A DNA stretch of 64,000 nt, taken from positions 543,745 through 607,744 of IMG/VR virus record IMGVR_UViG_3300046665_000548; one strand, written 5' to 3'. This stretch comes from a virus. Below the pieces are notes generated by a model. The model was not told the DNA's origin. It ran no database searches and saw only the letters and a program-made list of their open reading frames with translations. Below are positions 1 through 64,000 of the stretch, in pieces; positions within the stretch are counted from its first letter, which is position 1; the number at the start of each line of letters is the position of its first letter. The translations under genes were made by a program, and so were the position numbers.

Positions 1-19
1 TCGAGAAGGAGAGTTGGTC

Positions 20-205
20 ATGGAACACCATTATTCCACCAAACACGCCACCATCATCAATGCACAAGAGAACCATTCGGTTCAGAACAACGCAAATGAG
101 AGAATTAGCTTCCAGATCAGTCTTTATGAGCCATTTGCGGATTGTGTGAAGAAATATCGAGAAGGAACGTTCTACAATAACCAGAGCATTGTTTCGCCCG
201 TATAA
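20..205 (+). CDS. Small hypothetical protein (61 aa)
   Basis: Short polar protein with no motif I recognise. The ATG at 20 is chosen over an upstream TTG because a strong AAGGAGAG ribosome-binding site lies at 7-13, seven bases before it. It is followed by a TATAAATA late-type promoter at 201-208, which overlaps its last codons, so the next gene probably has its own transcript. Function unknown. Confidence 0.6.
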   Translation: MEHHYSTKHATIINAQENHSVQNNANERISFQISLYEPFADCVKKYREGTFYNNQSIVSPV

Positions 206-208
206 ATA
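201..208 (+). promoter_or_regulatory. T4-type late promoter element TATAAATA
   Basis: A perfect match to the T4 late promoter core TATAAATA. T4 late transcripts start about 10-12 bases downstream, which would place the RNA start near 219 and favours the ATG at 239 for the next gene. Assignment is by analogy; the phage's sigma factor is not in this window. Confidence 0.55.
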
Positions 209-238
209 CTCCGTATTATGCAATCTGGTGATCTCCGA

Positions 239-514
239 ATGACTGACAAGACCGAAGATGCTTTGAGAAAGATTGACCCGATCAATCGGCTTCTCGAAAG
301 CCGCTTTGGACTTCGTGTCGATGGTGGATCGGTTGAGCATCTACTTGACGTTCTTCATCTTTATGATGGGAAGCGTGATGTGTTGATCAAAACCCTAGGC
401 GAAGCTCAGGCTATTAAAACGTCCGAGTATGCCAAGGCAGTTCTGATCAGTGAAGCTGTTCGGATGATGATTCGAGAAATTGCACCAAAGCGATTGCAGA
501 AAAGAAAGCGATAA
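239..514 (+). CDS. Hypothetical protein (91 aa)
   Basis: Unrecognised small, mostly helical-looking protein with a basic C-terminus (KRLQKRKR). The ATG at 218 is also in frame but lies where the late transcript is expected to start, so the ATG at 239 is preferred, although no clear ribosome-binding site is visible. It sits 11 bases before the 339-residue gene in a likely late transcript. Confidence 0.6.
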   Translation: MTDKTEDALRKIDPINRLLESRFGLRVDGGSVEHLLDVLHLYDGKRDVLIKTLGEAQAIKTSEYAKAVLISEAVRMMIREIAPKRLQKRKR

Positions 515-525
515 GGGAGTTTTTT

Positions 526-1545
526 ATGAGCAAGAAGCAAAAGTTGGCCGAGACTCGCCGTCGCATTGCAGAACTTCAGACCAAGTTGGTATCACTGAAG
601 ACTGCAAAGCCCGTGACGGAGAAGGAGGCTCGTTTCAATACGGGTCTAGCACGCCTCATCGAGAGCGAGCTTGACAAGGCAGGCGTGGTCATGGCGGCCC
701 AGTCCATCGTGGACAAGCTGACCAAGATGATTGAAGACACTGCCAAGGTCTATGGTGACGAGGTTGTTCCGATGATGGATTCCATCAAGGACACTTTCGG
801 TCCCGACATGGCGGAAAATTTCCGCAACGCTGCCCAGAACCAGTTGAATGCCGCTACCACGGCTCTCACCCAGGTTAAGGATGCTATCGGAGCAGAGGTA
901 TCGAAGCTCGAAGGCGTAATCAATGGCGGCGGTTCGAACGACATGGGAATGGCTGACGACCTCAGCGATATGGCTCCTCCGGCTGGCGCTCCTGCGATGC
1001 CTGATCCGGCTGCTGCTGCTATTCCTCCGGCTCCTACTGATGGGGTTGGCGGCGACATGAGCACCGATCCTACTCACGGCGATGCCCCGCTCGGTGATAC
1101 CGGCGAAATTCCGATGGACCCAGGTCTTGACGGAATGGACGATGGCAGCGCCGCTGGCCGCGCCAAGAAGGAAAGTGCAAAGCCGAAGGGCAAGCCTGTC
1201 CGTGAAGGTGAATTCGTTCTCGGCAAGAAGGGTGTAAATCCTTTTGCAAAGAAGGATGATGCCAAGAAGGACGATAAGAAGAAAGATGACGCTAAGAAGG
1301 ACGATAAGGCTTCTGGCGACAAGAAAGAGAAGGAAAAGGATGCCAAGAATGAGAGCGCTCGTTCGAAGGCTACCAAGGCTCTTTCCGAATCTTCCAACCC
1401 AGATCAGATGATTCTGAACGCTTTCAAGAAGGCGCTTCGTGAAGGTCATTCTCCGGTTCGCGCCGCTCGTGCCATTTCCAAAGTCTTCGAAGTCGATTTC
1501 GCAGATGTTGTTGAAATCGTTCGAGAGAGCAGCCTGGGAAAATAA
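526..1545 (+). CDS. Acidic/Lys-rich hypothetical protein (339 aa)
   Basis: Preceded by a GGGAG ribosome-binding site. The N-terminal ~40 residues look coiled-coil; residues ~45-130 are alpha-helical in character; ~140-205 are a Pro/Ala/Gly/Asp-rich linker; ~240-270 form a run of short Lys-Lys-Asp-Asp repeats; and the last ~45 residues are a folded-looking helical segment with a DP-x-QMI start. The modular low-complexity layout with helical ends would fit a scaffold or internal virion protein, but this is inference; no family was recognised. It lies under the late-type promoter at 201 with neighbours of similar style. Confidence 0.65.
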   Translation: MSKKQKLAETRRRIAELQTKLVSLKTAKPVTEKEARFNTGLARLIESELDKAGVVMAAQSIVDKLTKMIEDTAKVYGDEVVPMMDSIKDTFGPDMAENFRNAAQNQLNAATTALTQVKDAIGAEVSKLEGVINGGGSNDMGMADDLSDMAPPAGAPAMPDPAAAAIPPAPTDGVGGDMSTDPTHGDAPLGDTGEIPMDPGLDGMDDGSAAGRAKKESAKPKGKPVREGEFVLGKKGVNPFAKKDDAKKDDKKKDDAKKDDKASGDKKEKEKDAKNESARSKATKALSESSNPDQMILNAFKKALREGHSPVRAARAISKVFEVDFADVVEIVRESSLGK

Positions 1546-1574
1546 AGGCCCGCCGCGATCAACGCGGAGCGAAG

Positions 1575-2036
1575 GTGGGCTCTAACACGCAACTCAACAT
1601 CCCTGGTACGGCGAAAGTCGGCCAGGGTGTACAAGCTCGGCGTGCCGCAGATAAACCTCTTCGCTCGAAAGAGCCACAAAAGGGCTCCGATGGTCTCCCC
1701 TTGTTCGGAGATCGTCATAAGCAAAAGGAAATGCTTCTTGATAAGCAGCTTGATGAAGCTGGAATCGTGAAACCAATTGCGCCGGTTAAGCCAACTCCCC
1801 CGGCCAATCCTTCACAGACATCTGCTCAACAGCCAGCAAATCAGGCCGACGAGCAGAAGGCACAGTCGATCACTCAGCGCATTCGCAGTCAGAACCCAGC
1901 GGGTGTTCAAGTTGATCAGATTCCAAATCTCGTTCAACAAAGTGCAAACGCGATTGGTGTCCCAACGCAAGACGTTCCAATGATGGTTGATTTGGTTAAA
2001 AAGGCGCTCGGCGTCGGTCAGCCTCAACAGAAGTAA
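1575..2036 (+). CDS. Pro/Gln-rich hypothetical protein (153 aa)
   Basis: The GTG start at 1575 is chosen because GGAG lies a few bases upstream and no in-frame ATG gives a better site. The N-terminal half is basic and disordered, with a Pro/Gln-rich middle (~70-100), and the C-terminal ~55 residues look helical. It lies between two other linker-rich proteins and ends 8 bases before the next gene. Possibly a virion-associated protein; no homology recognised. Confidence 0.6.
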   Translation: MGSNTQLNIPGTAKVGQGVQARRAADKPLRSKEPQKGSDGLPLFGDRHKQKEMLLDKQLDEAGIVKPIAPVKPTPPANPSQTSAQQPANQADEQKAQSITQRIRSQNPAGVQVDQIPNLVQQSANAIGVPTQDVPMMVDLVKKALGVGQPQQK

Positions 2037-2044
2037 GGTGTAGG

Positions 2045-2464
2045 ATGATTCTTCTTGAACTCTTTGACGCGAACGATCCGCAATTGGATGATGGCCAGGA
2101 CCTTCGGAAGGACCTGAAGAACGATGCCATCGATATCCTTATGCCGTTCGCGGCCCATGGGGTCCCATTCGTGACAGTTCAGAACGTCATCGATAAACTC
2201 GGTGAAGCAAAGTCTGGTCTTGTCATTGATCGTGCTCTTGTCATGGACATCCTAAATCCAGAAGAAGTAAAGATCGTCAAAAAGATCGAGGGTGATAAAA
2301 TCTGGCTTACTATTCCGGAGCCAGTTGATGGCCAGCGTGAGGTAACTCAACAGAAGCAGGAACAAGACAAGCAGAAGACCATCAACATGGCTCAACAGCA
2401 GGCAAAGAAACAAGTCGCCGCTCCTCCTGCTCCAGCGCCAGCCGCACCACCTCCGCCACAATAA
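2045..2464 (+). CDS. Hypothetical protein with Gln/Pro-rich tail (139 aa)
   Basis: Residues ~10-95 look like a compact alpha/beta domain, possibly winged-helix-like because helices are followed by a 'KIEGDKIWLTI' strand pair. The rest is a Gln- then Pro/Ala-rich tail ending in PPPPQ. Last gene before the terminator at 2500-2530. Function unknown. Confidence 0.6.
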   Translation: MILLELFDANDPQLDDGQDLRKDLKNDAIDILMPFAAHGVPFVTVQNVIDKLGEAKSGLVIDRALVMDILNPEEVKIVKKIEGDKIWLTIPEPVDGQREVTQQKQEQDKQKTINMAQQQAKKQVAAPPAPAPAAPPPPQ

Positions 2465-2499
2465 GATTTAGACTCTATACTGACCCCTAGTTTAAGATG

Positions 2500-2530
2500 A
2501 AGGAGAGACCCAATGTCTCTCCTTTTTATT
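2500..2530 (+). terminator. Rho-independent terminator
   Basis: A ten-base inverted repeat (AAGGAGAGAC / GTCTCTCCTT) with a five-base loop is followed directly by a T-rich run. It ends the transcript of the first five genes. Confidence 0.8.
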
Positions 2531-2556
2531 TTGTGACATTTGAACAGTGAATATTG

Positions 2557-3231
2557 ATGGTTATTAAAGAACGTTTCGAATACGCAAAGCTTTCTCGCGA
2601 CACCCAAGAAGATGGGACGAGATTCTATAACTGTCCCATCACGGGTCTTGCGCTGCCTAGTGTCACCACTGTTCTGTCAAAGACGGCAGACAAGACGGCA
2701 TTGATCCTGTGGGAACAGGCCGTTGGTAAGAAGCGTGCTGATAGGGCTAGAGAAGAGGGAACTGCTCTCGGCACTTTGATGCATACCCATGTCGAAAACT
2801 ACGTCATGGGGATCGAGCGCCCGAAAGGCAATCATCTGATGCGGTTACAAGCCGCACGCATGGCAGATCAGATCATCGCCAAGGCACTGCCAAAAGTTGA
2901 CGAGGTATGGGGACAAGAGGTCGCCATGTATTTCCCCGGACTATACGCCGGGACAACGGACCTTGTTGGTGTCTACGAGGGTGAAGAAGCCATCATGGAC
3001 CACAAGACGGCCAAGAAGATGCGCACACGCGATATGATCGATGACTACATGGATCAGATGGCCGCTTATGCCATCGCGCATGATGAGGTCTACGGGACCA
3101 ACATCAAGAAGGGCGTCGTGTTCATGGTCAGTCGTGACCTCGAATTTAAAGAATTCATTCTCAAAGGCCAGGAATTTGAGGACCACAAGGGTTCTTTCCT
3201 CCGCCGCCTTGAAACATTTATGGGATCATAA
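2557..3231 (+). CDS. MGME1/RecB-like PD-(D/E)XK exonuclease
   Basis: 224 residues matching the Cas4/RecB-like nuclease family seen in mitochondrial MGME1 and many T4-like phages. The N-terminus has the 'LPSVTTVLS' segment; residues ~70-85 carry the helix with the conserved His (GTLMHTHVE); the active site is visible as an acidic residue in 'GTTDLVGV' (~D131) followed by 'IMDHKTAKK' (D~141, K~143), the D-x-K core. Such enzymes act on DNA ends during replication, recombination or host DNA degradation. The ATG at 2557 follows an in-frame TTG and lacks a clear ribosome-binding site. Overlaps a tiny downstream ORF by TAATG. Confidence 0.85.
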   Translation: MVIKERFEYAKLSRDTQEDGTRFYNCPITGLALPSVTTVLSKTADKTALILWEQAVGKKRADRAREEGTALGTLMHTHVENYVMGIERPKGNHLMRLQAARMADQIIAKALPKVDEVWGQEVAMYFPGLYAGTTDLVGVYEGEEAIMDHKTAKKMRTRDMIDDYMDQMAAYAIAHDEVYGTNIKKGVVFMVSRDLEFKEFILKGQEFEDHKGSFLRRLETFMGS

Positions 3232-3314
3232 TGATATTTTCAAATCGCTGCACTCTTATGCTCTTCGGCGTAATCGTTTTCGGTATCGCGCTCGGAATTT
3301 TTCATCGTCTTTAA
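3231..3314 (+). CDS. Possible tiny membrane peptide (27 aa)
   Basis: Starts in a TAATG overlap with the exonuclease stop and encodes one hydrophobic stretch (LMLFGVIVFGIALGIF) ending in HRL. Translational coupling makes it plausible, but at 27 residues it could be chance. Confidence 0.3.
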   Translation: MIFSNRCTLMLFGVIVFGIALGIFHRL

Positions 3315-3338
3315 ATCGTTTCCGGCTCCAAAAAACGC

Positions 3339-3366
3339 TTGACGATCTCTCTATCTGTGGTAATCT
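3339..3366 (+). promoter_or_regulatory. Early-type sigma-70-like promoter
   Basis: TTGACG at 3339, a 16-base spacer ending in GTGG, and TAATCT at 3361. It belongs to the repeated promoter family of this window and lies 45 bases upstream of the 251-residue gene. Confidence 0.55.
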
Positions 3367-3410
3367 GAGTACATCAGAGAGATTGATTCGCCCCCAACAC
3401 GGAGCCCTCC

Positions 3411-4166
3411 ATGTTCGCCACTGCTCAGACCCTCAAGTCCCCGAAGGCCAGCGCGAAGAAGAGCGACAAGGCCGAGATCGAAATCACCAATTTCGGCCTG
3501 ACGGCGGCCCTCAAGTACACCATCCAGACGCTGGAAACCGTCTATGCGACCATGGACACCCAGGTCAAGTCGCAGATGACCGATCTCTTCGTCAAGCAGG
3601 GCTGCGCCAAGCAGGCCAAGCCGGAGAGCTTCAAGGGCTTCGAAAATCTGGCCCGCAAGGACGCGAACGGCAAGTCCGTGACGCTCGCCGCCTCTGGTTC
3701 CTGCGAGTTCCGCAAGCGTTCGACCGCCTCGGCACTTTCGGATGAAGAGGTCGCCATTCTGGAAGCGAACGAAATCACCTACGGCACCGACACCAAGGTG
3801 GCCGAGACCTTCGTGATCAACCCGGAATACGCCAACGATCAGGAAATGCTGGCGAAGGTCGAAAAGGCCCTCAAGGGCATCAAGGGCCTCCCGCAGGATT
3901 TCATCATGAAGCAGGAAGGCGTGTCCAAGCGCGTTGTGACCGACGAGACCGTTGCGCAGGTCTTCAAGAAGCCGGTCGCCGTTGCTGAGAAGCTGCTCCC
4001 ACTGATCAGCACTCTCGCGATCAAGCCGACCGTCGCCACCGACGATATCAACGCAGTGTGGCCCTTCGTTCAGCCGCTGCTCGGTATCGTCACTCAGGAG
4101 CAGGTTCGCGAGTTCCAGGCCAAGAAGGACTCGAAGCGCGGTAGCTTCAAGAAGGCAGCCGCCTAA
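3411..4166 (+). CDS. Hypothetical early-type protein (251 aa)
   Basis: Good GGAG ribosome-binding site six bases before the ATG. GC-rich codon use compared with the late genes nearby, consistent with strong early expression from its own promoter. N-terminal ~20 residues are Lys/Ala-rich and probably disordered; the remainder alternates helices and short strands, ending in a basic tail (KRGSFKKAAA). No motif recognised. A strong hairpin follows the stop. Confidence 0.7.
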   Translation: MFATAQTLKSPKASAKKSDKAEIEITNFGLTAALKYTIQTLETVYATMDTQVKSQMTDLFVKQGCAKQAKPESFKGFENLARKDANGKSVTLAASGSCEFRKRSTASALSDEEVAILEANEITYGTDTKVAETFVINPEYANDQEMLAKVEKALKGIKGLPQDFIMKQEGVSKRVVTDETVAQVFKKPVAVAEKLLPLISTLAIKPTVATDDINAVWPFVQPLLGIVTQEQVREFQAKKDSKRGSFKKAAA

Positions 4167-4180
4167 AATCCCAAAAATAG

Positions 4181-4204
4181 CTCCCCACCGCTGCCGGTGG
4201 GGAG
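4181..4204 (+). terminator. Hairpin after the 251-aa gene
   Basis: Perfect ten-base stem CTCCCCACCG/CGGTGGGGAG with a four-base loop, 14 bases after the stop codon. No T-run follows, so it may be a factor-dependent or imperfect terminator. Confidence 0.55.
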
Positions 4205-4236
4205 TAAACTGCGTACTGCGGGTTATCCTGACGCGA

Positions 4237-4265
4237 CTCCGAGGGCATATATTGTGCCCTCGGAG
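4237..4265 (+). promoter_or_regulatory. Leader hairpin upstream of the outer-membrane protein gene
   Basis: An 11-base perfect inverted repeat (CTCCGAGGGCA / TGCCCTCGGAG) around a seven-base AT-rich loop, 36 bases before the ATG at 4302. No T-run follows. Could be a transcript-stabilising or regulatory leader structure. Confidence 0.45.
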
Positions 4266-4301
4266 GCGTGCCATGGGGACCGTCACAAAAATGGAGTTAC
4301 C

Positions 4302-5114
4302 ATGAAATATCTTCGATACTTGGGGGCGATTGCTGCTGTTGCCCTTCTTTCCTACGGTTCGGCATCGGCGGCCGATCTCGCATACCGAAAGGCACCACCC
4401 GTCGTCACCTACCCGGAGGCGCAAGCTTTGTTCGGCGGTCTGACCATCGGCATCAATGGCGGTTACGGCTGGAACAAGGTCGATACCACGAATCAGTCGA
4501 TCAACACCACGGGAGGTCTGGTTGGCCTACCCAACGGGACTTTCCCCGCAACCACATTTACTGGTGCCAACTCGACTGGCAACATGGATGGTGCATTCTT
4601 CGGTGGTCAGGTCGGATACGCGTGGCAGCAAGGCAACGTCGTCTTCGGGATCGAAACCGATTTTCAGTGGGCTGATTTCAAGACCAGCAATCAGTTCAGC
4701 GGATCGTTGCTTGGCCCTGTCTACAATACGTCGAGCAAAATCGACGCATTCGGTACGTCACGGTTGAAGCTCGGTTACGCGATGGGCAGTTTCATGCCTT
4801 ATGTCACGGGCGGCGTGGCCTATGCGAACATTCGTTCTGATCTGAACGTGCAGCCGGGCGCACTCGGAGCACCGGTCGGCGCGGCCTTCAATCAGTCCAA
4901 TGAAAGCTGGCAGGTCGGTTACGTGGTTGGCGGCGGTATTCAGTACGCTGTCACTCAGAATTGGCTGCTCGGCGTCGAGTACAAGCACATGGAGTTCGCG
5001 TCCCGCACGTACAATTTCAATTTCAATGCGGCGGGTGCTGCCCGAGCAGACGCGGGCGTCAAGTCTGACCTTGTGAGCCTGACCTTGAACTACAAACTGC
5101 CAGTAGGTTTCTAA
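4302..5114 (+). CDS. Outer-membrane beta-barrel protein (Omp25/Omp31-like)
   Basis: 270 residues. A signal peptide is visible: MKYLRY, hydrophobic core, and a cleavage site after SASA ahead of ADLAYRK, the mature N-terminus typical of Rhizobiales porin-family surface proteins. The mature part alternates amphipathic strands with Gly/aromatic residues and ends in an aromatic-terminated strand (YKLPVGF), the barrel assembly signal. Start chosen for GGAG at 4292 and the signal peptide. Known bacterial relatives are surface antigens; a phage copy might alter receptor access or exclude other phages, as proposed for lambda Lom, but this is inference. A strong terminator follows. GC-rich and probably acquired from a host. 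Confidence 0.8.
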   Translation: MKYLRYLGAIAAVALLSYGSASAADLAYRKAPPVVTYPEAQALFGGLTIGINGGYGWNKVDTTNQSINTTGGLVGLPNGTFPATTFTGANSTGNMDGAFFGGQVGYAWQQGNVVFGIETDFQWADFKTSNQFSGSLLGPVYNTSSKIDAFGTSRLKLGYAMGSFMPYVTGGVAYANIRSDLNVQPGALGAPVGAAFNQSNESWQVGYVVGGGIQYAVTQNWLLGVEYKHMEFASRTYNFNFNAAGAARADAGVKSDLVSLTLNYKLPVGF

Positions 5115-5130
5115 CCTCCCAGCACAGCAG

Positions 5131-5164
5131 AAAGGGGCGGTCTTCTGGCCGCCTCTTTTTTTTT
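5131..5164 (+). terminator. Rho-independent terminator
   Basis: Stem AAAGGGGCGG / CCGCCTCTTT with an eight-base loop and a run of T. Ends the outer-membrane protein transcript. Confidence 0.85.
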
Positions 5165-5174
5165 GGACACATAA

Positions 5175-5342
5175 ATGAACATTCGTGAAAAATTTGCCCG
5201 TGCTATCTATGACCGCCGTTTCGGCGCAGGCACGTGGGATCGCCAAAAGCAAGCGATCAAAAACTGGCCAAGCCTTTCTGCTCAGGACGCGCTGAAAGAT
5301 GCCGATGCCGTTTTAGCCGCCCTCGATTGGCGAGACCTCTGA
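5175..5342 (+). CDS. Small hypothetical protein (55 aa)
   Basis: Lies between the terminator and the ligase gene and reads MNIREKFARAIYDRR..., ending in LAALDWRDL. Balanced composition and amphipathic helices suggest a real product, but no ribosome-binding site is obvious before the ATG. Confidence 0.45.
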   Translation: MNIREKFARAIYDRRFGAGTWDRQKQAIKNWPSLSAQDALKDADAVLAALDWRDL

Positions 5343-5347
5343 TTGGC

Positions 5348-5375
5348 TTGACAAGCATGCGATTCGTGGTAGATT
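5348..5375 (+). promoter_or_regulatory. Early-type promoter, probably giving a leaderless mRNA
   Basis: TTGACA, 16-base spacer ending CGTGG, TAGATT at 5370-5375. Only six bases separate the -10 element from the ligase ATG at 5382, so the transcript should begin at or next to the start codon. Confidence 0.6.
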
Positions 5376-5381
5376 TAGTCC

Positions 5382-6146
5382 ATGCGATATGATTCATTTG
5401 CCTACCTTTGGCCACCCCGTCCGGATCAGCCGATCCCGCAGACGCTGTTGCCGTATTACGAAAACAGCCTGGGCTACGTTGCTCAAGCGAAGAAGAACGG
5501 CACCTGCAACATCATCGCGGTAAAGCCCTCATTGTGGCGCGCGGATAACAATGCGGACGACTGGATGGTCTGCATGAGCCGCCACAAGGAAGATCACAAG
5601 CTCTGGACGCCAACGGCGGCGTCGAGTGCAATCTTCAAGGGCCTCCCCGGCGAGGGCTGGTACGTATTCGTGGCAGAGCTTCTGCACAGTAAGCTCAAGG
5701 AAGGTCCCAAGGACACCAATTTCATCAACGACATTCTCGTTGCGGATGGCGATTACCTGATCGGTAAGACGTTCGGTGAGCGCCAGTATATGCTCTACGA
5801 TCTCTTCCTGGGCGAAGAGGCCGCCGATTATCTTTCTCTCGAAGAGACCAATTTGAAGGGTCGTGATCTACTCAATCGCAATAACGCGCTCCAGAATTTG
5901 CGTAAGGATGATATTTTTGTTGCGCCGACGCACTATGTGCTGGACGGCAATACGTGGCTCGCCAAGAACTTCGCCTCCGATTTCTCCAAGCTGTACAATT
6001 CGTTAGTCACTCCTGAGGACGAAGGTCTTGTCTTGAAGAACCCTGAGGCCAAGCTGTCGGCGTGCATTCGCGCCTCTTCGAACGCCGGTTGGCAGGTCAA
6101 GTGTCGCAGGCAAATCGGACAGGGCGGAAAGAACTATTCGTTCTAA
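5382..6146 (+). CDS. ATP-dependent RNA/DNA ligase-family nucleotidyltransferase
   Basis: 254 residues. Motif I of the covalent nucleotidyltransferase fold is seen as K37-K-N-G40 (K-x-x-G), which would carry the AMP. 'EDEGLVLKNP' (~222-231) matches motif IV (E-G-x-V-x-K), and 'WQVKCRR' (~244-250) matches motif V. The protein ends soon after motif V, so the OB domain of full DNA ligases is absent; this is nearer to compact RNA ligases. It would seal nicked RNA or DNA, perhaps repairing tRNA cut by host defence nucleases. No ribosome-binding site is present, in keeping with a leaderless mRNA. Confidence 0.75.
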   Translation: MRYDSFAYLWPPRPDQPIPQTLLPYYENSLGYVAQAKKNGTCNIIAVKPSLWRADNNADDWMVCMSRHKEDHKLWTPTAASSAIFKGLPGEGWYVFVAELLHSKLKEGPKDTNFINDILVADGDYLIGKTFGERQYMLYDLFLGEEAADYLSLEETNLKGRDLLNRNNALQNLRKDDIFVAPTHYVLDGNTWLAKNFASDFSKLYNSLVTPEDEGLVLKNPEAKLSACIRASSNAGWQVKCRRQIGQGGKNYSF

Positions 6147-6150
6147 ATAC
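6143..6150 (+). promoter_or_regulatory. Late-type promoter element CTAAATAC
   Basis: Overlaps the stop codon of the ligase gene and lies 18 bases before the next start. One base different from the T4 late core; same form (CTAAATAC) at 12620. Confidence 0.4.
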
Positions 6151-6167
6151 GGTTATGGGAGATTTGT

Positions 6168-6584
6168 ATGCAGCGTCTTGAAGAACTCCGTCACCGCATG
6201 CGCGTGAAGCAGGCTAGCAACGATCAACTCGCTGCTATTCTTGCCGTACTCGGTGGGGAATGGCATGGGGTGCATGATTCGGAAGCAATCCTTTCGCTGC
6301 TGCGAAGCAAGTTGCAATTCTCGAATCGTCCTGATCTCAACGACGTGCAGTCTGTCCCGGAGCTTGTTGCTCGCCTGGGGGTCAAGCTTGATCACATCGA
6401 CCCCGCTCTGCTCGAAGAGGCTCGTCTTGCCGACAAGGAATTCCATCGCAAGTTGGACGAGGATTTCCGCCGCGCATCGGAAGAGCATCGAAACACGCCA
6501 GAACATCAGCAGTTCTTGACCGAGGAACGCGCTCGCTTTGGTACCCAGTATGACGAATGGTTTCCAGGCCGAAAGGACTCATGA
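6168..6584 (+). CDS. Hypothetical protein (138 aa)
   Basis: Ribosome-binding site GGGAG seven bases upstream. A helical, charged protein. The middle (~15-60) has a 'HGVHDSEAILSLLRSKL' segment and the C-terminal third is rich in Glu/Arg coiled-coil-like sequence. Its stop overlaps the next start (ATGA at 6581), so the pair is translationally coupled. No function assigned. Confidence 0.65.
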   Translation: MQRLEELRHRMRVKQASNDQLAAILAVLGGEWHGVHDSEAILSLLRSKLQFSNRPDLNDVQSVPELVARLGVKLDHIDPALLEEARLADKEFHRKLDEDFRRASEEHRNTPEHQQFLTEERARFGTQYDEWFPGRKDS

Positions 6585-7678
6585 GGTTTTTTGAGGTAGC
6601 AAATCAGCAAAGAAACGTCATAGCTACAAAGCGATTTCGACAAGAAGCGGCTAAGTTCTGTCGCGGCTATCCCGGTCTAGATCGAGTTATCTCTGATTTC
6701 ATCATGCACCGGTCGGTGCAAAATTCAGCACCATGGAAGAAAGATGCGCCGTTCGCTGGCGGTGACAAGAACGTGCGCGGCTTATGGCATGTTCATTTTT
6801 ATCACGGGAAGGTCATCGGCATATACGATGTCACCCCGACTGAACTCCGACTGATTACCGTTTGCGAGCACAGTGAATTTGATACGCCAAAGGCTGTACA
6901 GACATTAGGCAAATATTACCGGTCCCTTACGGCGGATGATTTCTCTCCATATCAGGTCTCGACCGAGGCAGCCGCGCCGCAGCTTACTGCGGATGAGCGA
7001 TCCGAAATTTCGAATCTCATGTATGAGCTTGCCTCCGGTTCCGAGGAAGATCGCGCTATTCTGGTACAGGTTGCTAGTGGCAATAGCACCGGTTTCCTCC
7101 AATGGGCTCAGATGCTCATACAGGACGCTATGAGCCCCACACAGAAGGACGAAGCGGTTATGGCTGCCTTCGGTGGTCAGCCCGGCCTAGCCGCCTCAGC
7201 GGCCCGCGTATTGAAGGAATTGGGCCTTTCCGAGAGCGCGCAATTCGTGCGCCCGAACCAGCAAGAAACACATCGTGAGCATGAAGAGGTTCACTACCAG
7301 TTGAACCATCACCAAGCCGATCATCCAGAGTGGGTCAACGACCACCTGCACCAGCTAAAGGACAGAAAGGCTTTCTACAAAGCCGTCCGTAATGGCAAGG
7401 TCTATAACGTCTCTCCGAGCGCGGCTCGCGCCATCAACAACACGGGCGATCACCATATGGACGTTCGTAAGGATGGCCAAGCGCACAAGATGGCCCGCGT
7501 CCAAAAGCAATTCAACAGTCCCGGCACGCAAATCACTACGCCGATTGTCCTGCACAATAAGGCAACGGGAGAAAGGCATCTGCTGGCGGGTCATCATCGG
7601 TTGACGCACAACTCGCAAGTCCTGGGTAAAAATACCCAAGTGCTGCACTTGGAATACCCTTCGCGAGATACCCACTAG
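6581..7678 (+). CDS. Two-part hypothetical protein with a ParB-like C-terminal motif
   Basis: 365 residues; the start at 6581 is in an ATGA overlap with the preceding gene. Residues ~1-115 form one alpha/beta unit containing 'GLWHVHFYHGKVIGIYDV', a beta-hairpin pattern that recalls RelE-type folds (weak). A Gly/Ser and helical linker follows. The last ~90 residues include 'TPIVLHNKATGERHLLAGHHRLT', resembling the G-x-H-R segment of ParB/sulfiredoxin-fold domains (nucleotide binding). Could be a virion-injected multi-domain protein. Role unknown. Confidence 0.6.
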   Translation: MRFFEVANQQRNVIATKRFRQEAAKFCRGYPGLDRVISDFIMHRSVQNSAPWKKDAPFAGGDKNVRGLWHVHFYHGKVIGIYDVTPTELRLITVCEHSEFDTPKAVQTLGKYYRSLTADDFSPYQVSTEAAAPQLTADERSEISNLMYELASGSEEDRAILVQVASGNSTGFLQWAQMLIQDAMSPTQKDEAVMAAFGGQPGLAASAARVLKELGLSESAQFVRPNQQETHREHEEVHYQLNHHQADHPEWVNDHLHQLKDRKAFYKAVRNGKVYNVSPSAARAINNTGDHHMDVRKDGQAHKMARVQKQFNSPGTQITTPIVLHNKATGERHLLAGHHRLTHNSQVLGKNTQVLHLEYPSRDTH

Positions 7679-7947
7679 CCCTCAATGTTGGTCGTTTTAG
7701 TATAGCGCAAGACGCACGCCAGCCACAGCACGTCCATCATAAGCATAAAGCAACAGCCAACCATGCTGAAAGGCTGATCTAGCCTGCTGTAATTCCACGC
7801 AGTCCAGATCGATAAAGCTCCGAAGATCAGTGGAGTCGCCGCATGGACCCCCTTTACCTCTTTGAGACGGAACGACCGAACAATTGTCGGCACCATAATC
7901 ATTGACGTTGCTACAAGAACCGCACCGTTAACTAGATCGACTGACAT
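7675..7947 (-). CDS. Three-helix membrane protein, SemiSWEET/PQ-loop-like
   Basis: 90 residues with three hydrophobic segments at ~8-28, ~36-54 and ~60-82, the length and layout of SemiSWEET half-transporters. A Pro-Thr in helix 1 and an Asn-containing loop fit loosely. GGAG precedes the ATG at 7947. It is the only minus-strand gene in this plus-strand region and its end overlaps the converging gene by four bases. SemiSWEETs move sugars across the inner membrane; that role here is inference. Confidence 0.55.
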   Translation of the reverse strand: MSVDLVNGAVLVATSMIMVPTIVRSFRLKEVKGVHAATPLIFGALSIWTAWNYSRLDQPFSMVGCCFMLMMDVLWLACVLRYTKTTNIEG

Positions 7948-7967
7948 CTATACTCTCCATGATCCCG

Positions 7968-7975
7968 CTAAATAA
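7968..7975 (+). promoter_or_regulatory. Late-type promoter element CTAAATAA
   Basis: Lies 25 bases upstream of the tail-fibre start at 8000, the expected place for a T4-like late promoter feeding structural genes. Confidence 0.5.
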
Positions 7976-7999
7976 TAGGTTATCGGTTTAGGGGTTGCA

Positions 8000-9433
8000 A
8001 TGTCCGTTATTCAAATTAGTAAGATTCAGATGCGCCGTGGGTTCGAGATCGACCTTCCGGGCGCTCCGATTACTCTTAATCCACCCACCTTTAATCCAGG
8101 ACTCGACGTTGGTGAGTTCGGATATGCTATCGATAGCGGGCGGCTATTCATCGGCCATGATCCGACTACTGGTATGCCGAATGATGAGCGCATCCAGTTT
8201 CCCTTCCAGAACGTAGAGGTTCTTACCGAAAACTCCGGAAATACTCTTCGTCGTATTCACGAAGGCTTCCATCGGTTCATTGGCTCTGGTGGTTTCTTCC
8301 AGTCAACCCTGTCCAAGGTCGCATCGGCTTGGACGGATGTTTTGGTCCCGCAAACAAACGGCGACGTGATCCCGTTCCGAATTAACGGATCGTTCCTCAC
8401 CGCAAATATCGAATACTTTGTTATGGACGTGAGCCAGAATCCTCTGCGCCAGGGTACTCTTCGTATTCTCTCGCAAGCTGGTGCGTCAGAGACATTGATG
8501 ATCGATGATTGTGTATCTGCACCTCGTTTGGACCTCGTTGCGGGCGACGCCGTTGACCCAGAATTGGTCAACAGCAATGTAGAATTCCGCGTTGTGCGAA
8601 TGGGTACGAACGTAGACCCTCATTTCCGTCTCCAGTATCAAAATATCGCCAACGTTGACTGCATGTTTTTCTTCAGCGTGCTTCGTCCTGTTATCATCGG
8701 GCCAGCAGAACCTTTCTTGGGTTCTGTCGGTGGTAACACTTCGGGAGGCAGTACAGGTGGCGGCGGAGATGGTGACTTTGGTGATGTGACCGTTCAAAAA
8801 CTCACTGTCAACAGCAACAATCCAAGCACGATCAAGTCTCCTGGTACGTTGTATCTCGACGTTACAGGTCTAGTCCTTAAGAACGGCAATTTCTTGCCAT
8901 CGGTATCCAACGCACAAGACATCGGTTCTTCGGTGCGTCCGTTTGGTTCGATCTATGCATCGGACTTCAGCGGCAATGCTGCTTCTGCCAGCAAATTGAC
9001 GACTGCTCGTGCCATCGTGTTGAGCGGCGACGTTACGGCTTCTCTGTCGTTCGATGGTAGTGCATCTCTAGTTGTCCCAGTCACTCTGAAAAATAGCGGA
9101 GTAACCGTAGGTAGCTGGTCCAAGGTCACAGTCGATCTTAAGGGCCGAGTAGTTGATGCGACACATGCTCGCGTTGCTGACATCGCGAACCTTGGCTCGA
9201 CCGTTTCTGGCGCGACGCATGATGATGACGATTTGCGCGCCATGCGGATGGCAGAGCAAATGCCTGATACTGGCACGTATAGTGCCGGTGATATGGTATT
9301 TTCAAAGGGAGCAACCGTATTTGGAGCTACAGGTTCTCAGTACACAATTCTTGGTTGGCGTCGTCTAACCAGCGGTTCTACTCACACTATAAACGACGAT
9401 TGGGTAGAGATGCGAGTATCCACGGGGACCTAA
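8000..9433 (+). CDS. Tail fibre protein
   Basis: 477 residues. The N-terminus has the pattern I-Q-x-R-R-G ... L-x-x-G-E-x-G-Y-A-x-D-x-G-R-L-F-I-G (residues ~8-55), the small particle-attachment domain shared by many tail fibres and the Mtd tropism protein. A Gly/Ser hinge is at ~245-258. The C-terminal half holds beta-rich fibre repeats ('LSGDVTASLSFDGSASLVVPVTL') usual in phage fibres. It would bind the host surface at the tip of the tail. Overlaps nothing; followed one base later by the protease gene, suggesting co-expression. Confidence 0.85.
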   Translation: MSVIQISKIQMRRGFEIDLPGAPITLNPPTFNPGLDVGEFGYAIDSGRLFIGHDPTTGMPNDERIQFPFQNVEVLTENSGNTLRRIHEGFHRFIGSGGFFQSTLSKVASAWTDVLVPQTNGDVIPFRINGSFLTANIEYFVMDVSQNPLRQGTLRILSQAGASETLMIDDCVSAPRLDLVAGDAVDPELVNSNVEFRVVRMGTNVDPHFRLQYQNIANVDCMFFFSVLRPVIIGPAEPFLGSVGGNTSGGSTGGGGDGDFGDVTVQKLTVNSNNPSTIKSPGTLYLDVTGLVLKNGNFLPSVSNAQDIGSSVRPFGSIYASDFSGNAASASKLTTARAIVLSGDVTASLSFDGSASLVVPVTLKNSGVTVGSWSKVTVDLKGRVVDATHARVADIANLGSTVSGATHDDDDLRAMRMAEQMPDTGTYSAGDMVFSKGATVFGATGSQYTILGWRRLTSGSTHTINDDWVEMRVSTGT

Positions 9434-9434
9434 T

Positions 9435-11336
9435 ATGCGTTATATTGTTGCCATTAATAGAGACGCTAGTCCTGCCGATTTCCTTGCCGAATTAGCTAGC
9501 CGTGGCATCGAGGTAACGACTGATTTTCAGGGTCTCACTACATATTTCGAAGTAGAGGCTGATCCCGATCAGAAGCTCGACATTGAAGCATTACCTTCAG
9601 TGGTGGTCATGACTCGATCTGATACTGAAGTCAGCTTGCAAGCAAAACAGAATATTGGTTTGGACTTTGATACGTTGCCTACACCATATGTGAGCTTCGG
9701 TCGCCCATGGCATGGTAACTGGGGCTTGTGGCGCATTGCTAACGCGGAAAACACAATTAAGTCTCAGCCGCCTGTGGGTACTCCAAACGTTCAATATACC
9801 TATTCGCGAGATGGTTCTAACGTTGACATCTACGTCGTAGATTCTGGCACCTATTGGTCGTCGTCACTTGGCGGCGGAGGTTCTTTACTTGGTAGAAATT
9901 CCCCGCCTACTAAGAAGGGCCAGAGAATTTTTCCTCTCTATGATTTCTATCGTCAGTCATCCGATCCTCTTTATGGTTCGTGCGTCGGTGGTATCAATCA
10001 CGGCGAAATCTGTGCGGCGTTTACTGGCGGGTTGATGCAAGGCCCGGCTCGCGGAGCCCGCATTTACGTATCGCGCTGCTTTAACTCATCTTCAAGCACA
10101 AGTTCCGCTGTGGCACATGCCATGGACGCATGTGTTCTGCACCACCGACTGAAGAAGCTCTATGGCGTCAATCGCCCATCCATTGTCTCGATGAGCTTTG
10201 GTGGAGACGATAACAGCCAAATTCCAGCGCTTGATGCAATGATCCAAGAAGGTATGGTCATCGTAACTTCGGCTGGTAATGATGGAATGAATCTGAGCGA
10301 CATAACGCTTTATCCTGCAAACTATGAGCCCGGCATCACCGTTGGCGCGACAGGCATCCAGGATGAATGGGCGTTTTTCTCCAATTACGGATCGAACATC
10401 GACATCTTCGCTCCAGGCCGCCGTCTCCCTGGATTTGTGAATGAAGAAACATCAGGCACCACTAATCTGGTTAGCGGAACGAGCTTCGCGGCCCCGTTTG
10501 TTGCTGGTGTGGCCGCTCTTCACCTACAAGATTCCGCCATTGGTACGGACTCCTCAACACAAAACGCTGTTCGTGGCTGGCTGGTAGATAACGCTTTTCG
10601 TGATCAGATTGATTTCGGAACAGATATTGATTCTTCGACAACGCCTAATCTTCTCTTGAATAGCTTCTACACCAGTGTCAGCGGTAGCATTACTTGGATC
10701 GGCCCTGGATATAACGCAGCAGCGCCCTTTGAGGCGGGCACATTGACCAGTTTCACTGGCGTTAAATGCCAAGCTACGGCTTCTACTAATCAGACTGTTA
10801 AGTTCGAGCTTGCTGGTGGCGTACTTCCGTGGGGTATTGTCCTCAGCACCGATGGCACCTTCAACGGCACACCTGAGCCAAAGGCAAACTCGGTCAGGGA
10901 CATGGTGACGATCCGAGCGTACGTTGACGCCGAGAATGGTCAGCCAGCTTTGGAGCAATATCATAGCTTCTGGCATCAACTTCCAGCAAGCACCTCGATT
11001 ACGGTTGAGAAGCTTCGCTGGCTCACGCAGGCCCGCCTTACGTCGATTCTTCTCGGCTTCCCGTATGTTCACCAGGAACTGCGCGCGGAAATTAACATTG
11101 GAGGATCGATAGAGTATGATCTGAACAGTGGTGTTCTTCCTACTGGCCTCACGCTTGATAGCAGCGGCACTCTTTACGGAGAACCAACTGAAGCAGGTAC
11201 ATTTGTTTTTGAGGTCGCCGCCAAGGGACCGTCGAATACTCAAGTTACCCGTGAATTCACGTGGAAAGTTTTAGGTCATTACGAGGTCATTGTTGACGGC
11301 CCAGTGGAATTCTCTGGAGCCATCGAGCTTAACTGA
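9435..11336 (+). CDS. Subtilisin-like serine protease with Ig-like repeats
   Basis: 633 residues. Residues ~1-68 resemble an I9-type propeptide. The S8 catalytic triad is readable: D136 in 'YVVDSG', H189 in 'NHGE', S350 in 'SGTSFAAP', with the oxyanion Asn282 in 'SAGNDG'. After ~405 come two Ig-like (putative He_PIG type) repeats with 'LPxGxxLxxxGTxxGxP' signatures, then a short beta tail. No signal peptide. Its place directly behind the tail fibre suggests a virion protein that matures tail parts or degrades host surface protein; that is inference. GGGGAC precedes the ATG. Confidence 0.85.
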   Translation: MRYIVAINRDASPADFLAELASRGIEVTTDFQGLTTYFEVEADPDQKLDIEALPSVVVMTRSDTEVSLQAKQNIGLDFDTLPTPYVSFGRPWHGNWGLWRIANAENTIKSQPPVGTPNVQYTYSRDGSNVDIYVVDSGTYWSSSLGGGGSLLGRNSPPTKKGQRIFPLYDFYRQSSDPLYGSCVGGINHGEICAAFTGGLMQGPARGARIYVSRCFNSSSSTSSAVAHAMDACVLHHRLKKLYGVNRPSIVSMSFGGDDNSQIPALDAMIQEGMVIVTSAGNDGMNLSDITLYPANYEPGITVGATGIQDEWAFFSNYGSNIDIFAPGRRLPGFVNEETSGTTNLVSGTSFAAPFVAGVAALHLQDSAIGTDSSTQNAVRGWLVDNAFRDQIDFGTDIDSSTTPNLLLNSFYTSVSGSITWIGPGYNAAAPFEAGTLTSFTGVKCQATASTNQTVKFELAGGVLPWGIVLSTDGTFNGTPEPKANSVRDMVTIRAYVDAENGQPALEQYHSFWHQLPASTSITVEKLRWLTQARLTSILLGFPYVHQELRAEINIGGSIEYDLNSGVLPTGLTLDSSGTLYGEPTEAGTFVFEVAAKGPSNTQVTREFTWKVLGHYEVIVDGPVEFSGAIELN

Positions 11337-11344
11337 GGATAAAG

Positions 11345-11821
11345 ATGAATCCGTTTCTCACCTCTCCTCGCGAGAGGTTGTCGCTGTGGAAGACATTGCG
11401 GTCTTCCCTGGCAAGTATGCCCGAAGAAGAACAGCTTGCCGTCGTGGCGAAATATTGGGCTCAAGCTCCTCTTCATAAGTTCGCATACGATGCTGAGAAG
11501 CCAAATACTTGGCCATCTCCGTGGGAGATGATCAGCGAAGGCGAATGGTGTGCGCGCTCAGTAGCTATCGGCATCGAGTTCACTTTGCGTCTTGGTGGTT
11601 GGAATCCTGATCGCATCTCTTTGCATCTGATCAGAGACCTGGATCGATCCGACATGCTGTTCGTCGTAGAAATTGACGGCAAATACTATCTAAACTACGA
11701 TCACGGTCTTGTCTCAACAGTACCAAATACTAAAAGAGATTTTGTTTGTTCATGGAAATTCAACGGTAAGTCTTACCGAGAAAGTCATTTTGATATTACC
11801 AACCATTATTCAAGCGGATAA
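11345..11821 (+). CDS. Hypothetical protein (158 aa)
   Basis: Starts nine bases after the protease stop with AGGATAAAG as ribosome-binding site, so probably part of the same transcript. Mixed alpha/beta composition with conserved-looking Trp, Cys and His residues ('GEWCARSVAIGIE', 'NYDHGLVS'), which could form a papain-like or transglutaminase-like active site, but the evidence is too thin to assign. Confidence 0.6.
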   Translation: MNPFLTSPRERLSLWKTLRSSLASMPEEEQLAVVAKYWAQAPLHKFAYDAEKPNTWPSPWEMISEGEWCARSVAIGIEFTLRLGGWNPDRISLHLIRDLDRSDMLFVVEIDGKYYLNYDHGLVSTVPNTKRDFVCSWKFNGKSYRESHFDITNHYSSG

Positions 11822-11864
11822 GCGGGAAGTTCTCGCCCGTTACCAGTTCTCCAATGGTCGTTTC

Positions 11865-12107
11865 ATGATGGATAGCATATCCAGACGAACATGGATTGTT
11901 AATAATCTGAAACACCAAGTACCGACACGTGATCGAGGCGATAGCCTTGGTGAACCGGTCGATTTGGAAGATATCAAAGATTTCCTAAACAATAACTGTA
12001 ACGGATATTGGTCCACCCTTTTTCAGGGCGACGGTCGAGGACGAACTCGTGTTTACTTGTTCGAGAAAGAAAATGATGCAATACATTTCAAGCTACGGTT
12101 TATTTGA
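11865..12107 (+). CDS. Small protein with the recurring FxxxxDAxxFKLxF C-terminus
   Basis: About 80 residues if translation begins at the Met-Met at 11865/11868; the reading frame is open from further upstream, so the start is uncertain. The C-terminus 'YLFEKENDAIHFKLRFI' belongs to a motif shared by seven or more small proteins in this window (near 17.4, 18.1, 18.4, 29.2, 33.5 and 35.3 kb). Stop overlaps the Acb1 start (TGATG). Function unknown. Confidence 0.55.
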   Translation: MMDSISRRTWIVNNLKHQVPTRDRGDSLGEPVDLEDIKDFLNNNCNGYWSTLFQGDGRGRTRVYLFEKENDAIHFKLRFI

Positions 12108-12562
12108 TGAAGATTAGTGAAGTAGAAAAGAAGCCAACCGGTACCTATGCTGCGGTTCGTTTCTCTGAAGATACAATTGATAGATTGCGTGACCTCCAGG
12201 ACGATCTAAGCGTTCCAAATCCATTGGACCCAGACGACTTCCACACTACAATCGTGCATTCTAAAAAGCCCATCGATTGGGAAGATAAAGATTGTGATGA
12301 CATCGAAGCAAAACCGCTTCGATTGGAAAAGTGGAAGACACGATCAGACAGCTACTGTCTCGTGCTACTCATCGACTGTCCTTATCTCCATGAGCGTTTT
12401 GAAAAGTCCATGGACATGGGGGCTCTGTATGATTTCCCCGACTACAAGCCACACATCAGTCTATCGTATGATGTTGGTAAAGACTTTGACATTGGCTCTC
12501 CTGAACTGGATTTTGCAATACAGTTGGACCACGAGTACAGTGAACCTCTCGATCTGAACTGA
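12107..12562 (+). CDS. acb1: Acb1-like anti-CBASS 2H phosphoesterase
   Basis: 151 residues, the same size as T4 Acb1. 'GTYAAVRFSEDT' near the N-terminus, the two catalytic H-x-(T/S) motifs at H46-T-T48 and H116-I-S118, and 'YDFPDYKPHISLSYD' around the second motif fit the Acb1 family of 2H enzymes. Known members cut the cyclic di- and trinucleotides made by CBASS defence synthases, so the host cell is not killed. The first motif context (FHTTIVHS) and a Ser in the second motif differ slightly from my recollection of T4. Coupled to the previous gene by TGATG. A generic 2'-5' RNA ligase-like role is the alternative. Confidence 0.8.
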   Translation: MKISEVEKKPTGTYAAVRFSEDTIDRLRDLQDDLSVPNPLDPDDFHTTIVHSKKPIDWEDKDCDDIEAKPLRLEKWKTRSDSYCLVLLIDCPYLHERFEKSMDMGALYDFPDYKPHISLSYDVGKDFDIGSPELDFAIQLDHEYSEPLDLN

Positions 12563-12612
12563 CAGTTTATTAACTTCAGAGAGTCTTTTCTGAGCCGATT
12601 TTTTCGGCTGAT

Positions 12613-12632
12613 GGCTGGCCTAAATACCAGCC
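12613..12632 (+). promoter_or_regulatory. Late-type element CTAAATAC inside an inverted repeat
   Basis: GGCTGG and CCAGCC flank the bases CCTAAATA, so the late-promoter-like core (12620-12627) sits in the loop of a six-base palindrome, 30 bases before the nrdA start. Either a promoter overlapping an operator-like repeat or chance. Confidence 0.4.
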
Positions 12633-12656
12633 CTCAACAGAAAGACAGATTATTTA

Positions 12657-15104
12657 ATGGATAGGATAATGATGAACTACGTCACCAAAAGGGACGGCTC
12701 TAAGGCTAACCTTGATCTCGATAAATTTCACAAGGTAGTTTTTTGGGCAACGGAAGGGCTCTCTGGGGTGAGCGCAAGTGAGGTGGAAATCCGCTCACAA
12801 CTCCAATTCTACGATGGCATCAAGACCACCGACATTCAAGAAACACTAATCAAGGCCGCTGCCGACCTTATCACCGAAGAAGCACCGAACTATCAGTACG
12901 TTGCGGGTCGCCTCGTAAACTATCAGCTTCGCAAGGAAGTTTACGAGCGCTTTCAGCCGTATCGTCTATTCGATCTGATCAAGATCAACGTCGAGAAGGG
13001 CTTCTATGATCCTTCGCTGCTCACCACTTACACTGAAGCGGAATGGGACGAGATCAATGATTTCGTAAACCATGAGCGCGACATGTCACTGTCGTACGTC
13101 GCAATGGAGCAGATGCGCGGCAAGTATCTTGTTCAACATCGCGTTACTGGAGCAATCCTGGAGACGCCGCAGATTCTCTACATCCTCGTCGCCGCAGTTC
13201 TTTTCGGATCGTACCCGAAAGAGACACGTCTTCGCTGGGTGAAGGACTACTATGATTCGATCTCCAAGCATGAGATCAGTCTTCCGACTCCAATCATGGC
13301 CGGTGTTCGCACAAGCAAGCGTCAGTTCTCTTCGTGCACACTGATTGAATGTGATGATTCGCTGAAGAGCATCAACGCGACATCTGCTGCTATTGTTGAC
13401 TACGTGTCGAACCGTGCCGGTATCGGTATTGGTGGTGGTCGTATCCGCGCGCTAGGCTCTCCTATCCGTCAGGGCGATGCATCCCACACAGGCGTCACCC
13501 CGTTCTTCAAACTGTTCCAGGCAGGCGTAAACTCTTGCAACCAAGGCGGTATTCGCAAGGGATCAGCGACGCTCTATTACCCGATTTGGCATCTTGAAAT
13601 CGAGAACATGCTCGTCCTCAAGAACAACAAAGGCGTAGAAGAAAATCGCGTCCGTCACATGGACTACGGCGTACAGTTCAACAAATTGTTCTACGAGCGT
13701 TTGATCCAGGGCGGAGACATCACGTTGTTCTCTCCAAACGATGTTCCGGAGATGTACGAAGCGTTCTTTGCTGACTATGAAAAGTTCAAGAACCTTTACG
13801 AGACCGCCGAACGCAACACTCGTCTACGCAAGAAGAAGCTGAAGGCCGTTGATCTATTCTCTTCGTTTATGCAAGAGCGAAAGGATACAGGCCGTATCTA
13901 CCTGATGAATGTGGACAACGCGAATCAGCATTCGTCGTTTGACGAAACTGTAGCTCCCATTCGCATGTCTAACCTCTGCTGCGAGATTAACCTCACGACG
14001 GTCCCGATGGGGACGGTCCGAACTGAGAACGCTACAATCCCGGTATCTGCTCTTTCCGACTATATGCTTTCAGCAAGCGCAACGGAGAAGCAGGTAAAGG
14101 TGCTCGCGCAGCATGCCCGCGATGGTGCCGAGACTATGGTCGATATTGAGACCACTGAGGACGCCTCGCGCATCGCTCTGTGCACGCTTTCTGCGATCAA
14201 CTGGGGTGTCATCAAGTCGAAGCATGATTTCGAACGTATCGCCCGCCTAGCGGTTCGTGCGCTTGATGCTCTGCTCGATTATCAGGAATACCCTGTTCGT
14301 GCTGCTCGTATGCACTCGATGGAGTATCGCCCGCTCGGTATCGGCATCATCAACTTTGCATACTTCCTTGCCAAGCATGGTGTTCGTTACACAGACGGTT
14401 CTGCTCTCGCTATTGTCGATGAGTACGCTGAAGCCTGGAGCTACTATCTGATCAAGGCATCGGTAGAACTCGCAAAGGAACAGGGCGCATGCCCGCTCGC
14501 CAAGAATACCAAGTATGGGCAGGGCATCGTCCCGGTCGATACTCGTAAGCGTGACGTGGACGGTCTAGTTCCGCATCAAGAACGTCTTGATTGGGATGGC
14601 CTGCGCGCTGATCTGAAGACCTACGGCATTCGCAACGCCACTCTTATGGCGATCATGCCAGCCGAGACTTCTGCGCAGATCGCAAATGCCACTAACGGCA
14701 TCGAGCCGCCACGTGCATACATCTCGGTCAAACAGAGCAAGCATGGCGTTCTGAAGCAGGTTGTTCCGGAATTCCGTCGCCTGAAGAACAAGTACGAGCT
14801 TCTGTGGGATCACAAGAGCCCAGAAGGTTATCTTCAGCTTTGCGCCGTACTACAGAAATACATCGACCAGGGTATTTCGGTGAATACGACGTACAATCCT
14901 CGCTTCTATCCAGATGAACAAGTTCCGATGTCAGTAATGCTCAAGGATATGCTGACGTTCTACAAGTTCGGTGGAAAGCAATTGTACTATCTGAACACGA
15001 ATGACGGTGCTGGTGAAATCGATGTCCATAAGCTCGCTGAGAACCAGCAGGCCGAGGACACGGCGGAACTCGAAGAAGAAAATTGCGAAGCCTGCACAAT
15101 CTGA
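12657..15104 (+). CDS. nrdA: Ribonucleotide reductase class Ia, large subunit
   Basis: 815 residues. An ATP-cone regulatory domain is at ~6-95 ('VTKRDGSKANLDLDKFHKVV'). The catalytic barrel follows, with 'FSSCTLIECDD', 'GIGIGGGRIRALGSPIRQG', the active-site region 'MSNLCCEINL' and 'YYLNT' near the end. The C-terminal redox pair C810/C813 (C-E-A-C) can be reduced by glutaredoxin, which is encoded downstream. The enzyme makes deoxynucleotides for phage DNA. The Met at 12669 or 12672 is an alternative start with a closer AGGATA. Followed by a terminator, then nrdB. Confidence 0.97.
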   Translation: MDRIMMNYVTKRDGSKANLDLDKFHKVVFWATEGLSGVSASEVEIRSQLQFYDGIKTTDIQETLIKAAADLITEEAPNYQYVAGRLVNYQLRKEVYERFQPYRLFDLIKINVEKGFYDPSLLTTYTEAEWDEINDFVNHERDMSLSYVAMEQMRGKYLVQHRVTGAILETPQILYILVAAVLFGSYPKETRLRWVKDYYDSISKHEISLPTPIMAGVRTSKRQFSSCTLIECDDSLKSINATSAAIVDYVSNRAGIGIGGGRIRALGSPIRQGDASHTGVTPFFKLFQAGVNSCNQGGIRKGSATLYYPIWHLEIENMLVLKNNKGVEENRVRHMDYGVQFNKLFYERLIQGGDITLFSPNDVPEMYEAFFADYEKFKNLYETAERNTRLRKKKLKAVDLFSSFMQERKDTGRIYLMNVDNANQHSSFDETVAPIRMSNLCCEINLTTVPMGTVRTENATIPVSALSDYMLSASATEKQVKVLAQHARDGAETMVDIETTEDASRIALCTLSAINWGVIKSKHDFERIARLAVRALDALLDYQEYPVRAARMHSMEYRPLGIGIINFAYFLAKHGVRYTDGSALAIVDEYAEAWSYYLIKASVELAKEQGACPLAKNTKYGQGIVPVDTRKRDVDGLVPHQERLDWDGLRADLKTYGIRNATLMAIMPAETSAQIANATNGIEPPRAYISVKQSKHGVLKQVVPEFRRLKNKYELLWDHKSPEGYLQLCAVLQKYIDQGISVNTTYNPRFYPDEQVPMSVMLKDMLTFYKFGGKQLYYLNTNDGAGEIDVHKLAENQQAEDTAELEEENCEACTI

Positions 15105-15112
15105 TCCGAACA

Positions 15113-15136
15113 AGGGGGCTCAGGCCCCCTTGCTTT
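15113..15136 (+). terminator. Terminator between nrdA and nrdB
   Basis: Nine-base perfect stem CAAGGGGGC / GCCCCCTTG with a TCAG loop followed by CTTTTC. It would reduce read-through into nrdB. Confidence 0.75.
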
Positions 15137-15206
15137 TCTGGGTTGATCGCCCACCATGCATGTGCCAAAAGCCATGAGCCACCGAACCAGTTTCAGTAGG
15201 AAATAA

Positions 15207-16328
15207 ATGTCATTCTCAGTTTTCGACTCCGCAAATCGTTCCGACCATACCAAATCTCTGGCATTCTTGGACCCGAATGGCGGCGTAACGATCCAGCGCT
15301 ACGAGGCGATGAAGTATCGCCAGTTCGACAAGCTGACCGAAAGCCAACTGGGTTTCTTCTGGCGTCCCCAAGAAGTCGCTGTGGATAAAGATAGCAAAGA
15401 CTTCAAAGACCTCACCGATCATGAGAAGCACATCTTCTCTTCAAACTTGAAGCGGCAAATTCTCCTCGATTCCGTGCAGGGTCGTGCGCCGACTGCCGCT
15501 TTCGGACCGATTGTGTCGTTGCCAGAGATCGAGGGCTGGATCATCGCTTGGGCCTTCTCCGAGTCGATCCACTCCCGCTCCTACACCCACATTATTCGAA
15601 ACGTGTATTCTGACCCTTCCGTTATCTTTGACGAGATGATGGACATTCAGGAGATCGTGGATTGTGCCAAAAACATCTCCGAATACTACGACCGTCTGAT
15701 CAAGCTTAATTGTGATCGGGAGGCCGACTACTATGACACGAAGCTTCACTTCGACAACCCGGAGTACGAGCACAAGAAGGCCCTGTGGATGGCGCTGATG
15801 AGCGTGAACATCTTGGAGGGTGTTCGGTTCTACGTCTCGTTTGCCTGCTCCTGGGCCTTCGCTGAGACGAAGCGCATGGAAGGAAACGCAAAGATCATCA
15901 AGCTGATCTGTCGCGATGAGAACTTGCACCTCGCCTCGACACAGACACTCTTGAAGATTCTCCCCCAGGACGATCCGGATTACGCGAAGATCGCGGAAGA
16001 GACGCGCGAGCAATCGATCAAGCTGTTCACGGATGCCGTTGATCAGGAAAAGGCATGGGCGCAATACCTCTTCAAAGATGGTTCCATGATCGGCCTGAAC
16101 TATGAACTTCTTTCTCAGTACGTGGATTGGATCGCCAACAAGCGACTAAGCGCAGTCGGTCTCCCCACTCAATACAAGACAGGCGCTAATCCTCTTCCTT
16201 GGACCCAAAAATGGATCGCCGGTTCCGACGTTCAGGTCGCACCACAAGAAGTCGAGTTGAGCAGTTACACCATCGGCGCGACCAAGCAGGACGTTCAGGA
16301 AGACACGTTCAAGGGGTTCAGTCTTTAA
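15207..16328 (+). CDS. nrdB: Ribonucleotide reductase class Ia, small subunit
   Basis: 373 residues of the ferritin-like radical-generating subunit. Di-iron ligands are visible at D88, E119 and H122 ('ESIHSRSY'), with the radical Tyr at Y126, and further ligands in 'EGVRFYVSFACS' and 'CRDENLHLAST'. It pairs with NrdA to supply the tyrosyl radical. GGAAATAA precedes the ATG. Ends one base before the next small gene. Confidence 0.97.
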   Translation: MSFSVFDSANRSDHTKSLAFLDPNGGVTIQRYEAMKYRQFDKLTESQLGFFWRPQEVAVDKDSKDFKDLTDHEKHIFSSNLKRQILLDSVQGRAPTAAFGPIVSLPEIEGWIIAWAFSESIHSRSYTHIIRNVYSDPSVIFDEMMDIQEIVDCAKNISEYYDRLIKLNCDREADYYDTKLHFDNPEYEHKKALWMALMSVNILEGVRFYVSFACSWAFAETKRMEGNAKIIKLICRDENLHLASTQTLLKILPQDDPDYAKIAEETREQSIKLFTDAVDQEKAWAQYLFKDGSMIGLNYELLSQYVDWIANKRLSAVGLPTQYKTGANPLPWTQKWIAGSDVQVAPQEVELSSYTIGATKQDVQEDTFKGFSL

Positions 16329-16329
16329 C

Positions 16330-16545
16330 ATGTCGAACATCACCTACAAGACTCTCAACGAGACTACGGCGATGCTCGAAGAAGACGGGAAGCCGCTATG
16401 CGTGGCAACCCGTAAGGATGATCGCTGGTCTGTTCAGTTGGATGAACGATTGAGCTTCGGCTATGGCCGAGGGATCGATTCATCATTCACGCTGCCGGAG
16501 TTGGTCGAGAATGTGAAGCGACGTTATCGGACTGAAGAACGATAA
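16330..16545 (+). CDS. Hypothetical protein (71 aa)
   Basis: Starts one base after nrdB stop and overlaps the next start by one base, so translationally coupled. Predominantly beta-strand pattern in the first half ('LEEDGKPLCVATRKDDRWSVQL') and a helix at the end. Not recognised. Confidence 0.6.
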   Translation: MSNITYKTLNETTAMLEEDGKPLCVATRKDDRWSVQLDERLSFGYGRGIDSSFTLPELVENVKRRYRTEER

Positions 16546-16766
16546 TGGAATTTCTCGACCGCAAAATATTCGAACTTGACCTTGGCGTCTCTGTGATCAG
16601 ATCACAGGGCCTCTATCAAAATGGCGGAGACAAAGAGTGGTATGCCGTTTTAAAATACACGACTGAGAACGTTGAAGTGTCTGGAAAATCGTACGGCCCA
16701 ACGATGGAAGGTGCGCTACTGGCGGCCTGGGAACATCTCGCGATGTTGATCAAAGAGCACGTGTGA
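16545..16766 (+). CDS. Hypothetical protein (73 aa)
   Basis: Begins in a TAATG overlap with the previous gene. Small alpha/beta protein with a double-stranded-RNA-binding-like order of strands and a final helix, but no diagnostic residues. Part of the nrd operon by spacing. Confidence 0.6.
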   Translation: MEFLDRKIFELDLGVSVIRSQGLYQNGGDKEWYAVLKYTTENVEVSGKSYGPTMEGALLAAWEHLAMLIKEHV

Positions 16767-16802
16767 TATATTTAGAAATACAAACATTGCCATAAGGATA
16801 CT

Positions 16803-17048
16803 ATGATTACTGTATATTCGAAGCCTAACTGCCCACATTGCGTGGCCTCTAAAAATTATCTCACATTGCACGGTATTGATTTCGAAGTGAAGGATGTAAG
16901 TGTTGATGAAGACGCTCTACGATTTCTCCGTGATCGCGGACACAAATCAGTCCCCCAACTTTACGTCGGAAATGAACTCCTTGTTGAGGGTGGAAATGCC
17001 GGTCTCATTAAGCTTAGTCCGGATGAAATCCGCAAACGGGATCGCTGA
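16803..17048 (+). CDS. Glutaredoxin
   Basis: 81 residues with the active site C10-P-H-C13 and the thioredoxin-fold signatures 'SVPQLYVGNELLVEGG' (cis-Pro loop and the following Gly-Gly). It is the likely electron donor to NrdA, given its place three genes after nrdB. Good AAGGATA ribosome-binding site. Its end overlaps the next gene by 26 bases. Confidence 0.9.
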   Translation: MITVYSKPNCPHCVASKNYLTLHGIDFEVKDVSVDEDALRFLRDRGHKSVPQLYVGNELLVEGGNAGLIKLSPDEIRKRDR

Positions 17049-17445
17049 GGTAGCTCGCGCGGATCAACCATTGAGCGACGCCCCGTTTCTGAATGCAATA
17101 TGGAATGATCCTCCTGCGCTGACCTACAGCTATCGAGAGCAAGGTGGTGCGAGGATTCTTCTTTTCCTTGGCTTGTTAGAGCCTTGCGAGAGGAAACTAG
17201 ACGCAGGGCGATTCGTTCATTACTCGACAGAACCTCAGGCCCATGCGGTCGAAATTGAAATGCCGCAGTACGATTATGAAAATGTCGAACCAGTTTGTCC
17301 ATGCGTTTTCGATTGGCTAAAGGAATGCCGAGGAGCCTGGAACCTCATTTGTACTGACCACGATATGTTTTCGATGATGGTGCCATGCACGTTTACGTTC
17401 GAGGACGAAAATTCGGCGCTTGAATTTAAATTGACCTTTGGATGA
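17023..17445 (+). CDS. Protein with the recurring FKLxF C-terminal motif (140 aa)
   Basis: The reading frame is open from 16900 inside glutaredoxin, but the ATG at 17023, giving a 26-base overlap, is the likely start. Ends in 'CTFTFEDENSALEFKLTFG', the motif repeated in small proteins across this window. Overlaps the next start by four bases (ATGA). Unknown function. Confidence 0.55.
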   Translation: MKSANGIAEVARADQPLSDAPFLNAIWNDPPALTYSYREQGGARILLFLGLLEPCERKLDAGRFVHYSTEPQAHAVEIEMPQYDYENVEPVCPCVFDWLKECRGAWNLICTDHDMFSMMVPCTFTFEDENSALEFKLTFG

Positions 17446-17768
17446 TGCAACCCAAATACCTCTACCACGGGACTCGTTACGCTAACGCTATTCTACATTC
17501 TGGCATCCTGAGAATGCCCGAATACGGGGATCGGCACCTGAGTCTCACATCATCTTTTGATATTGCTCTGAAAATGGCGCGCGCGTCTCGGGACGACGAC
17601 GAGGGGAGAGGCGCGGTTATGACGTTTCTTTTTGCTGACCTTGCGCAGTTTGATCCTCAGCCGTTTGTTTCTCAAGTGTGGCCGGGCTGTGAGGCTGAAT
17701 GTGAATTCGCAGTCCATCATCACCTGGACCCTGTGGAAAAATATCTCCAATGGATGATCTATGTCTAA
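17442..17768 (+). CDS. ADP-ribosyltransferase-like protein (108 aa)
   Basis: 'YLYHGTRYANAILHSGIL' (residues ~6-23) is the H-G-T strand-helix start of ART/Tpt1 folds, followed by 'LSLTSSFDIALKMAR' (the T-S-S strand) and a possible acidic third motif at ~82-86 ('ECEF'). This order fits an NAD-binding mono-ADP-ribosyltransferase or a degenerate RNA 2'-phosphotransferase domain. Compact size suggests a minimal domain. It might modify a host protein or nucleic acid; not provable here. Start overlaps the previous stop. Confidence 0.55.
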   Translation: MMQPKYLYHGTRYANAILHSGILRMPEYGDRHLSLTSSFDIALKMARASRDDDEGRGAVMTFLFADLAQFDPQPFVSQVWPGCEAECEFAVHHHLDPVEKYLQWMIYV

Positions 17769-18122
17769 ATGGCGATACCTGACTATTCTCTAAATATCAG
17801 TATGACGACGAATAGGCGGGAACCGTTCTTTTTGTTCATAAAGTGGGATGAGGATGATCATATGACTGTTCGCCATTGCACGCCATTGGATCGACTTAAA
17901 GGCCCTGAGTTTCTGAGGGCCAGATACGGGTGCGATCTTGTTTTAATCGGCTTCCGCGTCCCCGATTATGAATTCGAGGTCATTCGGCATACCGAACGCG
18001 CTCTTGAGGATTTCCAACTCATGTTCCGAAGCCTGGAGCGTGATGAAAACAGTCATAGCCTTTATCGCTTCACGTCGGGTGCCGATCTCATGCTATTCAG
18101 GTTGATATGGGAACCGATCTGA
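17769..18122 (+). CDS. Paralogous small protein A with C-terminal FRLxW motif
   Basis: 117 residues beginning directly after the previous stop. Ends 'HSLYRFTSGADLMLFRLIWEPI'. It shares with the next gene both this ending and the segment '(V)LIGF..P..EFEV', so the two are tandem duplicates. Unknown function; overlaps the next start by 16 bases. Confidence 0.6.
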   Translation: MAIPDYSLNISMTTNRREPFFLFIKWDEDDHMTVRHCTPLDRLKGPEFLRARYGCDLVLIGFRVPDYEFEVIRHTERALEDFQLMFRSLERDENSHSLYRFTSGADLMLFRLIWEPI

Positions 18123-18448
18123 AAACCTTTATCGTGCTGGTTTGCGTCGAAGATGGCGAGGTCACTCCCTATGTTAATAATCTAGCGGAATGGCATGATG
18201 TTAGTTCGCGTGACGCGTATGCTCGTATGCGCAAGAGGATATCGCTAAGTCGGGAGTCACAAGCAGTTCTGATCGGTTTTGAAACTCCCGCTGGCGAATT
18301 CGAGGTACACTCGGAACGAGGCCGTGGGATGGTCGATCTCTGTGAAAAGTACCCAAGTATCTACCGCCTAGAAGACAGTCGGACCCTCTACCGGTTTGGT
18401 AGAGGGTCCGAACTACTCTTGTTCAGAATGCAGTGGAATTGGCTCTAA
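18107..18448 (+). CDS. Paralogous small protein B with C-terminal FRMxW motif
   Basis: 113 residues. Tandem paralogue of the previous gene: both carry 'VLIGF-x-x-P-x-x-E-F-E-V' at about two thirds and finish with 'LYRF...LLFR(L/M)xW'. Converges with the minus-strand TPM gene, overlapping it by four bases. Confidence 0.6.
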   Translation: MGTDLKTFIVLVCVEDGEVTPYVNNLAEWHDVSSRDAYARMRKRISLSRESQAVLIGFETPAGEFEVHSERGRGMVDLCEKYPSIYRLEDSRTLYRFGRGSELLLFRMQWNWL

Positions 18449-19896
18449 GGGTCGTCGTTTGACGAAGACGATTCCGAAGACGAAGAATCATTGTTGGATG
18501 ACTGATCATCGTCGTCGTCGTTGTCACCAAAACTAACCGTATTTCCGCCGCCGCCAGATGATCCGCCGCCCATGGCGATATCATTGTCGCGCTCCGGCTC
18601 CGGCTCTGGATCACGCTGCCGAGAGATAGGCGACGGGAACGAGAACCCAGTGGTAGCGGGGGTCGAAACATCTTCTTCTTCTTCTTCACGACGACGACGC
18701 TTGCGAGCGAGTGCTTCTTCCTCTTCTTCCTCCTGCTCACGCTGACGCCGAGCCCGATCCTCGCGGCGACGTTTCGCTTCGCTTGCCTCGCGGTTGCTGC
18801 GAAGAAGCTCGTCAATAGCCACGCCAGCCGCCGCGCCCACTGCGATATCACCAATTCGACTGTGATCCTGAGTGGACGCAGGCGCGATCGGCGGTACAGG
18901 CGCTACCGGTGGCACTGGAGGGACTGGTGGCACGGGAGGAACGGTCGATACCGGAGGAACGGGTGACACCGGAGGCTCGCGATTCCAAGCCGTGGTCCTT
19001 GCCGTCCTGCTCTGACTCTTCCAAGTAGATGAAGGCGTTGGGCGTGGCGGTTCAGGGCGACTCGGCGGCGACCGGTCGAGATAATCGTCATCGGGTGCCG
19101 GTTTTGTCGCCTTGCGCCGAAGCATCCCAAGCAGGAACAGGATCGAGAAACCGGCCAGTCCGAGCAAGAACAGGAATTTCAACCCAGCCCACAAACCGCC
19201 TCCCTGATTGGCATTCGGGCTTGGAACGGTCGATGAGGTTGTCGCCACCTTGATCATCACTTGCGGTTCATCGAACCGGGCGGTGACCGGCTTAGGTGGC
19301 ACTGGTGCCATGCTGGCCTTGAGCAGATTCGCCTTGGTAGACACGACCTCCGCGTCAGCATTCTTGCGAATTGCTGCGTCATCGGTCTTGCCGCCGAGAT
19401 AGCTATCGATCTGCGAGATAGCCGCCAAAGTGCCCTCGAACCACTGAGGATTATCCTTATGGTCCTTGGGATTGACCCGAGGGCCGAAGCTGGTCCGGAT
19501 GATATCGTTCGACCGGATATCACCAATGGTCGCTTCGAGACCATAGCCGACCTCGAAACGAACGTTGCGAATATCCTTTTCGCCAGACTTGTTAGCCTGG
19601 ATCAGGATCAACATACCGCTGTCGCGATCCTTTTTGCCGGGCTTCCACGACTGCACAACGTTGACGCCGAACGTCATGAGATCGCGGTCAGGAACCTGCT
19701 TGACCGTCAGTACGATGACCTGCGGGGAATCCTCGCGGGTCTTTTCAATCGCCTTGAGGCGCGTTGCCAGCGCCTCGCGCTCTTGAGGCGAATACAGTCC
19801 GGCCAGATCGGTCACCCGACCCTGATTGGGCGGAACTTGGGCCAGCGCCGGGCTGGTGATAAGCACCAGCCCCAGGATTGCGAGTAGACGGTTCAA
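18445..19896 (-). CDS. TPM-domain (YgcG-like) membrane protein
   Basis: 483 residues. TTG start at 19896 with a strong AGGAGG six bases upstream. A signal peptide (MNRLLAILGLVLITSPALA) precedes a TPM domain (~25-165, 'VTDLAGLYSPQEREAL', 'VEVGYGLEATIGDIRS'-type signature). A transmembrane helix is at ~233-253, then a Pro-Val repeat region (~305-335) and an Arg/Glu-rich coiled coil, ending in a Ser/Asn/Asp tail. TPM proteins are usually encoded beside LemA, as here; their role is envelope-related and poorly known. It probably projects the TPM domain to the periplasm. Confidence 0.85.
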   Translation of the reverse strand: MNRLLAILGLVLITSPALAQVPPNQGRVTDLAGLYSPQEREALATRLKAIEKTREDSPQVIVLTVKQVPDRDLMTFGVNVVQSWKPGKKDRDSGMLILIQANKSGEKDIRNVRFEVGYGLEATIGDIRSNDIIRTSFGPRVNPKDHKDNPQWFEGTLAAISQIDSYLGGKTDDAAIRKNADAEVVSTKANLLKASMAPVPPKPVTARFDEPQVMIKVATTSSTVPSPNANQGGGLWAGLKFLFLLGLAGFSILFLLGMLRRKATKPAPDDDYLDRSPPSRPEPPRPTPSSTWKSQSRTARTTAWNREPPVSPVPPVSTVPPVPPVPPVPPVAPVPPIAPASTQDHSRIGDIAVGAAAGVAIDELLRSNREASEAKRRREDRARRQREQEEEEEEALARKRRRREEEEEDVSTPATTGFSFPSPISRQRDPEPEPERDNDIAMGGGSSGGGGNTVSFGDNDDDDDQSSNNDSSSSESSSSNDDP

Positions 19897-19924
19897 ATCA
19901 ACCTCCTGTTATGAACTGCTCGGA

Positions 19925-20542
19925 TTACGAGCGGCTCGGGGACATGTCGAGCTTCGGCGCACGCTTCGCCTCGGCCTCGGCCTCGAAATAGGGGAGAGAA
20001 CGGTAGCCGGTCATCTTCGCGAAAACGAGGTTCGGGAACGGGTTCACGAAATTGTTCCATTCACCGATGGCTTCCTGCGCGCGCTTCCGCTCCGTGGCGA
20101 CGCGATTGTTTGCGCCCTCCAGCTTGACCATGAGCGCCTTGTAGTTCTCGTTCGACTTCAGATCGGGATATTGTTCGGACACCTGACGAAGGCTGACCAT
20201 GGCCTTGTTCATCTCGGCCTGTGCGTTGATGATCTTCTCCTGGAGCGCCGGGTCACTGACCTTCGTCGGATCGATCTTGGAGACTGCCTGCACGTTGGAG
20301 CGTGCTTCTGCGACCTCGCGCAGCGTCTTGTTCTCCTGCGCCGCGCCGCCCTTGACGATATCGGCCAGATTGGGAATCTGGTCGGCCTGCGCCTGCAAGA
20401 CGTTGTTGTACTGGGCCAATGCGAGATTGACCTTCGTTTCCTTGGGCACCGCCTGATTGTAGAACGGAATGCCGAACATGGCGAAGAAGATTCCCGCCAC
20501 CACCGCAAGGGCGACAACGCCCCCGACTACCTTGCGCATCAT
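19925..20542 (-). CDS. lemA: LemA-family membrane protein
   Basis: 205 residues. One N-terminal transmembrane helix (~5-25), then the LemA helical core with 'YNNVLQAQADQIPNLADIVKGGAAQE', matching the family's 'R-x-D-L-I-P-N-L-V-x-x-V-K-G' signature. Start chosen at the first of two Met codons after GGAGAG; a longer frame to 20785 is unlikely. Twenty-eight bases before the TPM gene, so one operon, driven by the promoter at 20580-20607. A LemA-TPM pair is a bacterial envelope arrangement, unusual in a phage. Confidence 0.85.
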   Translation of the reverse strand: MMRKVVGGVVALAVVAGIFFAMFGIPFYNQAVPKETKVNLALAQYNNVLQAQADQIPNLADIVKGGAAQENKTLREVAEARSNVQAVSKIDPTKVSDPALQEKIINAQAEMNKAMVSLRQVSEQYPDLKSNENYKALMVKLEGANNRVATERKRAQEAIGEWNNFVNPFPNLVFAKMTGYRSLPYFEAEAEAKRAPKLDMSPSRS

Positions 20543-20579
20543 GTCTCTCCATAAACCAGCCCAATGCTGGCCAGTGCAT

Positions 20580-20607
20580 AAACTACACCGAAAAGAAACT
20601 TCGTCAA
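20580..20607 (-). promoter_or_regulatory. Early-type promoter for lemA-TPM
   Basis: On the minus strand: TTGACG, a 16-base spacer ending GGTG, TAGTTT. 38 bases before the lemA start. Confidence 0.5.
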
Positions 20608-20636
20608 GTGTTTTGGTAAAAAAGAACCGATTTTGG

Positions 20637-20664
20637 TTGCGCCTTGTGTTCCAACACGTATGGT
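20637..20664 (+). promoter_or_regulatory. Promoter candidate, leaderless, for the GatB-tail gene
   Basis: TTGCGC, 16 bases, TATGGT; six bases separate it from the ATG at 20671. Spacing is the same as at the ligase gene. Confidence 0.4.
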
Positions 20665-20670
20665 GTGGAT

Positions 20671-21447
20671 ATGAAATATCGCAGCGAAATAACTTCCGAG
20701 ACCGAAACGACGATCCTTGGGAAAACGTTCGTCCAAATGACGGACGATGGTCCATGGGAATTTCTATCCAATTATTACCAGTCAAAAACCGATTTGTGGT
20801 TCTCTGGTAAACCGCAGCAAATTCTTTCTCGTATTGGGATCGAGACGACCGGCGCTCGTGCGGATGAGTTTTCCGATCTCCTAGACGGAGACCTGGGTGG
20901 TTTTTACTATGTGGCTGCGGCCTCAGATGGCACAGACGAAGCCCTCAAGTGGATCATGGGCGCGCTCGCAGCCGAACTGAACGCACGCAGCCTCCCCTTC
21001 TCAAAAGCGTCTCAGGTCCTTCCTGCGGACTATTTGCACACGTTCGTCAGTTATCTCAAGGAGGGTAAGTTCGAAAAGAGCTTTGCTAAAGAAATATTTG
21101 CGGAGCTTATCCGGGCCGAGCGTTTTACGGACAAAGAAGCGTCCTGGGAGGTGTGGGTCGCCGGGTATGGTTCGGTTCCTCTCGTATATCCGGAATCCCG
21201 CTATATTTCCGGATGGGAACATATGGAGCGCATCTGCGCCGATCCGCGCTACAAGGCTAGCGATGCGTCTGAAATCGATTCGTTCATCGAAGCCGTTATC
21301 GCGGCCAACCCAGATCAAGTTGCCAAGCTGGCCGAAAAACCTTCATTGATTCAGTATTTCGTCGGCCAAGTTATGAAGGCCGCCAAAGGCAAAGCACCTG
21401 CCCCTGTTGTTTTAAGCAAATTGAAAGAAAGGCTAGGAATAGTCTAG
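20671..21447 (+). CDS. Protein with GatB/YqeY-like C-terminal domain (258 aa)
   Basis: The last ~55 residues ('FIEAVIAANPDQVAKLAEKPSLIQYFVGQVMKAAKGKAPAPVVLSKLKERLGI') follow the GatB/YqeY tail pattern, which in GatB binds tRNA for Glu-tRNA/Asp-tRNA transamidation. Residues ~70-180 also look helical and may form the preceding cradle segment. The catalytic GatB kinase region is missing, so transamidation is not expected. Start at 20671 rather than the upstream frame because the -10 element ends at 20664. It may bind tRNA. Confidence 0.65.
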   Translation: MKYRSEITSETETTILGKTFVQMTDDGPWEFLSNYYQSKTDLWFSGKPQQILSRIGIETTGARADEFSDLLDGDLGGFYYVAAASDGTDEALKWIMGALAAELNARSLPFSKASQVLPADYLHTFVSYLKEGKFEKSFAKEIFAELIRAERFTDKEASWEVWVAGYGSVPLVYPESRYISGWEHMERICADPRYKASDASEIDSFIEAVIAANPDQVAKLAEKPSLIQYFVGQVMKAAKGKAPAPVVLSKLKERLGIV

Positions 21448-21476
21448 AATGCGCTAGGTATTAGCGCGAAAGAATT

Positions 21477-21854
21477 ATGTCAGAAGAACTAAAGAACGAT
21501 CTTTTCAATTACATCTTTGCGATGCCAAACGAACCAGACGCGCACGGTGTGTATTGCCGATACGATCTTCTAGAAGAAATGTATTGGGCATACGACAATG
21601 TTTCCGTCCCCTTTGACGACTTCAACAAGGAGATATTCCACCCAGGAGTTCATCCCGATTTTCCAGATGGTGTACTTGGTATTCGCGCTGATGATAATTT
21701 CTGGCAGGTAGCTCTTCTTCCATATCGGTTCCACGAATTATCGATGGAAAGTATTGCGCAAATAGTGTGGCCCGGCCTTAAGTGCTGTTTTACGGAAGAC
21801 ATTGTAGTGAACGAGCCGCTTTCTATCGAAAAATCTCCTTTTCTTGGTTCATGA
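21477..21854 (+). CDS. Hypothetical protein (125 aa)
   Basis: Preceded by 'GAAAGAATT'. Acidic, with many aromatic residues ('WAYDNVSVPFDDFNKEIF', 'ADDNFWQVALLPYRFHEL'). Overlaps the dCMP deaminase start by ATGA. Not recognised. Confidence 0.6.
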   Translation: MSEELKNDLFNYIFAMPNEPDAHGVYCRYDLLEEMYWAYDNVSVPFDDFNKEIFHPGVHPDFPDGVLGIRADDNFWQVALLPYRFHELSMESIAQIVWPGLKCCFTEDIVVNEPLSIEKSPFLGS

Positions 21855-22303
21855 GTATGGAGTGGGATGACTATTACTCCGAGTTGATGCACGTCGCCGC
21901 CAAGAAGAGCAAGGACCCTTCGAGGAAGGTAGGGTGTTTGTTGGTCGGCCCTGACGGCGAGATTCGTTCAACTGGATTCAACGATCTTCCTCGAAAAGTA
22001 ATGCATCTTGACGAACGGTACGAGCGCCCGGAGAAATACTTTTGGTGCGAGCATGCCGAACGTAATAGTCTTTACAATGCAGCTAGATGTGGTACGTCCA
22101 CAAATGGTTGTCGTGCCTTCGTAACTATGTTTCCATGTGCGGATTGTACGCGAGGATTGATTCAATGCGGCATCGTTGAAGTCATTTGCGAGGATGCCCC
22201 AGATATGAATCATCACAAGTACGGCGAGAGTTTCAAACGGTCGGCGCAGATGTTCGCAGAAGCGGGGCTAAGCGTTAGGTTTCTAAAGGAAAGTAAAGCA
22301 TGA
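21851..22303 (+). CDS. dCMP deaminase
   Basis: 150 residues. Zinc-site motifs are clear: 'CEHAERNS' (H-A-E) and 'FPCADC' (P-C-x-x-C). 'SKDPSRKVGCLLVGPDG' and 'GFNDLPR' are typical of deoxycytidylate deaminases. Converts dCMP to dUMP for thymidylate supply, working with ribonucleotide reductase. Start in an ATGA overlap; an upstream open frame is disregarded. Overlaps the next gene by four bases. Confidence 0.92.
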   Translation: MSMEWDDYYSELMHVAAKKSKDPSRKVGCLLVGPDGEIRSTGFNDLPRKVMHLDERYERPEKYFWCEHAERNSLYNAARCGTSTNGCRAFVTMFPCADCTRGLIQCGIVEVICEDAPDMNHHKYGESFKRSAQMFAEAGLSVRFLKESKA

Positions 22304-23361
22304 AGATTGGTATCCTCGGGGCCGGAAAAATCGGCCAAACTGTTCAAACGATGCTGAAGGACTTGAACACGTTTTACAACGTCGAGATCGAGTCTGTCGT
22401 AACTGGCGATCTCGCTGGTACGTCGGCGGATAAGGTCTGTGACGTGAGTGATGCAGACAGCCTTCGTGAGTTTGTCGCCGGAACCGATTTGATCATCAAT
22501 GCGCTTCCGTTCTACCTTAACAAGGCCGTCGTTCATGCCTGCGCCGAGGCGGGCAGTTCGTATTTCGATTTCTCCGAAGATGTCGAAACGACCGCGCATA
22601 TTCAGGCTCTCGCCCCTCAATATCCTGAACTTACTTTTGCTCCGCAGTGCGGCCTTGCCCCCGGAGCGATCAACATCATCGGCGCTAACCTAGCAAAAAG
22701 CCTGGACAAGGTTAAATCTCTGGAAATGCGTGTCGGCGCACTGCCGCTCTCGGCAAACAACGAGATGAAGTATTATCTCTCGTGGTCTTCCCAGGGCCTG
22801 ATCAACGAATATCTCAAGCCGTGTGACGCGCTGTATCGCGCTCAGCCCATCAAGACGCTGCCGCTCGATGGCCTTGAGCACATCATCATTGATGGCATTG
22901 GCTACGAAGCATTCAACACCTCTGGTGGCGTCGCTACCATGTGCGAGACCTATCAGGGCGTTATTGATGAACTGAACTACAAAACTATTCGCTACCCTGG
23001 CCATCTCGATCATATGCGGTTCGTCGTTCACGATCTCGGGCTTGGTGATCGTCCCAAGCTGTTGACGGAGATTTTTGATCAGGCAGTTCCGACCACCGTT
23101 GACGACGTTGTTCTGCTGTACGTGAACGCGGTCGGTACGAAAAATGGCCGGTCGATGCAGTTCTCGTACGTCAAGAAGGTTCGCGCCTTCGAGCTTTTCA
23201 ACGGGACCGCAATCCAGACCACTACGGCGGCGGGTATGGCTGCTGTCGTTGAAATGTTCATTGCAGGCAAGCTGCCGAAGGGTTTTGTCCGCCAGGAATC
23301 GATTTCCTTTGAAGATTTCACCAGCACGGTTTGGGGCAACAAAGTGTATGGCAAGGGATAG
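22300..23361 (+). CDS. Saccharopine dehydrogenase-like NAD(P)-dependent enzyme
   Basis: 353 residues. Rossmann motif G-x-G-x-x-G in 'GILGAGKIGQ' (4-13), followed by 'AGTDLIINALPFYLN', 'SSYFDFSED' and 'CGLAPGAINIIG', which follow the saccharopine/lysine 6-dehydrogenase family. Known members act on lysine or polyamine intermediates. What substrate a phage would use is unknown. Overlaps the deaminase stop (ATGA) and ends four bases before the NADAR gene. Confidence 0.8.
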   Translation: MKIGILGAGKIGQTVQTMLKDLNTFYNVEIESVVTGDLAGTSADKVCDVSDADSLREFVAGTDLIINALPFYLNKAVVHACAEAGSSYFDFSEDVETTAHIQALAPQYPELTFAPQCGLAPGAINIIGANLAKSLDKVKSLEMRVGALPLSANNEMKYYLSWSSQGLINEYLKPCDALYRAQPIKTLPLDGLEHIIIDGIGYEAFNTSGGVATMCETYQGVIDELNYKTIRYPGHLDHMRFVVHDLGLGDRPKLLTEIFDQAVPTTVDDVVLLYVNAVGTKNGRSMQFSYVKKVRAFELFNGTAIQTTTAAGMAAVVEMFIAGKLPKGFVRQESISFEDFTSTVWGNKVYGKG

Positions 23362-23365
23362 TAAC

Positions 23366-23983
23366 ATGAGTGAAAAAATTACCGAGACCGATACTCATGT
23401 TTATTTTGTCACCGGCCCATATTCGCAATGGTACCGCAGCGACTTCAAACAGTCCCTTTTAAAGGGTGATGCTCCTATGGAGTTCAACTGCGCTGAGCAG
23501 TACATGATGGCGGGAAAAGCCATTGCCTGTGGGGATGATGACATCCTTGAAAAGGTGATGCTGGTCCAATACGAAGGCGGTGATTGGCGTCGGGTGCCCG
23601 AGTCACAAAAGAAGCTTGGTCGCCAAATCGCAAAATTTGACAAGGCCGCGTGGGACGCAGTTGCCCGTCCCGTTGTGTTTCGTGGTAACTTTGCCAAGTT
23701 TACCCAGAATACAAATCTCCACGATTACATCCTCAATGGCGGAGACAAGTATCTTGTCGAGGGCGCTCGTTATGACGAGGTGTGGGGCGTCAAGCTTGCT
23801 TGGGATGATCCGCTAATCCTTGATCCGAAAAACTGGCGTGGCACGAATTGGCTCGGTCAGTCTCTAATGGCGACCCGCAGTGCCATGCGTCTCTGTCACG
23901 CAAATGGAATGCAATATTCCGAATTCGACATCTGGAATGAAGCTCTCGTCCAATCGCTGTTCGATCAAATTCCTCCTGCTTGA
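23366..23983 (+). CDS. NADAR (YbiA-like) family protein
   Basis: 205 residues. 'YFVTGPYSQWYRSDF', 'FNCAEQYMMAGKAIACGDDD', 'KKLGRQIAKFD..AWD', 'FRGNFAKFTQN', 'LVEGARYDEVWGVKL' and 'WRGTNWLGQSLMATR' give the full set of NADAR/DUF1768 blocks. Characterised members are N-glycosidases on ADP-riboside-type substrates, including removal of ADP-ribose from guanine. In a phage this could clean up ADP-ribosylation by host defence. The true start is the ATG at 23366; the longer open frame upstream lies inside the previous gene. Confidence 0.88.
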   Translation: MSEKITETDTHVYFVTGPYSQWYRSDFKQSLLKGDAPMEFNCAEQYMMAGKAIACGDDDILEKVMLVQYEGGDWRRVPESQKKLGRQIAKFDKAAWDAVARPVVFRGNFAKFTQNTNLHDYILNGGDKYLVEGARYDEVWGVKLAWDDPLILDPKNWRGTNWLGQSLMATRSAMRLCHANGMQYSEFDIWNEALVQSLFDQIPPA

Positions 23984-24041
23984 CGCTACTTTAACATGCG
24001 TGGGGCGCATAACACGCCTAGGTAGGTCTTCCGAAACGGTA

Positions 24042-24071
24042 TTGGCAAGAAGAGGGAACTCGTTGTATATT
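24042..24071 (+). promoter_or_regulatory. Sigma-70-like promoter candidate
   Basis: TTGGCA, 18 bases, TATATT, 20 bases before the J-domain gene. Longer spacer than the repeated early family. Confidence 0.4.
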
Positions 24072-24091
24072 GATGATCAGAGGCAGACATC

Positions 24092-25117
24092 ATGTATACG
24101 GCAGAGCAAATACTCAATATCCCAGTAACCGAACCCGAGAGACTATTCTCGAAGGATGCGGTCAAAGATGAGCGCTTGACGCTCATCAAAGCGTGGCACC
24201 CTGACCATAACCATGATCCGAAAGCCGGTGATGTCTTTCATCACATCCAGGTTCTCTACGAAAAAGCGGTTGAGAGAATCGAAGCTGGTTTCTGGAAGAC
24301 GCCCGGCGTAGTCGAAATCCCTGGCCTGAACGGCAAGAAATACGTTATTCGGTTTCAGAAGGAGCATACTTTCGATCTCGGCACAATGTACGTGCAGAAC
24401 CGAGGTATCACGTTCGTCATCGACAAGAAACACAAGGCGCTATTCGAGAATGGCCAACGCTTCATCCGGGACTTTAAGTTTCCGGCTAAGAAGGTTGAGG
24501 ACGATCTTCGTAAGTTTCTCCCTCAACCTGTAGCGACCATCGAGAGCGGCGACTACGTTGGTTTCGTTCTACGCAAGACCGATGATGTTCTGTCACTGAA
24601 AGACGTGCTTGCTCATTTCGGCGGACAGATGCCTCCGAAACATGCGTGCTGGGTGATCTCCAGGCTGTTCAATCTTGCCTGCTGGATGCAAATCGAGGGA
24701 GTTGTTCACAACTCACTATCCGTGGACGACATCTTTATCTCTCCGCCATACCATGCGGTTTCTATCCTCGGTGGTTGGTGGTACGCTAAACAGGCTGGAA
24801 GCAGCTTGCGTGGACAAACCCTACCGGCTCGCACATTGAACGTGTGTCCGAAATCACTGTTCGTGGATAAGATTGCCAACACTCAGGTGAATGGCGAACT
24901 CATCAAGGCGCTCGGTCGAGAAATTCTCGGAGACCTGACCGGTCCGAAGCTAAGAATGAACAAAGATATTCCTCAGCCTCTTGCTGAATGGCTGATGACT
25001 CCCGCTGGTCCCGATGTCTTGAAAGACTACGAGATTTGGCGCGAGAAGGTGTTGAAAGACAGTTATGGCGAACGTCGCTTCACCAAGCTGGAAATTACTT
25101 CAAGCGACATTTACTAG
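24092..25117 (+). CDS. J-domain protein with kinase-like C-terminal region
   Basis: 341 residues. The N-terminus is a J-domain: helix II and the H-P-D tripeptide in 'IKAWHPDHNHD' (~35-39). The remainder holds 'FVLRKTDDVLSLKDVLAHF' and 'MQIEGVVHNSLSVDDIFISP' (~205-225), which looks like a kinase catalytic loop with H-N-S in place of H-R-D, followed by 'AVSILGGWWYA' in the position of D-F-G. It thus resembles a pseudokinase. Ten bases before the VWA gene, so likely partners; J-domains recruit Hsp70/DnaK. Function unknown. Confidence 0.65.
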   Translation: MYTAEQILNIPVTEPERLFSKDAVKDERLTLIKAWHPDHNHDPKAGDVFHHIQVLYEKAVERIEAGFWKTPGVVEIPGLNGKKYVIRFQKEHTFDLGTMYVQNRGITFVIDKKHKALFENGQRFIRDFKFPAKKVEDDLRKFLPQPVATIESGDYVGFVLRKTDDVLSLKDVLAHFGGQMPPKHACWVISRLFNLACWMQIEGVVHNSLSVDDIFISPPYHAVSILGGWWYAKQAGSSLRGQTLPARTLNVCPKSLFVDKIANTQVNGELIKALGREILGDLTGPKLRMNKDIPQPLAEWLMTPAGPDVLKDYEIWREKVLKDSYGERRFTKLEITSSDIY

Positions 25118-25127
25118 GAGAAGCGCA

Positions 25128-26051
25128 ATGGGTTACACTGGCTATTCATCGACAGACTGGAAGAGCTATTCTTCCAGTGCCAAGACAAAGACTACCGACG
25201 CGATCTTCACAAAGCGCGCGATGGACAATTACCTCGATCCGAAGAACATCACGATCCGTGAGTCTCGCGACTCGGACACGAACCCTCTTTCGACGCCGGT
25301 TATTCTGGCGCTCGACGTGACCGGCTCGATGGGCGTCATTGCCGACCAGATCGCCAAGAACGGCCTCGGCGTCACGTTCGAAGGTCTGATCGACCGTAAG
25401 CCGATTACCGACCCGCATGTGCTGGTTATGGGTATCGGTGACGTTCGGTACGACCGCGCCCCGGTCCAGGCGACGCAGTTCGAATCCGGTGTGCCGGAAC
25501 TGACGACACAGATCGAGAAGGTCTATCTCGAACACGGCGGCGGCGGAAATGCCACCGAGTCCTACGACGCCGCTTGGTGGTTCGCCGCTCAGCGCACGTC
25601 CACTGATTCGTGGGAGAAGCGAAACAAAAAGGGCTATCTGTTCACCATCGGTGACGAAGAGCCCCCGCAGAGCCTTCCGCAGGACCTCATGGAGGGCAAG
25701 GCCGGAGCAAAGCTCCAGGCTGATCTCTCGTCCGAAGATGCGCTGGAAATGGCCGAGCGCCAGTGGAACGTATTCCACATTATCGTGGAAGAGGGCAGCC
25801 ACTGTCGGTCGTATGGCGCAGACAGCGTTGCGCGGAAATGGGCCAAGATTCTCGGCCAGCGCGTGATTCGTCTCTCGGACATCAGCAAGCTAGGTGAAGT
25901 CATCGTTTCTGCCATCGAGGTCGCAGAAGGTCGCGACAAGGACAGCGTGGCTGATTCGTGGGGTGCCGGTACCGATCTCGTGGTTCGGAATGCTGTTCGC
26001 GATCTTGCGGTCGGCAACTCGGGCTCGCGTGCGGGTCTCGTTACCCTCTGA
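25128..26051 (+). CDS. VWA-domain protein (307 aa)
   Basis: GGAG precedes the ATG. The metal-binding MIDAS motif D63-x-T-G-S67 lies in 'LALDVTGSMG'. Later 'GNATESYDAAWWFA' and 'FTIGDEEPPQ' supply the further MIDAS Thr/Asp positions. N-terminal ~45 residues are Ser/Thr/Lys-rich. VWA proteins often act with kinases or chaperone-like partners; the J-domain gene directly upstream supports a joint role. A bidirectional terminator follows. Confidence 0.8.
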   Translation: MGYTGYSSTDWKSYSSSAKTKTTDAIFTKRAMDNYLDPKNITIRESRDSDTNPLSTPVILALDVTGSMGVIADQIAKNGLGVTFEGLIDRKPITDPHVLVMGIGDVRYDRAPVQATQFESGVPELTTQIEKVYLEHGGGGNATESYDAAWWFAAQRTSTDSWEKRNKKGYLFTIGDEEPPQSLPQDLMEGKAGAKLQADLSSEDALEMAERQWNVFHIIVEEGSHCRSYGADSVARKWAKILGQRVIRLSDISKLGEVIVSAIEVAEGRDKDSVADSWGAGTDLVVRNAVRDLAVGNSGSRAGLVTL

Positions 26052-26074
26052 TAGAATTCCTTGCATCAACGAAG

Positions 26075-26104
26075 AAAGGGCGGGGAATTTCCCCGCCCTT
26101 TTTA
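26075..26104 (+). terminator. Bidirectional terminator
   Basis: Stem AAAGGGCGGGG / CCCCGCCCTTT with an AATTT loop, T-rich on both strands. It separates the VWA gene from the converging receiver gene. Confidence 0.85.
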
Positions 26105-26470
26105 TATTGCCGCGCTGGACATTGCGTTGATCAGCAGTCTTTCAAGTTGATTTGGATCGAAGGGTTTTTGGAGAACTCCGTACTTTTCGAAGGACGGATC
26201 AACACCGGCTCTGCCATATCCGGTTGAAAAGACGAAGGGAATTCCCTTGGCTTCTAACGCCCGAGCGACCGGATATACCTGTTCGCCGCTCACGTTCACG
26301 TCCAGTATGGCCGCACTAAACGTTCCGCTCTCAATCTCTTTAAGAGCATGTTTGATTCTTGCCACCGGAGTCACCTCGCAGCCAAAATCACTGAGGATAT
26401 CTTCCAGAAGAAGGGCAATGGGTGCCTCATCCTCTACAACCAGAATTTTCAGACCCTCTAGCTTACTCAT
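26102..26470 (-). CDS. Stand-alone response-regulator receiver domain
   Basis: 122 residues, the size of a CheY-like domain with nothing attached. Acidic pair E13/D14 in 'VVEDE', phosphorylatable D57 in 'AILDVN', Thr83 and K102 in 'LQKPFDP' are all present, so phosphorylation should be possible. Start at 26470 after AAGGTTGGG; a longer frame is unlikely. No kinase or output domain in the window. Might compete for or redirect a host phosphorelay. Confidence 0.85.
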   Translation of the reverse strand: MSKLEGLKILVVEDEAPIALLLEDILSDFGCEVTPVARIKHALKEIESGTFSAAILDVNVSGEQVYPVARALEAKGIPFVFSTGYGRAGVDPSFEKYGVLQKPFDPNQLERLLINAMSSAAI

Positions 26471-26567
26471 CCCAACCTTTCGAATTTTCAAAGGACTGCG
26501 TGCCTATATACGAGGCATACCACGTTTGGGTTACTGATCAACCGAAATACGAAAAAATCATTATCGA

Positions 26568-26595
26568 TTGACATTCGTTCAAAACGTGGCAGACT
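26568..26595 (+). promoter_or_regulatory. Early-type promoter
   Basis: TTGACA, 16-base spacer ending CGTGG, CAGACT (or AGACTA with 17). Twenty-two bases before the start at 26618. Confidence 0.5.
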
Positions 26596-26617
26596 ATGAA
26601 AATCATTGGAGGAATCG

Positions 26618-27772
26618 ATGTCGCATTTCACAGTTCTCGTTGTTAGTTCGGACAAGCTGGACCAAAACGTCCTGCATGGGTTGCTCGCGCCGTTCCATGA
26701 GTTCGAGTGTACAGGTCATGACGACGAGTACGTGCAGGATATCGATCAGACGGAAGAGGTCCGCACGGAATACGAAACGGGTACCGAACGGCGCTATCAG
26801 GACCCGGAAGGCGGCCTGCACGATCCTTATGAGGATCGTTTCTACCGTGATCCGACCTCGGAAGAGGCGGAGAAGATCGGCATCGGCGGCACCGGTTTCA
26901 GTAACGGCCTTTCGTTCACATCCAAGAATTGGGGCGACGGAAAGGGCTATCGGGCCAAGGTTCATTTTATTCCAGACGATTGGAGCGAGGTCAAAATCCC
27001 TCGTCCGCAGGTCGAGACCTTTGCGAAGTTTTTGGACGACAATTACGGCCGGAAGGTCGTCGCCGCTGGCGAGGAGCCCGATCTCAGCGATGAGCACAAA
27101 TACGGCTATGCCGTGCTGGACGAGCAGGGCGAGGTCGTCAAGGTCATCAACCGTACCAACCCGAACGCGGAGTGGGATTGGTGGGTCGTCGGTGGTCGAT
27201 GGAGTGGTTTCTTCAAGCTCAAGAACATTACGGAATCCCTCAGTCGTGGCAAACTCGGGCAGCCGAGCGCGTTTGGTCCTAACCGAGATGATCTCGATGG
27301 CCGCGCGGATATCTGTCAGATTCGTGATATCGATCTCGACGGGATGCGGAGTGAGGCTGCGCAGACGGCACTGGAAGAATTCGACAAGGCCCACGCGGTC
27401 ATTGCCGGTCGCGAGCTTCCTGATTTTGAAGCGCTTCGCGCCGAGTGCGGCGACGATCATGAAATGTTCCGCGAAAAGTTCTGGAAGCATCCAGTTCTTG
27501 TGGAATTGAACGCGATCAAGCCGTTCTGGAACGCTGATGAGGTGACCGGTTTGCGTCGAACGCGCGAACAAGTCGAAGCCGAAGCTCGTGCCGGTGCCAT
27601 TTCCACCTTCGCAGTTCTCAAGGATGGGAAATGGCACGAACGAGGAAGCATGGGCTGGTTTGGCATGGTCTCAGACGAAAAAGACTACGGTAAATGGGCC
27701 AGCGAATTCAACGCGATGCTGGATAATTCGCCACCCGAGACGTGGGTTGCCGTAGTCGATTGTCATATCTGA
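26618..27772 (+). CDS. Conserved phage/bacterial protein of unknown function (384 aa)
   Basis: Start at 26618 follows a strong GGAGG. The opening 'SHFTVLVVSSDKL...LLAPFHEFECTG' and the internal 'WDWWVVGGRWSGFF' (~185-198) are features I recall from a family found in large phages and some bacteria; its role is not known to me. Acidic overall, without membrane segments. Ten bases before the purA-like gene, so probably co-transcribed from the early promoter. Confidence 0.7.
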   Translation: MSHFTVLVVSSDKLDQNVLHGLLAPFHEFECTGHDDEYVQDIDQTEEVRTEYETGTERRYQDPEGGLHDPYEDRFYRDPTSEEAEKIGIGGTGFSNGLSFTSKNWGDGKGYRAKVHFIPDDWSEVKIPRPQVETFAKFLDDNYGRKVVAAGEEPDLSDEHKYGYAVLDEQGEVVKVINRTNPNAEWDWWVVGGRWSGFFKLKNITESLSRGKLGQPSAFGPNRDDLDGRADICQIRDIDLDGMRSEAAQTALEEFDKAHAVIAGRELPDFEALRAECGDDHEMFREKFWKHPVLVELNAIKPFWNADEVTGLRRTREQVEAEARAGAISTFAVLKDGKWHERGSMGWFGMVSDEKDYGKWASEFNAMLDNSPPETWVAVVDCHI

Positions 27773-27782
27773 GGTACTATCT

Positions 27783-28991
27783 GTGAAAACCGCCCGCATC
27801 GTAATTGGCTCGAACTTCGGAGACGAAGGTAAGGGCCTCATGACTGACTACTTTGCGGGCGAAGCCCAGGCCGTGTTCCGCTTTAACGGCGGGGCGCAGG
27901 CCGGGCATACCGTGGTGACGCCGGAAGGCCAGCGCCATGTGTTCAGCCACTTCGGTTCGGGGTCCTTTAGGGATGTCCCGACGTTTCTCGGTTGGGATTT
28001 CGTCGTCAATCCGATGAATTTTCGGACGGAACGTCTCGCCCTCATGGATAATTTTGGATTATCTCCACTTATCTACGTCGATCCTCGCGCGCTCGTCACG
28101 ACGCCTTGGGATGTCATGCTGAATCAGTTCGCGGAAGCCGCGCGTGGTGATGATCGGCATGGCTCTGTAGGCATCGGCTTTGGCGAAACCATTGAGCGAT
28201 GCATCAACAATTATCCTACCCGCGTGCATAACCTCGGATACCTGTCTTCGGCTTCGCTTGCGCGGATTCGTCAAGAATGGGTACCGAAGCGCGCCGCAGC
28301 GCTGGGTTTCACCCTGACGGAAGAGCAGCGCGAAACGGTAATGAATGACAAAATTCTTTACCGATTTATGGAAGACGCTGATCATTTCCTGTCAATGGTC
28401 GAGCAATCTATCGAAAGCCAGTTCTTGGATATGCATGAAACGGTGGTTTTCGAGGGCGCTCAGGGTCTGATGCTGGACCAGGATTATGGTTCGTTCCCGA
28501 ATGTCACGCGATCCAACACTGGCTTGAAGAACGTGACGAAGATTCTGAAACGGCTGGAAACGGCTCCGGAGAGCCTGGAGGCGGTTTACCTAACCCGCAC
28601 CTACCTGACACGCCACGGTGCCGGACCGATGCCTGGAGAGCTTCCTGAGAAGCCATATGAGGCTATCGTAGACCCGACCAATATCAACAACGCATGGCAA
28701 GGATCACTGCGCTTTGCCGCGCTAGACCTTGATCTAACTGCCGGGTTCATCAATCGGGATATCGAGACGCACAGGGGTGATTTTCGGATCATACCGAAAA
28801 TCGGGCTCACGTGCTGCGATCAGGTCCCGGAGAGCTTCGATATCTTTCGAGGCGATATCCTCAGTGGAGGACAGATTGTGCAGACCGGAGTTGAAGAGCT
28901 TTTCCGTGATCTCTGCTTAGCAACGGGGGCTCAATCCGGATATATGAGCTTCGGTCCAACCAGAAACGACGTGATCCGAAGAAATAGTTGA
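27783..28991 (+). CDS. Adenylosuccinate synthetase-like protein (PurA family)
   Basis: 402 residues, slightly shorter than bacterial PurA (~430). The P-loop-like 'NFGDEGKG' has the catalytic Asp14, and 'GGAQAGHTVV' has the catalytic His42. 'VGIGFGETIERC', 'VVFEGAQGLMLDQDYGSFPNVTRSNT' and 'YLTRTYLTRHGAGPM' are further PurA blocks. Normally joins IMP and aspartate with GTP. Phage PurZ enzymes make a precursor of 2-aminoadenine DNA, but the retained Asp argues for PurA-type chemistry or the ancestral PurZ0 type. No DpoZ, MazZ or DatZ is seen here. Overlaps the next start by four bases. Confidence 0.8.
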   Translation: MKTARIVIGSNFGDEGKGLMTDYFAGEAQAVFRFNGGAQAGHTVVTPEGQRHVFSHFGSGSFRDVPTFLGWDFVVNPMNFRTERLALMDNFGLSPLIYVDPRALVTTPWDVMLNQFAEAARGDDRHGSVGIGFGETIERCINNYPTRVHNLGYLSSASLARIRQEWVPKRAAALGFTLTEEQRETVMNDKILYRFMEDADHFLSMVEQSIESQFLDMHETVVFEGAQGLMLDQDYGSFPNVTRSNTGLKNVTKILKRLETAPESLEAVYLTRTYLTRHGAGPMPGELPEKPYEAIVDPTNINNAWQGSLRFAALDLDLTAGFINRDIETHRGDFRIIPKIGLTCCDQVPESFDIFRGDILSGGQIVQTGVEELFRDLCLATGAQSGYMSFGPTRNDVIRRNS

Positions 28992-29221
28992 TGAGCAGGT
29001 TCTTCTATACGCACGCGCCCAATTCTAGCGACGGGTATGATTATTTGTTTCGGGACAATCTGACCCGTGATTGCCAGGACGTGTTCGATTGGTGCGTTAT
29101 CCAGTTCGGTAAGCCCGATGGCCTCAGGGAGGACCGGAATAAGAAATGGACTGCCGGAACATGGAGTTTCATTTTTGCTGACGAAGCCGACGCAATGTGG
29201 TTCAGAATGTGGTTTTGCTAA
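28988..29221 (+). CDS. Small protein with C-terminal FRMWF motif (77 aa)
   Basis: Starts in an ATGA overlap. Ends 'WSFIFADEADAMWFRMWFC', the recurring motif of this window's small-protein family. Next start overlaps its stop (TAATG). Function unknown. Confidence 0.6.
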   Translation: MMSRFFYTHAPNSSDGYDYLFRDNLTRDCQDVFDWCVIQFGKPDGLREDRNKKWTAGTWSFIFADEADAMWFRMWFC

Positions 29222-29757
29222 TGAAAATTGATGTATTTCGCTGCGATCATACGCAAAAGATTTTCTTCGGGCGAGATGAGTATCGTCTGCATCTGCGTGA
29301 TTTGGCCGAGGAACGTATAGCCAAAAAGAAAAGCAAAAAGGCGAAGGAGTATGTGCGATCTCTGTATTCGGGATTGCGCAAATGCTCGAATTTTCCGGAG
29401 ATCGCTAACTGGATCGAACAGCACGCACAAGAGCTTCGAGAAGCTGCCGTGCGAGATCGGCGGGATCGCCTCGCCCTTCGTGCCCCATTCTATCTGAAAG
29501 ATGTCCGGTTTCAGCAGATGCAACGAACGCGCTGTCCAGTAAACCTTCAAAAAACTGGCTGGCGAGGTACCATCTATTTCGAAATGCATAACGGCCCGAG
29601 TTTCGACATCATTCGAAATCTCCCAATCGAGACCGGATCGGGGAGCGGAGCATTCAACAAATACGGTATGGAAGTATATTTTTGGGATGACGACTGGCCT
29701 TCGATGGCCGTCATGCATCGAATGCAAGAAACTGCGCATCTTGTAAACCCCGCCTAG
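29221..29757 (+). CDS. Hypothetical protein with zinc-finger-like N-terminus (178 aa)
   Basis: Start at 29221 in a TAATG overlap. 'FRCDHTQKIFFGRDEYRLHLRDLAEERI' looks like a degenerate C2H2 finger (C and H spacing, second Cys lost). A basic helical middle and a strand-rich C-terminal part follow. Terminator overlaps the stop codon. Confidence 0.6.
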   Translation: MKIDVFRCDHTQKIFFGRDEYRLHLRDLAEERIAKKKSKKAKEYVRSLYSGLRKCSNFPEIANWIEQHAQELREAAVRDRRDRLALRAPFYLKDVRFQQMQRTRCPVNLQKTGWRGTIYFEMHNGPSFDIIRNLPIETGSGSGAFNKYGMEVYFWDDDWPSMAVMHRMQETAHLVNPA

Positions 29758-29775
29758 TGCGGGGTTTGTTGTTTA
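29745..29775 (+). terminator. Rho-independent terminator overlapping a stop codon
   Basis: AAACCCCGC / GCGGGGTTT with a five-base loop that contains the TAG stop of the previous gene; T-rich afterwards. Confidence 0.75.
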
Positions 29776-29832
29776 TTGCGCCCCTGATAACTACAGAATA
29801 GAGTGAAAGAATAACTTTCACCGAAAGATACT

Positions 29833-30177
29833 ATGCTTATTGAGAAAAAAGAACTTTCCGTCAACGATGTTGCTGTGATCCGTCTAGTAACTGGCGAAGA
29901 ACTCGTCGGTAAGGTCGTCGCCGCGAGCGCGTCGGACATTACGATCACCAAGCCGGTTATCCTTCAGATGCAGATGATCAATCCCAAAGAGGCGGGAATC
30001 GGTTTCGCCCCGTTCATGGTCGGTGCTGAAGAAGCTGGTCGTTATACGTTTCCACACGACAAACTTGTCCTGCTGCCGATGAAGGCCCGTCAGGATATCG
30101 CAATCAATTACCTGAAGGCCACAACCGGTCTGACAATGCCTCCTGGGGCTAACACGGCTTCGGGTCTCATTACCTAA
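29833..30177 (+). CDS. Sm-like (LSm/Hfq-fold) phage protein
   Basis: 114 residues. 'VAVIRLVTGEELVGKVVAASASDITITKPVIL' is the Sm1-type strand pattern often seen in T4-like phages, and 'FPHDKLVLLPMKARQDIAINYL' supplies the second strand pair. Such proteins may bind RNA or act in the virion; the position in front of PAAR and structural-looking genes leaves both open. Confidence 0.7.
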   Translation: MLIEKKELSVNDVAVIRLVTGEELVGKVVAASASDITITKPVILQMQMINPKEAGIGFAPFMVGAEEAGRYTFPHDKLVLLPMKARQDIAINYLKATTGLTMPPGANTASGLIT

Positions 30178-30194
30178 TTGGGAGGGCACCAGTA

Positions 30195-30482
30195 ATGGGA
30201 GATCGGTTTAAGAGAACCCGTGTCGGAGACGCAGGTGATCATGGCGGAAGCGTCATTACTGGTGCCGGAACCCACATCCTTAATAATCGGAAACAGTCTC
30301 GAAAGGGCGATATCTATAATTGCCCCGAACATGGTCCTAATAAAATTATCGCTAAAGTCACCACCACTGGCGATACGACCGATTACATCTCTGAGAAACA
30401 GAAAGTTTCCCACGTGATCACCATCACCGAATGTGGAGCAAAAATCATCACAGGCTCTGAAGATGGTGGGGCGGATCAATAA
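30195..30482 (+). CDS. PAAR-repeat tail-tip protein
   Basis: 95 residues. Glycine-rich PAAR-like repeats are visible: 'RVGDAGDHGGSVITGAGTHIL', 'RKGDIYNCPEHG', 'ECGAKIITGSEDGG', with His/Cys residues placed to bind a metal at the tip. Corresponds to the sharpening cap on the tail spike (T4 gp5.4-like). Overlaps the next start by TAATG. Confidence 0.8.
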   Translation: MGDRFKRTRVGDAGDHGGSVITGAGTHILNNRKQSRKGDIYNCPEHGPNKIIAKVTTTGDTTDYISEKQKVSHVITITECGAKIITGSEDGGADQ

Positions 30483-31348
30483 TGCAGAACGAAAATTCTC
30501 CCCACACCAAGCTACTGTATAGAGGTCTAGTCGGACAGACTATTTGGAAGCCGGACCTTCTTAATAAAGTTTCCGGAACTACGTACGCGATTTCCCAGCT
30601 AATAGCGCTTATCGACGTTAGGTTTAATGACCTGTTCATCGGAGACACGATTGAGGTACCAGATGATGATGAGCAAGCGTGGACGCAAACACTCAATGTT
30701 CTGGGCGCGGGTGGTTTTCTCCCGGTAGTAACACTGATCGAATTTACAAGTATCCTTCGAGCTACGATAGCTCCAAATGGAACGCTCGATCTCCTGGCAA
30801 AGCACATCAAGTCGAATTTTGATAACATTGCTACCAACCTGGGTCTTGTTGCGAGTTGGTCAAGCGAAGCTCAGAGCATGGGTCTTGTTGACCCGAGCGA
30901 AACACTGATTGATGATATTTTCGGATTACTTCGCGGAGATGCAGATGTGCATCTTACGTCTTGTTTCAGCTACGTCAGCCAGATGACTGCGATCATCCAA
31001 TCTGATTCGGACATGATAGATACGGCGGCTACGGGCTTTCTATCTGAATTGGCTATCATTGCGCAAAAGATTGAAGCAGAGAAACTGGCCCTCAAGGGTG
31101 TCGTTAAACAACTATCCCTGGCCACGGATGCGTTCGCCTTGCAGAGTGCATACGAGAATTCAATCGGAAAAGCTGTTTTGGATTCAATCGTAACCACAAC
31201 AGCAAATGCAATACTTCAAATGACGGATGAAGATGGCACTGAAGATGACGATGGTCCAACTGGGGTTGGTTCTCCCGATGTGGTCATCACGCCGCCAGCG
31301 CCGCTGTCTGCGCCCGTAATACAGCCGCTTCCGGATTATAGACGATAA
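30482..31348 (+). CDS. Probable structural protein (288 aa)
   Basis: Coupled to the PAAR gene (TAATG) and to the amidase gene (one-base overlap), so the three are co-translated. Mostly helical, with a Pro-rich, acidic tail (~250-288). The context suggests a baseplate or virion protein but no family was recognised. Confidence 0.6.
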   Translation: MQNENSPHTKLLYRGLVGQTIWKPDLLNKVSGTTYAISQLIALIDVRFNDLFIGDTIEVPDDDEQAWTQTLNVLGAGGFLPVVTLIEFTSILRATIAPNGTLDLLAKHIKSNFDNIATNLGLVASWSSEAQSMGLVDPSETLIDDIFGLLRGDADVHLTSCFSYVSQMTAIIQSDSDMIDTAATGFLSELAIIAQKIEAEKLALKGVVKQLSLATDAFALQSAYENSIGKAVLDSIVTTTANAILQMTDEDGTEDDDGPTGVGSPDVVITPPAPLSAPVIQPLPDYRR

Positions 31349-32628
31349 TGGCAACCTTTACTCGCGACCGCCTTGAACAAATTCTGATAGACGCCGCTAA
31401 ACCATCGGCAGCTAACGTTTTTACTCGACTGTACGTCGAAAGTGCTCGCGCGGCGGCCGATGCAAGTGATGCCCGTTTGGCTTCGAGCGGAACGCTCGGT
31501 CCAGTCGATGGCATGATTATCTCTGTAAAGGATAATACGCCTATCGCCGGAGAGGCCACGATGAGCGGTGGCATCTTCGCTTCTGAAATCGAGGTGGCCG
31601 ATGAACTGGAAATCGTAAAACTGCGCGGGGCGGGCGCAATTATCATTGGTAAAACGTCAATGACAGAGTTCGGCATGGACCCAATTGGGATTAAAGCGAG
31701 AGCAATCCCGTTAAATGCCGTTGATCCTTTGCGCGTCACGGGAGGTTCTACAAGTGGAGGATCAGTTTCGGTCGCGCTAAATCTGTGCGACTCAGCTATT
31801 GGTACTGATACGCTTGGGTCCAACCGTATTCCTGCGGCGTGGCAAAATCTCGTTGGGATGGCGACTACTAATGGACGGCTACCTCGATATTCTCGGCAAT
31901 TGCTAAGCTATACATTTGGTGTAGTTGGAAATATGGCAAGGGATGTCGCTACTGTTGCGAACGTGGATGCGGTAATGGCCAACATAACACCAACGCTAGT
32001 GACACCTCCGATTAACACTATCAGGATTGGGATCGCCCGTGGTCTTCCATTTTCCTCTATGGTGGGAGCAATTGCCATCGCAATTGAGGATGCCGTATCC
32101 CGTCTTTCAGTAGCGGGCGCGACCGTGACTGATATGAGCATCGACCCTTTTATGGGCGACGATGTTCTGAATGCGTTTGGCGCAATCGTCCGATCTGAGG
32201 CCGCTTCTCAGCATCGACAGTTGCTGGCAGATCGACCGAATGACTATTTGCCTTACACGAGAGACAGCCTTGCTCTTGGTTTGAACGTGCTAGGAACAAC
32301 CTATATTGAGGCTCAGCGATATAGGCAGCAAATACGTCGAGCCATGCAGGGGTTGTTTCAATCCTACGACGTGTTGCTTATTCCTACAGTACGATTTTAC
32401 GCGCCGCCTCTTCAGGATTTATTGTCGAATGACGACCTGTTCCTCGTCAATGCTAGACGTTCGCAGTATGATTTCTACGTGACCAGTTTTTGCAATCTTC
32501 CGGCGATAACTATTCCGCTTCCAGGTCTGCCATCACCGGCAGGTCTCATGTTGATTGCGAAGACCAACAACGATAGGGCTCTACTTGGAATTGCTGCCGC
32601 AGTCGAAAATCTAATCCGGAACGCCTAA
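31348..32628 (+). CDS. Amidase-signature family protein
   Basis: 426 residues. The Ser-cisSer-Lys triad is present: K61 in 'SVKDN', S134 in 'GGSTSGGS' and the nucleophile S158 in 'GTDTLGSNRIPA'. The family consensus D-T-G-G-S has a Leu for the first Gly. Members hydrolyse amides (GatA, fatty-acid amide hydrolases and others). The position after the PAAR and structural genes suggests either a virion enzyme or a metabolic add-on. Could in principle relate to the GatB-tail protein, but the genes are 10 kb apart. Confidence 0.8.
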   Translation: MATFTRDRLEQILIDAAKPSAANVFTRLYVESARAAADASDARLASSGTLGPVDGMIISVKDNTPIAGEATMSGGIFASEIEVADELEIVKLRGAGAIIIGKTSMTEFGMDPIGIKARAIPLNAVDPLRVTGGSTSGGSVSVALNLCDSAIGTDTLGSNRIPAAWQNLVGMATTNGRLPRYSRQLLSYTFGVVGNMARDVATVANVDAVMANITPTLVTPPINTIRIGIARGLPFSSMVGAIAIAIEDAVSRLSVAGATVTDMSIDPFMGDDVLNAFGAIVRSEAASQHRQLLADRPNDYLPYTRDSLALGLNVLGTTYIEAQRYRQQIRRAMQGLFQSYDVLLIPTVRFYAPPLQDLLSNDDLFLVNARRSQYDFYVTSFCNLPAITIPLPGLPSPAGLMLIAKTNNDRALLGIAAAVENLIRNA

Positions 32629-32630
32629 CG

Positions 32631-32660
32631 TTGACACGAACCAATTTTCGTAGTAAATAG
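32631..32660 (+). promoter_or_regulatory. Promoter region of the tmRNA gene
   Basis: TTGACA at 32631 with GTAAATAG at 32653-32660 sixteen bases on: a -35/-10 pair that overlaps a late-type TAAATA element. RNA would begin near 32667-32673. Confidence 0.45.
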
Positions 32661-32672
32661 TCTCTGCTTATG

Positions 32673-32726
32673 ACCGAGACGGAATAAGTTCTTGACACGG
32701 CGGTTCGAATCCGCCCACCTCCACCA
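32673..32726 (+). ncRNA. ssrA: tmRNA acceptor piece (permuted two-piece tmRNA)
   Basis: Contains a T-arm with stem GGCGG/CCGCC and loop TTCGAAT, then the acceptor strand CACCTCC, discriminator A and an encoded CCA at 32724-32726. CACCTCC pairs with GGGGGTG at 32831-32837, including a G-U at the third pair as needed for alanyl-tRNA synthetase. The 3' half comes before the 5' half, as in alphaproteobacterial two-piece tmRNA. The exact 5' end is not determined. Confidence 0.88.
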
Positions 32727-32830
32727 TAAGCACTTTCTCTCGATTGACCCCGTAGCGCAAGCCAGTGGCGGTTGAGAAGGGTGCAACCCGGCTACTCTCC
32801 TCGCAAGGGAATGTTGAGAGTGCTTTTGAT
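32727..32830 (+). other. Intervening segment of the permuted tmRNA precursor
   Basis: 104 bases between the encoded CCA and the 5' end of the coding piece. Removed in two-piece tmRNA maturation in known cases. No other feature is visible. Confidence 0.6.
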
Positions 32831-33022
32831 GGGGGTGACTTGGGATCGACCAGGAACCGTAAAGGGATCGCGAGGCAACGGTAAGAAACGACCGACAATC
32901 TGTTCATTTTTTAACTGCAAACGATAACGTTGCGGTTTCTGAGTACGCACTCGCTGCGTAACTGAGATTGGCCAGGGGGATGGCTCGAAACAGAACCGGG
33001 AGCTACGGCTTCCGGCCCCACC
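32831..33022 (+). ncRNA. ssrA: tmRNA coding piece with tag ANDNVAVSEYALAA
   Basis: Begins GGGGGTGACTTGGGATCGAC, like the 5' end of bacterial tmRNA. The tag frame at 32917-32961 encodes Ala-Asn-Asp-Asn-Val-Ala-Val-Ser-Glu-Tyr-Ala-Leu-Ala-Ala then TAA; the AND-N start and ALAA end are typical degradation tags. A hairpin with a UACG tetraloop (CCGGGAGC/GGCTTCCGG, ~32996-33015) lies near the 3' end and may be a structural helix or terminator. Together with the acceptor piece it would release stalled ribosomes. Confidence 0.9.
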
Positions 33023-33075
33023 TTTTCTCCTTAAATTTGACTTGTCGTCTAGTATTGCGTAAATAAACGCAACAG

Positions 33076-33366
33076 ATGAAAAAAGAAAATCAAGAACTGG
33101 AAGGCCAGTTCTACAATGAATGTGCGCGATTGCTTGGCGTCGCCTACACATACAAGCCTTGGCCCTATGAATATCGCGGGCCAGATCGTTGGAACAATCG
33201 ATCCCCAGGAAATGGACGTTTCCCCGGCATCGGCACCGTACGGATGTACGGACCAACATCAATCCACATCAGCCTGCGCGATCCTGCGCTCAACAAGACC
33301 TGCAAATCGCCCGAAGAGGCTTACCAAATATTGACATCATGGAAGAAGACGACCACCTCCAAATAG
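33076..33366 (+). CDS. Hypothetical protein (96 aa)
   Basis: Ten bases after a GTAAATAA element (33059-33066). Small protein with aromatic/Pro-rich middle ('YKPWPYEYRGPDRWNN'). Overlaps the next gene by 28 bases. No homology recognised. Confidence 0.55.
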   Translation: MKKENQELEGQFYNECARLLGVAYTYKPWPYEYRGPDRWNNRSPGNGRFPGIGTVRMYGPTSIHISLRDPALNKTCKSPEEAYQILTSWKKTTTSK

Positions 33367-33725
33367 GTTTCTATCGAGCCGCAAATGCGAAGCTTTTGCG
33401 GTATTGGGTAGACTATGGTTGTGGTGAAGAATTTAATGCGGCGCTCGCAATGCTGCGAGAGTATGGCCGCCATATTCCTGAAGACGAAACGAGGGCGGAC
33501 TCGTACGTCTTCGACAATCCCAACCACGAACTCTTCTTCAAGATTCGATTTTCAGAATCATTCATGGAGGAAGAAAATTTCCCCTGGGATTACTATTACG
33601 AATCGTACGATTACGACGACGACTACTACACCCATAATGAGTGGGAATGGCAGGACGAGCCCGTGCATGATCGTTTCTTCGTGCCAGCGAAGGTGAAGGT
33701 CTACTACGGTATAGGATTCGATTAG
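33339..33725 (+). CDS. Acidic Tyr/Asp-rich protein with internal FFKIRF motif (128 aa)
   Basis: Start at 33339 chosen over an upstream frame inside the previous gene. Residues ~50-65 carry 'SYVFDNPNHELFFKIRF', the recurring small-protein motif, here followed by a Tyr/Asp-rich acidic tail and a strand-rich end. Unknown role. Confidence 0.55.
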   Translation: MEEDDHLQIGFYRAANAKLLRYWVDYGCGEEFNAALAMLREYGRHIPEDETRADSYVFDNPNHELFFKIRFSESFMEEENFPWDYYYESYDYDDDYYTHNEWEWQDEPVHDRFFVPAKVKVYYGIGFD

Positions 33726-34066
33726 GGCTTCGCTGGAGAGGTCCTGTCGGCCTCTTGATCATCCTCATGATCAGGCTCACAGTCGTCCTCTTGGTCGGCT
33801 TTACGAGCACGGCGCTGACGCTCCAAGCGGTCGAAAACCCTTACCGGATCAGATTCAGTTGTGGCCTTCAGACCGAGGGCAGCACCACCGGCTCCAAGCA
33901 AAGCTGCGAGACCGCCGCCCCAAACGATGGGATCAAACGTTCCGCCCTTCCAGAGCGCATAGCCGCTGAAGAGTATGAAAGCTTGGCATCCCTGAAACCA
34001 CAGGAATCGACCAATGTCATAAGTCGAATTGTCTTTGCCTGTGAACAGGTCGCGAAAAAACTTCAT
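33722..34066 (-). CDS. Small two-helix membrane protein (possible holin-like)
   Basis: 114 residues: 'MKFFRDLFTGKDNSTYDIGRFLW', then hydrophobic helices at ~24-40 and ~48-66, then a long charged tail rich in Asp/Glu/Arg. The layout recalls phage holin-like proteins, but lysis genes are not otherwise visible nearby. GAGAGGAG precedes the ATG; a CTAAATAT element lies upstream. Confidence 0.6.
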   Translation of the reverse strand: MKFFRDLFTGKDNSTYDIGRFLWFQGCQAFILFSGYALWKGGTFDPIVWGGGLAALLGAGGAALGLKATTESDPVRVFDRLERQRRARKADQEDDCEPDHEDDQEADRTSPAKP

Positions 34067-34082
34067 TTAATACTCCTCTCGA

Positions 34083-34090
34083 ATATTTAG
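34083..34090 (-). promoter_or_regulatory. Late-type promoter element CTAAATAT
   Basis: On the minus strand, 16 bases before the two-helix membrane protein start. Confidence 0.4.
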
Positions 34091-34117
34091 GCCAAGAGGA
34101 GTTTTTTTACGACAGAC

Positions 34118-34342
34118 TTAATAGTAGCGGCGTGCTCCGAGGCCGTAGCCGTTGGCATGACGACGCCGCTCTTCGATAATCCTCATGCGATTCTTGAGGT
34201 CGCTGTGGTCGGTAGCGTCGTTCAGAAAAAGCTCTTCTTCGCTCATTCTGGAACGTTCAGCCCAGCGCTTCATCGCGACCTTCAGTTTTGCAGCGGCTGC
34301 TTTGGCTCTCGGTAACAAAGCCAGGAACACTGTAATAATCAT
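34118..34342 (-). CDS. DUF3563-like small protein (74 aa)
   Basis: Start at 34342 after GGAGAGAAAA. The hydrophobic/basic first half leads to 'EEELFLNDATDHSDLKNRMRIIEERRR', close to the 'AxDxxDLExRMRxLDR' ending of DUF3563 proteins of proteobacteria. Role of the family unknown. A GTAAATAG element is at 34374-34381 on this strand. Confidence 0.55.
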   Translation of the reverse strand: MIITVFLALLPRAKAAAAKLKVAMKRWAERSRMSEEELFLNDATDHSDLKNRMRIIEERRRHANGYGLGARRYY

Positions 34343-34443
34343 TTTTCTCTCCAATCCATTTGCCAGTATGCGACTATTTACGCATAGGATTGGTGCAATG
34401 CACAATACTTTGTGTGACTACAGCTATGTCAAAACGGCATAGC

Positions 34444-34674
34444 TTAGCCGCGCTTGATCGACAGTATCGTTCCGGCCGCTTCGATAGTCACGGTCAAGCG
34501 CCCGTCGTCCACGTCGATGTCTTTGAAATCAGGAAAAGGAATGTTGGTGCCCTCGACCACATCACCTTTGACCTTGAGATTAACCGAGAGATGGGCGGAG
34601 CGGGCTGCGGTCTCCAGTTCTTCTCTTGTATTCTCGTTGAAGTAGTTCTTGCCGATGAAGCTTTGTGTTTTCAT
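34444..34674 (-). CDS. Hypothetical protein (76 aa)
   Basis: Small beta-rich protein ('HLSVNLKVKGDVVEGTN', 'DDGRLTVTIEAAGTIL'). A TAAATAT sequence lies only a few bases before the ATG. Not recognised. Confidence 0.55.
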   Translation of the reverse strand: MKTQSFIGKNYFNENTREELETAARSAHLSVNLKVKGDVVEGTNIPFPDFKDIDVDDGRLTVTIEAAGTILSIKRG

Positions 34675-34730
34675 GGCAATATTTACTGAATATTGAGAAA
34701 TCGAAACACGATAGATATTCTGACTAAACT

Positions 34731-35387
34731 ATGAAAGCCATTGTCGTTCCGCCGCATTTCGATCCAAGCCCGTTGCCGCAACCGTCGTCTCTGAACCCTC
34801 GATTAATGGTCGTGGATACAAACGGGACCTCGGTCTTTCCGCCTTTGTACGCGCAGCCTATTGGATATAACCCCGCGCCTCCCGTGTTAATGGCCCCGCC
34901 ACGCAACCCATTGGTCGATTACTACACACTGTATTCTCACCAGGACGTGCAAACCCTAAGCAGCTATAATTCTTGGTACCCTAACTCGGTTATTCTAACC
35001 GCCTATGACCTAGTAAATAGAGTGTGGGAGTTGCGAACAGTGATCGATTGGATCAATGCCAAATGCGACGACTTTGTTCTCATCCAAAGAACAAACGACG
35101 CGTCATCTTGGTTAGTAGTCTTCGTATCGGTCGATGATCACAACGCATTTAAGCTCTGGTACGGGACACAGACAGTCGCTCGCTTCAATGTCCAAGTATC
35201 AACTCCCGCGCGCGAGAAAGAATATAATGAGTGGATGCAGACCAATATTCGCGGTCGTATCCGAACCGCATCGTCTATCAACAAGGATGGACTAAAATCA
35301 CTAACCGTCTCGGTTGATGACAGGAATGAAGAGCTTCTGTTCAAACTAAGATGGGTTGGTGTTCCTGACGAGGAAGAAGAGGCTTAA
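34731..35387 (+). CDS. Protein with two copies of the FKLxW motif (218 aa)
   Basis: N-terminal ~75 residues are Pro-rich and probably disordered. The C-terminal domain contains the recurring motif twice: 'WLVVFVSVDDHNAFKLWYG' (~125-143) and 'LTVSVDDRNEELLFKLRWVG' (~190-210). It is the largest member of this small-protein family in the window. Function unknown. Confidence 0.6.
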   Translation: MKAIVVPPHFDPSPLPQPSSLNPRLMVVDTNGTSVFPPLYAQPIGYNPAPPVLMAPPRNPLVDYYTLYSHQDVQTLSSYNSWYPNSVILTAYDLVNRVWELRTVIDWINAKCDDFVLIQRTNDASSWLVVFVSVDDHNAFKLWYGTQTVARFNVQVSTPAREKEYNEWMQTNIRGRIRTASSINKDGLKSLTVSVDDRNEELLFKLRWVGVPDEEEEA

Positions 35388-35430
35388 GCCTGGAGATCGG
35401 AATGACTAATAAACTTAGGGGAGAATTCTA

Positions 35431-35640
35431 GTGGCAGTAACTTCTTATGACCTGAATAACGTTCACGCTGTATTTGGCCGTGGTCAGCATATGGGTGCAT
35501 ACCTGAGCACGGGCTATTACTATGCTCCTTCTGGGAATTCTGCCACTTTCCCTCCTAACAATATCGGCATGAACGTCTTTATCAATACCGCCCCAACCAA
35601 CGAATGGGCGTGTGATTGTGCCAACTGTTCGATGAAGTAA
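35431..35640 (+). CDS. 69-residue peptide with Cys-rich end, first gene of the oxygenase locus
   Basis: GTG start after a good GGGGAG site; stop abuts the next start (TAAATG). Residues 1-45 are polar and Gly/Tyr/Asn-rich; the end has 'NEWACDCANCSMK' with three Cys in six residues. There is no signal peptide. Position at the head of a run of peptide-modifying-type enzymes (2OG oxygenases, radical SAM/SPASM) makes it a candidate modified peptide, but it could equally be an unrelated small protein. Confidence 0.6.
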   Translation: MAVTSYDLNNVHAVFGRGQHMGAYLSTGYYYAPSGNSATFPPNNIGMNVFINTAPTNEWACDCANCSMK

Positions 35641-36357
35641 ATGCGTGAAATCGATAATCCTCTCTGGCACAGTCTAGTCCCAATTCCGCATCTCGAACTG
35701 GGTTTGCAGTTTGATGTCGCCCGTCTTCAACAAGAATATCGCGCAGTATCAGAAGATACGTGGGTCTCTTACAAGACCAGATATCCCCGTGTGGCCAAGG
35801 GTCTGGCCGAAGCATGGTGGGGCGCATCTCTGCTTTCATACAATCGAAGCCTTCATGATGATATGGAGGAAAATCTAGAATCAATGAAAGCGTACCCGAC
35901 TGGGTTGGCAGAACAAATGCCATACGCGATGGATTGTCTCGAAAAGATTGGAGCATGGAGTTCGCTGACTGGCGAAGGCATTCGCACACGTGTTTTGATC
36001 ATCAAAGCCGGAAAGGGGATCACTTGGCACAGCCATATCCTGGACGGTGACAAGAACGAAATTCCGTATGCAATCGTGCACATCCCCATCATTTGCCCAC
36101 CAGAGGTTCGTTATAGCGTAATCAGCCTGATGGATTTTCGCTTCGGTGACCATGAGAAAACTCCCCTTAAGGTTCACACTAAGCACTACGCCGAAGGACA
36201 CGCCCAGGCTTTCAACTACGTTCATTATCACAACGTCTTCAATGACGGAGATACTGACCGCGTAACGTTAATGGCGTATGTTGATCTCCGTCAGCAAAAA
36301 GTAAAGTCTCTCTTCGAGAGAGCAATCAAAAACTATAACGGTCCAATTATCGATTAG
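35641..36357 (+). CDS. 2OG/Fe(II) oxygenase-like, Asp/Asn hydroxylase type (C1)
   Basis: 238 residues. 'AGKGITWHSHILDG' (H130/H132) fits the first iron-ligand region of aspartyl/asparaginyl hydroxylase-like enzymes, and 'YVHYHNVFNDGDTDRVTLMAYVDL' holds the distal His (H195/H197) and the 2-oxoglutarate-binding Arg207. The first ligand motif is H-x-H rather than the usual H-x-(D/E), so activity is uncertain. Directly coupled to the peptide gene. Confidence 0.6.
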   Translation: MREIDNPLWHSLVPIPHLELGLQFDVARLQQEYRAVSEDTWVSYKTRYPRVAKGLAEAWWGASLLSYNRSLHDDMEENLESMKAYPTGLAEQMPYAMDCLEKIGAWSSLTGEGIRTRVLIIKAGKGITWHSHILDGDKNEIPYAIVHIPIICPPEVRYSVISLMDFRFGDHEKTPLKVHTKHYAEGHAQAFNYVHYHNVFNDGDTDRVTLMAYVDLRQQKVKSLFERAIKNYNGPIID

Positions 36358-36365
36358 GAGCTATC

Positions 36366-36668
36366 GTGAAATTTAGTTACAAGATCACCGATCTCAAAGC
36401 CACCGGTCTAGCAATCGTTGAGTATCGAAATGTCGAGCTAGGTGTAGTGGTCAAGCATATCGTTCTCCACTATGACAAGACTCCAGAGATCGTGATCCAA
36501 GAGATCAAGAGCAACTTCCCTGCCATCGACTTTTACATGCGCAAACAGGCATTGGAAAAGCCCATCATTGACAATATTCCGTGGGAAGGCGAGTTCGAAA
36601 CCGAGATTGAACCAAGCTGGTTATCCGCCACGGTCGAAACCGTAGAAGCCATTAAGCCGGAAGACTGA
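36366..36668 (+). CDS. Hypothetical protein (100 aa)
   Basis: Preceded by AGGAGCTATC. Small alpha/beta protein with 'VVKHIVLHYDKTPEIVIQEIKSNFPAIDFY'; a Glu-rich end. One base before the next gene. Could be a partner or recognition protein for the surrounding enzymes, but nothing is recognised. Confidence 0.6.
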   Translation: MKFSYKITDLKATGLAIVEYRNVELGVVVKHIVLHYDKTPEIVIQEIKSNFPAIDFYMRKQALEKPIIDNIPWEGEFETEIEPSWLSATVETVEAIKPED

Positions 36669-36669
36669 T

Positions 36670-37230
36670 GTGAAAAAGAGAATCCTTCGCTTCGATAGTT
36701 TTTTGGTCTGGACCTTCAATATGAATAAGGGCGATCTGAAAACTACAAGCTGGGGTGAGTTGAACGGTGGTCTTGAACCGACTACCGATATGGTCAAACA
36801 AGCAACGCATAAAGGCGTGGCTGTGGAGGACGTTCAGCCTCTGCTTTGCTGTACTTTGTTTGTCCGAGGAAGCTTCCTCCTACACAAATCAAACAAGCCT
36901 CCGGTGCTGCTTCACGCCGGAGAAGCCGGTTATGGCTTTACTAATTCAGAAAAGAGCGCTCCTGTAACAATCGAGGCCATGGAAGACGATTGTGAATATC
37001 ACTGTATGGTTCCTAGATCGAAGGAGCCGATATTTTGGCAGCGCAAAGGCTTCGACGCTGCACAGGAATTATTAGAACTTCCTCTGAGAGAAAATCAGTT
37101 CATATATTTGGCGAAAGGCCAAGCGTCTTGTGGATCATCGGTGATCAGTGATCGTTCAATGTTCGACCTAAGTGGTCGGTCGGCCACTGTGAAATTGGAA
37201 GATGCCATAGGCGTCATCCTATGGAGATAG
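36670..37230 (+). CDS. Hypothetical, possibly cupin-like protein (186 aa)
   Basis: GTG start one base after the previous stop. Strand-rich with His, Glu and Cys spread through 'LLHKSNKPPVLLHAGEAGYGF' and 'DDCEYHCMVPRSKEP', a pattern that would suit a cupin or similar metal-binding barrel, though the motif is not clear. Four bases before the desaturase. Confidence 0.45.
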   Translation: MKKRILRFDSFLVWTFNMNKGDLKTTSWGELNGGLEPTTDMVKQATHKGVAVEDVQPLLCCTLFVRGSFLLHKSNKPPVLLHAGEAGYGFTNSEKSAPVTIEAMEDDCEYHCMVPRSKEPIFWQRKGFDAAQELLELPLRENQFIYLAKGQASCGSSVISDRSMFDLSGRSATVKLEDAIGVILWR

Positions 37231-37234
37231 CGGT

Positions 37235-37957
37235 TTGAAGTTTAAACCTGCGCAATACGTCTATATGATCTATCTCGGTTTTGTGCTGTGGGGAATCACT
37301 CTGTACGCCTTGATAGTTGGGGGTCTAAATCCAGCTTGGCTTCTGCTCTCACTGGTCGGATATGTGTTCTTTGCCGTAGTCAATACGGCCGGATATCATC
37401 GGTTGTTCTGTCATCGTGCGTACAAGACCTCTCTTTTCTGGGAGAATACTTTATTGTATTTTGGAGCTTGCACCGGATATGGTAGTACACTGCAATGGTG
37501 CGTTGCTCACAATGAGCATCATGCACATGCGGATACAAACGAAGACCCTCATCAATTCAAAAACTTTCTCGATGTGATTACTCCCAACTACATCAACAAC
37601 CCTTACACTGAACGACGTTGGATTAGGCCACTATTACGCAATCGCTGGCATTTGTATGTCCATCGTTGGTATTGGCTTTTCCCCCTCAGTTTGGCTCTAC
37701 TGCTTTATTTTGTTGGTGATGAAAAGCTTGTCATTTACGCCTATCTCCTACCCGTCACGACGTGGTTATTTGTCGGCACAGTTTTCAACTGGTTGGCTCA
37801 TCGAGACGGCGACATAACCGACAGCCAGTTTTGGGCATACGTAATGGCTGGGGAAGGGTGGCATGGCAAGCATCATCGATCTCCTGGTGAATGGAAATTA
37901 CATGACAGTGCGCTATCCGATCTCGGCGGGGCATTGATTAAAATTATTCGGAGATAA
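37235..37957 (+). CDS. Membrane fatty-acid desaturase
   Basis: 240 residues. TTG start after GGAGATAGCGG. All three His boxes of acyl desaturases are present: H55-R-L-F-C-H60, H92-N-E-H-H96 and H210-G-K-H-H214. Hydrophobic helices at ~8-28, ~32-52, ~148-168 and ~170-188 place it in the inner membrane. Typical members put a cis double bond into acyl-CoA or lipid acyl chains. Shorter than bacterial delta-9 desaturases (~300+). Its place in the oxygenase locus suggests lipid or acyl-chain chemistry there. Confidence 0.88.
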   Translation: MKFKPAQYVYMIYLGFVLWGITLYALIVGGLNPAWLLLSLVGYVFFAVVNTAGYHRLFCHRAYKTSLFWENTLLYFGACTGYGSTLQWCVAHNEHHAHADTNEDPHQFKNFLDVITPNYINNPYTERRWIRPLLRNRWHLYVHRWYWLFPLSLALLLYFVGDEKLVIYAYLLPVTTWLFVGTVFNWLAHRDGDITDSQFWAYVMAGEGWHGKHHRSPGEWKLHDSALSDLGGALIKIIRR

Positions 37958-37959
37958 AA

Positions 37960-38649
37960 GTGCCCATTAGATTGATGACAGAAACCGATATTCCTCTCCT
38001 TGAAGCTGTGATCCGCAGCCATACTACTATGCAAGGCATGGACATCACCAACGTCATGCACGATGGTAAGGATCAGTTCTACTACACTATCAAGCATGTC
38101 ACTGATCGTCTCCCGAAAGAGCCACTTGGTAATTGGAACGTTTTCGGAAGCTTTGATGATGATGACAATCTCCTAGCGTTCCAGTGTTCGTGTAGGTTTT
38201 CAGCATCTTGCTTTTACATTGGTTTGAGCATGAGCAATTCGTATCTTCGTCCTCTTCCAAAGACCTATGGTGCGGATTGGCCTGACGCGATCATTGACCT
38301 CACAAATTTTGCAATCGATCTCTATGCCCTAGAGGGACGCAATCACGCGTTCATCATGCACGCCAAGGTTAATAATCCAGATTGGAAGCCACTGTGGAAA
38401 GCGCCCGGTCTTGCCTTCCTCGAATGGGAAAGAAAAATTTTCATGGATATCGATTACGGTGTGCCAATTCCAGAAGACGGCACATGGTTTTTAACTATCT
38501 ATGAAACCGTGCCCCTCTCGTCCCAGACACTGGTCATGTATACGGTGCCAAGTTCGAAGTTTGACAACAATGTTATTCCAGTTCAAGCCGATCCTAATTT
38601 AGAAGAATGGATAGCAAATCATCCGGAGATGGAGAATTTCAATGCATGA
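37960..38649 (+). CDS. GNAT-like acyltransferase (229 aa)
   Basis: GTG start two bases after the desaturase stop. 'PIRLMTETDIPLLEAVIRSH' opens like a GNAT domain, followed by 'FGSFDDDDNLLAFQCSCRF' as strands 2-3 and a helix near 'LTNFAIDLYALEGRN'. The acetyl-CoA loop (Q/R-x-x-G-x-G/A) is not clear, so activity is uncertain. Overlaps the radical SAM gene by eight bases. Confidence 0.5.
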   Translation: MPIRLMTETDIPLLEAVIRSHTTMQGMDITNVMHDGKDQFYYTIKHVTDRLPKEPLGNWNVFGSFDDDDNLLAFQCSCRFSASCFYIGLSMSNSYLRPLPKTYGADWPDAIIDLTNFAIDLYALEGRNHAFIMHAKVNNPDWKPLWKAPGLAFLEWERKIFMDIDYGVPIPEDGTWFLTIYETVPLSSQTLVMYTVPSSKFDNNVIPVQADPNLEEWIANHPEMENFNA

Positions 38650-39958
38650 GTTAGTTCTAGTAGAGCCACGCACCGGCCACGCGATGATTGCGAACTACGA
38701 TCCGCATACTTCAGAGCTTACAGATGAAAAAGGGTTTCCGTTACTGTCAGTAGACGTGTACGCGCATAACCTTGATGGCAAGTTTCCAAATTGGGCTGCC
38801 GTGGATTCATACTTTCCGACCAGTCCCAAGATGCCCGGAGTAAAACATTCAGCACCGCGTCGGTTGAAGATTCAACTTGGTCTCGGATGCAACATGAGTT
38901 GCCCTTACTGTCTGCAAAAGATGGAAGTTCCGAAGGCTGTCAAGGCCAAGCCTAGGGATGCCGTCGCGTTAGTTGAAAAACTCGATGCATATCTGACCTC
39001 AAAAGAAGAATTGACAAAGATTGAGTTCTGGGGTGGCGAGCCATTACTGTACTGGGAAAAGATCAAGTATCTCGTCCCGGTTCTCAGTGAGATGTTCCCC
39101 AATGCTCGATTTGGCATGGTGACCAATGGCACGCTGTTGACGACCGAAATTGTTGATTTTCTCAAAGAGTGGAATTTTGGCATCGCCATCAGTCACGATG
39201 GCCCAGGTCAACACATTCGCGGAGATGATCCGTTTGATGACTTTGATCAGTGCGAAGGCATTCAATATGCTTTTGAGCAGCTTCACCCCCGCTTCTCGTT
39301 CAATGCCGTGTTTACCCCATCAAACTGTAACGCGGTTGAAATCATCGATTGGTTTGGGGAACGTTTTCCTGGGGCTGCGGTGAATTTCGAGGGCGTAGTG
39401 CACAACTACGATCTTGGTGATAGCAACTCGTCGTTCACGCAAGAGCAATTAATGGTTTTCCATGAGCAGCTTTATACGCAGATACTCGATGGCTCGGCAC
39501 TCCGTTCTCCTAGTATTCGAGAGCAAGTGAAGAAAACGATTGATTCGATCATTCAACGCAGACCCAGCCGCATACTTGGCCAGGGTTGCCAGATGGATCG
39601 CCCAGATGAATTGGCGGTCGATCTTAGAGGTAACGTGATGACGTGTCAGAACACTGGATCAAAGGGCGAGCACAAGCTTGGCACTATAGACGATCTGCAT
39701 TCTGTACGATTGAACACCAGCTATCACTGGAGCCAGCGCAAAGAGTGCAAAGAGTGCCCGGTTTTGCAAATCTGTGCCGGTGCTTGCATGTATCAGGTTG
39801 GTGACAATTTTGTGAATTCATGCAATGCCGAGTTTCACTTTAGAAGTGCGTTCCTTCGCGTGGCAATCTTGCTTATGACCGGACGTGTGTTGGTCGGTTA
39901 TACGAAGCCGTTACTCCGTCCTAAGCTTGCTTCGGAGTTGGCGAATGAGGGTATCTGA
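38642..39958 (+). CDS. Radical SAM enzyme with SPASM domain
   Basis: 438 residues. The [4Fe-4S]-SAM motif is C83-x3-C87-x2-C90 ('GCNMSCPYC'), followed by 'EFWGGEPLLYWE' (GGE motif). The C-terminal region has 'GQGCQMD', 'VMTCQNTG' and 'CKECPVLQICAGACMYQVGDNFVNSC', a SPASM-type cluster-binding set. SPASM enzymes mostly modify peptides or proteins (sactipeptide, PQQ, anaerobic sulfatase maturation). With a small Cys peptide and many 2OG oxygenases around it, peptide modification is the leading hypothesis. Overlaps both neighbours. Confidence 0.88.
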   Translation: MHELVLVEPRTGHAMIANYDPHTSELTDEKGFPLLSVDVYAHNLDGKFPNWAAVDSYFPTSPKMPGVKHSAPRRLKIQLGLGCNMSCPYCLQKMEVPKAVKAKPRDAVALVEKLDAYLTSKEELTKIEFWGGEPLLYWEKIKYLVPVLSEMFPNARFGMVTNGTLLTTEIVDFLKEWNFGIAISHDGPGQHIRGDDPFDDFDQCEGIQYAFEQLHPRFSFNAVFTPSNCNAVEIIDWFGERFPGAAVNFEGVVHNYDLGDSNSSFTQEQLMVFHEQLYTQILDGSALRSPSIREQVKKTIDSIIQRRPSRILGQGCQMDRPDELAVDLRGNVMTCQNTGSKGEHKLGTIDDLHSVRLNTSYHWSQRKECKECPVLQICAGACMYQVGDNFVNSCNAEFHFRSAFLRVAILLMTGRVLVGYTKPLLRPKLASELANEGI

Positions 39959-40799
39959 GGTACCTAAGGAGCTACCTGTATTTCAGACACTCGCAAAGCA
40001 CTATCATTTTTCGGAGGCGGTAGCTGACGTTTCAACAAAGATAAGCGGGCTGCAAGCAATCCCGCTCATCAACCAAACCGCGCTGGCAAACACCGTTATT
40101 GGGTTGGTTGAGGAGTACGGTCTGTTTTCTCCTCGTAATAGCGACGGCAATGGCTCGGGTTACGATAGCCTGTCCTTGGTGCAAAATCCAAACGTTGAGG
40201 GTATGTGGCAAAACGCAACGCTTGGCTCCGAGAACTTGAAGGCGAGTGAATTCTATTGGGGTAACAGTTCGACCTTTTCCAAGGTTGGTGATCTTAAGAA
40301 TAGTTACTATGATAGCTATGGTTTCTCGCGGCTCACTCCGGCAGGCATTGCTCTGCAATCGCATTTAGAGTTCAAGCGAAATCTCATTCGTAGTCGGATC
40401 AGTGCTATCCGTGCGGATACGAAAGCGACGACAAGCTTTACTTTCGGTTGGCATAAGGATGAGCCTGTTTTCGAGAACTTTCGATTCAATATTCCGATCA
40501 CTACGTCGCCTGAGTATCTGCTTCAGATTGAGAAAGAGCGCGAAAATCCCTTCTTCTATAGCCGAACGATGGAGACTACTCATCTGGCCATTGGCAGCGG
40601 CTATTTCTGGGATACGTCACTGCCTCATCGGGTGTACAGTTCTTCTCCTGGTAAGATCGACAGGATAAACATCGTTCTTGGATTCAGTCCTTGGTTTGAT
40701 TACAATCCGGAAAACGATGAATGGCTGCCTAACGAGTTCTTCGGCAAGAAGCACCCATTCGATATGATGTACGATGGTGATATTCTCGCGCAAAAATGA
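39945..40799 (+). CDS. 2OG/Fe(II) oxygenase, Asp/Asn hydroxylase type (C2)
   Basis: 284 residues; the ATG at 39945 has GGAG eight bases upstream, overlapping the radical SAM end by 14 bases. Iron ligands H170-K-D172 in 'FGWHKDEP' and H228 in 'TSLPHRV', with R240 in 'DRINIVLGF' to hold 2-oxoglutarate. Belongs to the same broad type as the enzyme at 35641 but with a complete H-x-D...H...R set. Overlaps the next gene by four bases. Confidence 0.75.
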   Translation: MRVSEVPKELPVFQTLAKHYHFSEAVADVSTKISGLQAIPLINQTALANTVIGLVEEYGLFSPRNSDGNGSGYDSLSLVQNPNVEGMWQNATLGSENLKASEFYWGNSSTFSKVGDLKNSYYDSYGFSRLTPAGIALQSHLEFKRNLIRSRISAIRADTKATTSFTFGWHKDEPVFENFRFNIPITTSPEYLLQIEKERENPFFYSRTMETTHLAIGSGYFWDTSLPHRVYSSSPGKIDRINIVLGFSPWFDYNPENDEWLPNEFFGKKHPFDMMYDGDILAQK

Positions 40800-41494
40800 A
40801 CATGCAGCCTCTCGATATCCTCTACACTCCTCTTGATGTGCCCGACGTACCTGATGTCCCGTACAGTGATATCAAGGATTGGGCCGCGTCTGCATCGTTC
40901 AACGCCAAAGAAGATAGCTCTAAGATTTTTGGAAAAGACTATCCATGGCTCTTGGGCTATGCTCGTTACGACAGCACTTGGATTCAAGGTTTTGATACCC
41001 GCTTCAAAGTTCTTTGTGACTACGTACTAGATACGTTTCAACTTCAAGAGCGATGGTTGCAGGGTTTGGTGTTTCTTCCTGTTCGTCAAGACTTTATCGG
41101 CACAGGTTTCTGGCACTCCGATCATGACACTATTGGTCTGCGGTTCTATCTGGAAAACGATACGCCTGAAAATGCAATGCTTATGCGTTCATTCACGGAG
41201 CCATATACGGAGCGGCCGACGTGGGACATTCCCCATGATGGAGTTGAGCCGCGCATCAAGACGGTAACTCATCGATTGCAGATGCCAAAACTCAAGCAGG
41301 TGTTCTACATTAACAATGCGCGAGCAGTTCATGCAGTGCACGTCGAGAAACTGAATTCGAAGCGGGTCGCGGCAATCATATCGGTCAACAAGGCAACGCT
41401 AACGCGGATGCCCAAGTATGTGCGAGAGCTTATCATCAATTCGGCCGAGAATCATCCACAAGAACGACTGCTATGGGAGCCCGCGCATGACTGA
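40796..41494 (+). CDS. 2OG/Fe(II) oxygenase, group A paralogue 1
   Basis: 232 residues. Ligands H107-S-D109 in 'GFWHSDHD', distal H179 or H182 in 'ARAVHAVHVE' and R190 in 'NSKRVAAIIS'. Begins with 'LDILYTPLD', shared with the genes at 41487 and 42785. With the first of these it shares long identical runs such as 'GLRFYLENDTPENAMLM', so recent tandem duplication is likely. Substrate unknown. Confidence 0.75.
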   Translation: MNMQPLDILYTPLDVPDVPDVPYSDIKDWAASASFNAKEDSSKIFGKDYPWLLGYARYDSTWIQGFDTRFKVLCDYVLDTFQLQERWLQGLVFLPVRQDFIGTGFWHSDHDTIGLRFYLENDTPENAMLMRSFTEPYTERPTWDIPHDGVEPRIKTVTHRLQMPKLKQVFYINNARAVHAVHVEKLNSKRVAAIISVNKATLTRMPKYVRELIINSAENHPQERLLWEPAHD

Positions 41495-42173
41495 GCCTTG
41501 TGATATCCTCTATACGCCTCTCGATACGTCTGAGCCGCCTGACATCAACCACGCCGCCTTCATGGCTTGGGCCGAGTCTACCAAACTTCAGCGCGCCGAC
41601 AAAGACGGCTCGCATCGCCCCGGCTATCCTTGGAAAATAGCATACGGTCGTATTGATTGTGACTGGAAGTTCGATTTCAATAATCTCTTTCCCGAGATCA
41701 CCTCCTATGTCTTGGATACGTTTCAACTGCTAGAGCGACAGGTAGATACGATTTGTTTTCTTCCCGTTCGAAACGACTTCATCGGTACTGGATTTTGGCA
41801 TACCGACCGAGATCATCTCGGGCTTCGTTTCTATCTTGAGAATGATACTCCAGAAAACGCAATGCTGATGCGGCCATTGACCGAGCCGTTCAATACCCGC
41901 CAAGATTTCCAATATCCTGATGATGGGATCGCGCCGTTCATTCAGCCAATAGAATACGAATTGAGTATGCCTAAGCTACGGCAGACGTTCTTCATCAATA
42001 CGGCTCGATCTGTTCATGCAGTAAAGGTCACTAAACTCAACAGCGTGCGTATCGCAACTCTAGTAACGGTTAAAGGTGCAAACCTATTGCGAATGCCGAA
42101 ATACATCCGCAACCTTATAGTGGATTCCGCAGCCAAACATCCGGAGGCACTGTTGTGGACCCCACCAGTCTAA
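41487..42173 (+). CDS. 2OG/Fe(II) oxygenase, group A paralogue 2
   Basis: 228 residues; start at 41487 in an eight-base overlap with the previous gene (a longer open frame is ignored). H105-T-D107 in 'GFWHTDRD', H177 in 'ARSVHAVKV', R188 in 'NSVRIATLV'. Near-duplicate of paralogue 1 with different central loop (~35-60), which may set substrate choice. Overlaps the next gene by 19 bases. Confidence 0.75.
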   Translation: MTEPCDILYTPLDTSEPPDINHAAFMAWAESTKLQRADKDGSHRPGYPWKIAYGRIDCDWKFDFNNLFPEITSYVLDTFQLLERQVDTICFLPVRNDFIGTGFWHTDRDHLGLRFYLENDTPENAMLMRPLTEPFNTRQDFQYPDDGIAPFIQPIEYELSMPKLRQTFFINTARSVHAVKVTKLNSVRIATLVTVKGANLLRMPKYIRNLIVDSAAKHPEALLWTPPV

Positions 42174-42784
42174 TACTTGAGAGAATTATCCTTACGGCCG
42201 AACAGTGCCAGGATATTATCTCCTCCATCAATACGCGTTCACACATAGCTAGTCGCATTGGAACTCATTTTGAGAATGGAGATTACAAGGACATCATTGA
42301 TCGCAATCGTCGCCTGAGTTTTGATGGAACCTCTAAAAACCCCGAGTTGATACTCAATCCGCTCGAAGGCTTCCTAGACACCTTAGAGGAATTCTACAAC
42401 GTAAAGGTGGAGACGTGGGAGAAGCCCTTGATCCGTATCTACCCTGTTGGGGGCCTTTTTGAAGTTCATAGCGACGGCATTGGGATGCGAAAAAACAAGA
42501 CTTTCTACAAATGGAAAGATCGAGACTACAGTCTTATATTATTTCTGAGCGATGACTTTGATGGAGGAGAACTTTTCTTTCCGAATCTCGGGTACACGGT
42601 CAAACCTGAAGCGGGCAAGATGGTGTGTTTTCCTGCTGATAAAAGCGAGTTCGATCACGGTGTAAATCCGGTGACGCGTGGCACCCGAATTCAGATCATC
42701 TCGTTCTTGACCTGCGTGGGTACCACGAGAGAACACAACGAAGCATTGCAGGGTAAAAAGAACCCTTTCTTCAAAAGGACCTAA
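42155..42784 (+). CDS. 2OG/Fe(II) oxygenase, prolyl-4-hydroxylase type (B1)
   Basis: 209 residues. P4H-like pattern: 'YPVGGLFEVHSDG' with H105-S-D107, 'SLILFLSDDFDGGELFFPN' (jelly-roll strands), H168 in 'EFDHGV' and R178 in 'RGTRIQ'. First of four group B paralogues (also 43530, 44159, 44797). P4H-type enzymes hydroxylate Pro or other residues, free amino acids or nucleic-acid-linked groups. Abuts the next start. Confidence 0.8.
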   Translation: MDPTSLILERIILTAEQCQDIISSINTRSHIASRIGTHFENGDYKDIIDRNRRLSFDGTSKNPELILNPLEGFLDTLEEFYNVKVETWEKPLIRIYPVGGLFEVHSDGIGMRKNKTFYKWKDRDYSLILFLSDDFDGGELFFPNLGYTVKPEAGKMVCFPADKSEFDHGVNPVTRGTRIQIISFLTCVGTTREHNEALQGKKNPFFKRT

Positions 42785-43519
42785 ATGTCTCCACTCGATA
42801 TTATCTACACTCCTTTGATTACCAATAATCCTCCGCCTACTGGGCAGTACGAAAAAATATGCGAGTGGGTCGAAATCCAGCGGGCAGAGATAATCAAATC
42901 AGGTAAGAGGGCTTGGCATGTCTCGTTCGCTCGGATGGATGGAAAATGGCTTGGTGACTTTGAACAGCAGTTTCCGGAACTAGTTGATTACTGCCTGAAG
43001 GTCTACGATCTGAAGACGGACCAACTGGCATCGGTCATGTTGGGCGTAATTCAACCAACCCACTTCGGTCCAGGCTATTGGCATCGTGATCTCGATCACC
43101 CAGGACTGCGTTTCTATCTGGAGATCGATGATACCGTTAACACGCTCCAGGTGAAACTGACCAAAGAACCCTATGACGTTATGCCTGATAGCGTTGTGCC
43201 AACCAACGGTAAGGCTCCATGGCTTCAAGATGAGGTCTACGCGGCCAAGATGATAAAGCCGCGCCAGGGGTTCTTTCTCAACAGCATCCGCGCGATCCAC
43301 CAAACGAATATCAATATCCCAAATCCTCGACGTATCACGGTCACGATTGGGGTGAAGGACATCAACATGAAGCGGTTGTACAAGCCTCTCAATGATCTGA
43401 TCATGCAATCGACGGAAGAGTATAGCGATTGCGTCATTCGGTGGACACCGCAAGGAAGTAAAATTAACGCACAATTTCTCACCACTGATGGCCGCGATCT
43501 GGGCCTAGGCGGCAAGTAG
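42785..43519 (+). CDS. 2OG/Fe(II) oxygenase, group A paralogue 3
   Basis: 244 residues starting directly after the previous stop. Opens 'SPLDIIYTPLI' and carries H100-R-D102 in 'GYWHRDLDHPGLRFYLE', with a distal 'RAIHQTN' and 'RRITVTIG' for the last His and Arg. More diverged than paralogues 1 and 2. Sits between two group B genes, so the two groups are interleaved. Confidence 0.72.
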   Translation: MSPLDIIYTPLITNNPPPTGQYEKICEWVEIQRAEIIKSGKRAWHVSFARMDGKWLGDFEQQFPELVDYCLKVYDLKTDQLASVMLGVIQPTHFGPGYWHRDLDHPGLRFYLEIDDTVNTLQVKLTKEPYDVMPDSVVPTNGKAPWLQDEVYAAKMIKPRQGFFLNSIRAIHQTNINIPNPRRITVTIGVKDINMKRLYKPLNDLIMQSTEEYSDCVIRWTPQGSKINAQFLTTDGRDLGLGGK

Positions 43520-43529
43520 GAGAACGGCT

Positions 43530-44162
43530 TTGCGACTACCTCGTGATAAAATTCTCGTTAAGGACATCTTGACGGTTGAAGAATGCAAAGACCTGATTGA
43601 GAAGATGGACAAGAGTTGCACGAAGACATCTCCAGCGCTGTTGGCCGCCTCGAATACAGTGGTGATGGATTTTACCAACCGGTTCACCTATCAATCGTCT
43701 ATTCCTCACGAACCTGACTGCTATCCTTTACTGGAAAGAGCGGCAAAGGCTATCGATGAATTTTTCTCAGTGGAAATCGAACATTGGGAGACACCTTCGT
43801 TCAAGATATATCCTGTTGGTGGCCACTTCTCTCTCCACGCGGACACGATATTGGATAGCAATGGAAGAGGTATAAAGTTCCAGGACCGCGACTATTCGGC
43901 TATCTTGTTTCTCAACGACGATTACGAAGGCGGCGAACTAGTTTTTCCAGATTTGAAGGTTACGGTGTCTGCGTCTGTTGGCCGACTAGTATCATTTCCG
44001 TGCACGCGAGCTTACATGCATAAGGTCGAAAAAGTTACTGCGGGAACGCGTTATCAAATTCTGACTTTCTTGAAGGCGAAAGGCACGAAGATCGAACACG
44101 ATCCAGCAGTTTACGGCAGGCTCTATCCTAGGGTGGATCGCAAGACCTGGGAGATCAGATGA
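43530..44162 (+). CDS. 2OG/Fe(II) oxygenase, prolyl-4-hydroxylase type (B2)
   Basis: 210 residues. TTG start ten bases after a stop, with AGGAGAA as ribosome-binding site. H103-A-D105 in 'FSLHADTI', 'SAILFLNDDYEGGELVFPDL', H164 in 'YMHKVE' and R174 in 'GTRYQIL'. Overlaps the next start by four bases. Confidence 0.8.
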   Translation: MRLPRDKILVKDILTVEECKDLIEKMDKSCTKTSPALLAASNTVVMDFTNRFTYQSSIPHEPDCYPLLERAAKAIDEFFSVEIEHWETPSFKIYPVGGHFSLHADTILDSNGRGIKFQDRDYSAILFLNDDYEGGELVFPDLKVTVSASVGRLVSFPCTRAYMHKVEKVTAGTRYQILTFLKAKGTKIEHDPAVYGRLYPRVDRKTWEIR

Positions 44163-44800
44163 TCGAGCCAGAAAATGACCGTAAGATGATCTACATCACT
44201 GATCTGATCACCCGAGATGAGTGCAATCGGATTATCGATACCCTTGATAAGTCATCGACTGTTCTTGCCGCACTGAATCCTGTCAATGGCGATTTTTCAG
44301 TAGACAAATCGAAGCGATATGCGTTTGACACTGACACGAATGATGATCAGGTCAAAGACCGGATCATGCTGACTGCTTGCCCCAAGATCGAAGACTACTT
44401 CGATTGCGAGATTGAATGGTGGGAAGAACCTCGTTTCAAGATTTATCGCAAGGGTTGTCATTTTGGGTTGCACGCCGACGCTGTACATTTGCACGAAGGC
44501 AAGTCGATCAAATACTGCGACCGCGATTTTTCGTTCATCCTCTTCCTAAATGATAATTACGAAGGCGGGAACCTGTCCTTTCCCGAATTCAATCTAACGG
44601 TGCCGCCAAAGGCGGGCCGCATGGTCGTGTTTCCACCAGATGCAAGGTTTATGCACCGCGTGCTGCCTGTGACCCAAGGGGAGCGCTTCCAGATGCTTGG
44701 ATGGCTACGCGCTAAGGATACGGCTCAAGAACATAACCCGGCTCTCCACGGCCCTTTTCTGCCTCGTGTGGACCGCAACACCTTGGAGAGACTGACATGA
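44159..44800 (+). CDS. 2OG/Fe(II) oxygenase, prolyl-4-hydroxylase type (B3)
   Basis: 213 residues. H105-A-D107 in 'FGLHADAV', 'SFILFLNDNYEGGNLSFPEF', H166 in 'FMHRVLP' and R176 in 'GERFQML'. Coupled to both neighbours by four-base overlaps. Shares 'RVDRxTxE' at its end with B2. Confidence 0.8.
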   Translation: MIEPENDRKMIYITDLITRDECNRIIDTLDKSSTVLAALNPVNGDFSVDKSKRYAFDTDTNDDQVKDRIMLTACPKIEDYFDCEIEWWEEPRFKIYRKGCHFGLHADAVHLHEGKSIKYCDRDFSFILFLNDNYEGGNLSFPEFNLTVPPKAGRMVVFPPDARFMHRVLPVTQGERFQMLGWLRAKDTAQEHNPALHGPFLPRVDRNTLERLT

Positions 44801-45465
44801 AGATGCCGCGCGAATTGATCTACATCAATCCAGACTTCATTGATCCTGCGATCTGCGATCACATTAGAAACTGCATGGACCCTACATCGACCGATCTGGC
44901 GATTAAAAACCACCTTGCATCCAACAACCAAGTTCATCGTATCACTGATAAAAGCCAGCAGTACGTCTATAATACCACTTGCAGCGATATGCTGGCTGTG
45001 CACACGCAAATGCATCGTGCCAGCTTCGAACTAGACAAGTTTTACGGCAAGACCGTCGAGAAGTGGGAGGTGCCGATGGTCCGCATCTATCCAACCGGTG
45101 GCCATTTTGGTTTGCACGTCGATGCGATTCTCGAAGAGGATGGCAAAAAGATCGCATATATGGATCGCGAATACACGGTCATCATGTGGATGAACGATGA
45201 TTACGAAGGCGGCGTGCTGCGTTTCCCTGAATTGAAGGTCGAAGTGCCGCCGAAGATCGGCCAGATGGTGATGTTCCCGGCCGACCGCCGCTTTTTGCAC
45301 GAGGTGACCCAGGTCACCAAAGGTCTACGCTATCAGGTCATGACCTGGATGGCGGTGGAAGGCGGCGTTCGCAACCATGACATCGCCAAACACGGGGCGA
45401 TGGTGTCGCAAATCTGGAGAAAGCAGTGGGAAACCGAGCGGGGAGAAAACGCTCAACCCTTGTAA
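44797..45465 (+). CDS. 2OG/Fe(II) oxygenase, prolyl-4-hydroxylase type (B4)
   Basis: 222 residues. H107-V-D109 in 'FGLHVDAI', 'TVIMWMNDDYEGGVLRFPEL', H168 in 'FLHEVT' and R178 in 'GLRYQVM'. Last plus-strand gene of the locus; its 3' part is GC-richer than the other members. Convergent with the minus-strand block that follows. Confidence 0.8.
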   Translation: MKMPRELIYINPDFIDPAICDHIRNCMDPTSTDLAIKNHLASNNQVHRITDKSQQYVYNTTCSDMLAVHTQMHRASFELDKFYGKTVEKWEVPMVRIYPTGGHFGLHVDAILEEDGKKIAYMDREYTVIMWMNDDYEGGVLRFPELKVEVPPKIGQMVMFPADRRFLHEVTQVTKGLRYQVMTWMAVEGGVRNHDIAKHGAMVSQIWRKQWETERGENAQPL

Positions 45466-45477
45466 CTACTTACGGCG

Positions 45478-45621
45478 TCACCGTCTAATCGTCGGCGTCG
45501 ATAGCATGACGATCTTTTCATACATCGGGCAAATGAACAGAGACGTACCTCTCCGAAGTTTAGCCAGATACCGATACTTGATCTCGATGCGGATGCTGTT
45601 GCGTCTTTGAAGGACAGTCAT
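45478..45621 (-). CDS. Small basic hypothetical protein (47 aa)
   Basis: ATG at 45621 with GAGAAG upstream; Arg/Ile-rich product starting MTVLQRRNSIRIEIK. Lies 33 bases after the 77-residue gene on the same strand, so it may share its transcript. Short, hence uncertain. Confidence 0.4.
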   Translation of the reverse strand: MTVLQRRNSIRIEIKYRYLAKLRRGTSLFICPMYEKIVMLSTPTIRR

Positions 45622-45653
45622 TGCTCATCTTCTCTCAAGTGCTTGGATTGGCC

Positions 45654-45887
45654 TTAGACCCACTTGTTCCGAATCAGAAAATCTACCAACTCGACCCGAG
45701 TGCCTTCGCGATAACGACCACCGGCCGGGGAAACGTAATATACGGTCTTGCCGTCCCGGCAGAGTTCCCCGATCATGTTGATCGCCGCATCATACTGGCG
45801 ATCACCACGGGCAATAGCTGCATCTTCGTTCTTCATGCGGCGGCTCTGGCGACCGTCCAAGAAAGCTTCGTAGGATTGCTTGGCCAT
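45654..45887 (-). CDS. Hypothetical early-type protein (77 aa)
   Basis: Start at 45887 after CGGAGACAGTC. Has its own promoter at 45910-45937. Basic helical first half ('KQSYEAFLDGRQSRRMKNEDAAIARGDRQYD') and a strand-rich end. Not recognised. Confidence 0.6.
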   Translation of the reverse strand: MAKQSYEAFLDGRQSRRMKNEDAAIARGDRQYDAAINMIGELCRDGKTVYYVSPAGGRYREGTRVELVDFLIRNKWV

Positions 45888-45909
45888 GACTGTCTCCGTT
45901 GATAGACGC

Positions 45910-45937
45910 AATCTACCACGATTTTGCAATATGTCAA
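45910..45937 (-). promoter_or_regulatory. Early-type promoter
   Basis: Minus strand: TTGACA, 16-base spacer ending CGTGG, TAGATT. Same core as at 46714 and 5348. Confidence 0.65.
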
Positions 45938-46107
45938 GCAGGACGAGCAAGCAATTTCAATTGATCATTGGTCCTGAACCACTTTGACAAATCCTCGTAA
46001 TCCCGGACGACATATTCGTCGCCCGAAATCTTGACTACCTCACCGACAAAAGCGGCCTTGCCTTTGGAGGCCACGGACCTCACCCGATCCCGAACCTTGA
46101 AAGTCAT
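45934..46107 (-). CDS. Small hypothetical protein (57 aa), SH3-like
   Basis: Start at 46107. 'FKVRDRVRSVASKGKAAFVGEVVKISGDEYVVRDYED' follows the strand order of small SH3/KOW-type barrels. Eight bases after the 189-residue gene. Function unknown. Confidence 0.5.
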   Translation of the reverse strand: MTFKVRDRVRSVASKGKAAFVGEVVKISGDEYVVRDYEDLSKWFRTNDQLKLLARPA

Positions 46108-46115
46108 GTGCCGCC

Positions 46116-46685
46116 TTAGTGGTAGGAGGACCAGCGGAGTTCCTTGCCGTCCCACAGCGAGGCATGATGGTCGTCAATCTTGAGGGAAGGCTTTCCGCCG
46201 AACATGGCAACCTGCTTGCGCTGCGGCTTTTCCTTCTCAAGGAAAGCGTCCTTCACGGCCACGCAGTAGCCGGTATCGGAACCCGTATTGGTGCTGTTCT
46301 GGCCGATCTTGCGAACCTCGACCGAGCGGTCGCTGATCACGCGGGTGACCTGATAGAAATCGACGTTGGTCTGCTCGTAGCCCCAGGACGTGTAGAAGAT
46401 CGCGCCGACCTCGACATTGTGGGGAGCATTGCGAGCCTTGCGCCGCTCGGCAATGAGATTCTTGTGGGCGGTCACGCCCTCGAAGAAATCACGCACGCGC
46501 TGTTCGCGGCTCTTGAGGGTCGAATAGCGGTGATTGAAGACTGGCTTCTGTGCCTTCGGGAGGAAGCCCATCGCGTAAGGCTTGCCGATCCGCTCATACA
46601 CGTAGACGACCGCATCGGAGTTCTTGTCCGCCACCTTGATGGCACCCTTCGGGATGAAGAACTCGCGGGTCATCTGCATGCGCAT
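46116..46685 (-). CDS. Conserved hypothetical early-type protein (189 aa)
   Basis: Start at 46685 with GGAGAG eight bases upstream and the promoter at 46714-46741. 'MTREFFIPKGAIKVADKNSDAVVYVYE' and 'NVEVGAIFYTSWGYEQTNVDFYQVTRV' are segments I associate with a protein found on rhizobial replicons and phages; its role is not known to me. GC-rich, mixed alpha/beta. Confidence 0.65.
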   Translation of the reverse strand: MRMQMTREFFIPKGAIKVADKNSDAVVYVYERIGKPYAMGFLPKAQKPVFNHRYSTLKSREQRVRDFFEGVTAHKNLIAERRKARNAPHNVEVGAIFYTSWGYEQTNVDFYQVTRVISDRSVEVRKIGQNSTNTGSDTGYCVAVKDAFLEKEKPQRKQVAMFGGKPSLKIDDHHASLWDGKELRWSSYH

Positions 46686-46713
46686 GGGGTGTTCTCTCCG
46701 TTTCGATAGACCC

Positions 46714-46741
46714 AATCTACCACGATTCGAAGATTCGTCAA
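46714..46741 (-). promoter_or_regulatory. Early-type promoter
   Basis: Minus strand: TTGACG, 16-base spacer ending CGTGG, TAGATT; 28 bases before the 189-residue gene. Confidence 0.65.
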
Positions 46742-46747
46742 GTCCTA

Positions 46748-47110
46748 TTACCAGCTTGACGAATAATAAACCCGATATCCGGCCAAAAGCGCGCGCGTCG
46801 CTAGAGTCAAGAATTCCTGATCGTATTCGAAATCCTTGGGGTCGGATTTTCCGAAAAAGAAACCCTCCGTATAGGGTAACTGCCGTTTTTCAACGGCCTC
46901 GGCAAGCTCCGCGATATCTTGGACTGTAAGTTCAACATAAACGCTCGAATGAAATTCTTCGGGGTCAGTAACGCCTGACTTGCGCGCGTATAGCTGTTGC
47001 ATCCAACCATGCATGTTGGGATGCTTGCGCCACTCGTAGATTTCCTCTCCCTTCCAATGGTCCTCGGGGATAGCCCCAAGGACCTGGAACGCCGTCATAT
47101 CAAGACCCAT
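46748..47110 (-). CDS. Conserved hypothetical protein, 'MGLDM...WRKH' family (120 aa)
   Basis: Start at 47110. The pattern 'MGLDMTAFQ ... YEWRKHPNMHGWMQQLY ... GFFFGKSDP' is a widespread phage/bacterial family of unknown function (Trp-Arg-Lys-His, His-Gly-Trp and Gly-Phe-Phe-Phe-Gly signatures). Overlaps the end of the synthetase-like gene by 11 bases. Confidence 0.7.
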   Translation of the reverse strand: MGLDMTAFQVLGAIPEDHWKGEEIYEWRKHPNMHGWMQQLYARKSGVTDPEEFHSSVYVELTVQDIAELAEAVEKRQLPYTEGFFFGKSDPKDFEYDQEFLTLATRALLAGYRVYYSSSW

Positions 47111-47858
47111 TGCCAGACCCTCTCTCCGACCCACGATCCCAGCCCTCCACCGCGACAAGACGATCTAGGCCCACCGCGACCTCCAACACGATACGTCGCT
47201 TTTGATTCGGGTCAGAAGGCTGCGGGAAGTCGGTGCGCGTCGAAATCGAACACATTTCCTTCCAATCGCCGTTGAACGGAACCTCGACATCGCGGGTCTC
47301 CTGCGAGTATGAGGGTAGACGATCACTGGCCACGATTCGGTACTCCGGCGTGCCGGTGATCTTCCGAATAGCCTCGCCTACGGCTGGCTCAACCGCGCCC
47401 CGGTAGTCGGCCATCGTGCCTTCCGTGTACACGCACTGCCATTCGGCCTGATAGAACTCATTGAGCCGCAGCGTGCCCCAGCGAGCGCCATCCTGCGTTT
47501 CGCGGCGGAAGCTCTTACCGACCTGCCAGACACAGAGCGGCAGCTTGAAGCGCGTGGTCTTCAAGATGTGGTCCGCATACAGATAGCTCGAAGCAGTGGT
47601 CTCGGCGCGCATGGCAGCCGCGTCTTCTCCCAGCTTGGCTTGGAGCAGGAAGATGTCATCCTCTGTATATGCTTCGGAAATGAACTTGCGCGGCGTCAGA
47701 AGAGGACCCTCGACGCGATGGAAAGCCCATCCCTGGTTCATAGCCAGCAAAGCACCGGAAATCGCCTGATGCAAGGTCTGCACGGCCTGATCCCGAAGCA
47801 GGATTTCCCGCTCGGTCCAGAAACGAAGGCCACCAAAGCCGTATAAAGCCTCGCTCAT
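47100..47858 (-). CDS. GlyRS-like class II aminoacyl-tRNA synthetase core
   Basis: 252 residues. Motif 2 is seen in 'VGKSFRRETQDGARWGTLRLNEFYQAEW' (~113-140), closest to glycyl-tRNA synthetase, and motif 3 in 'VLEVAVGLDRLVAV' (~225-238). There is no anticodon-binding domain, so it is about half the size of a real GlyRS. Could be a tRNA-modifying or amino-acid-activating paralogue. Overlaps its upstream gene by four bases and stands two genes after a threonyl-tRNA synthetase. Confidence 0.65.
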   Translation of the reverse strand: MSEALYGFGGLRFWTEREILLRDQAVQTLHQAISGALLAMNQGWAFHRVEGPLLTPRKFISEAYTEDDIFLLQAKLGEDAAAMRAETTASSYLYADHILKTTRFKLPLCVWQVGKSFRRETQDGARWGTLRLNEFYQAEWQCVYTEGTMADYRGAVEPAVGEAIRKITGTPEYRIVASDRLPSYSQETRDVEVPFNGDWKEMCSISTRTDFPQPSDPNQKRRIVLEVAVGLDRLVAVEGWDRGSERGSGNGS

Positions 47859-48292
47859 AGAAATTCCTCGACTGGATAAACATCTGCTACGTTGTGATCG
47901 ACTACCACAACAGCAACGCCTTGTATAGAGGCTAGCTTATTTTGGGCATCAACATCAAAGATACCTAGAATGTCCTGGATGCCGTCGCGTCTAGCTAGAC
48001 CTCTGGCAAATGGAACCTCGCCGCGATCCCGCAATGCTTGCCAGTTATTACCCGGCATAAGCATCTCGGCTATCGGTTGACCATTGGGATCATCGACGTT
48101 GATGAGCGTGATCACGGCGAATTCGGGCGAATGACCAAGCTCGGTGATACGCTGAGAAAAATGCCGAATGCGATCTTGTTGTAACTCGGCCGTCCGCCGA
48201 CAGTTGTGTCTAGCAACTGCCAGCATCATCCCAACAGCGGCAGGATCATCAAGAATCAGTTGCCCATTCTCGTCTTTGTAAACGGTCGCCAT
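47855..48292 (-). CDS. Hypothetical protein between two synthetase-like genes (145 aa)
   Basis: Coupled to the GlyRS-like gene (four-base overlap) and 17 bases after the ThrRS gene. Helical N-terminus, then an alpha/beta region with 'SPEFAVITLINVDDPNGQPIAEML'. Could be a carrier or partner, but no phosphopantetheine or other motif is visible. Confidence 0.55.
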   Translation of the reverse strand: MATVYKDENGQLILDDPAAVGMMLAVARHNCRRTAELQQDRIRHFSQRITELGHSPEFAVITLINVDDPNGQPIAEMLMPGNNWQALRDRGEVPFARGLARRDGIQDILGIFDVDAQNKLASIQGVAVVVVDHNVADVYPVEEFL

Positions 48293-48308
48293 TTTGATCC
48301 CTCGATAA

Positions 48309-49775
48309 TTAAAGCCTGCATTCTCCGACGCTCGGTCGTTTGCACTCCTGATCGATTAGGTTTTGCGCCTCCGCGAACGGCATGACCATAACGTGCTGAT
48401 AATCGGTGTTTCGATATGAGCCGTCTCTCAAACGACGAACGGTTACGGAAGAGGATTCTACCTCGCGTCCGCCGACCACAAGAATGAATGGAACACGCGC
48501 CGTAGAATGTTCCTTGATCTTCTGCTTGAAATTCTCGTCGCGATTGTCCACAGAACCGCGCACTCCAGCGCGGGATAGCATCAACTGGATCGAGTCAGCA
48601 TATTCTTGCTGTTCTGGACTGACCGGAATGACAACATACTGAGCCGGGCTCAGCCACGGCGGCAGCCGTCCTTCGTAATGCTCTAGCAGGATGCCGATGA
48701 AACGCTCCATCGATCCCAAGATGGCACGATGAAGCATCACGGGAGGCTTGCGAGAACCATCCGTATCGGTGAATTCGGCACCCAGGTTCTTGGGGAGAAC
48801 CATATCAAGCTGGAGAGTGCCGCACTGCCACACGCGGTCGCGCAGATCGCGCAGCGCGAACTCAAGCTTCGGACCGTAGAACGCTCCCTCGCCCGGATAG
48901 ACTTCGTATTCGAGACCGGCCGCTTTCACGGCGTCGGACAACGCCTGCTCGGCCCGATCCCAATCAGCATCCGAACCGGCGCGAACATCCGGCCGAGTCG
49001 AAAAGCCAATCTTGATCTCGTCAAAACCAAAGTCCTTATAGACGCTGCTAAGCAGCGCAATGAATTTGCGCGTCTCGTCCATCACCTGATCTTCGGTGCA
49101 GAAGATATGGGCGTCATCCTGAGTGAACTGACGAACTCGCATGATGCCATGCAGAGCACCGGACGGCTCGTTGCGATGGCAGCAACCGAACTCGGCCATA
49201 CGCCATGGAAGCTGGCGATAGCTCACGGTCTTCGAGTTGAAAATTTGAACATGACAAGGACAGTTCATCGGCTTGAGACCAAGCTGATGCTCGTCGTCGT
49301 TGATTCGAAACGTGTCCATCATCATCTGAATGACGTTGGCTGCCTCGTGCTGAATTGGCGGCGTCGGGAAATTCCGCACGAATTCATTCGGATTATCGGG
49401 TTCTTCTCCGCCGCCAGTCGCGCCGAGACCATCCGTGATCGGGATACGATATTGTCCCTGGAGCCTATCCACGAGGTTGCTGAACATCGGATTGAGCGGT
49501 GGAGCCTCGGCATCGACGGCCAAGAACATGTTCTTGCGAAACTTGTCCCAATGGCCAGATTGCTCCCACAACGTTTTGCTGACTAGTTGCGGCGTGCGAA
49601 CCTCTACATATCCCTCGCCGCGAAGCCTGTCGCGAATGTAGGTCTCGATGGTGCGGAATAGCGTGAAGCCGTGTGGATGCCAGAATACGGACCCGGCCGC
49701 TTCTTCCTGGATGTGGAAAAGATCGAGTTCGACGCCAACGCGGCGGTGATCATAGGGAAGGAGTTCTTCGGACAC
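48309..49775 (-). CDS. thrS: Threonyl-tRNA synthetase lacking N-terminal domains
   Basis: 488 residues beginning at the catalytic domain: the TGS and editing domains of full-length ThrRS (~640) are absent. 'DHRRVGVELDLFHI' is the ThrRS start of the core; zinc ligands occur in 'MNCPCHVQIF', 'DDAHIFC' and 'MLHRAILGSMERF'; motif 2 is 'RNEPSGALHGIMRVRQF'; the anticodon-binding domain is at ~385-480. An extra ~40-residue insertion lies at ~105-145. GTG start at 49775. Would charge tRNA-Thr with less proofreading, or evade an inhibitor. Confidence 0.9.
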   Translation of the reverse strand: MSEELLPYDHRRVGVELDLFHIQEEAAGSVFWHPHGFTLFRTIETYIRDRLRGEGYVEVRTPQLVSKTLWEQSGHWDKFRKNMFLAVDAEAPPLNPMFSNLVDRLQGQYRIPITDGLGATGGGEEPDNPNEFVRNFPTPPIQHEAANVIQMMMDTFRINDDEHQLGLKPMNCPCHVQIFNSKTVSYRQLPWRMAEFGCCHRNEPSGALHGIMRVRQFTQDDAHIFCTEDQVMDETRKFIALLSSVYKDFGFDEIKIGFSTRPDVRAGSDADWDRAEQALSDAVKAAGLEYEVYPGEGAFYGPKLEFALRDLRDRVWQCGTLQLDMVLPKNLGAEFTDTDGSRKPPVMLHRAILGSMERFIGILLEHYEGRLPPWLSPAQYVVIPVSPEQQEYADSIQLMLSRAGVRGSVDNRDENFKQKIKEHSTARVPFILVVGGREVESSSVTVRRLRDGSYRNTDYQHVMVMPFAEAQNLIDQECKRPSVGECRL

Positions 49776-49792
49776 GCTTTGACTTTCTGATG

Positions 49793-50008
49793 CTAGTTCG
49801 GCTTCGCGCCATCACGCAAGGAACGACGGTTTTCAATATCGGCGCGCAATATAGCGGCGATCTCATTATTTGAAAGATGCGTTTGTGAAAAGACTTTTTG
49901 CAAGAAGGCCGCGTTTGCACGATCTTCTGGTGTCATTTGAGCTAGAATTTGATCTTCCGTCAGACCGATACCTTGGACGATATCGTCCTGTTCTTCTTTG
50001 TCGATCAT
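49793..50008 (-). CDS. Small acidic hypothetical protein (71 aa)
   Basis: Start at 50008 after GAGGACGAC. A helical protein with 'LTEDQILAQMTPEDRANAAFLQKVF' and an 'NNEIAAILRAD' segment. Eighteen bases before thrS, so probably in one operon. Confidence 0.55.
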   Translation of the reverse strand: MIDKEEQDDIVQGIGLTEDQILAQMTPEDRANAAFLQKVFSQTHLSNNEIAAILRADIENRRSLRDGAKPN

Positions 50009-50622
50009 GTCGTCCTCACTCGTCCCGCCCCCGACCATTCGTCGTCTATGGACTTCGGATAGTCATACCATGCTCTGGCTGACCAAACATCCACTTTGTG
50101 ACAGAACGCAGCCAGTTCGTTCATCACCCGATGCTTGCTGGAATAGTCCTTCAACTCTCCCTCGACGTAAGTCAATGCATTCATCAGGGACGGTGTAAAG
50201 TATTGCTCGGCGTTTGGCAGGTACTCGCGCAGTTTTGCCTCTCGAAACGCCTTGAATGCTTCCTTGGTATCCAGTCCAGGCCGATTGAACGCCTCTCCTG
50301 ATTCGCTCACCTGGATGCGCCACGGCTTCTCCAGATCGTGCAGAAAGAAGATCAGGAGCGCGTCCGAAAGAGAGAACGGCAACGGACGGCCGAATGCCTC
50401 GTCAAACGCGTACAGGTGTCGCGTATAGTTCATGCCATCAGTGATATGATCGATATAACCGCCATCCCATGTCTGATGATTATGGGTAGAACCACGCGTC
50501 TTTTCGAAAAGAGCGCGGTTTTCGATCAGGATTTTCTGGCACATCAGCCGGAAAGGCTGATCGATCAACTCGATACAGCGCTCGATGGGGTAGTAATCGA
50601 GGGTTGCGAAAACGGAACGCAT
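50005..50622 (-). CDS. HD-domain phosphohydrolase-like protein
   Basis: 205 residues. 'THNHQTWDGGYIDHITDGMNYTRHLY' and 'DALLIFFLHDLEKPW' give the spaced His/His-Asp set of HD-fold metal-dependent hydrolases. Targets of HD enzymes include nucleotides, cyclic dinucleotides and (p)ppGpp. Overlaps the next gene's start by four bases; abuts the methyltransferase stop. Confidence 0.7.
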   Translation of the reverse strand: MRSVFATLDYYPIERCIELIDQPFRLMCQKILIENRALFEKTRGSTHNHQTWDGGYIDHITDGMNYTRHLYAFDEAFGRPLPFSLSDALLIFFLHDLEKPWRIQVSESGEAFNRPGLDTKEAFKAFREAKLREYLPNAEQYFTPSLMNALTYVEGELKDYSSKHRVMNELAAFCHKVDVWSARAWYDYPKSIDDEWSGAGRVRTT

Positions 50623-51450
50623 TCACGCCTTCTCCAAAATCAATTTCAGATGGGTACGATCCTGGAGGTCGATCCCGAAATCCTTCTTAATCTGCTGCCG
50701 CGCAAAAGGCAGCGTAAAATGATCGATGAAGGTCGGAGTCCATTCCACGGGAACGCGGTTCAAAAGAGCTTCTAGATTGATCGGCAAATAGTTTTCGATC
50801 AGTTCGCGGCTCCAGTTCGCCGTGTAGCGGTACTTGAGCAGAAAGTGCACAAGGCTCCAATTCGACTCCAGCGTTCCCCACTGCTGCTCGAACTGCACAA
50901 TGGCTTCCGGATTGTGACGCTGCCGAATCTTGGCTACGCTGATCGGATCAGACGGACGGCTCACGGTACGGCTCACGCTCATGTCGCGAATGACAACCAC
51001 GTCAAAAAACGCGGTGTCAAAGATGCGCCTCCAGAAGGTTTCGATCTCGTCGCGATTGCCGTAGCTCAGAACCTCGTGGATGATGCTGCTGCACACAACG
51101 GCCCGCTTCGCCTTCTCCGTCTGACTGCCGCGTTTGAGACGACCGTCCAGTGCAGCTTCGACATCTGCATAGTCGCTGAAAAAATCGATGTTCGGGTGAG
51201 CGATCCGCGCGCGTTCGATTTCTCGCTCGCTGATATCGAAACCGATGTAATCTCGCTCTGGAAACAGCGTTTGCAGAATTCCAAGCATGCGTCCATCCGC
51301 GCAGCCATAATCAACAATCACGTCGGCGTCGATCTGATCTGCGAAGAAGAGCTTGTCCAGGAAACCCTTGCCCATTTCACGATTGTAGTGATCGAGATCG
51401 GGCACGACCTCACTGAATTCCACGATCTTGCCGCGCTGATCCATTACCAT
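50623..51450 (-). CDS. SAM-dependent methyltransferase (class I)
   Basis: 275 residues. Motif I 'VIVDYGCADGRMLGIL' (~45-60), acidic end of strand 2 in 'YIGFDISE' (~70-77), and 'VCSSIIHEVLSYG' (post-III). No DNA-MTase N-P-P-Y-type motif, so a small-molecule, RNA or protein target is more likely. One base from the HD-domain gene, making a pair. Confidence 0.75.
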   Translation of the reverse strand: MVMDQRGKIVEFSEVVPDLDHYNREMGKGFLDKLFFADQIDADVIVDYGCADGRMLGILQTLFPERDYIGFDISEREIERARIAHPNIDFFSDYADVEAALDGRLKRGSQTEKAKRAVVCSSIIHEVLSYGNRDEIETFWRRIFDTAFFDVVVIRDMSVSRTVSRPSDPISVAKIRQRHNPEAIVQFEQQWGTLESNWSLVHFLLKYRYTANWSRELIENYLPINLEALLNRVPVEWTPTFIDHFTLPFARQQIKKDFGIDLQDRTHLKLILEKA

Positions 51451-51494
51451 GATCTCAAATACTCCCTAAAAGGCGGTTTGCCTCCGCGCTCTCT

Positions 51495-51656
51495 TCAATT
51501 TTGGCGTGCCTGCGAGTCCGGCGTCTGAACCAGTTCGAACTTACAGGCTTTCGGGTGCGCCTTGAGACAGACCACCCACATGCCCTCGGGCGGCAGGTCA
51601 ACCCACCGCATGTAGATATGATCACCGACGTTCCTGCATTTGACCGGTTTCGTCAT
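51495..51656 (-). CDS. Small hypothetical protein (53 aa)
   Basis: Starts in an ATGA overlap with the preceding gene's stop and contains three Cys (Cys7, Cys30, Cys38) with Trp residues: 'HIYMRWVDLPPEGMWVVCLKAHPKACKFEL'. Translational coupling supports it. Function unknown. Confidence 0.5.
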   Translation of the reverse strand: MTKPVKCRNVGDHIYMRWVDLPPEGMWVVCLKAHPKACKFELVQTPDSQARQN

Positions 51657-52102
51657 CGCGAAACCTCAATCACCGCAAATGGGAATTTTTGGCAGGCGTC
51701 GAGATACTGCGCCACGAAGCTGACCAGACCTTGATAGTCGCCCCACCCGTTGGACGGATTGAACTGCTTGAATTTGTCCGGATCGGCTGCGAGACGAATC
51801 AATCCCTGTGTAAGAGGATCGATCAGTTCGCTGGCAATATCGACGTTGATTTCGTCCGGCCGCCACAGATGTTGATAGATACCGGCTTCCTCTGCCATCT
51901 TGTTGAGATTGTGCGTGATATTGGCCGAGTAGACCTCGCCGTTGTCGCCGCCCACCATCATCGTGACTGGTTCGCGACCCGGATATAGACGATCCCATTC
52001 TTCGCGCGTGACCTCGCGCGTCCGACCTGTTTCGCGCACAAAGATGGCTGCGCGTGGCTCAGTTTTACCGCCTGTAGTGCGAAGAGTAACGTCGAGCGAC
52101 AT
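51653..52102 (-). CDS. Hypothetical protein (149 aa)
   Basis: Begins 'MSLDVTLRTTG', then 'VYSANITHNLNKMAEEAGIYQHLWRPDEI' and 'LVSFVAQYLDACQKFPFAVIEVSR'. This 'SANITHNLxxMA' segment is familiar from phage-encoded conserved proteins of unknown role. Overlaps neighbours on both sides (one base upstream, four bases downstream). Confidence 0.65.
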   Translation of the reverse strand: MSLDVTLRTTGGKTEPRAAIFVRETGRTREVTREEWDRLYPGREPVTMMVGGDNGEVYSANITHNLNKMAEEAGIYQHLWRPDEINVDIASELIDPLTQGLIRLAADPDKFKQFNPSNGWGDYQGLVSFVAQYLDACQKFPFAVIEVSR

Positions 52103-52290
52103 TATTCTGCCTCCAAAGAACGCTTGACCTCATCCACGGACGGGAAGGTTTCGCCGCGCGACCCCTTGCGAGCAAAGTAATAGCCGCCCTCTTCCTGCTG
52201 CCGGATGAAGCCCTGCATGCGACCGTCCATGGTGACCCGGATCGCAAAAACCTTGCTGTCGGAAATATCGTTATACGAAATGCGCGCCAT
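52102..52290 (-). CDS. Small hypothetical protein (62 aa)
   Basis: Start at 52290, inside the end of the upstream membrane peptide gene. Strand-rich 'SKVFAIRVTMDGRMQGFIRQQEEGGYYFARKGSRGETF'. One-base overlap with the next gene. Not recognised. Confidence 0.55.
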   Translation of the reverse strand: MARISYNDISDSKVFAIRVTMDGRMQGFIRQQEEGGYYFARKGSRGETFPSVDEVKRSLEAE

Positions 52291-52435
52291 TATTCTGCTC
52301 CCTGTGTGGCTTCGGCAGCACGCCGCGCCGAATAAGGTCATTCCATCCAAAACGCTCATGGAGCTTGCCGAGCACAAAACCCAACGCAAGATTGCCGAAG
52401 ACGAGCGCCACAATCATGAGAGGATGGATATTCAT
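52271..52435 (-). CDS. Small single-pass membrane protein (54 aa)
   Basis: ATG at 52435 with AGGAAGG upstream. One transmembrane helix at ~5-23 (LMIVALVFGNLALGFVLG) and a basic tail. Overlaps the next gene by 20 bases. Typical of small phage membrane proteins, unassigned. Confidence 0.5.
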   Translation of the reverse strand: MNIHPLMIVALVFGNLALGFVLGKLHERFGWNDLIRRGVLPKPHREQNNGAHFV

Positions 52436-52485
52436 TTTTGGACCCTTCCTGGGGGATGACGCGGCCTTTCGACCGCGCCCGTTGA

Positions 52486-53394
52486 TTACTTGATGCCGAG
52501 CGCCTTGAGGACGACCGTCAGATTGGTTCCGAATGCCGCCTTGAGCGCCTTGCGGGTCTCGGCGTCGGCCTGTGCAGCCTCGAAAGCTTCACGAACGTCC
52601 TTCATGGCCTTGGCCGGGGTGACGCGACCATCGACGTGCTTCGCGGTCGCCTTGGCCTTACCAGTGACCTTGGCCTTTTCGACTGCGCCGGTCAGCTTGG
52701 CCACTGCCGCATCTACTGACTTGCTCTCGCGGATCACCTGCTGTGCGAGGGTCGCGGTCACCGCGCCTTCTGAGATCATCTTCTTCACCTGTTCCGGAGC
52801 TTCCTGAAGTTCCAGCAGGTTGTTGACGTGGGTGATCGAGCGAGAAATCTCGTCAGCGGTCTGCTCCACGGTCCAGCCGAGAGCCATGAGACGCTTCACG
52901 ACGACGCCCTGCTCCAGCGCGGTCAGCGCCTTGCCCGAGTTGCTGATGATCTGCTTGAGGATGCGGTCAGCCTCATTCGCGCCCTTCTCGACCTTCTGGA
53001 CCGGAACCGAGCGAACCTCAGCACCGTAAACCTCCATGGCCCGGCGAACCGCGAAAAAGCGGCAGAAACCGTCTTCGACGTACAGCTTGCCACCTTCAAG
53101 GCTGACTTCCAGCGGCTTGCGGACACCGCGCTTCGCGATGGAACGGGCCAGCCAGTCGATGTGGGCCTTGTTCTCGGTCGAATCCATCACGCGGCTGTTG
53201 TAGCCGTCCTTCACGTGAAGATCGAAGGGGTTGACCTGGAACAGATCGGAACGACCGACTGCGATCTCCTTGATGGTGGTCTTGCCCTTGGCGAGGGAAC
53301 GGACCTTCTGCGCCGCATCCGACTTGGCGTCGCCCTGGCGCGAGAAATCGATCACGACTGGAGCAGCGACGAAAGCGACGACATCGTTCTTCAT
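52486..53394 (-). CDS. ParB-like protein
   Basis: 302 residues. The ATG at 53394 is preferred to an upstream TTG that lies inside the promoter. 'LFQVNPFDLHVKDGYNSRVMDS', 'LARSIAKRGVRKPLEVSLEGGKLYVEDGFCRFFAVRRA' follow the ParB N-terminal (CTPase-type) domain with a variant of the G-E-R-R patch (D-G-F-C-R). 'GWTVEQTADEISRSITHVNNLLELQEAP' is the ParB helix-turn-helix. C-terminus is Ala/Lys-rich. No parA is seen. Might bind DNA sites for segregation, packaging or transcription control. Confidence 0.82.
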   Translation of the reverse strand: MKNDVVAFVAAPVVIDFSRQGDAKSDAAQKVRSLAKGKTTIKEIAVGRSDLFQVNPFDLHVKDGYNSRVMDSTENKAHIDWLARSIAKRGVRKPLEVSLEGGKLYVEDGFCRFFAVRRAMEVYGAEVRSVPVQKVEKGANEADRILKQIISNSGKALTALEQGVVVKRLMALGWTVEQTADEISRSITHVNNLLELQEAPEQVKKMISEGAVTATLAQQVIRESKSVDAAVAKLTGAVEKAKVTGKAKATAKHVDGRVTPAKAMKDVREAFEAAQADAETRKALKAAFGTNLTVVLKALGIK

Positions 53395-53441
53395 GGACCA
53401 CACCCTCTGGGAAAGAGCAGCGAATCGCTGCGGTTGATCTA

Positions 53442-53469
53442 AGACTACCAGAATTTTGACGGTCGTCAA
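53442..53469 (-). promoter_or_regulatory. Early-type promoter for the ParB-like gene
   Basis: Minus strand: TTGACG, 16-base spacer ending TCTGG, TAGTCT; 47 bases before the ATG. Confidence 0.55.
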
Positions 53470-53504
53470 CCGTTTTCTCGAAATATTTGGTAGGTTGGTT
53501 CGAG

Positions 53505-53512
53505 ATAAATAC
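53505..53512 (+). promoter_or_regulatory. Late-type promoter element ATAAATAC
   Basis: Seven bases before the methyltransferase ATG at 53520; close to the T4 late core. Confidence 0.35.
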
Positions 53513-53519
53513 GTCTATA

Positions 53520-54119
53520 ATGGACGACATCATTCGCTGGCCCGGCGACCAACAGGCCATACTCGACAGCAAGTTGCAACGAGCCCAAAGTCTCGTAGGG
53601 TCATCCAAGGATCGCCCTGACAACGATTTCTATCCTACGCCGCCAAACGCGACAGAGGCACTGCTCTCCGTCGAGAAGTTTTCCGGAGACATTTGGGAAC
53701 CTGCGTGTGGCGACGGAGCGATCTGTAAAGTCTTGGAAGCGCATGGGCACACCGTGATCGCTACAGACTTGATCGACAGAGGTTGGGGCAAAGGTGGACA
53801 AGACTTCTTCACGTCCGATCTGAGCGCGGCAAACATCATTACCAATCCGCCGTATAAATTCGGTGAAGAGTTCGTTCGTCACTCGCTTACCAAAACCACA
53901 GGAAAGGTTGCGATGCTGATGAAGTTGGCCTTTCTGGAAGGGGCCAAACGCAAGCTGATGTACGAAAGCACACCAATTAAATCGGTCTATGTTTTCAGTA
54001 AGAGACTGACAATGTATCGCAATGGCGATAAGAGTGGATATTCCTCGGGAATGATCCCTTTTTGCTGGATCGTTTGGGAGCACGGATACACCGGACAACC
54101 AACCATGGGATGGCTGTGA
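53520..54119 (+). CDS. DNA N6-adenine methyltransferase-like protein
   Basis: 199 residues. 'WEPACGDGAICKVLE' is the SAM-binding motif I and 'ITNPPYKFGEEF' the N-P-P-Y catalytic motif of N6-adenine (or N4-cytosine) methyltransferases. 'NDFYPTPPNATEALL' at the start is common in phage-encoded DNA adenine methylases of this size. No separate target-recognition domain, so specificity cannot be read. Might protect phage DNA. Confidence 0.8.
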   Translation: MDDIIRWPGDQQAILDSKLQRAQSLVGSSKDRPDNDFYPTPPNATEALLSVEKFSGDIWEPACGDGAICKVLEAHGHTVIATDLIDRGWGKGGQDFFTSDLSAANIITNPPYKFGEEFVRHSLTKTTGKVAMLMKLAFLEGAKRKLMYESTPIKSVYVFSKRLTMYRNGDKSGYSSGMIPFCWIVWEHGYTGQPTMGWL

Positions 54120-54238
54120 TTTTGGTTCGCTCGTAATAATTTTTTGGTTAAGGCTTGATTTCGTAAATTGGTCTCGGTATGAGGATTTCGCCGCGCAGAT
54201 ATGGCACGGTTTTTTCCTGTCACGGAGACCTTTTCAAA

Positions 54239-55009
54239 ATGTCATCTACCGCAATTCGTTCCCAAAGCACTGCTCTTTCGGTCATCGTTTCTCCCGAACC
54301 CGCCTCGACCAAGGCGAAGAAGTCCACCAACATTCTCCGCGCGCCGACCAAGGGCATCACTGTCCGTGACCGCGCGTCTCTCGAAGCCAAGCTGCGCCGT
54401 CTGACCGACAAGCTCAGCGTAGAAGAAACCCTCATTGTTCAGACCATCAAGAACAACCGAGGTCTCTCTATGGTTGAGTATGCCCGCATTCTCGCTGGCG
54501 ACGACGCTGCCTCCCGTTCCATGTGGGCACAGCGCATCAGCAAGGTGCTGATCAAGACCCAGCAGGGCAAGCGCCTCGCCGCCTTCGGCGCGGTTGCCAT
54601 CGCGCCCCTCGGCAGCACGGCAAAGTGGTTCACCAGCCTTCCCAAGTCCTACAAGAACCGCGTTCCTCGTCGCGAAGCCGGAATGCAGATTTCCAAACTG
54701 GCATTCAACGGTTCTGTCACCAGCGACATCAAGCGTGATTTCACCGAAGCTCGCCAAGGTTATCTGGCCGCTTTCGGCAACCGTTGGGTGTCTTCCAGCC
54801 GTCTCGATGACATCGCTCGCGGCGACTCTATCCTTGCCTATCAGGCCGTGAACGCATCCGAAGCTCAGATCGAAAAGTCCGGTCTGGAGCGTCGCATCGG
54901 TCTCCTCGGCCGTGAGATGGACAAGATCGGCACCAGCATCGTGGAAGTCAGCGGCCTCAACGGATTGATCCGCAAGGTCAACGGTCTCGTAGCTCAGGCA
55001 ACACGATAA
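54239..55009 (+). CDS. Hypothetical early-type protein (256 aa)
   Basis: Start at 54239 after CGGAGACC. GC-rich. First ~45 residues are Ser/Thr/Lys/Pro-rich; the rest is helical and basic, with 'LSVEETLIVQTIKNNRGLSMVEYARILAGDD' like a winged-helix start. Possible TTGATT/TATGAG promoter at 54155-54183. Terminator follows. Could be nucleic-acid binding; not recognised. Confidence 0.6.
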   Translation: MSSTAIRSQSTALSVIVSPEPASTKAKKSTNILRAPTKGITVRDRASLEAKLRRLTDKLSVEETLIVQTIKNNRGLSMVEYARILAGDDAASRSMWAQRISKVLIKTQQGKRLAAFGAVAIAPLGSTAKWFTSLPKSYKNRVPRREAGMQISKLAFNGSVTSDIKRDFTEARQGYLAAFGNRWVSSSRLDDIARGDSILAYQAVNASEAQIEKSGLERRIGLLGREMDKIGTSIVEVSGLNGLIRKVNGLVAQATR

Positions 55010-55015
55010 AAACTT

Positions 55016-55046
55016 ACGCCCCGTTCGATCAGAGCGGGGCGTCGTT
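55016..55046 (+). terminator. Rho-independent terminator
   Basis: ACGCCCCG / CGGGGCGT stem with an 11-base loop, followed by CGTTTC. Confidence 0.7.
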
Positions 55047-55074
55047 TCTCTAAGATCAGTAAAGGCGGCGTCAA

Positions 55075-55776
55075 ATGAATCTTTCTGTGAAGAATACGGC
55101 GAAAAAATTGATTGTTCGCGCCGCTCATCCCTCTACTACACCACAAGAGGCAATCGGTGCCTTGAACCTGTTGCACCGACAGTTGAACGCTCAGGGCCTG
55201 AGCATCGAAGCTCTTCTCTCCGACGCGCAAGCTGAACCCCCGCCCCCTCCGGCCGCCGTCGATTTTCTGCGAAAGATTACGGCGCTTGAAGCAACAATAC
55301 GGGAGCGCGACGCAACCGTTGCCGCACTCGAAAAAGAGTTGAAGGACGCCAAGAAGAAGACCGATCCCGCGCCCAAGGCCAAATCAACCCAGGTCGTTGA
55401 GGCTGATGATTCAGATTTCACCTACGACGGATTTCAGTCGGCCGCGATTCGCAAATTCAAGAAGGTACACGGCTGGCAGACGATTTTCTGTCATCATGCC
55501 GGGGTGAAGCGGGCGACGATCCAGCAGTGGCGTCAGAAGGGAATCGTCTCGGAAGATGCCTATAGTCTGCTAAACGGTATTACCGTGGTAGATAGCCCGA
55601 CGAAGAAAACCGCCTGGAGCGATTCCGAGCTTTCTCGTTGCATTGCACTATGCAAAGCAGGCGACAAAACCGACGAGCAAATCTCAACCACATTAACCAA
55701 AGAATTCGGACGACGGATCACCGCAAATTCCATCGCTGGTACCAAGAATAGGCTCCGGCTTCAGGGCAAGCTTTGA
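55075..55776 (+). CDS. Putative DNA-binding protein with GcrA/Myb-like C-terminus (233 aa)
   Basis: The N-terminal ~45 residues are helical (DUF2786-like style: 'APQEAIGALNLLHRQLNAQGLSIEALL'). ~60-100 is a coiled coil with Lys-rich end. ~120-165 contains 'GVKRATIQQWRQKGIVSEDAYSLLNGI', a helix-turn-helix of the YdaS/Cro type. The final ~50 residues ('WSDSELSRCIALCKAGDKTDEQISTTLTKEFGRRITANSIAGTKNRL') resemble the GcrA DNA-binding segment of alphaproteobacteria. A phage transcription regulator is plausible. Confidence 0.6.
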   Translation: MNLSVKNTAKKLIVRAAHPSTTPQEAIGALNLLHRQLNAQGLSIEALLSDAQAEPPPPPAAVDFLRKITALEATIRERDATVAALEKELKDAKKKTDPAPKAKSTQVVEADDSDFTYDGFQSAAIRKFKKVHGWQTIFCHHAGVKRATIQQWRQKGIVSEDAYSLLNGITVVDSPTKKTAWSDSELSRCIALCKAGDKTDEQISTTLTKEFGRRITANSIAGTKNRLRLQGKL

Positions 55777-55801
55777 CAAAACCTCGTCAATCTGGTAGTT
55801 G
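55773..55801 (+). promoter_or_regulatory. Early-type promoter
   Basis: TTGACA, 17 bases, TAGTTG, overlapping the end of the previous gene; it would drive the structured leader that follows. Confidence 0.45.
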
Positions 55802-55810
55802 AGTTCCGCT

Positions 55811-55881
55811 AGACGGCCTGTGTAACCGCAGGTCGTCTGTAGAAGCCTCGTCCTGTTCGCGCCGTTCAGGATGGGGCTTCT
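55811..55881 (+). ncRNA. Structured leader RNA: two tandem hairpins
   Basis: Hairpin 1 (55811-55838): AGACGGCCTG pairs with CAGGTCGTCT with one mismatch. Hairpin 2 (55841-55881): outer stem AGAAGCC/GGCTTCT and inner stem CCTG/CAGG. They fill the region between the promoter at 55773 and a 61-residue gene. May be a regulatory leader or a small RNA. Confidence 0.45.
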
Positions 55882-55901
55882 ACTTTATCGAAGAGGTATC
55901 A

Positions 55902-56087
55902 ATGGACCTTTTTTGGATAGCTGTATTTTTGCTTCCGTTTATCGGTGCGTTGCACCGATACGGCGTGAGCTACGGCTACAGAGGGGTATCCAGAGCAGCA
56001 GCTTGGCACGAGGCGTGGCGCGTGGGTTTCATGCTCGCGATGATATGCGGGCTGTTCGCGGTAGCGCATCTGTACCAACAACGGTAG
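55902..56087 (+). CDS. Small membrane protein (61 aa)
   Basis: Two hydrophobic segments (~3-17 and ~44-57). GAAGAGG precedes the ATG. Downstream of a structured leader. Unassigned. Confidence 0.5.
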   Translation: MDLFWIAVFLLPFIGALHRYGVSYGYRGVSRAAAWHEAWRVGFMLAMICGLFAVAHLYQQR

Positions 56088-56093
56088 ACCTCT

Positions 56094-56324
56094 ATGGCAC
56101 GTGTATTTTCCAAACAATGGAAAGAAGATCGCCGTCAGGCCAGATGCCTGCATTGGTGGGATGACGAGACAACCACGCATACGCACGAAGAATCTTATGG
56201 TGCGGTTGTTTGCGTTATACAACAAAAGACCGATCTTGTGACGGTCGAACAACGGAAGTGCGTAAAGTGTGGACTAACTGATGAGAGAACAGTTGGTCGC
56301 GAATTTCTTGGATGGCTTCCTTAG
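56094..56324 (+). CDS. Small Cys/His protein (76 aa)
   Basis: Six bases after the membrane protein gene. 'ARCLHWWDDETTTHTH' and 'RKCVKCGLTDERT' give Cys and His pairs that may bind zinc. Convergent with the methyltransferase, overlapping it by four bases. Confidence 0.5.
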   Translation: MARVFSKQWKEDRRQARCLHWWDDETTTHTHEESYGAVVCVIQQKTDLVTVEQRKCVKCGLTDERTVGREFLGWLP

Positions 56325-57268
56325 AGCTTAAGCCGATTCTTTATCACGCTTTCCATTTCAGGATTTTGTTCTGTGATGGTGCAGGAAAATCCGGTTTGTA
56401 CAGCAGCTTGCGCCGTAGTCCCGGTGCCGCCAAACGGGTCCAGGATGTGACCGCCAGTCGGGCACAATAGCACGCACAAATCTTCCATCAACGGAACAGG
56501 CTTCACCGAAGGATGATCGGAGCCATGGTCCTTCTTTTTTGCCTTATCGTGCATCAGCATGGTCGTGGGCCAACAACCGGTTCGTTTCTCCAGCCCCTTC
56601 ATATTCAACGCGCCGGTTCGATATTCTCGAATATTGTCGATCATTCGATCATGCGACGGCGGCTTCTGCGCGAGCACAATCGGTTCACTCATGGGCTTGA
56701 AGCTATTCAACCCGTAGAAGTAACCCGACCATTCCTTGGCCTCATCCGACACATCGCGCTCATAGACGGGAAACTTATTTTTGGTAAGGTTCTGAACGCC
56801 ATGTTTTACCTTGGCCGTCGTGTATCCCGATCCATTTTTCCATCCGATTGGTTTCCGGTCGGGGATATTGTCGCGATCAAACAGTTCGGACACGTTTACC
56901 GGTTTTTGCAGACCAAGCTGGAAGTTCCAAGTCAAAAACGGGTAGATGCGAAATCCCGCATCCTCGATAGCCACGGCGACGCGATGATACATGCGCTGGG
57001 CCGCGAAGGATGCTACAAAAGCCCCTGGCTTCATCACGTCATAGACGAGCGACCAAAACTCGGTTGAGAATGCGATACCCTGGTTATCCCATTCCTTTCC
57101 CATGTAGCCGATTTCATACGGCGGGTCAGTGACCACGGCGTCATAGAGAACGCCCGCGCTTTTCTGTTGGCGCAGGAATTCCTTGCACTCGGTGATGTGG
57201 TAAGTGGCAGAACCCTGTTGGGGTTGAGTGCCTTGCGATGATGCGAAGAAGAATGGATCAGTTAACAC
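56321..57268 (-). CDS. DNA methyltransferase, beta class
   Basis: 315 residues. Motif IV 'VVTDPPYEIGYMGKEWD' (D-P-P-Y) precedes motif I 'ILDPFGGTGTTAQAA', the order of beta-class N6-adenine/N4-cytosine methyltransferases (CcrM, M.RsrI type). The middle (~105-235) would hold target recognition. The GTG at 57268 is taken as start, but a CTAAATAC element at 57272-57279 on this strand is so close that the real start could be downstream. No partner restriction enzyme is present. Confidence 0.85.
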   Translation of the reverse strand: MLTDPFFFASSQGTQPQQGSATYHITECKEFLRQQKSAGVLYDAVVTDPPYEIGYMGKEWDNQGIAFSTEFWSLVYDVMKPGAFVASFAAQRMYHRVAVAIEDAGFRIYPFLTWNFQLGLQKPVNVSELFDRDNIPDRKPIGWKNGSGYTTAKVKHGVQNLTKNKFPVYERDVSDEAKEWSGYFYGLNSFKPMSEPIVLAQKPPSHDRMIDNIREYRTGALNMKGLEKRTGCWPTTMLMHDKAKKKDHGSDHPSVKPVPLMEDLCVLLCPTGGHILDPFGGTGTTAQAAVQTGFSCTITEQNPEMESVIKNRLKL

Positions 57269-57280
57269 CTAGTATTTAGC

Positions 57281-57308
57281 TTGACCCAATTCATCTTTTT
57301 CGTAGGAT
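57281..57308 (+). promoter_or_regulatory. Early-type promoter
   Basis: TTGACC, 16 bases ending TTTCG, TAGGAT; 22 bases before the ATG at 57331. Confidence 0.5.
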
Positions 57309-57330
57309 AGACCTCAAGGAGATGCGTGGA

Positions 57331-57819
57331 ATGGATACGAATAAGGAACTCGCTGAGGCTCTAAGTGAAGCCGAACGCGTGTTTGGTACCCTAAGTACGA
57401 TGAAAGCCGATGACGAAACTCAACAGTTAAAACAACCTGAAGAACACCAGAAGCTCGAAGAGCCCGAACAAGTTGAACTACCTGAGGTACTTACTGAGGA
57501 AGAGGTAGAACTGCTAGTTGATACGGAGGATCAAGCGACTGTCGAGACCGCTCTAGATCAGCCTTGGCCAGACGACATCCAGGTGATGTCGAAAGAGGAA
57601 CGCGCCGATCTGGCTCAGATCATGGCCGATGCTGAAGACGATGGAGTAATCTCGTCAAGCGTCGTTCCTTATCGCGAGATCGCGACGGTTCTCCAAAGTT
57701 CGGATCGGCCGACTATCCGAGAGAAGTATGTGTTCCGAACTCAGACAGGCAACAAGCGTCGCCCTATCCCAGCGCATAAACGCTGGATGCAAAGATTAGC
57801 AGAGGGTCACTCAAGGTAG
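57331..57819 (+). CDS. Acidic hypothetical protein (162 aa)
   Basis: Strong AAGGAG nine bases before the ATG at 57331. First ~75 residues are very Glu/Gln-rich; the end is basic ('RTQTGNKRRPIPAHKRWMQRLAEGHSR'). Could bind nucleic acid or a host protein; not recognised. Convergent terminator follows. Confidence 0.6.
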   Translation: MDTNKELAEALSEAERVFGTLSTMKADDETQQLKQPEEHQKLEEPEQVELPEVLTEEEVELLVDTEDQATVETALDQPWPDDIQVMSKEERADLAQIMADAEDDGVISSSVVPYREIATVLQSSDRPTIREKYVFRTQTGNKRRPIPAHKRWMQRLAEGHSR

Positions 57820-57826
57820 CAAACGA

Positions 57827-57856
57827 AAAGGGCGGCCCGAAAGCCGCCCTTTGTTT
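57827..57856 (+). terminator. Bidirectional terminator between convergent genes
   Basis: AAAGGGCGGC / GCCGCCCTTT with a six-base loop; A-rich before and T-rich after. Confidence 0.85.
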
Positions 57857-58725
57857 TAGCCGCGCCATCCTGCCGGAGGCGTACAACCCGTTGCCATCCC
57901 CGGAAAGGCTACCGGGCTCTGCGTATCACGCTGACGAGCGCGACGAGACAGATCGATACCACGAGCCTTAAGACCACGTGCATCATCGTAAAACAGTACG
58001 ATCATTGCCTGAAGATCGCCGCGCTCGAAGGTGATCGTGCTGGTGGCAAAGTCCTGAGACTCGCCAAAGGCCGTACCAAGAGTTTGCTCGACCGGCGCTG
58101 ACATCGCTACCGCTTCAGGCTGGACCGCATTGTGATACATCGTGTCTGTTGAAAGCTGCCCAACTGCAAACGTGCTGTTGCTCAGTGTGGCACTAGAAGA
58201 AATTCCGCGCGAACCGCCAAGGCTTTCTAGGCCACTATGAGAGATACCGTAAGACCTCATATTAGAATTCACGGTAGCACCGGCCATCATCGGACTATGC
58301 AATGAGAACGCCGATTTTGCGTAATAGCGCGGCTGATACTGCTGCTTTTCCTTGTACGCCAAGACGCCGAGTACGCCAGTGTTTCGTGCATCACCGCCAT
58401 TGACGGCTGCCGAATAGCTGTCGCGCTTGCCTGCGAACTCGAACGCGGCAACCTGATCGTCGTTGAGCTTCCAACCCGGAATGCGGATGGAGCCATTTGC
58501 GTCGATTACGTAGCCAGAACTCGATGGGCCTGCGTCCTTGCCGTCGATGACCGATAGACCGTCAACGGAAATCACCGCTTCAACGCGATGCGGGTTATGA
58601 TTGCGAACCTCGACCTCAAAGTTCGAACGATCACGACCTTCAACGAAGACCTGTCCGTTGTGAGGATATTCGGTGATCGGCTTACCATTGATCAAGATGT
58701 TGAGTGAAATGTTATTGTACTGCAT
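57856..58725 (-). CDS. Conserved hypothetical protein linked to a VWA gene (289 aa)
   Basis: 'ILINGKPITEYPHNGQVFVEGRDRSNFEVEVRNHNPHRVEAVISVDGLSVIDGKDAG' reads as a beta-sandwich domain of a family seen in bacteria and large phages; 'SGYVIDANGSIRIPGWKLNDDQVAAFEF' continues it. The second half is Ser/Gly/Ala-rich. Fifteen bases after the VWA gene, so they are one operon. Possibly a structural or binding partner. Confidence 0.65.
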   Translation of the reverse strand: MQYNNISLNILINGKPITEYPHNGQVFVEGRDRSNFEVEVRNHNPHRVEAVISVDGLSVIDGKDAGPSSSGYVIDANGSIRIPGWKLNDDQVAAFEFAGKRDSYSAAVNGGDARNTGVLGVLAYKEKQQYQPRYYAKSAFSLHSPMMAGATVNSNMRSYGISHSGLESLGGSRGISSSATLSNSTFAVGQLSTDTMYHNAVQPEAVAMSAPVEQTLGTAFGESQDFATSTITFERGDLQAMIVLFYDDARGLKARGIDLSRRARQRDTQSPVAFPGMATGCTPPAGWRG

Positions 58726-58740
58726 TGTGATTTCCTTGAA

Positions 58741-59397
58741 TTATCGTGCGTTGAAAAAATCGTCAGAAGCGACAGCCGCTTTGGTTTCGGCACGCCCAGC
58801 CCGAAAGGCTGTTGTGGCGCGAGCCAAAGTCGTCATGGTGTCTTCCATTTCGGTAGCCTCAAATTGCTTTGAATTGCCGGTTTGGAATCCAAGACGCGAT
58901 GCGATCTGGAGTGCATTGCTGGTGGCTCCGAGATAGACAAATGTCCATCCATCAGCCTCTTTCGCCTTGATCAGGTTCCTGACCTCATTCTCGCTGCGAC
59001 GGCTCGACGTATCTTCGCCATCGGTGAGAACGACCATGACCACGTTGGGTCGAATGGTCCAACTTGAGAGCCTTTGCTCAAGCGCAGAAGCGCGCTCGAT
59101 AATTGCGTCTCGAAGATTGGTCCCGCCTCCTGGGCAGAACATCTCGTTCGTCATGGAAGGAACCATGCTCACGTCGATATCCGCGTAGGGAGTTTTAAGA
59201 CCAGAGGTGTCGAACTTAGTGAGGGTGAGCAAGCACGTGTCGGATTGTGTCCGCTGCTCTTTTATAAACGCATTGAAACCAGATACGGTCGGCCGATGCC
59301 AAGAAGACATTGAGCCTGTTTCATCAAGTAGAAATTCAATGACTGTTGGACAATAGGAAGTATTCGCGCTGTCCTCGCGCGAGGCAATATTTGTCAT
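58741..59397 (-). CDS. VWA-domain protein (218 aa)
   Basis: Start at 59397 after AAGGAGAG. MIDAS motif D25-x-T-G-S29 in 'LLDETGSMS', with 'GGGTNLRDAI' giving the Thr and 'VVLTDGEDTSS' the Asp of the site. Stand-alone metal-binding adhesion-type domain, probably cytoplasmic as there is no signal peptide. Driven by the late-type TATAAATA at 59460-59467. Distinct in sequence from the VWA protein at 25128. Confidence 0.85.
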   Translation of the reverse strand: MTNIASREDSANTSYCPTVIEFLLDETGSMSSWHRPTVSGFNAFIKEQRTQSDTCLLTLTKFDTSGLKTPYADIDVSMVPSMTNEMFCPGGGTNLRDAIIERASALEQRLSSWTIRPNVVMVVLTDGEDTSSRRSENEVRNLIKAKEADGWTFVYLGATSNALQIASRLGFQTGNSKQFEATEMEDTMTTLARATTAFRAGRAETKAAVASDDFFNAR

Positions 59398-59459
59398 TAC
59401 TCTCCTTAGCAAGACTTAACTGCTACGCCGACTTGCGTAGTCTAAACTGCTTGCATTTT

Positions 59460-59467
59460 TATTTATA
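59460..59467 (-). promoter_or_regulatory. T4-type late promoter TATAAATA
   Basis: Perfect late core on the minus strand, 62 bases upstream of the VWA start. Confidence 0.55.
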
Positions 59468-59498
59468 CCTGGAGTTATCGTGCTGATACAATATTCAA

Positions 59499-59678
59499 AT
59501 GATAATCGAAGTAATGTTTCTTTTGAGGTGGATGCTGTCTAGCCGCTACCGCAATACCCGTTTCCTGTTCAAACGATATGAGGTTGAGCAAATATGGGCT
59601 AATACGGCTTTAGTCGGTTACACTAATGCTGATCTAGAAACCCGCTTCAAAATAAAACGAAGAAGAGAGCAAGAATAG
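59499..59678 (+). CDS. Small basic hypothetical protein (59 aa)
   Basis: Fills most of the 59.4-59.75 kb gap. Reads MIIEVMFLLRWMLSS... and ends in KIKRRREQE. Start uncertain (Met at 59514 is an alternative) and no clear ribosome-binding site is seen. Confidence 0.4.
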   Translation: MIIEVMFLLRWMLSSRYRNTRFLFKRYEVEQIWANTALVGYTNADLETRFKIKRRREQE

Positions 59679-59681
59679 GGC

Positions 59682-59710
59682 TTGCGCTAATCTGCGAATC
59701 GAGCTATATT
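59682..59710 (+). promoter_or_regulatory. Sigma-70-like promoter
   Basis: TTGCGC, 17 bases, TATATT; 44 bases before the membrane protein gene. Confidence 0.45.
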
Positions 59711-59754
59711 CTGTTCATCGGCAACCCCAGTGGGCTTTATGCTCGGAGGTAAAA

Positions 59755-60264
59755 ATGACCGCTTCAGTTACCCAGCTTCGCACCCGTACCCGCAAGTCCG
59801 CCGCTCCGGCGTCATCGGCCCCCGCTACGAAGGGCCAGAGCCGTGCGCTCAAGCTCAAGATGCGCCGTCAGGCAGGCACCGCAATTGCCCTTGGCATCGT
59901 CGCCACTATCATCACTGCGCTTTCTCTGTCGCATATCGCCCACGGCATCCAGATCGTTACCGGCGCGACCACCTGGGAAGCATGGGCCTTCGCAATCGCC
60001 ATCGACGTGGCGATGATCGTAGCTGAAATCTCGATGCTCTTTTCGTCCACCCCGGTACTGCGCAAGGAAGTCGCCAAGTACGCTTCGCCTTTCGTCATTC
60101 TCGCTCTCGGCGCTTCTGCGATCCTCAACGCCTTCGCCTTCTGCGCCCATCTGACCGATTGGTATGATCGGGCTCCGGCGATCTGCTTCGGTGTTGCGAT
60201 CCCGATGATGATCTACGCTCTGACCCGGATCATGGCTGCGCTCTACCTGAACTGCGACCGGTAA
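59755..60264 (+). CDS. Four-helix membrane protein (169 aa)
   Basis: GGAGG lies six bases before the ATG. Basic, disordered N-terminus (~1-38), then hydrophobic helices at ~42-62, ~76-96, ~108-130 and ~142-162. The arrangement recalls DUF2637-type proteins of plasmids and phages, but the match is weak. GC-rich early-type gene, four bases before the next. Confidence 0.65.
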   Translation: MTASVTQLRTRTRKSAAPASSAPATKGQSRALKLKMRRQAGTAIALGIVATIITALSLSHIAHGIQIVTGATTWEAWAFAIAIDVAMIVAEISMLFSSTPVLRKEVAKYASPFVILALGASAILNAFAFCAHLTDWYDRAPAICFGVAIPMMIYALTRIMAALYLNCDR

Positions 60265-60268
60265 CACC

Positions 60269-60505
60269 ATGAAGCGAGAAGAATTCTTCGAAACGCTCGA
60301 ATACCTCGGCTTCAAGTCGCATCGTGAAGCCGGGCAGTGGTTGGGAATGAGCGAAAAGGCGATGCGTCGTATCGCCAGCGGTGAGCTTGAGATCAACACC
60401 GCAACGAGCATGCTGCTCCGAGTGATGGTTGCTCATTCTCTAAAGCCTGCCGACGTGGATGCGACCATGGATCATGCGGATAACATCGCAAATTCGCAAA
60501 CCTGA
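60269..60505 (+). CDS. Small helix-turn-helix protein (78 aa)
   Basis: 'YLGFKSHREAGQWLGMSEKAMRRIASGELEINTATSMLLRVM' follows a Cro/YdaS-like DNA-binding helix-turn-helix. Four bases after the membrane protein gene; possible local regulator. Terminator follows. Confidence 0.65.
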   Translation: MKREEFFETLEYLGFKSHREAGQWLGMSEKAMRRIASGELEINTATSMLLRVMVAHSLKPADVDATMDHADNIANSQT

Positions 60506-60524
60506 TACGTACATGGTATAAAGA

Positions 60525-60550
60525 GGCGCGGAATAATCCGCGCCTTTTCT
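60525..60550 (+). terminator. Rho-independent terminator
   Basis: GGCGCGGA / TCCGCGCC with an ATAA loop and TTTTCT. Confidence 0.85.
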
Positions 60551-60565
60551 ATTATCTGGCAGGAC

Positions 60566-61315
60566 ATGCTTCGATTAGCCTACATTTCCGACTTGCATCT
60601 GGACCATTGGGGACCGCACGGTTTCAATCGGCCGAACCGCCTTGCCATTAAGGGGCCGGTCACGTTTCCAGATGCCATCGACGCCGATGTACTAATCATC
60701 GCAGGCGACGTGCATCCTGATATCGCCGTACGAGATCGGCTCGTGAAACAATGCGAGGACCATTACGGAATTCCAGTTCTGCTCCAAGAGGGCAACCACG
60801 ATTACTACGGCTCTGATTTCCCTCTCGTACAAGAGCCGCGCATCTTAACGGTCGAAGGCGTGAAGATTCTTGGAGTAACGCTCTGGACCTATCTTGATCC
60901 AATGGCCGAGACACGCGCGATCAGTTTCCCCGATTTCAAAGAGGGTGGTATTAAAAATCACTCCTGCGCGAAGCAAAATTACGCCCATGCGGAAGCAATT
61001 CGAGCCATCACGGCCGAAGCACCGGATATCGTTGTGTCGCATCATGCCCCAAGCATCTTGTCCATCGCTCCTAGGTTCAAAGGGCAACCAGAAAATGCAT
61101 TCTTCTATTCGTCTCTGGAGAACTTGATCCTCGACATGCAGCCAAAGCTTTGGGTGCATGGTCACGTGCATGACAGTTTCGATTACGAGTTAGGCGACAC
61201 CCGAGTTGTGTGTAACCCGCTCGGCTATCCGTTTGAGAAAAGGTTTTGGGTAGATGTTCAGATAGCTGAGGTCGCATCTAAGCCCCGTCCAGCGACGCCA
61301 GACGGGGCCATGTAA
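60566..61315 (+). CDS. Calcineurin-like metallophosphoesterase
   Basis: 249 residues. Metal-binding motifs in order: 'YISDLHLD' (D-x-H), 'IIAGDVH' (G-D), 'EGNHDYY' (G-N-H-D), 'VSHHAP' (H) and 'WVHGHVHDSF' (G-H-x-H). Cytoplasmic. Family members cut phosphodiesters or phosphomonoesters, including in RNA ends, cyclic nucleotides and DNA; substrate not deducible. Ends near a GC-rich inverted repeat (61283-61307). Confidence 0.88.
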   Translation: MLRLAYISDLHLDHWGPHGFNRPNRLAIKGPVTFPDAIDADVLIIAGDVHPDIAVRDRLVKQCEDHYGIPVLLQEGNHDYYGSDFPLVQEPRILTVEGVKILGVTLWTYLDPMAETRAISFPDFKEGGIKNHSCAKQNYAHAEAIRAITAEAPDIVVSHHAPSILSIAPRFKGQPENAFFYSSLENLILDMQPKLWVHGHVHDSFDYELGDTRVVCNPLGYPFEKRFWVDVQIAEVASKPRPATPDGAM

Positions 61316-61329
61316 TCGCAAGGGTCCGA

Positions 61330-61800
61330 TTAGACGCCGAAGCCTACTGGCGACCAGTGGACAGCCAGCAGGCCCGTCGCGTTACCCGACTTCGGCTCGA
61401 CATTGCTGTAGTTCGGGAAGCTGGCATAGTCGAAGCAGACAGCGCGCCAGCGAGATGCTTTATTGAGGCCATAGTAAGCGTTGCCGTTGAGGAATTGGAA
61501 GTTGTCGTCCTTATAGATACGGTAGTAGGGCGATCCCGAGGTGCCAGGAGTCTGCACATGGATTTCGATCACTTGACCCGGAATAGCATTGCTCGGCATA
61601 CGAATGCCCGCATTGGGGTCTAGGGAAGGGAAGTCCGGGGTTGGGATGGTGACAATCGTCGTGTGAACATCCGGGCTAAGGGGGATGCGGGTAGCGGTGA
61701 GGATATCCGTTCCACCCGGCGACAGGACGCAGTGGAATTCGTCTATGGCGAAGTCGTGGGAGTGAATTCCGAGACCAGTATTAAAAAAAGTCTGACGCAT
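61330..61800 (-). CDS. Hypothetical beta-rich protein (156 aa)
   Basis: Strand-rich with Gly/Pro/Ser and aromatic residues ('VIEIHVQTPGTSGSPYYRIYKDDNFQFLNGNAYYGL'), like a small virion or fibre-associated domain. A terminator-like hairpin stands between it and any upstream promoter. Not recognised. Confidence 0.55.
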   Translation of the reverse strand: MRQTFFNTGLGIHSHDFAIDEFHCVLSPGGTDILTATRIPLSPDVHTTIVTIPTPDFPSLDPNAGIRMPSNAIPGQVIEIHVQTPGTSGSPYYRIYKDDNFQFLNGNAYYGLNKASRWRAVCFDYASFPNYSNVEPKSGNATGLLAVHWSPVGFGV

Positions 61801-61823
61801 AGGGTAGGGTGTTCCTTACAAAA

Positions 61824-61845
61824 AGGACGGCCAACAGGGCCGTCC
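61824..61845 (-). terminator. Attenuator-like intrinsic terminator in a leader
   Basis: AGGACGGCC / GGCCGTCCT with a five-base loop; read on the minus strand it is followed by TTTTTG, 24 bases before the start at 61800. It would end minus-strand transcripts ahead of that gene. Confidence 0.5.
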
Positions 61846-61912
61846 TACTCATAGCGTACTGCCGGAAACTATATAGAGCAACAGCTTCCCGTCGCTGTCG
61901 ATATTTCCCCCA

Positions 61913-61920
61913 ATAAATAG
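61913..61920 (+). promoter_or_regulatory. Late-type promoter element ATAAATAG
   Basis: Three bases before the ATG at 61924; if a late promoter, translation may start at a later Met (61984). Confidence 0.35.
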
Positions 61921-61923
61921 GGA

Positions 61924-62511
61924 ATGCGCAATTGGATCGATTCTGTCTCAAAGCTATTTGAGGCTCGCACACGTAGCGAGCCTATGACGCCGCTAGCCAA
62001 CCACATCGCCCGTCACGGCGGCCTCAAGCTGGATGGTGATGCCCGCGCTGCTGATTTCCATAAGGTCTTCGTCCCAGGAGCAGGCCCTCTTGCGCGCAAG
62101 AATGGCAAATCGATTGATGATTTTTGGCGAACGAACTTAGCCGACAATGGATTCATTGAGCGCGATCCGGACGGATACATGTCGCGCGATATTCGCGATG
62201 AGCTTTACGATCTTCTGCACGCCGAACAGAATAGCCGCCGCTTTGGCAGTGCGGGCACTGGCAAGCATTCGCAAGAACATCTAGACGCTCAAACTGCGGA
62301 TTTTGAAGACTTGCAGCGCGAAGCCTATGCAGAACTTGAGCAAAACGGCCACACTGACATTGATCCAGAGATTTTTTCTACTGCTACGCAGATGATGTGG
62401 CGTGGTGAATACCATAGCGCGCTTGACGCTTACGAGCATGCTGCTACAATGGCGGGCCATGAAATGCAGCCAACTCCCCGTCATTCTGCTGCGAACGATA
62501 TTCCTTTTTGA
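61924..62511 (+). CDS. Hypothetical protein (195 aa)
   Basis: The Met at 61984 ('MTPLANHIARHGGLKLDGDARAADFHKVFVPG') is an alternative start since the late-type element lies just before 61924. The middle has 'LARKNGKSIDDFWRTNLADNGFI', and the C-terminal half is helical. Similar to segments I associate with large phage polyvalent proteins; function unknown. Confidence 0.55.
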   Translation: MRNWIDSVSKLFEARTRSEPMTPLANHIARHGGLKLDGDARAADFHKVFVPGAGPLARKNGKSIDDFWRTNLADNGFIERDPDGYMSRDIRDELYDLLHAEQNSRRFGSAGTGKHSQEHLDAQTADFEDLQREAYAELEQNGHTDIDPEIFSTATQMMWRGEYHSALDAYEHAATMAGHEMQPTPRHSAANDIPF

Positions 62512-62520
62512 GAGGGCCTG

Positions 62521-63042
62521 ATGGCCGATCCACACAGACCGGCCTTCCTTCAAGACGACGACGAACCAGCCATCAAATGGTGGCCTTGGTTAATAAGGCT
62601 GCATAGGCGCGGCTTCTTCGCGGTGGGGATCAAGAACTACGGATTTATCGGCATCAAGCGCCGACCGGGTAAACCTCTCAAAGTTCAAATGCCAAGCGAG
62701 TTCGTCGCAGAACTCAGAAAACGCGCCTACAAGCGTGCTCGGAAGCTTTGCATCTACTGTCATGAGCGAGTTTATCTTCAAAACTCCCCGTCTAGGGGCC
62801 GTATGGCAACTCTTGAGCACCGTATCCCGCTTTCTCGGGGAGGCACCTGGAAAAAGACCAACCTTGGATGCTCCTGCTCAAGATGCAATAAAATGAAATC
62901 CGACATGACAGAGATTGAGTTTCGGGCCATCATCGCGGAGCATGGATTCGGGGATCATCGCATTCGTAATGCCGCCAAGGCTTCGCAACGAGAACGCACG
63001 CGAGAACATCAGGCAAAACTTGCAATTAAGGACCCAGCATGA
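62521..63042 (+). CDS. HNH endonuclease
   Basis: 173 residues. 'LCIYCHERV' and 'CSRCNKMKSDM' form the zinc-binding Cys pairs, and 'ATLEHRIPLSRGGTWKKTNLG' supplies the H-x-x-P...G-G...N core of HNH nucleases. N-terminal ~50 residues are a short tether. Could be a homing-type or host-DNA-cutting enzyme. GAGGGCCTG precedes the ATG. Overlaps the next gene by four bases. Confidence 0.85.
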   Translation: MADPHRPAFLQDDDEPAIKWWPWLIRLHRRGFFAVGIKNYGFIGIKRRPGKPLKVQMPSEFVAELRKRAYKRARKLCIYCHERVYLQNSPSRGRMATLEHRIPLSRGGTWKKTNLGCSCSRCNKMKSDMTEIEFRAIIAEHGFGDHRIRNAAKASQRERTREHQAKLAIKDPA

Positions 63043-63308
63043 GCGGCCTAGACCATTATGCGATTGAGAGCGCCGATCATCACTGCGCAAAGTTATTTGA
63101 CCAACCAAAATCTGCCGAACGATTGTTGGAAATTATAACGAAACTGGAACGCAAGATCGCCTCGGCAAAGGAATGGCGGAAGACTCCCAATATTCCCTTT
63201 AGTATGGGTTCTATGGATGAACGAGACCTTGGCGAACGTATTGCGGATCACGACCGCTATCTGCCGTTACTAGAACAACGAGTTGAGAACTTAAAAAGCT
63301 GGATATGA
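63039..63308 (+). CDS. Hypothetical protein (89 aa)
   Basis: Between the HNH and KptA genes with four-base overlaps on both sides. Predicted helical with 'RLLEIITKLERKIASAKEWRKTPN' and 'LPLLEQRVENLKSW', likely a coiled coil. Not recognised. Confidence 0.6.
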   Translation: MSGLDHYAIESADHHCAKLFDQPKSAERLLEIITKLERKIASAKEWRKTPNIPFSMGSMDERDLGERIADHDRYLPLLEQRVENLKSWI

Positions 63309-63865
63309 AAATACAGATTAGCAAATTCCTTTCCTATGTGCTCAGGCACGATCCTGGCAGCATAGGCATCAAACTGGATGCCGAAGGCTGGGTAGACGTA
63401 CGCGCGTTGCTCGCGGCCTCTAAGAAGGCTGGCAAAGCATTCTCTGATGCCGAGCTACGCGAGGTTGTCGCAACTAATGACAAAAAGCGTTTCACGTTAT
63501 CCGAAGACGGTCTGCGTATTCGCGCCGCCCAAGGCCATTCGGTCAAAGTCTCTTTAGGACTGACCCCATCTGCGCCCCCTCCGATTCTGTATCATGGCAC
63601 CGCTGTTCGAAATTTGGACGGGATTTTTGCGGAAGGTTTGAAACCTGGATCGCGCCAGCAGGTGCATCTATCCTCCGACCCTAACACGGCACAAACGGTA
63701 GGAGAGCGCCACGGGCGGGCTACCGTGTTAGTGGTGGATACCAAGAAAATGGCTGCGGAAGGCGTGCTGTTCTTCCAGGCCGACAACGGCGTCTGGCTGA
63801 CCGATCACGTCCCTCCAAGATTTCTCACCTTTGCAGATAAATATTGCACTCCTAGCGAAAGCTGA
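63305..63865 (+). CDS. kptA: RNA 2'-phosphotransferase (KptA/Tpt1)
   Basis: 186 residues. N-terminal winged-helix lobe 'ISKFLSYVLRHDPGSIGIKLDAEGWVDVRALL' with the catalytic Arg14, 'IRAAQGHSV' (second His), then the NAD-binding lobe 'LYHGTAV', 'HLSSDPNTAQTVGERHG' with the last Arg region. The enzyme moves an internal 2'-phosphate from RNA to NAD, making ADP-ribose 1''-2'' cyclic phosphate. In a phage it could finish RNA repair with the ligase at 5382. Coupled to the previous gene. Confidence 0.92.
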   Translation: MKIQISKFLSYVLRHDPGSIGIKLDAEGWVDVRALLAASKKAGKAFSDAELREVVATNDKKRFTLSEDGLRIRAAQGHSVKVSLGLTPSAPPPILYHGTAVRNLDGIFAEGLKPGSRQQVHLSSDPNTAQTVGERHGRATVLVVDTKKMAAEGVLFFQADNGVWLTDHVPPRFLTFADKYCTPSES

Positions 63866-64000
63866 TATATTCACCCCATGTACTTGTAGCTGCACCTCGC
63901 CCCTTTCATTGGTCTCGCTTCTGCGGGCGACCAGCTATATACGTATAACGCTCGTGATCGGTTAATTCCGACGCGGGCGTGTTTTGTTTTTAATCGTACT

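Follow-up and report, generated by a model that had tools for sequence, protein, structure and literature searches.

Gene content of the locus

We analysed a window of 64,000 nucleotides, the terminal part of a giant-phage record of 607,744 bp. Positions 35,431–45,465 of the window contained fifteen genes, all on one strand and never more than 10 nt apart, and nine of the 14 gene junctions were abutting or overlapping. The genes, named below by their start positions, were found where the initial annotation had placed them and were as tightly coupled as it had described (Table 1). The protein encoded by the preceding gene, 34731, had no Pfam match and no relatives in any of the radical SAM loci that were fetched.

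Table 1. Genes of the oxygenase-rich locus (window coordinates)
Product	Position	Strand	Evidence or remark
218-aa protein	34731..35387	+	43 nt 5' of the 69-aa peptide gene; possibly in the operon
69-aa peptide, end NEWACDCANCSMK (...WACDCANCSMK)	35431..35640	+	Candidate substrate; putative small tail-tip CxC protein
C35641, 2OG oxygenase, Asp/Asn (Asp/Arg) hydroxylase family	35641..36357	+	PF05118, 27.8 bits (cut-off 22.6)
100-aa protein	36366..36668	+	Relative in syntenic place in L011
186-aa protein	36670..37230	+	Relative in syntenic place in L011; no Pfam match
Membrane fatty-acid-desaturase-like protein	37235..37957	+	PF00487, 35.6 bits, above cut-off; three His boxes
GNAT-like protein (weak assignment)	37960..38649	+	Position-based
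Radical SAM/SPASM peptide maturase (predicted)	38642..39958	+	PF04055 above cut-off; phrog_1802; full SPASM Cys set
C39945, 2OG oxygenase, Asp/Asn-hydroxylase-like	39945..40799	+	AlphaFold pLDDT 92.9; Foldseek 7v4f (TMt 0.76), AspH, proline hydroxylases
2OG oxygenase, group A	40796..41494	+	54% identity to modelled 41487
2OG oxygenase, group A (modelled)	41487..42173	+	pLDDT 89.7; Foldseek PolD, AspH, SnoN
2OG oxygenase, group B (P4H-like)	42155..42784	+	PF13640, 43.4 bits (cut-off 27)
2OG oxygenase, group A	42785..43519	+	34% paralogue of 41487
2OG oxygenase, group B	43530..44162	+	PF13640, 45.6 bits
2OG oxygenase, group B	44159..44800	+	PF13640, 60.4 bits
2OG oxygenase, group B	44797..45465	+	PF13640, 52.6 bits

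The desaturase assignment was borne out by its profile match and by three His boxes (HRLFCH, HNEHH and HGKHH). A gene was also present at 37960 as annotated, but its GNAT label had no Pfam profile support. A protein of similar size occupies its place in locus L011, and the cassettes of L110 and L117 have GNAT-like proteins nearby; none of these matched 37960 in sequence.

Nine 2-oxoglutarate (2OG) oxygenases

Nine proteins encoded between 35641 and 45465 are 2OG oxygenases, the number that had been proposed from their motifs. Pfam supported C35641 and all four group B proteins (42155, 43530, 44159 and 44797), each of which passed the PF13640 cut-off. Pfam and PDB sequence searches were blank for group A and 39945, and structure prediction was therefore used. 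The AlphaFold models of 41487 and 39945 resembled solved 2OG oxygenases with the double-stranded beta-helix fold in Foldseek comparisons; a different fold had been named in the initial annotation as an argument against its own reading. The HxD...H...R motif, which comprises the iron ligands and a basic residue for 2OG binding, was present in 8 of the 9 proteins, the remaining one (35641) being non-canonical and having no plain HxD, which agrees with the earlier wording that all nine carry or nearly carry this set. In alignments the motif was invariant in 21 relatives of group A and 27 relatives of 39945. Groups A (three copies) and B (four copies) proved to be sets of paralogues with 30–54% identity. 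A search of the whole 607-kb record confined PF13640 matches to this locus, and chance is thereby excluded for the 2OG cluster. The view that such a density was not a known arrangement needs softening, since comparable arrays of 2OG-like genes were found in the marine T4-like contigs L119, L124 and L126.

With regard to distribution, neither group A nor 39945 had a tblastn match in isolated phages, a pattern-limited search of bacterial genomes gave none for 39945, and scans of viral contigs with group A found none, either by single protein or by alignment. Group B matched phrog_61 and cyanophage proteins. By sequence comparison, no more than two further radical SAM loci had group B relatives, and none had relatives of 35641, so that operon position is the one argument for a role of these proteins in the pathway discussed below. 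Two other 2OG families, PF13759-like and PF13640, recurred next to the radical SAM enzyme. Weak PF12851 matches raised the question of a nucleic-acid-modifying (Tet/JBP) role, which was dropped, as these matches were far under the cut-off and the linkage favours tail proteins.

The radical SAM/SPASM enzyme

The product of 38642 contained CxxxCxxC at residues 83–90 and the full SPASM pattern CX9-15GX4C-CX2CX5CX3C-C. All cluster cysteines were present, Cys residues were invariant in 11 relatives, and its annotation as a radical SAM/SPASM enzyme stands. The nearest NCBIfam models were PapB, QhpD and CcpM, three maturases that either introduce Cys cross-links or have Cys-rich peptides as substrates. 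The best match was to NF047865 (PapB; residues 76–384, 85.1 bits) and the second best to TIGR03906 (QhpD; 82.3 bits), scores that lie far below the respective membership cut-offs of 340 and 453. As a single query protein, the window enzyme retrieved no viral contigs, and alignments were therefore required; relatives of the enzyme were found in 410 stretches of viral contigs and 122 of bacterial contigs.

Association with CxC tail proteins

Using pattern-limited locus searches with mechanically called ORFs, we found that the radical SAM family and proteins with a CxC C-terminus are tied to each other in both directions. Of 97 non-redundant radical SAM loci whose upstream sequence extended for 3.6 kb or more, 78 had a same-strand upstream (N)CxCxCxC protein; in the other 19, including Variovorax and Ramlibacter prophages, the CxC protein was not found. 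The motif occurred in 64 of 389 ORFs of the upstream zone versus 9 of 1127 ORFs elsewhere. Conversely, a member of the radical SAM family lay downstream in 28 of 29 viral loci in which an in-frame NCNCNCNC motif was followed by 4.5 kb or more of sequence, and the median distance, over all 50 such pairs, was 1.1 kb. As a control, a CxC tail protein was found in none of 44 viral loci having 39945 relatives without this radical SAM enzyme.

Tail-fibre PHROGs were matched by 8 of the 9 CxC proteins tested, and by extension the 69-residue peptide would itself be a virion protein. The motif was located at the C-terminus or immediately before Hint or S74 domains. For example, a long internal CxC tract was nearly always followed by Hint-like sequence (L006, L008, L015, L017, L027, L033, L047 and L233–L236), and in L036 by the S74-like SDGRLKENVE. 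Hint and S74 domains self-cleave, so that cleavage would leave the CxC tract at the C-terminus.

The tail of the 69-residue peptide has only three cysteines and no long NCNCNC run. The peptide was similar to the CxC protein of L085 even when the Cys tail was removed (1/1000 shuffles), and its position relative to 36366, 36670 and the radical SAM gene is that of a 112-aa protein with CACACDCLCK in L011. Phage matches to the peptide had E values of at least 2, mostly to Enterococcus tail proteins, and were judged to be due to chance. A search of this genome for further CxC C-termini yielded no convincing second substrate among the sites read out. As in RiPP systems, a gene-encoded putative substrate lies near its maturase, and this arrangement is conserved across loci.

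Proposed function of the locus

We consider it likely, judging from sequence comparison, that the locus is a RiPP-like operon for virion modification: the radical SAM enzyme would act on the Cys-rich C-terminus of a tail peptide, and the 2OG enzymes would decorate it. The initial annotation had suggested a pathway for modification or natural-product synthesis, with a peptide, a virion protein or a lipid as its target. The two-way CxC association, in a gene set that includes the 69-residue peptide, strongly favours the virion peptide. Neither a lipid target nor a free natural product found support, though the desaturase leaves room for a lipid role. We strongly infer that the CxC tail is the radical SAM substrate; thioether cross-links as the bond type are a guess by analogy. 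The 69-residue protein would be a small tail-tip protein anchored in the virion by its N-terminal part, with its C-terminus ACDCANCSMK as the substrate. The radical SAM/SPASM enzyme may link Cys to neighbouring residues by thioethers, in the manner of PapB and QhpD, the closest relatives it has in cells, and the 2OG oxygenases would next hydroxylate or otherwise oxidise the same segment, perhaps including the terminal Lys, with the A and B copies possibly serving one site each. The desaturase and the GNAT-like protein would be members of the same tailoring cassette, and the pathway would yield a tail-fibre or tail-spike tip that is hardened or decorated chemically and serves in host contact.

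It is rather unlikely that the CxC tail forms a tip that binds metal or an iron-sulphur cluster while the enzyme, instead of cross-linking, makes a different change, for example the conversion of Cys to formylglycine or a modification of a companion such as F1, a recurrent 296-aa family. With Cys at every second position of the (N/A/D)C repeats, all thiols would face the same side of a strand, which suits metal binding, and the PDB relatives of 38642 include anaerobic sulfatase maturases. However, the sulfatase-type CxPxR motif was absent from the CxC tails seen, and the PapB and QhpD profiles outscored the sulfatase maturase profile on 38642. F1 adjoins the enzyme in 60 loci, but it was not found in many loci having CxC.

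The oxygenase/desaturase cassette in other phages

Linkage of 39945, group A, the desaturase and the radical SAM enzyme was observed in 13 other loci on 11 phage contigs, and not the single, scattered relatives that the initial annotation had said would speak against it. The 2OG/desaturase/GNAT cassette is found again in phages with a Lys-ended CxC protein. This protein precedes 39945 in all 11 cassette loci (L109–L129; L114 ends before the radical SAM gene), and terminal Lys correlated with 39945 (7 of 8 versus 3 of 62; Fisher p 8e-7, shared descent uncorrected). In these loci, the 2OG and desaturase genes are flanked by the CxC gene on one side and by that of the radical SAM enzyme on the other. 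This placement, and the altered CxC sequence with terminal Lys that goes with the cassette, argue against the idea that the 2OG and desaturase genes target host or phage lipids, surface polysaccharide or nucleotides and are mere operon partners of the radical SAM/CxC pair. We regard this idea as unlikely, even though it would suit the membrane desaturase and GNAT-like protein of the cluster, as well as contigs L118–L127, where 39945 and the desaturase also occur although both CxC and this radical SAM enzyme are absent.

It is very improbable that the 69-residue peptide is a free RiPP natural product, a bacteriocin-like compound or a signal that is exported or released and is not part of the virion: a small stand-alone Cys-ended ORF near a SPASM enzyme does recall RiPP clusters, and gene 34731, directly 5' of it, is not recognisable as a tail fibre, but no transporter or leader peptidase was recognised among the cluster genes (Pfam and gene list), and the relatives of the peptide are located among or inside tail-fibre genes.

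Modification of virion peptides may extend beyond this genome. A tentative but quite plausible generalization is that many phages, mainly of alpha- and betaproteobacteria, put radical-made cross-links and oxidations on the C-terminal tips of tail fibres by means of a dedicated radical SAM/SPASM family and interchangeable 2OG cassettes, which would form an unrecognised class of virion chemistry. The present phage would then devote about ten iron enzymes to one tip peptide, perhaps ending in an acylated, desaturated lysine.

Relation to known systems

QhpD/PeaB, the quinohemoprotein amine dehydrogenase maturase, joins Cys and acidic residues by cross-links within a protein subunit; its target is a bacterial enzyme subunit, unlike that proposed for 38642. 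The best plasmid matches to 38642 were named QhpD/PeaB. Phage 2OG-Fe(II) oxygenases of phrog_61 and cyanophages occupied one to three places per record among the matches listed, in contrast to the array in the window, and we know of no linkage between them and a radical SAM/CxC pair. PapB, like 38642 a radical SAM/SPASM enzyme, is described as making Cys-Asp/Glu thioethers on a peptide (PMC9413430); this substrate is a free peptide, whereas the one proposed here is a phage tail C-terminus. Pelagimyophages are reported to carry radical SAM cassettes within the host-recognition (tail-fibre) region (PMC7029224), and a T4-like genome from TARA to have 12 radical SAM genes (PMC5332604). As far as these two accounts go, a substrate, a CxC motif or a 2OG partnership is not described for those genes, unlike here.

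No description of a radical SAM/CxC system was found among NCBIfam models or in the open-access literature, and the system is apparently hitherto undescribed. The distribution of its genes over hundreds of phages indicates that it is widespread and that the window contains an elaborate version. Phage radical SAM genes are usually listed as auxiliary metabolism, and the CxC motif supplies a concrete, testable candidate substrate for them. Tail-fibre tips determine which bacterium a phage can infect. If radical chemistry does covalently remodel tail C-termini, host-range prediction from sequence would miss one layer, unassigned peptides would be expected in virion mass spectra, and new peptide-modifying enzymes would become available from hundreds of phages.

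Achromobacter phages JWF and 2-1 have a gene of the same family as 38642 (phrog_1802; 36–37% identity), located two genes after a tail-fibre-like protein in which NCNCDCNCNC is followed by a Hint domain. Unlike in the window phage, no 2OG or desaturase cassette is annotated beside it. In both phages, the gene is annotated merely as a radical SAM protein.

Association of the radical SAM enzyme with alternating-cysteine tails

The closest isolated-phage relatives of the window's radical SAM/SPASM enzyme were found in Achromobacter phages JWF and 2-1, where the corresponding gene lies two genes past a fibre-like protein with NCNCDCNCNC followed by a Hint domain. Searching viral contigs with an alignment of the window and JWF enzymes gave 410 relatives, of which 80 were retained; an alignment of eleven enzyme sequences detected 122 in bacterial genomes, mostly of alpha- and betaproteobacteria, which probably represent prophages. 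Loci were then scanned with short patterns and mechanically called ORFs. A protein with an alternating-Cys tract (CxC protein) was encoded upstream of the enzyme on the same strand in 78 of 97 loci (clustered at 90% identity, upstream sequence of 3.6 kb or more) and was not visible in the other 19. Such tracts occurred in 64 of 389 ORFs of the upstream zone versus 9 of 1127 elsewhere. In the reverse direction, a collection scan for NCNCNCNC, blind to the enzyme, yielded at least 80 loci; among the matches listed, 28 of 29 with an in-frame motif and enough downstream sequence were followed by the enzyme gene on the same strand, some contigs being in both the forward and reverse sets. No CxC tail was found in 44 control viral loci that had a relative of oxygenase 39945 (genes are named by window start) and lacked the enzyme; a very short distant ORF common to L125 and L126 was discounted as a chance match.

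Eight of nine CxC proteins tested matched tail-fibre PHROGs, two of them having collagen repeats. Two Cys were mostly separated by N, A or D. The motif occupied the last few residues, or stood immediately ahead of a Hint domain (PF05203 and relatives) or, in contig stretch L036, of SDGRLKENVE, which by its sequence resembles the beginning of an S74 chaperone. Because Hint and S74 domains self-cleave, the mature protein would end with the tract in each of the three arrangements. L010, L013, L017, L020 and L027 each have two or three small CxC paralogues.

The 69-residue window peptide, MAVTSYDLNN...FPPNNIGMNVFINT...ACDCANC with a C-terminal Lys, belongs to the CxC proteins. It resembles an L085 protein, ...SDLYNLNYFRG...FSSGQINMSDFYST...CDCACDC, and without the Cys tail their score was reached by 1 of 1000 shuffles. 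Its likeness to an L011 protein is less secure (94 of 1000 with the tail removed). The L011 gene order (tail fibre, CxC protein, relatives of the window proteins at 36366 and 36670, GNAT-like gene, radical SAM enzyme) agrees with that of the window.

Oxygenases and proposed chemistry

The tight same-strand coupling and nine 2-oxoglutarate/Fe(II) (2OG) oxygenases described in the initial annotation were both borne out. Fifteen genes follow one another with almost no spacing. Five oxygenases are supported by Pfam (PF05118 for 35641; PF13640 for group B: 42155, 43530, 44159 and 44797) and the rest by the predicted folds of 41487 and 39945; group A (40796, 41487, 42785) and 39945 had no Pfam or PDB sequence match. 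The models, from 21 aligned sequences for 41487 (pLDDT 89.7) and 27 for 39945 (pLDDT 92.9), align with the solved 2OG oxygenases PolD, AspH and SnoN, and with a nucleoside-antibiotic hydroxylase (TMt 0.76), AspH and proline hydroxylases, respectively. The iron triad and arginine are invariant across both alignments. Elsewhere in the genome PF13640 had no match and PF05118 three scattered ones; among the loci examined, group B and 35641 have almost no counterparts outside this phage.

The gene set also recurs in other phages: 39945, group A, one or two desaturases and the enzyme occurred together in 13 loci on 11 contigs (L039, L040, L046, L109-L113, L115-L117, L122, L129; L114 ends ahead of the enzyme gene). 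A Lys-ended CxC protein lay about 0.9 kb upstream of 39945 in 11 of 11 cassette loci of L109-L129. Terminal Lys accompanied 39945 in 7 of 8 non-redundant loci versus 3 of 62 otherwise, a comparison that ignores shared descent. This hints that the cassette deals with the last residues of the CxC protein. At other radical SAM loci, PF13759-like or PF13640 oxygenases replace the cassette. These occurrences, taken with the cassette and its terminal-Lys association, link the system to oxygenases as a class. Asparagine-synthase-like proteins were seen near the enzyme in six loci, e.g. L018 (SGGIDS) and L031. L119, L124, L126 and L145, marine T4-like in look, carry long 2OG-like arrays without CxC tails, with desaturases, SGGxDS (asparagine-synthase-like) proteins, B12 radical SAM and other radical SAM enzymes, and are perhaps a sister system.

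The top NCBIfam models for the enzyme were PapB and QhpD, with scores far under membership. Both join Cys sulphur to side-chain carbons, and by analogy the enzyme would be expected to form thioether links inside the CxC tract; 2OG oxidations would presumably follow. The desaturase and GNAT-like protein could produce a putative acylated, desaturated Lys. Earlier studies (PMC7029224, PMC5332604) describe radical SAM genes in phages and close to fibre modules; no link to a Cys-rich fibre tail was found in the available text of these reports or in other literature searched.

Phage genome and window surroundings

The 607,744-bp record, of which the window is the final 64 kb, contains a terminase gene and a weak tail-sheath match under cut-off. 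Its ends share a 146-bp direct repeat (record 1-146) with two mismatches, which suggests that the record may be a complete, circularly assembled 607.6-kb genome. The permuted tmRNA gene suggests an alphaproteobacterial host. Ribonucleotide reductase and tail-fibre-like genes are also present in the window, and the adenylosuccinate-synthetase-like protein may, as an enzyme of the PurZ type, supply modified adenine for the phage DNA.

Features of the window and of one comparison locus
Feature	Position	Strand	Remark
Outer-membrane-like beta-barrel protein with signal peptide	4197-5114	+	By eye; resembles Hyphomicrobiales proteins
Adenylosuccinate-synthetase-like protein	27783-28991	+	By eye
tmRNA gene	32627-33052	+	Permuted alphaproteobacterial type
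Coupled genes	35431-45465
Window peptide	35431-35640
Radical SAM/SPASM enzyme	38642-39958
Possible further synthetase-like protein	47100-47858	-	By eye; neighbour of next
Class II aminoacyl-tRNA synthetase	48309-49775	-	Anticodon-binding domain
Direct repeat	63855-64000
Tail protein (L036)	1110-1904		Very long (KC)n run, ~25 Cys, directly ahead of S74-type chaperone sequence
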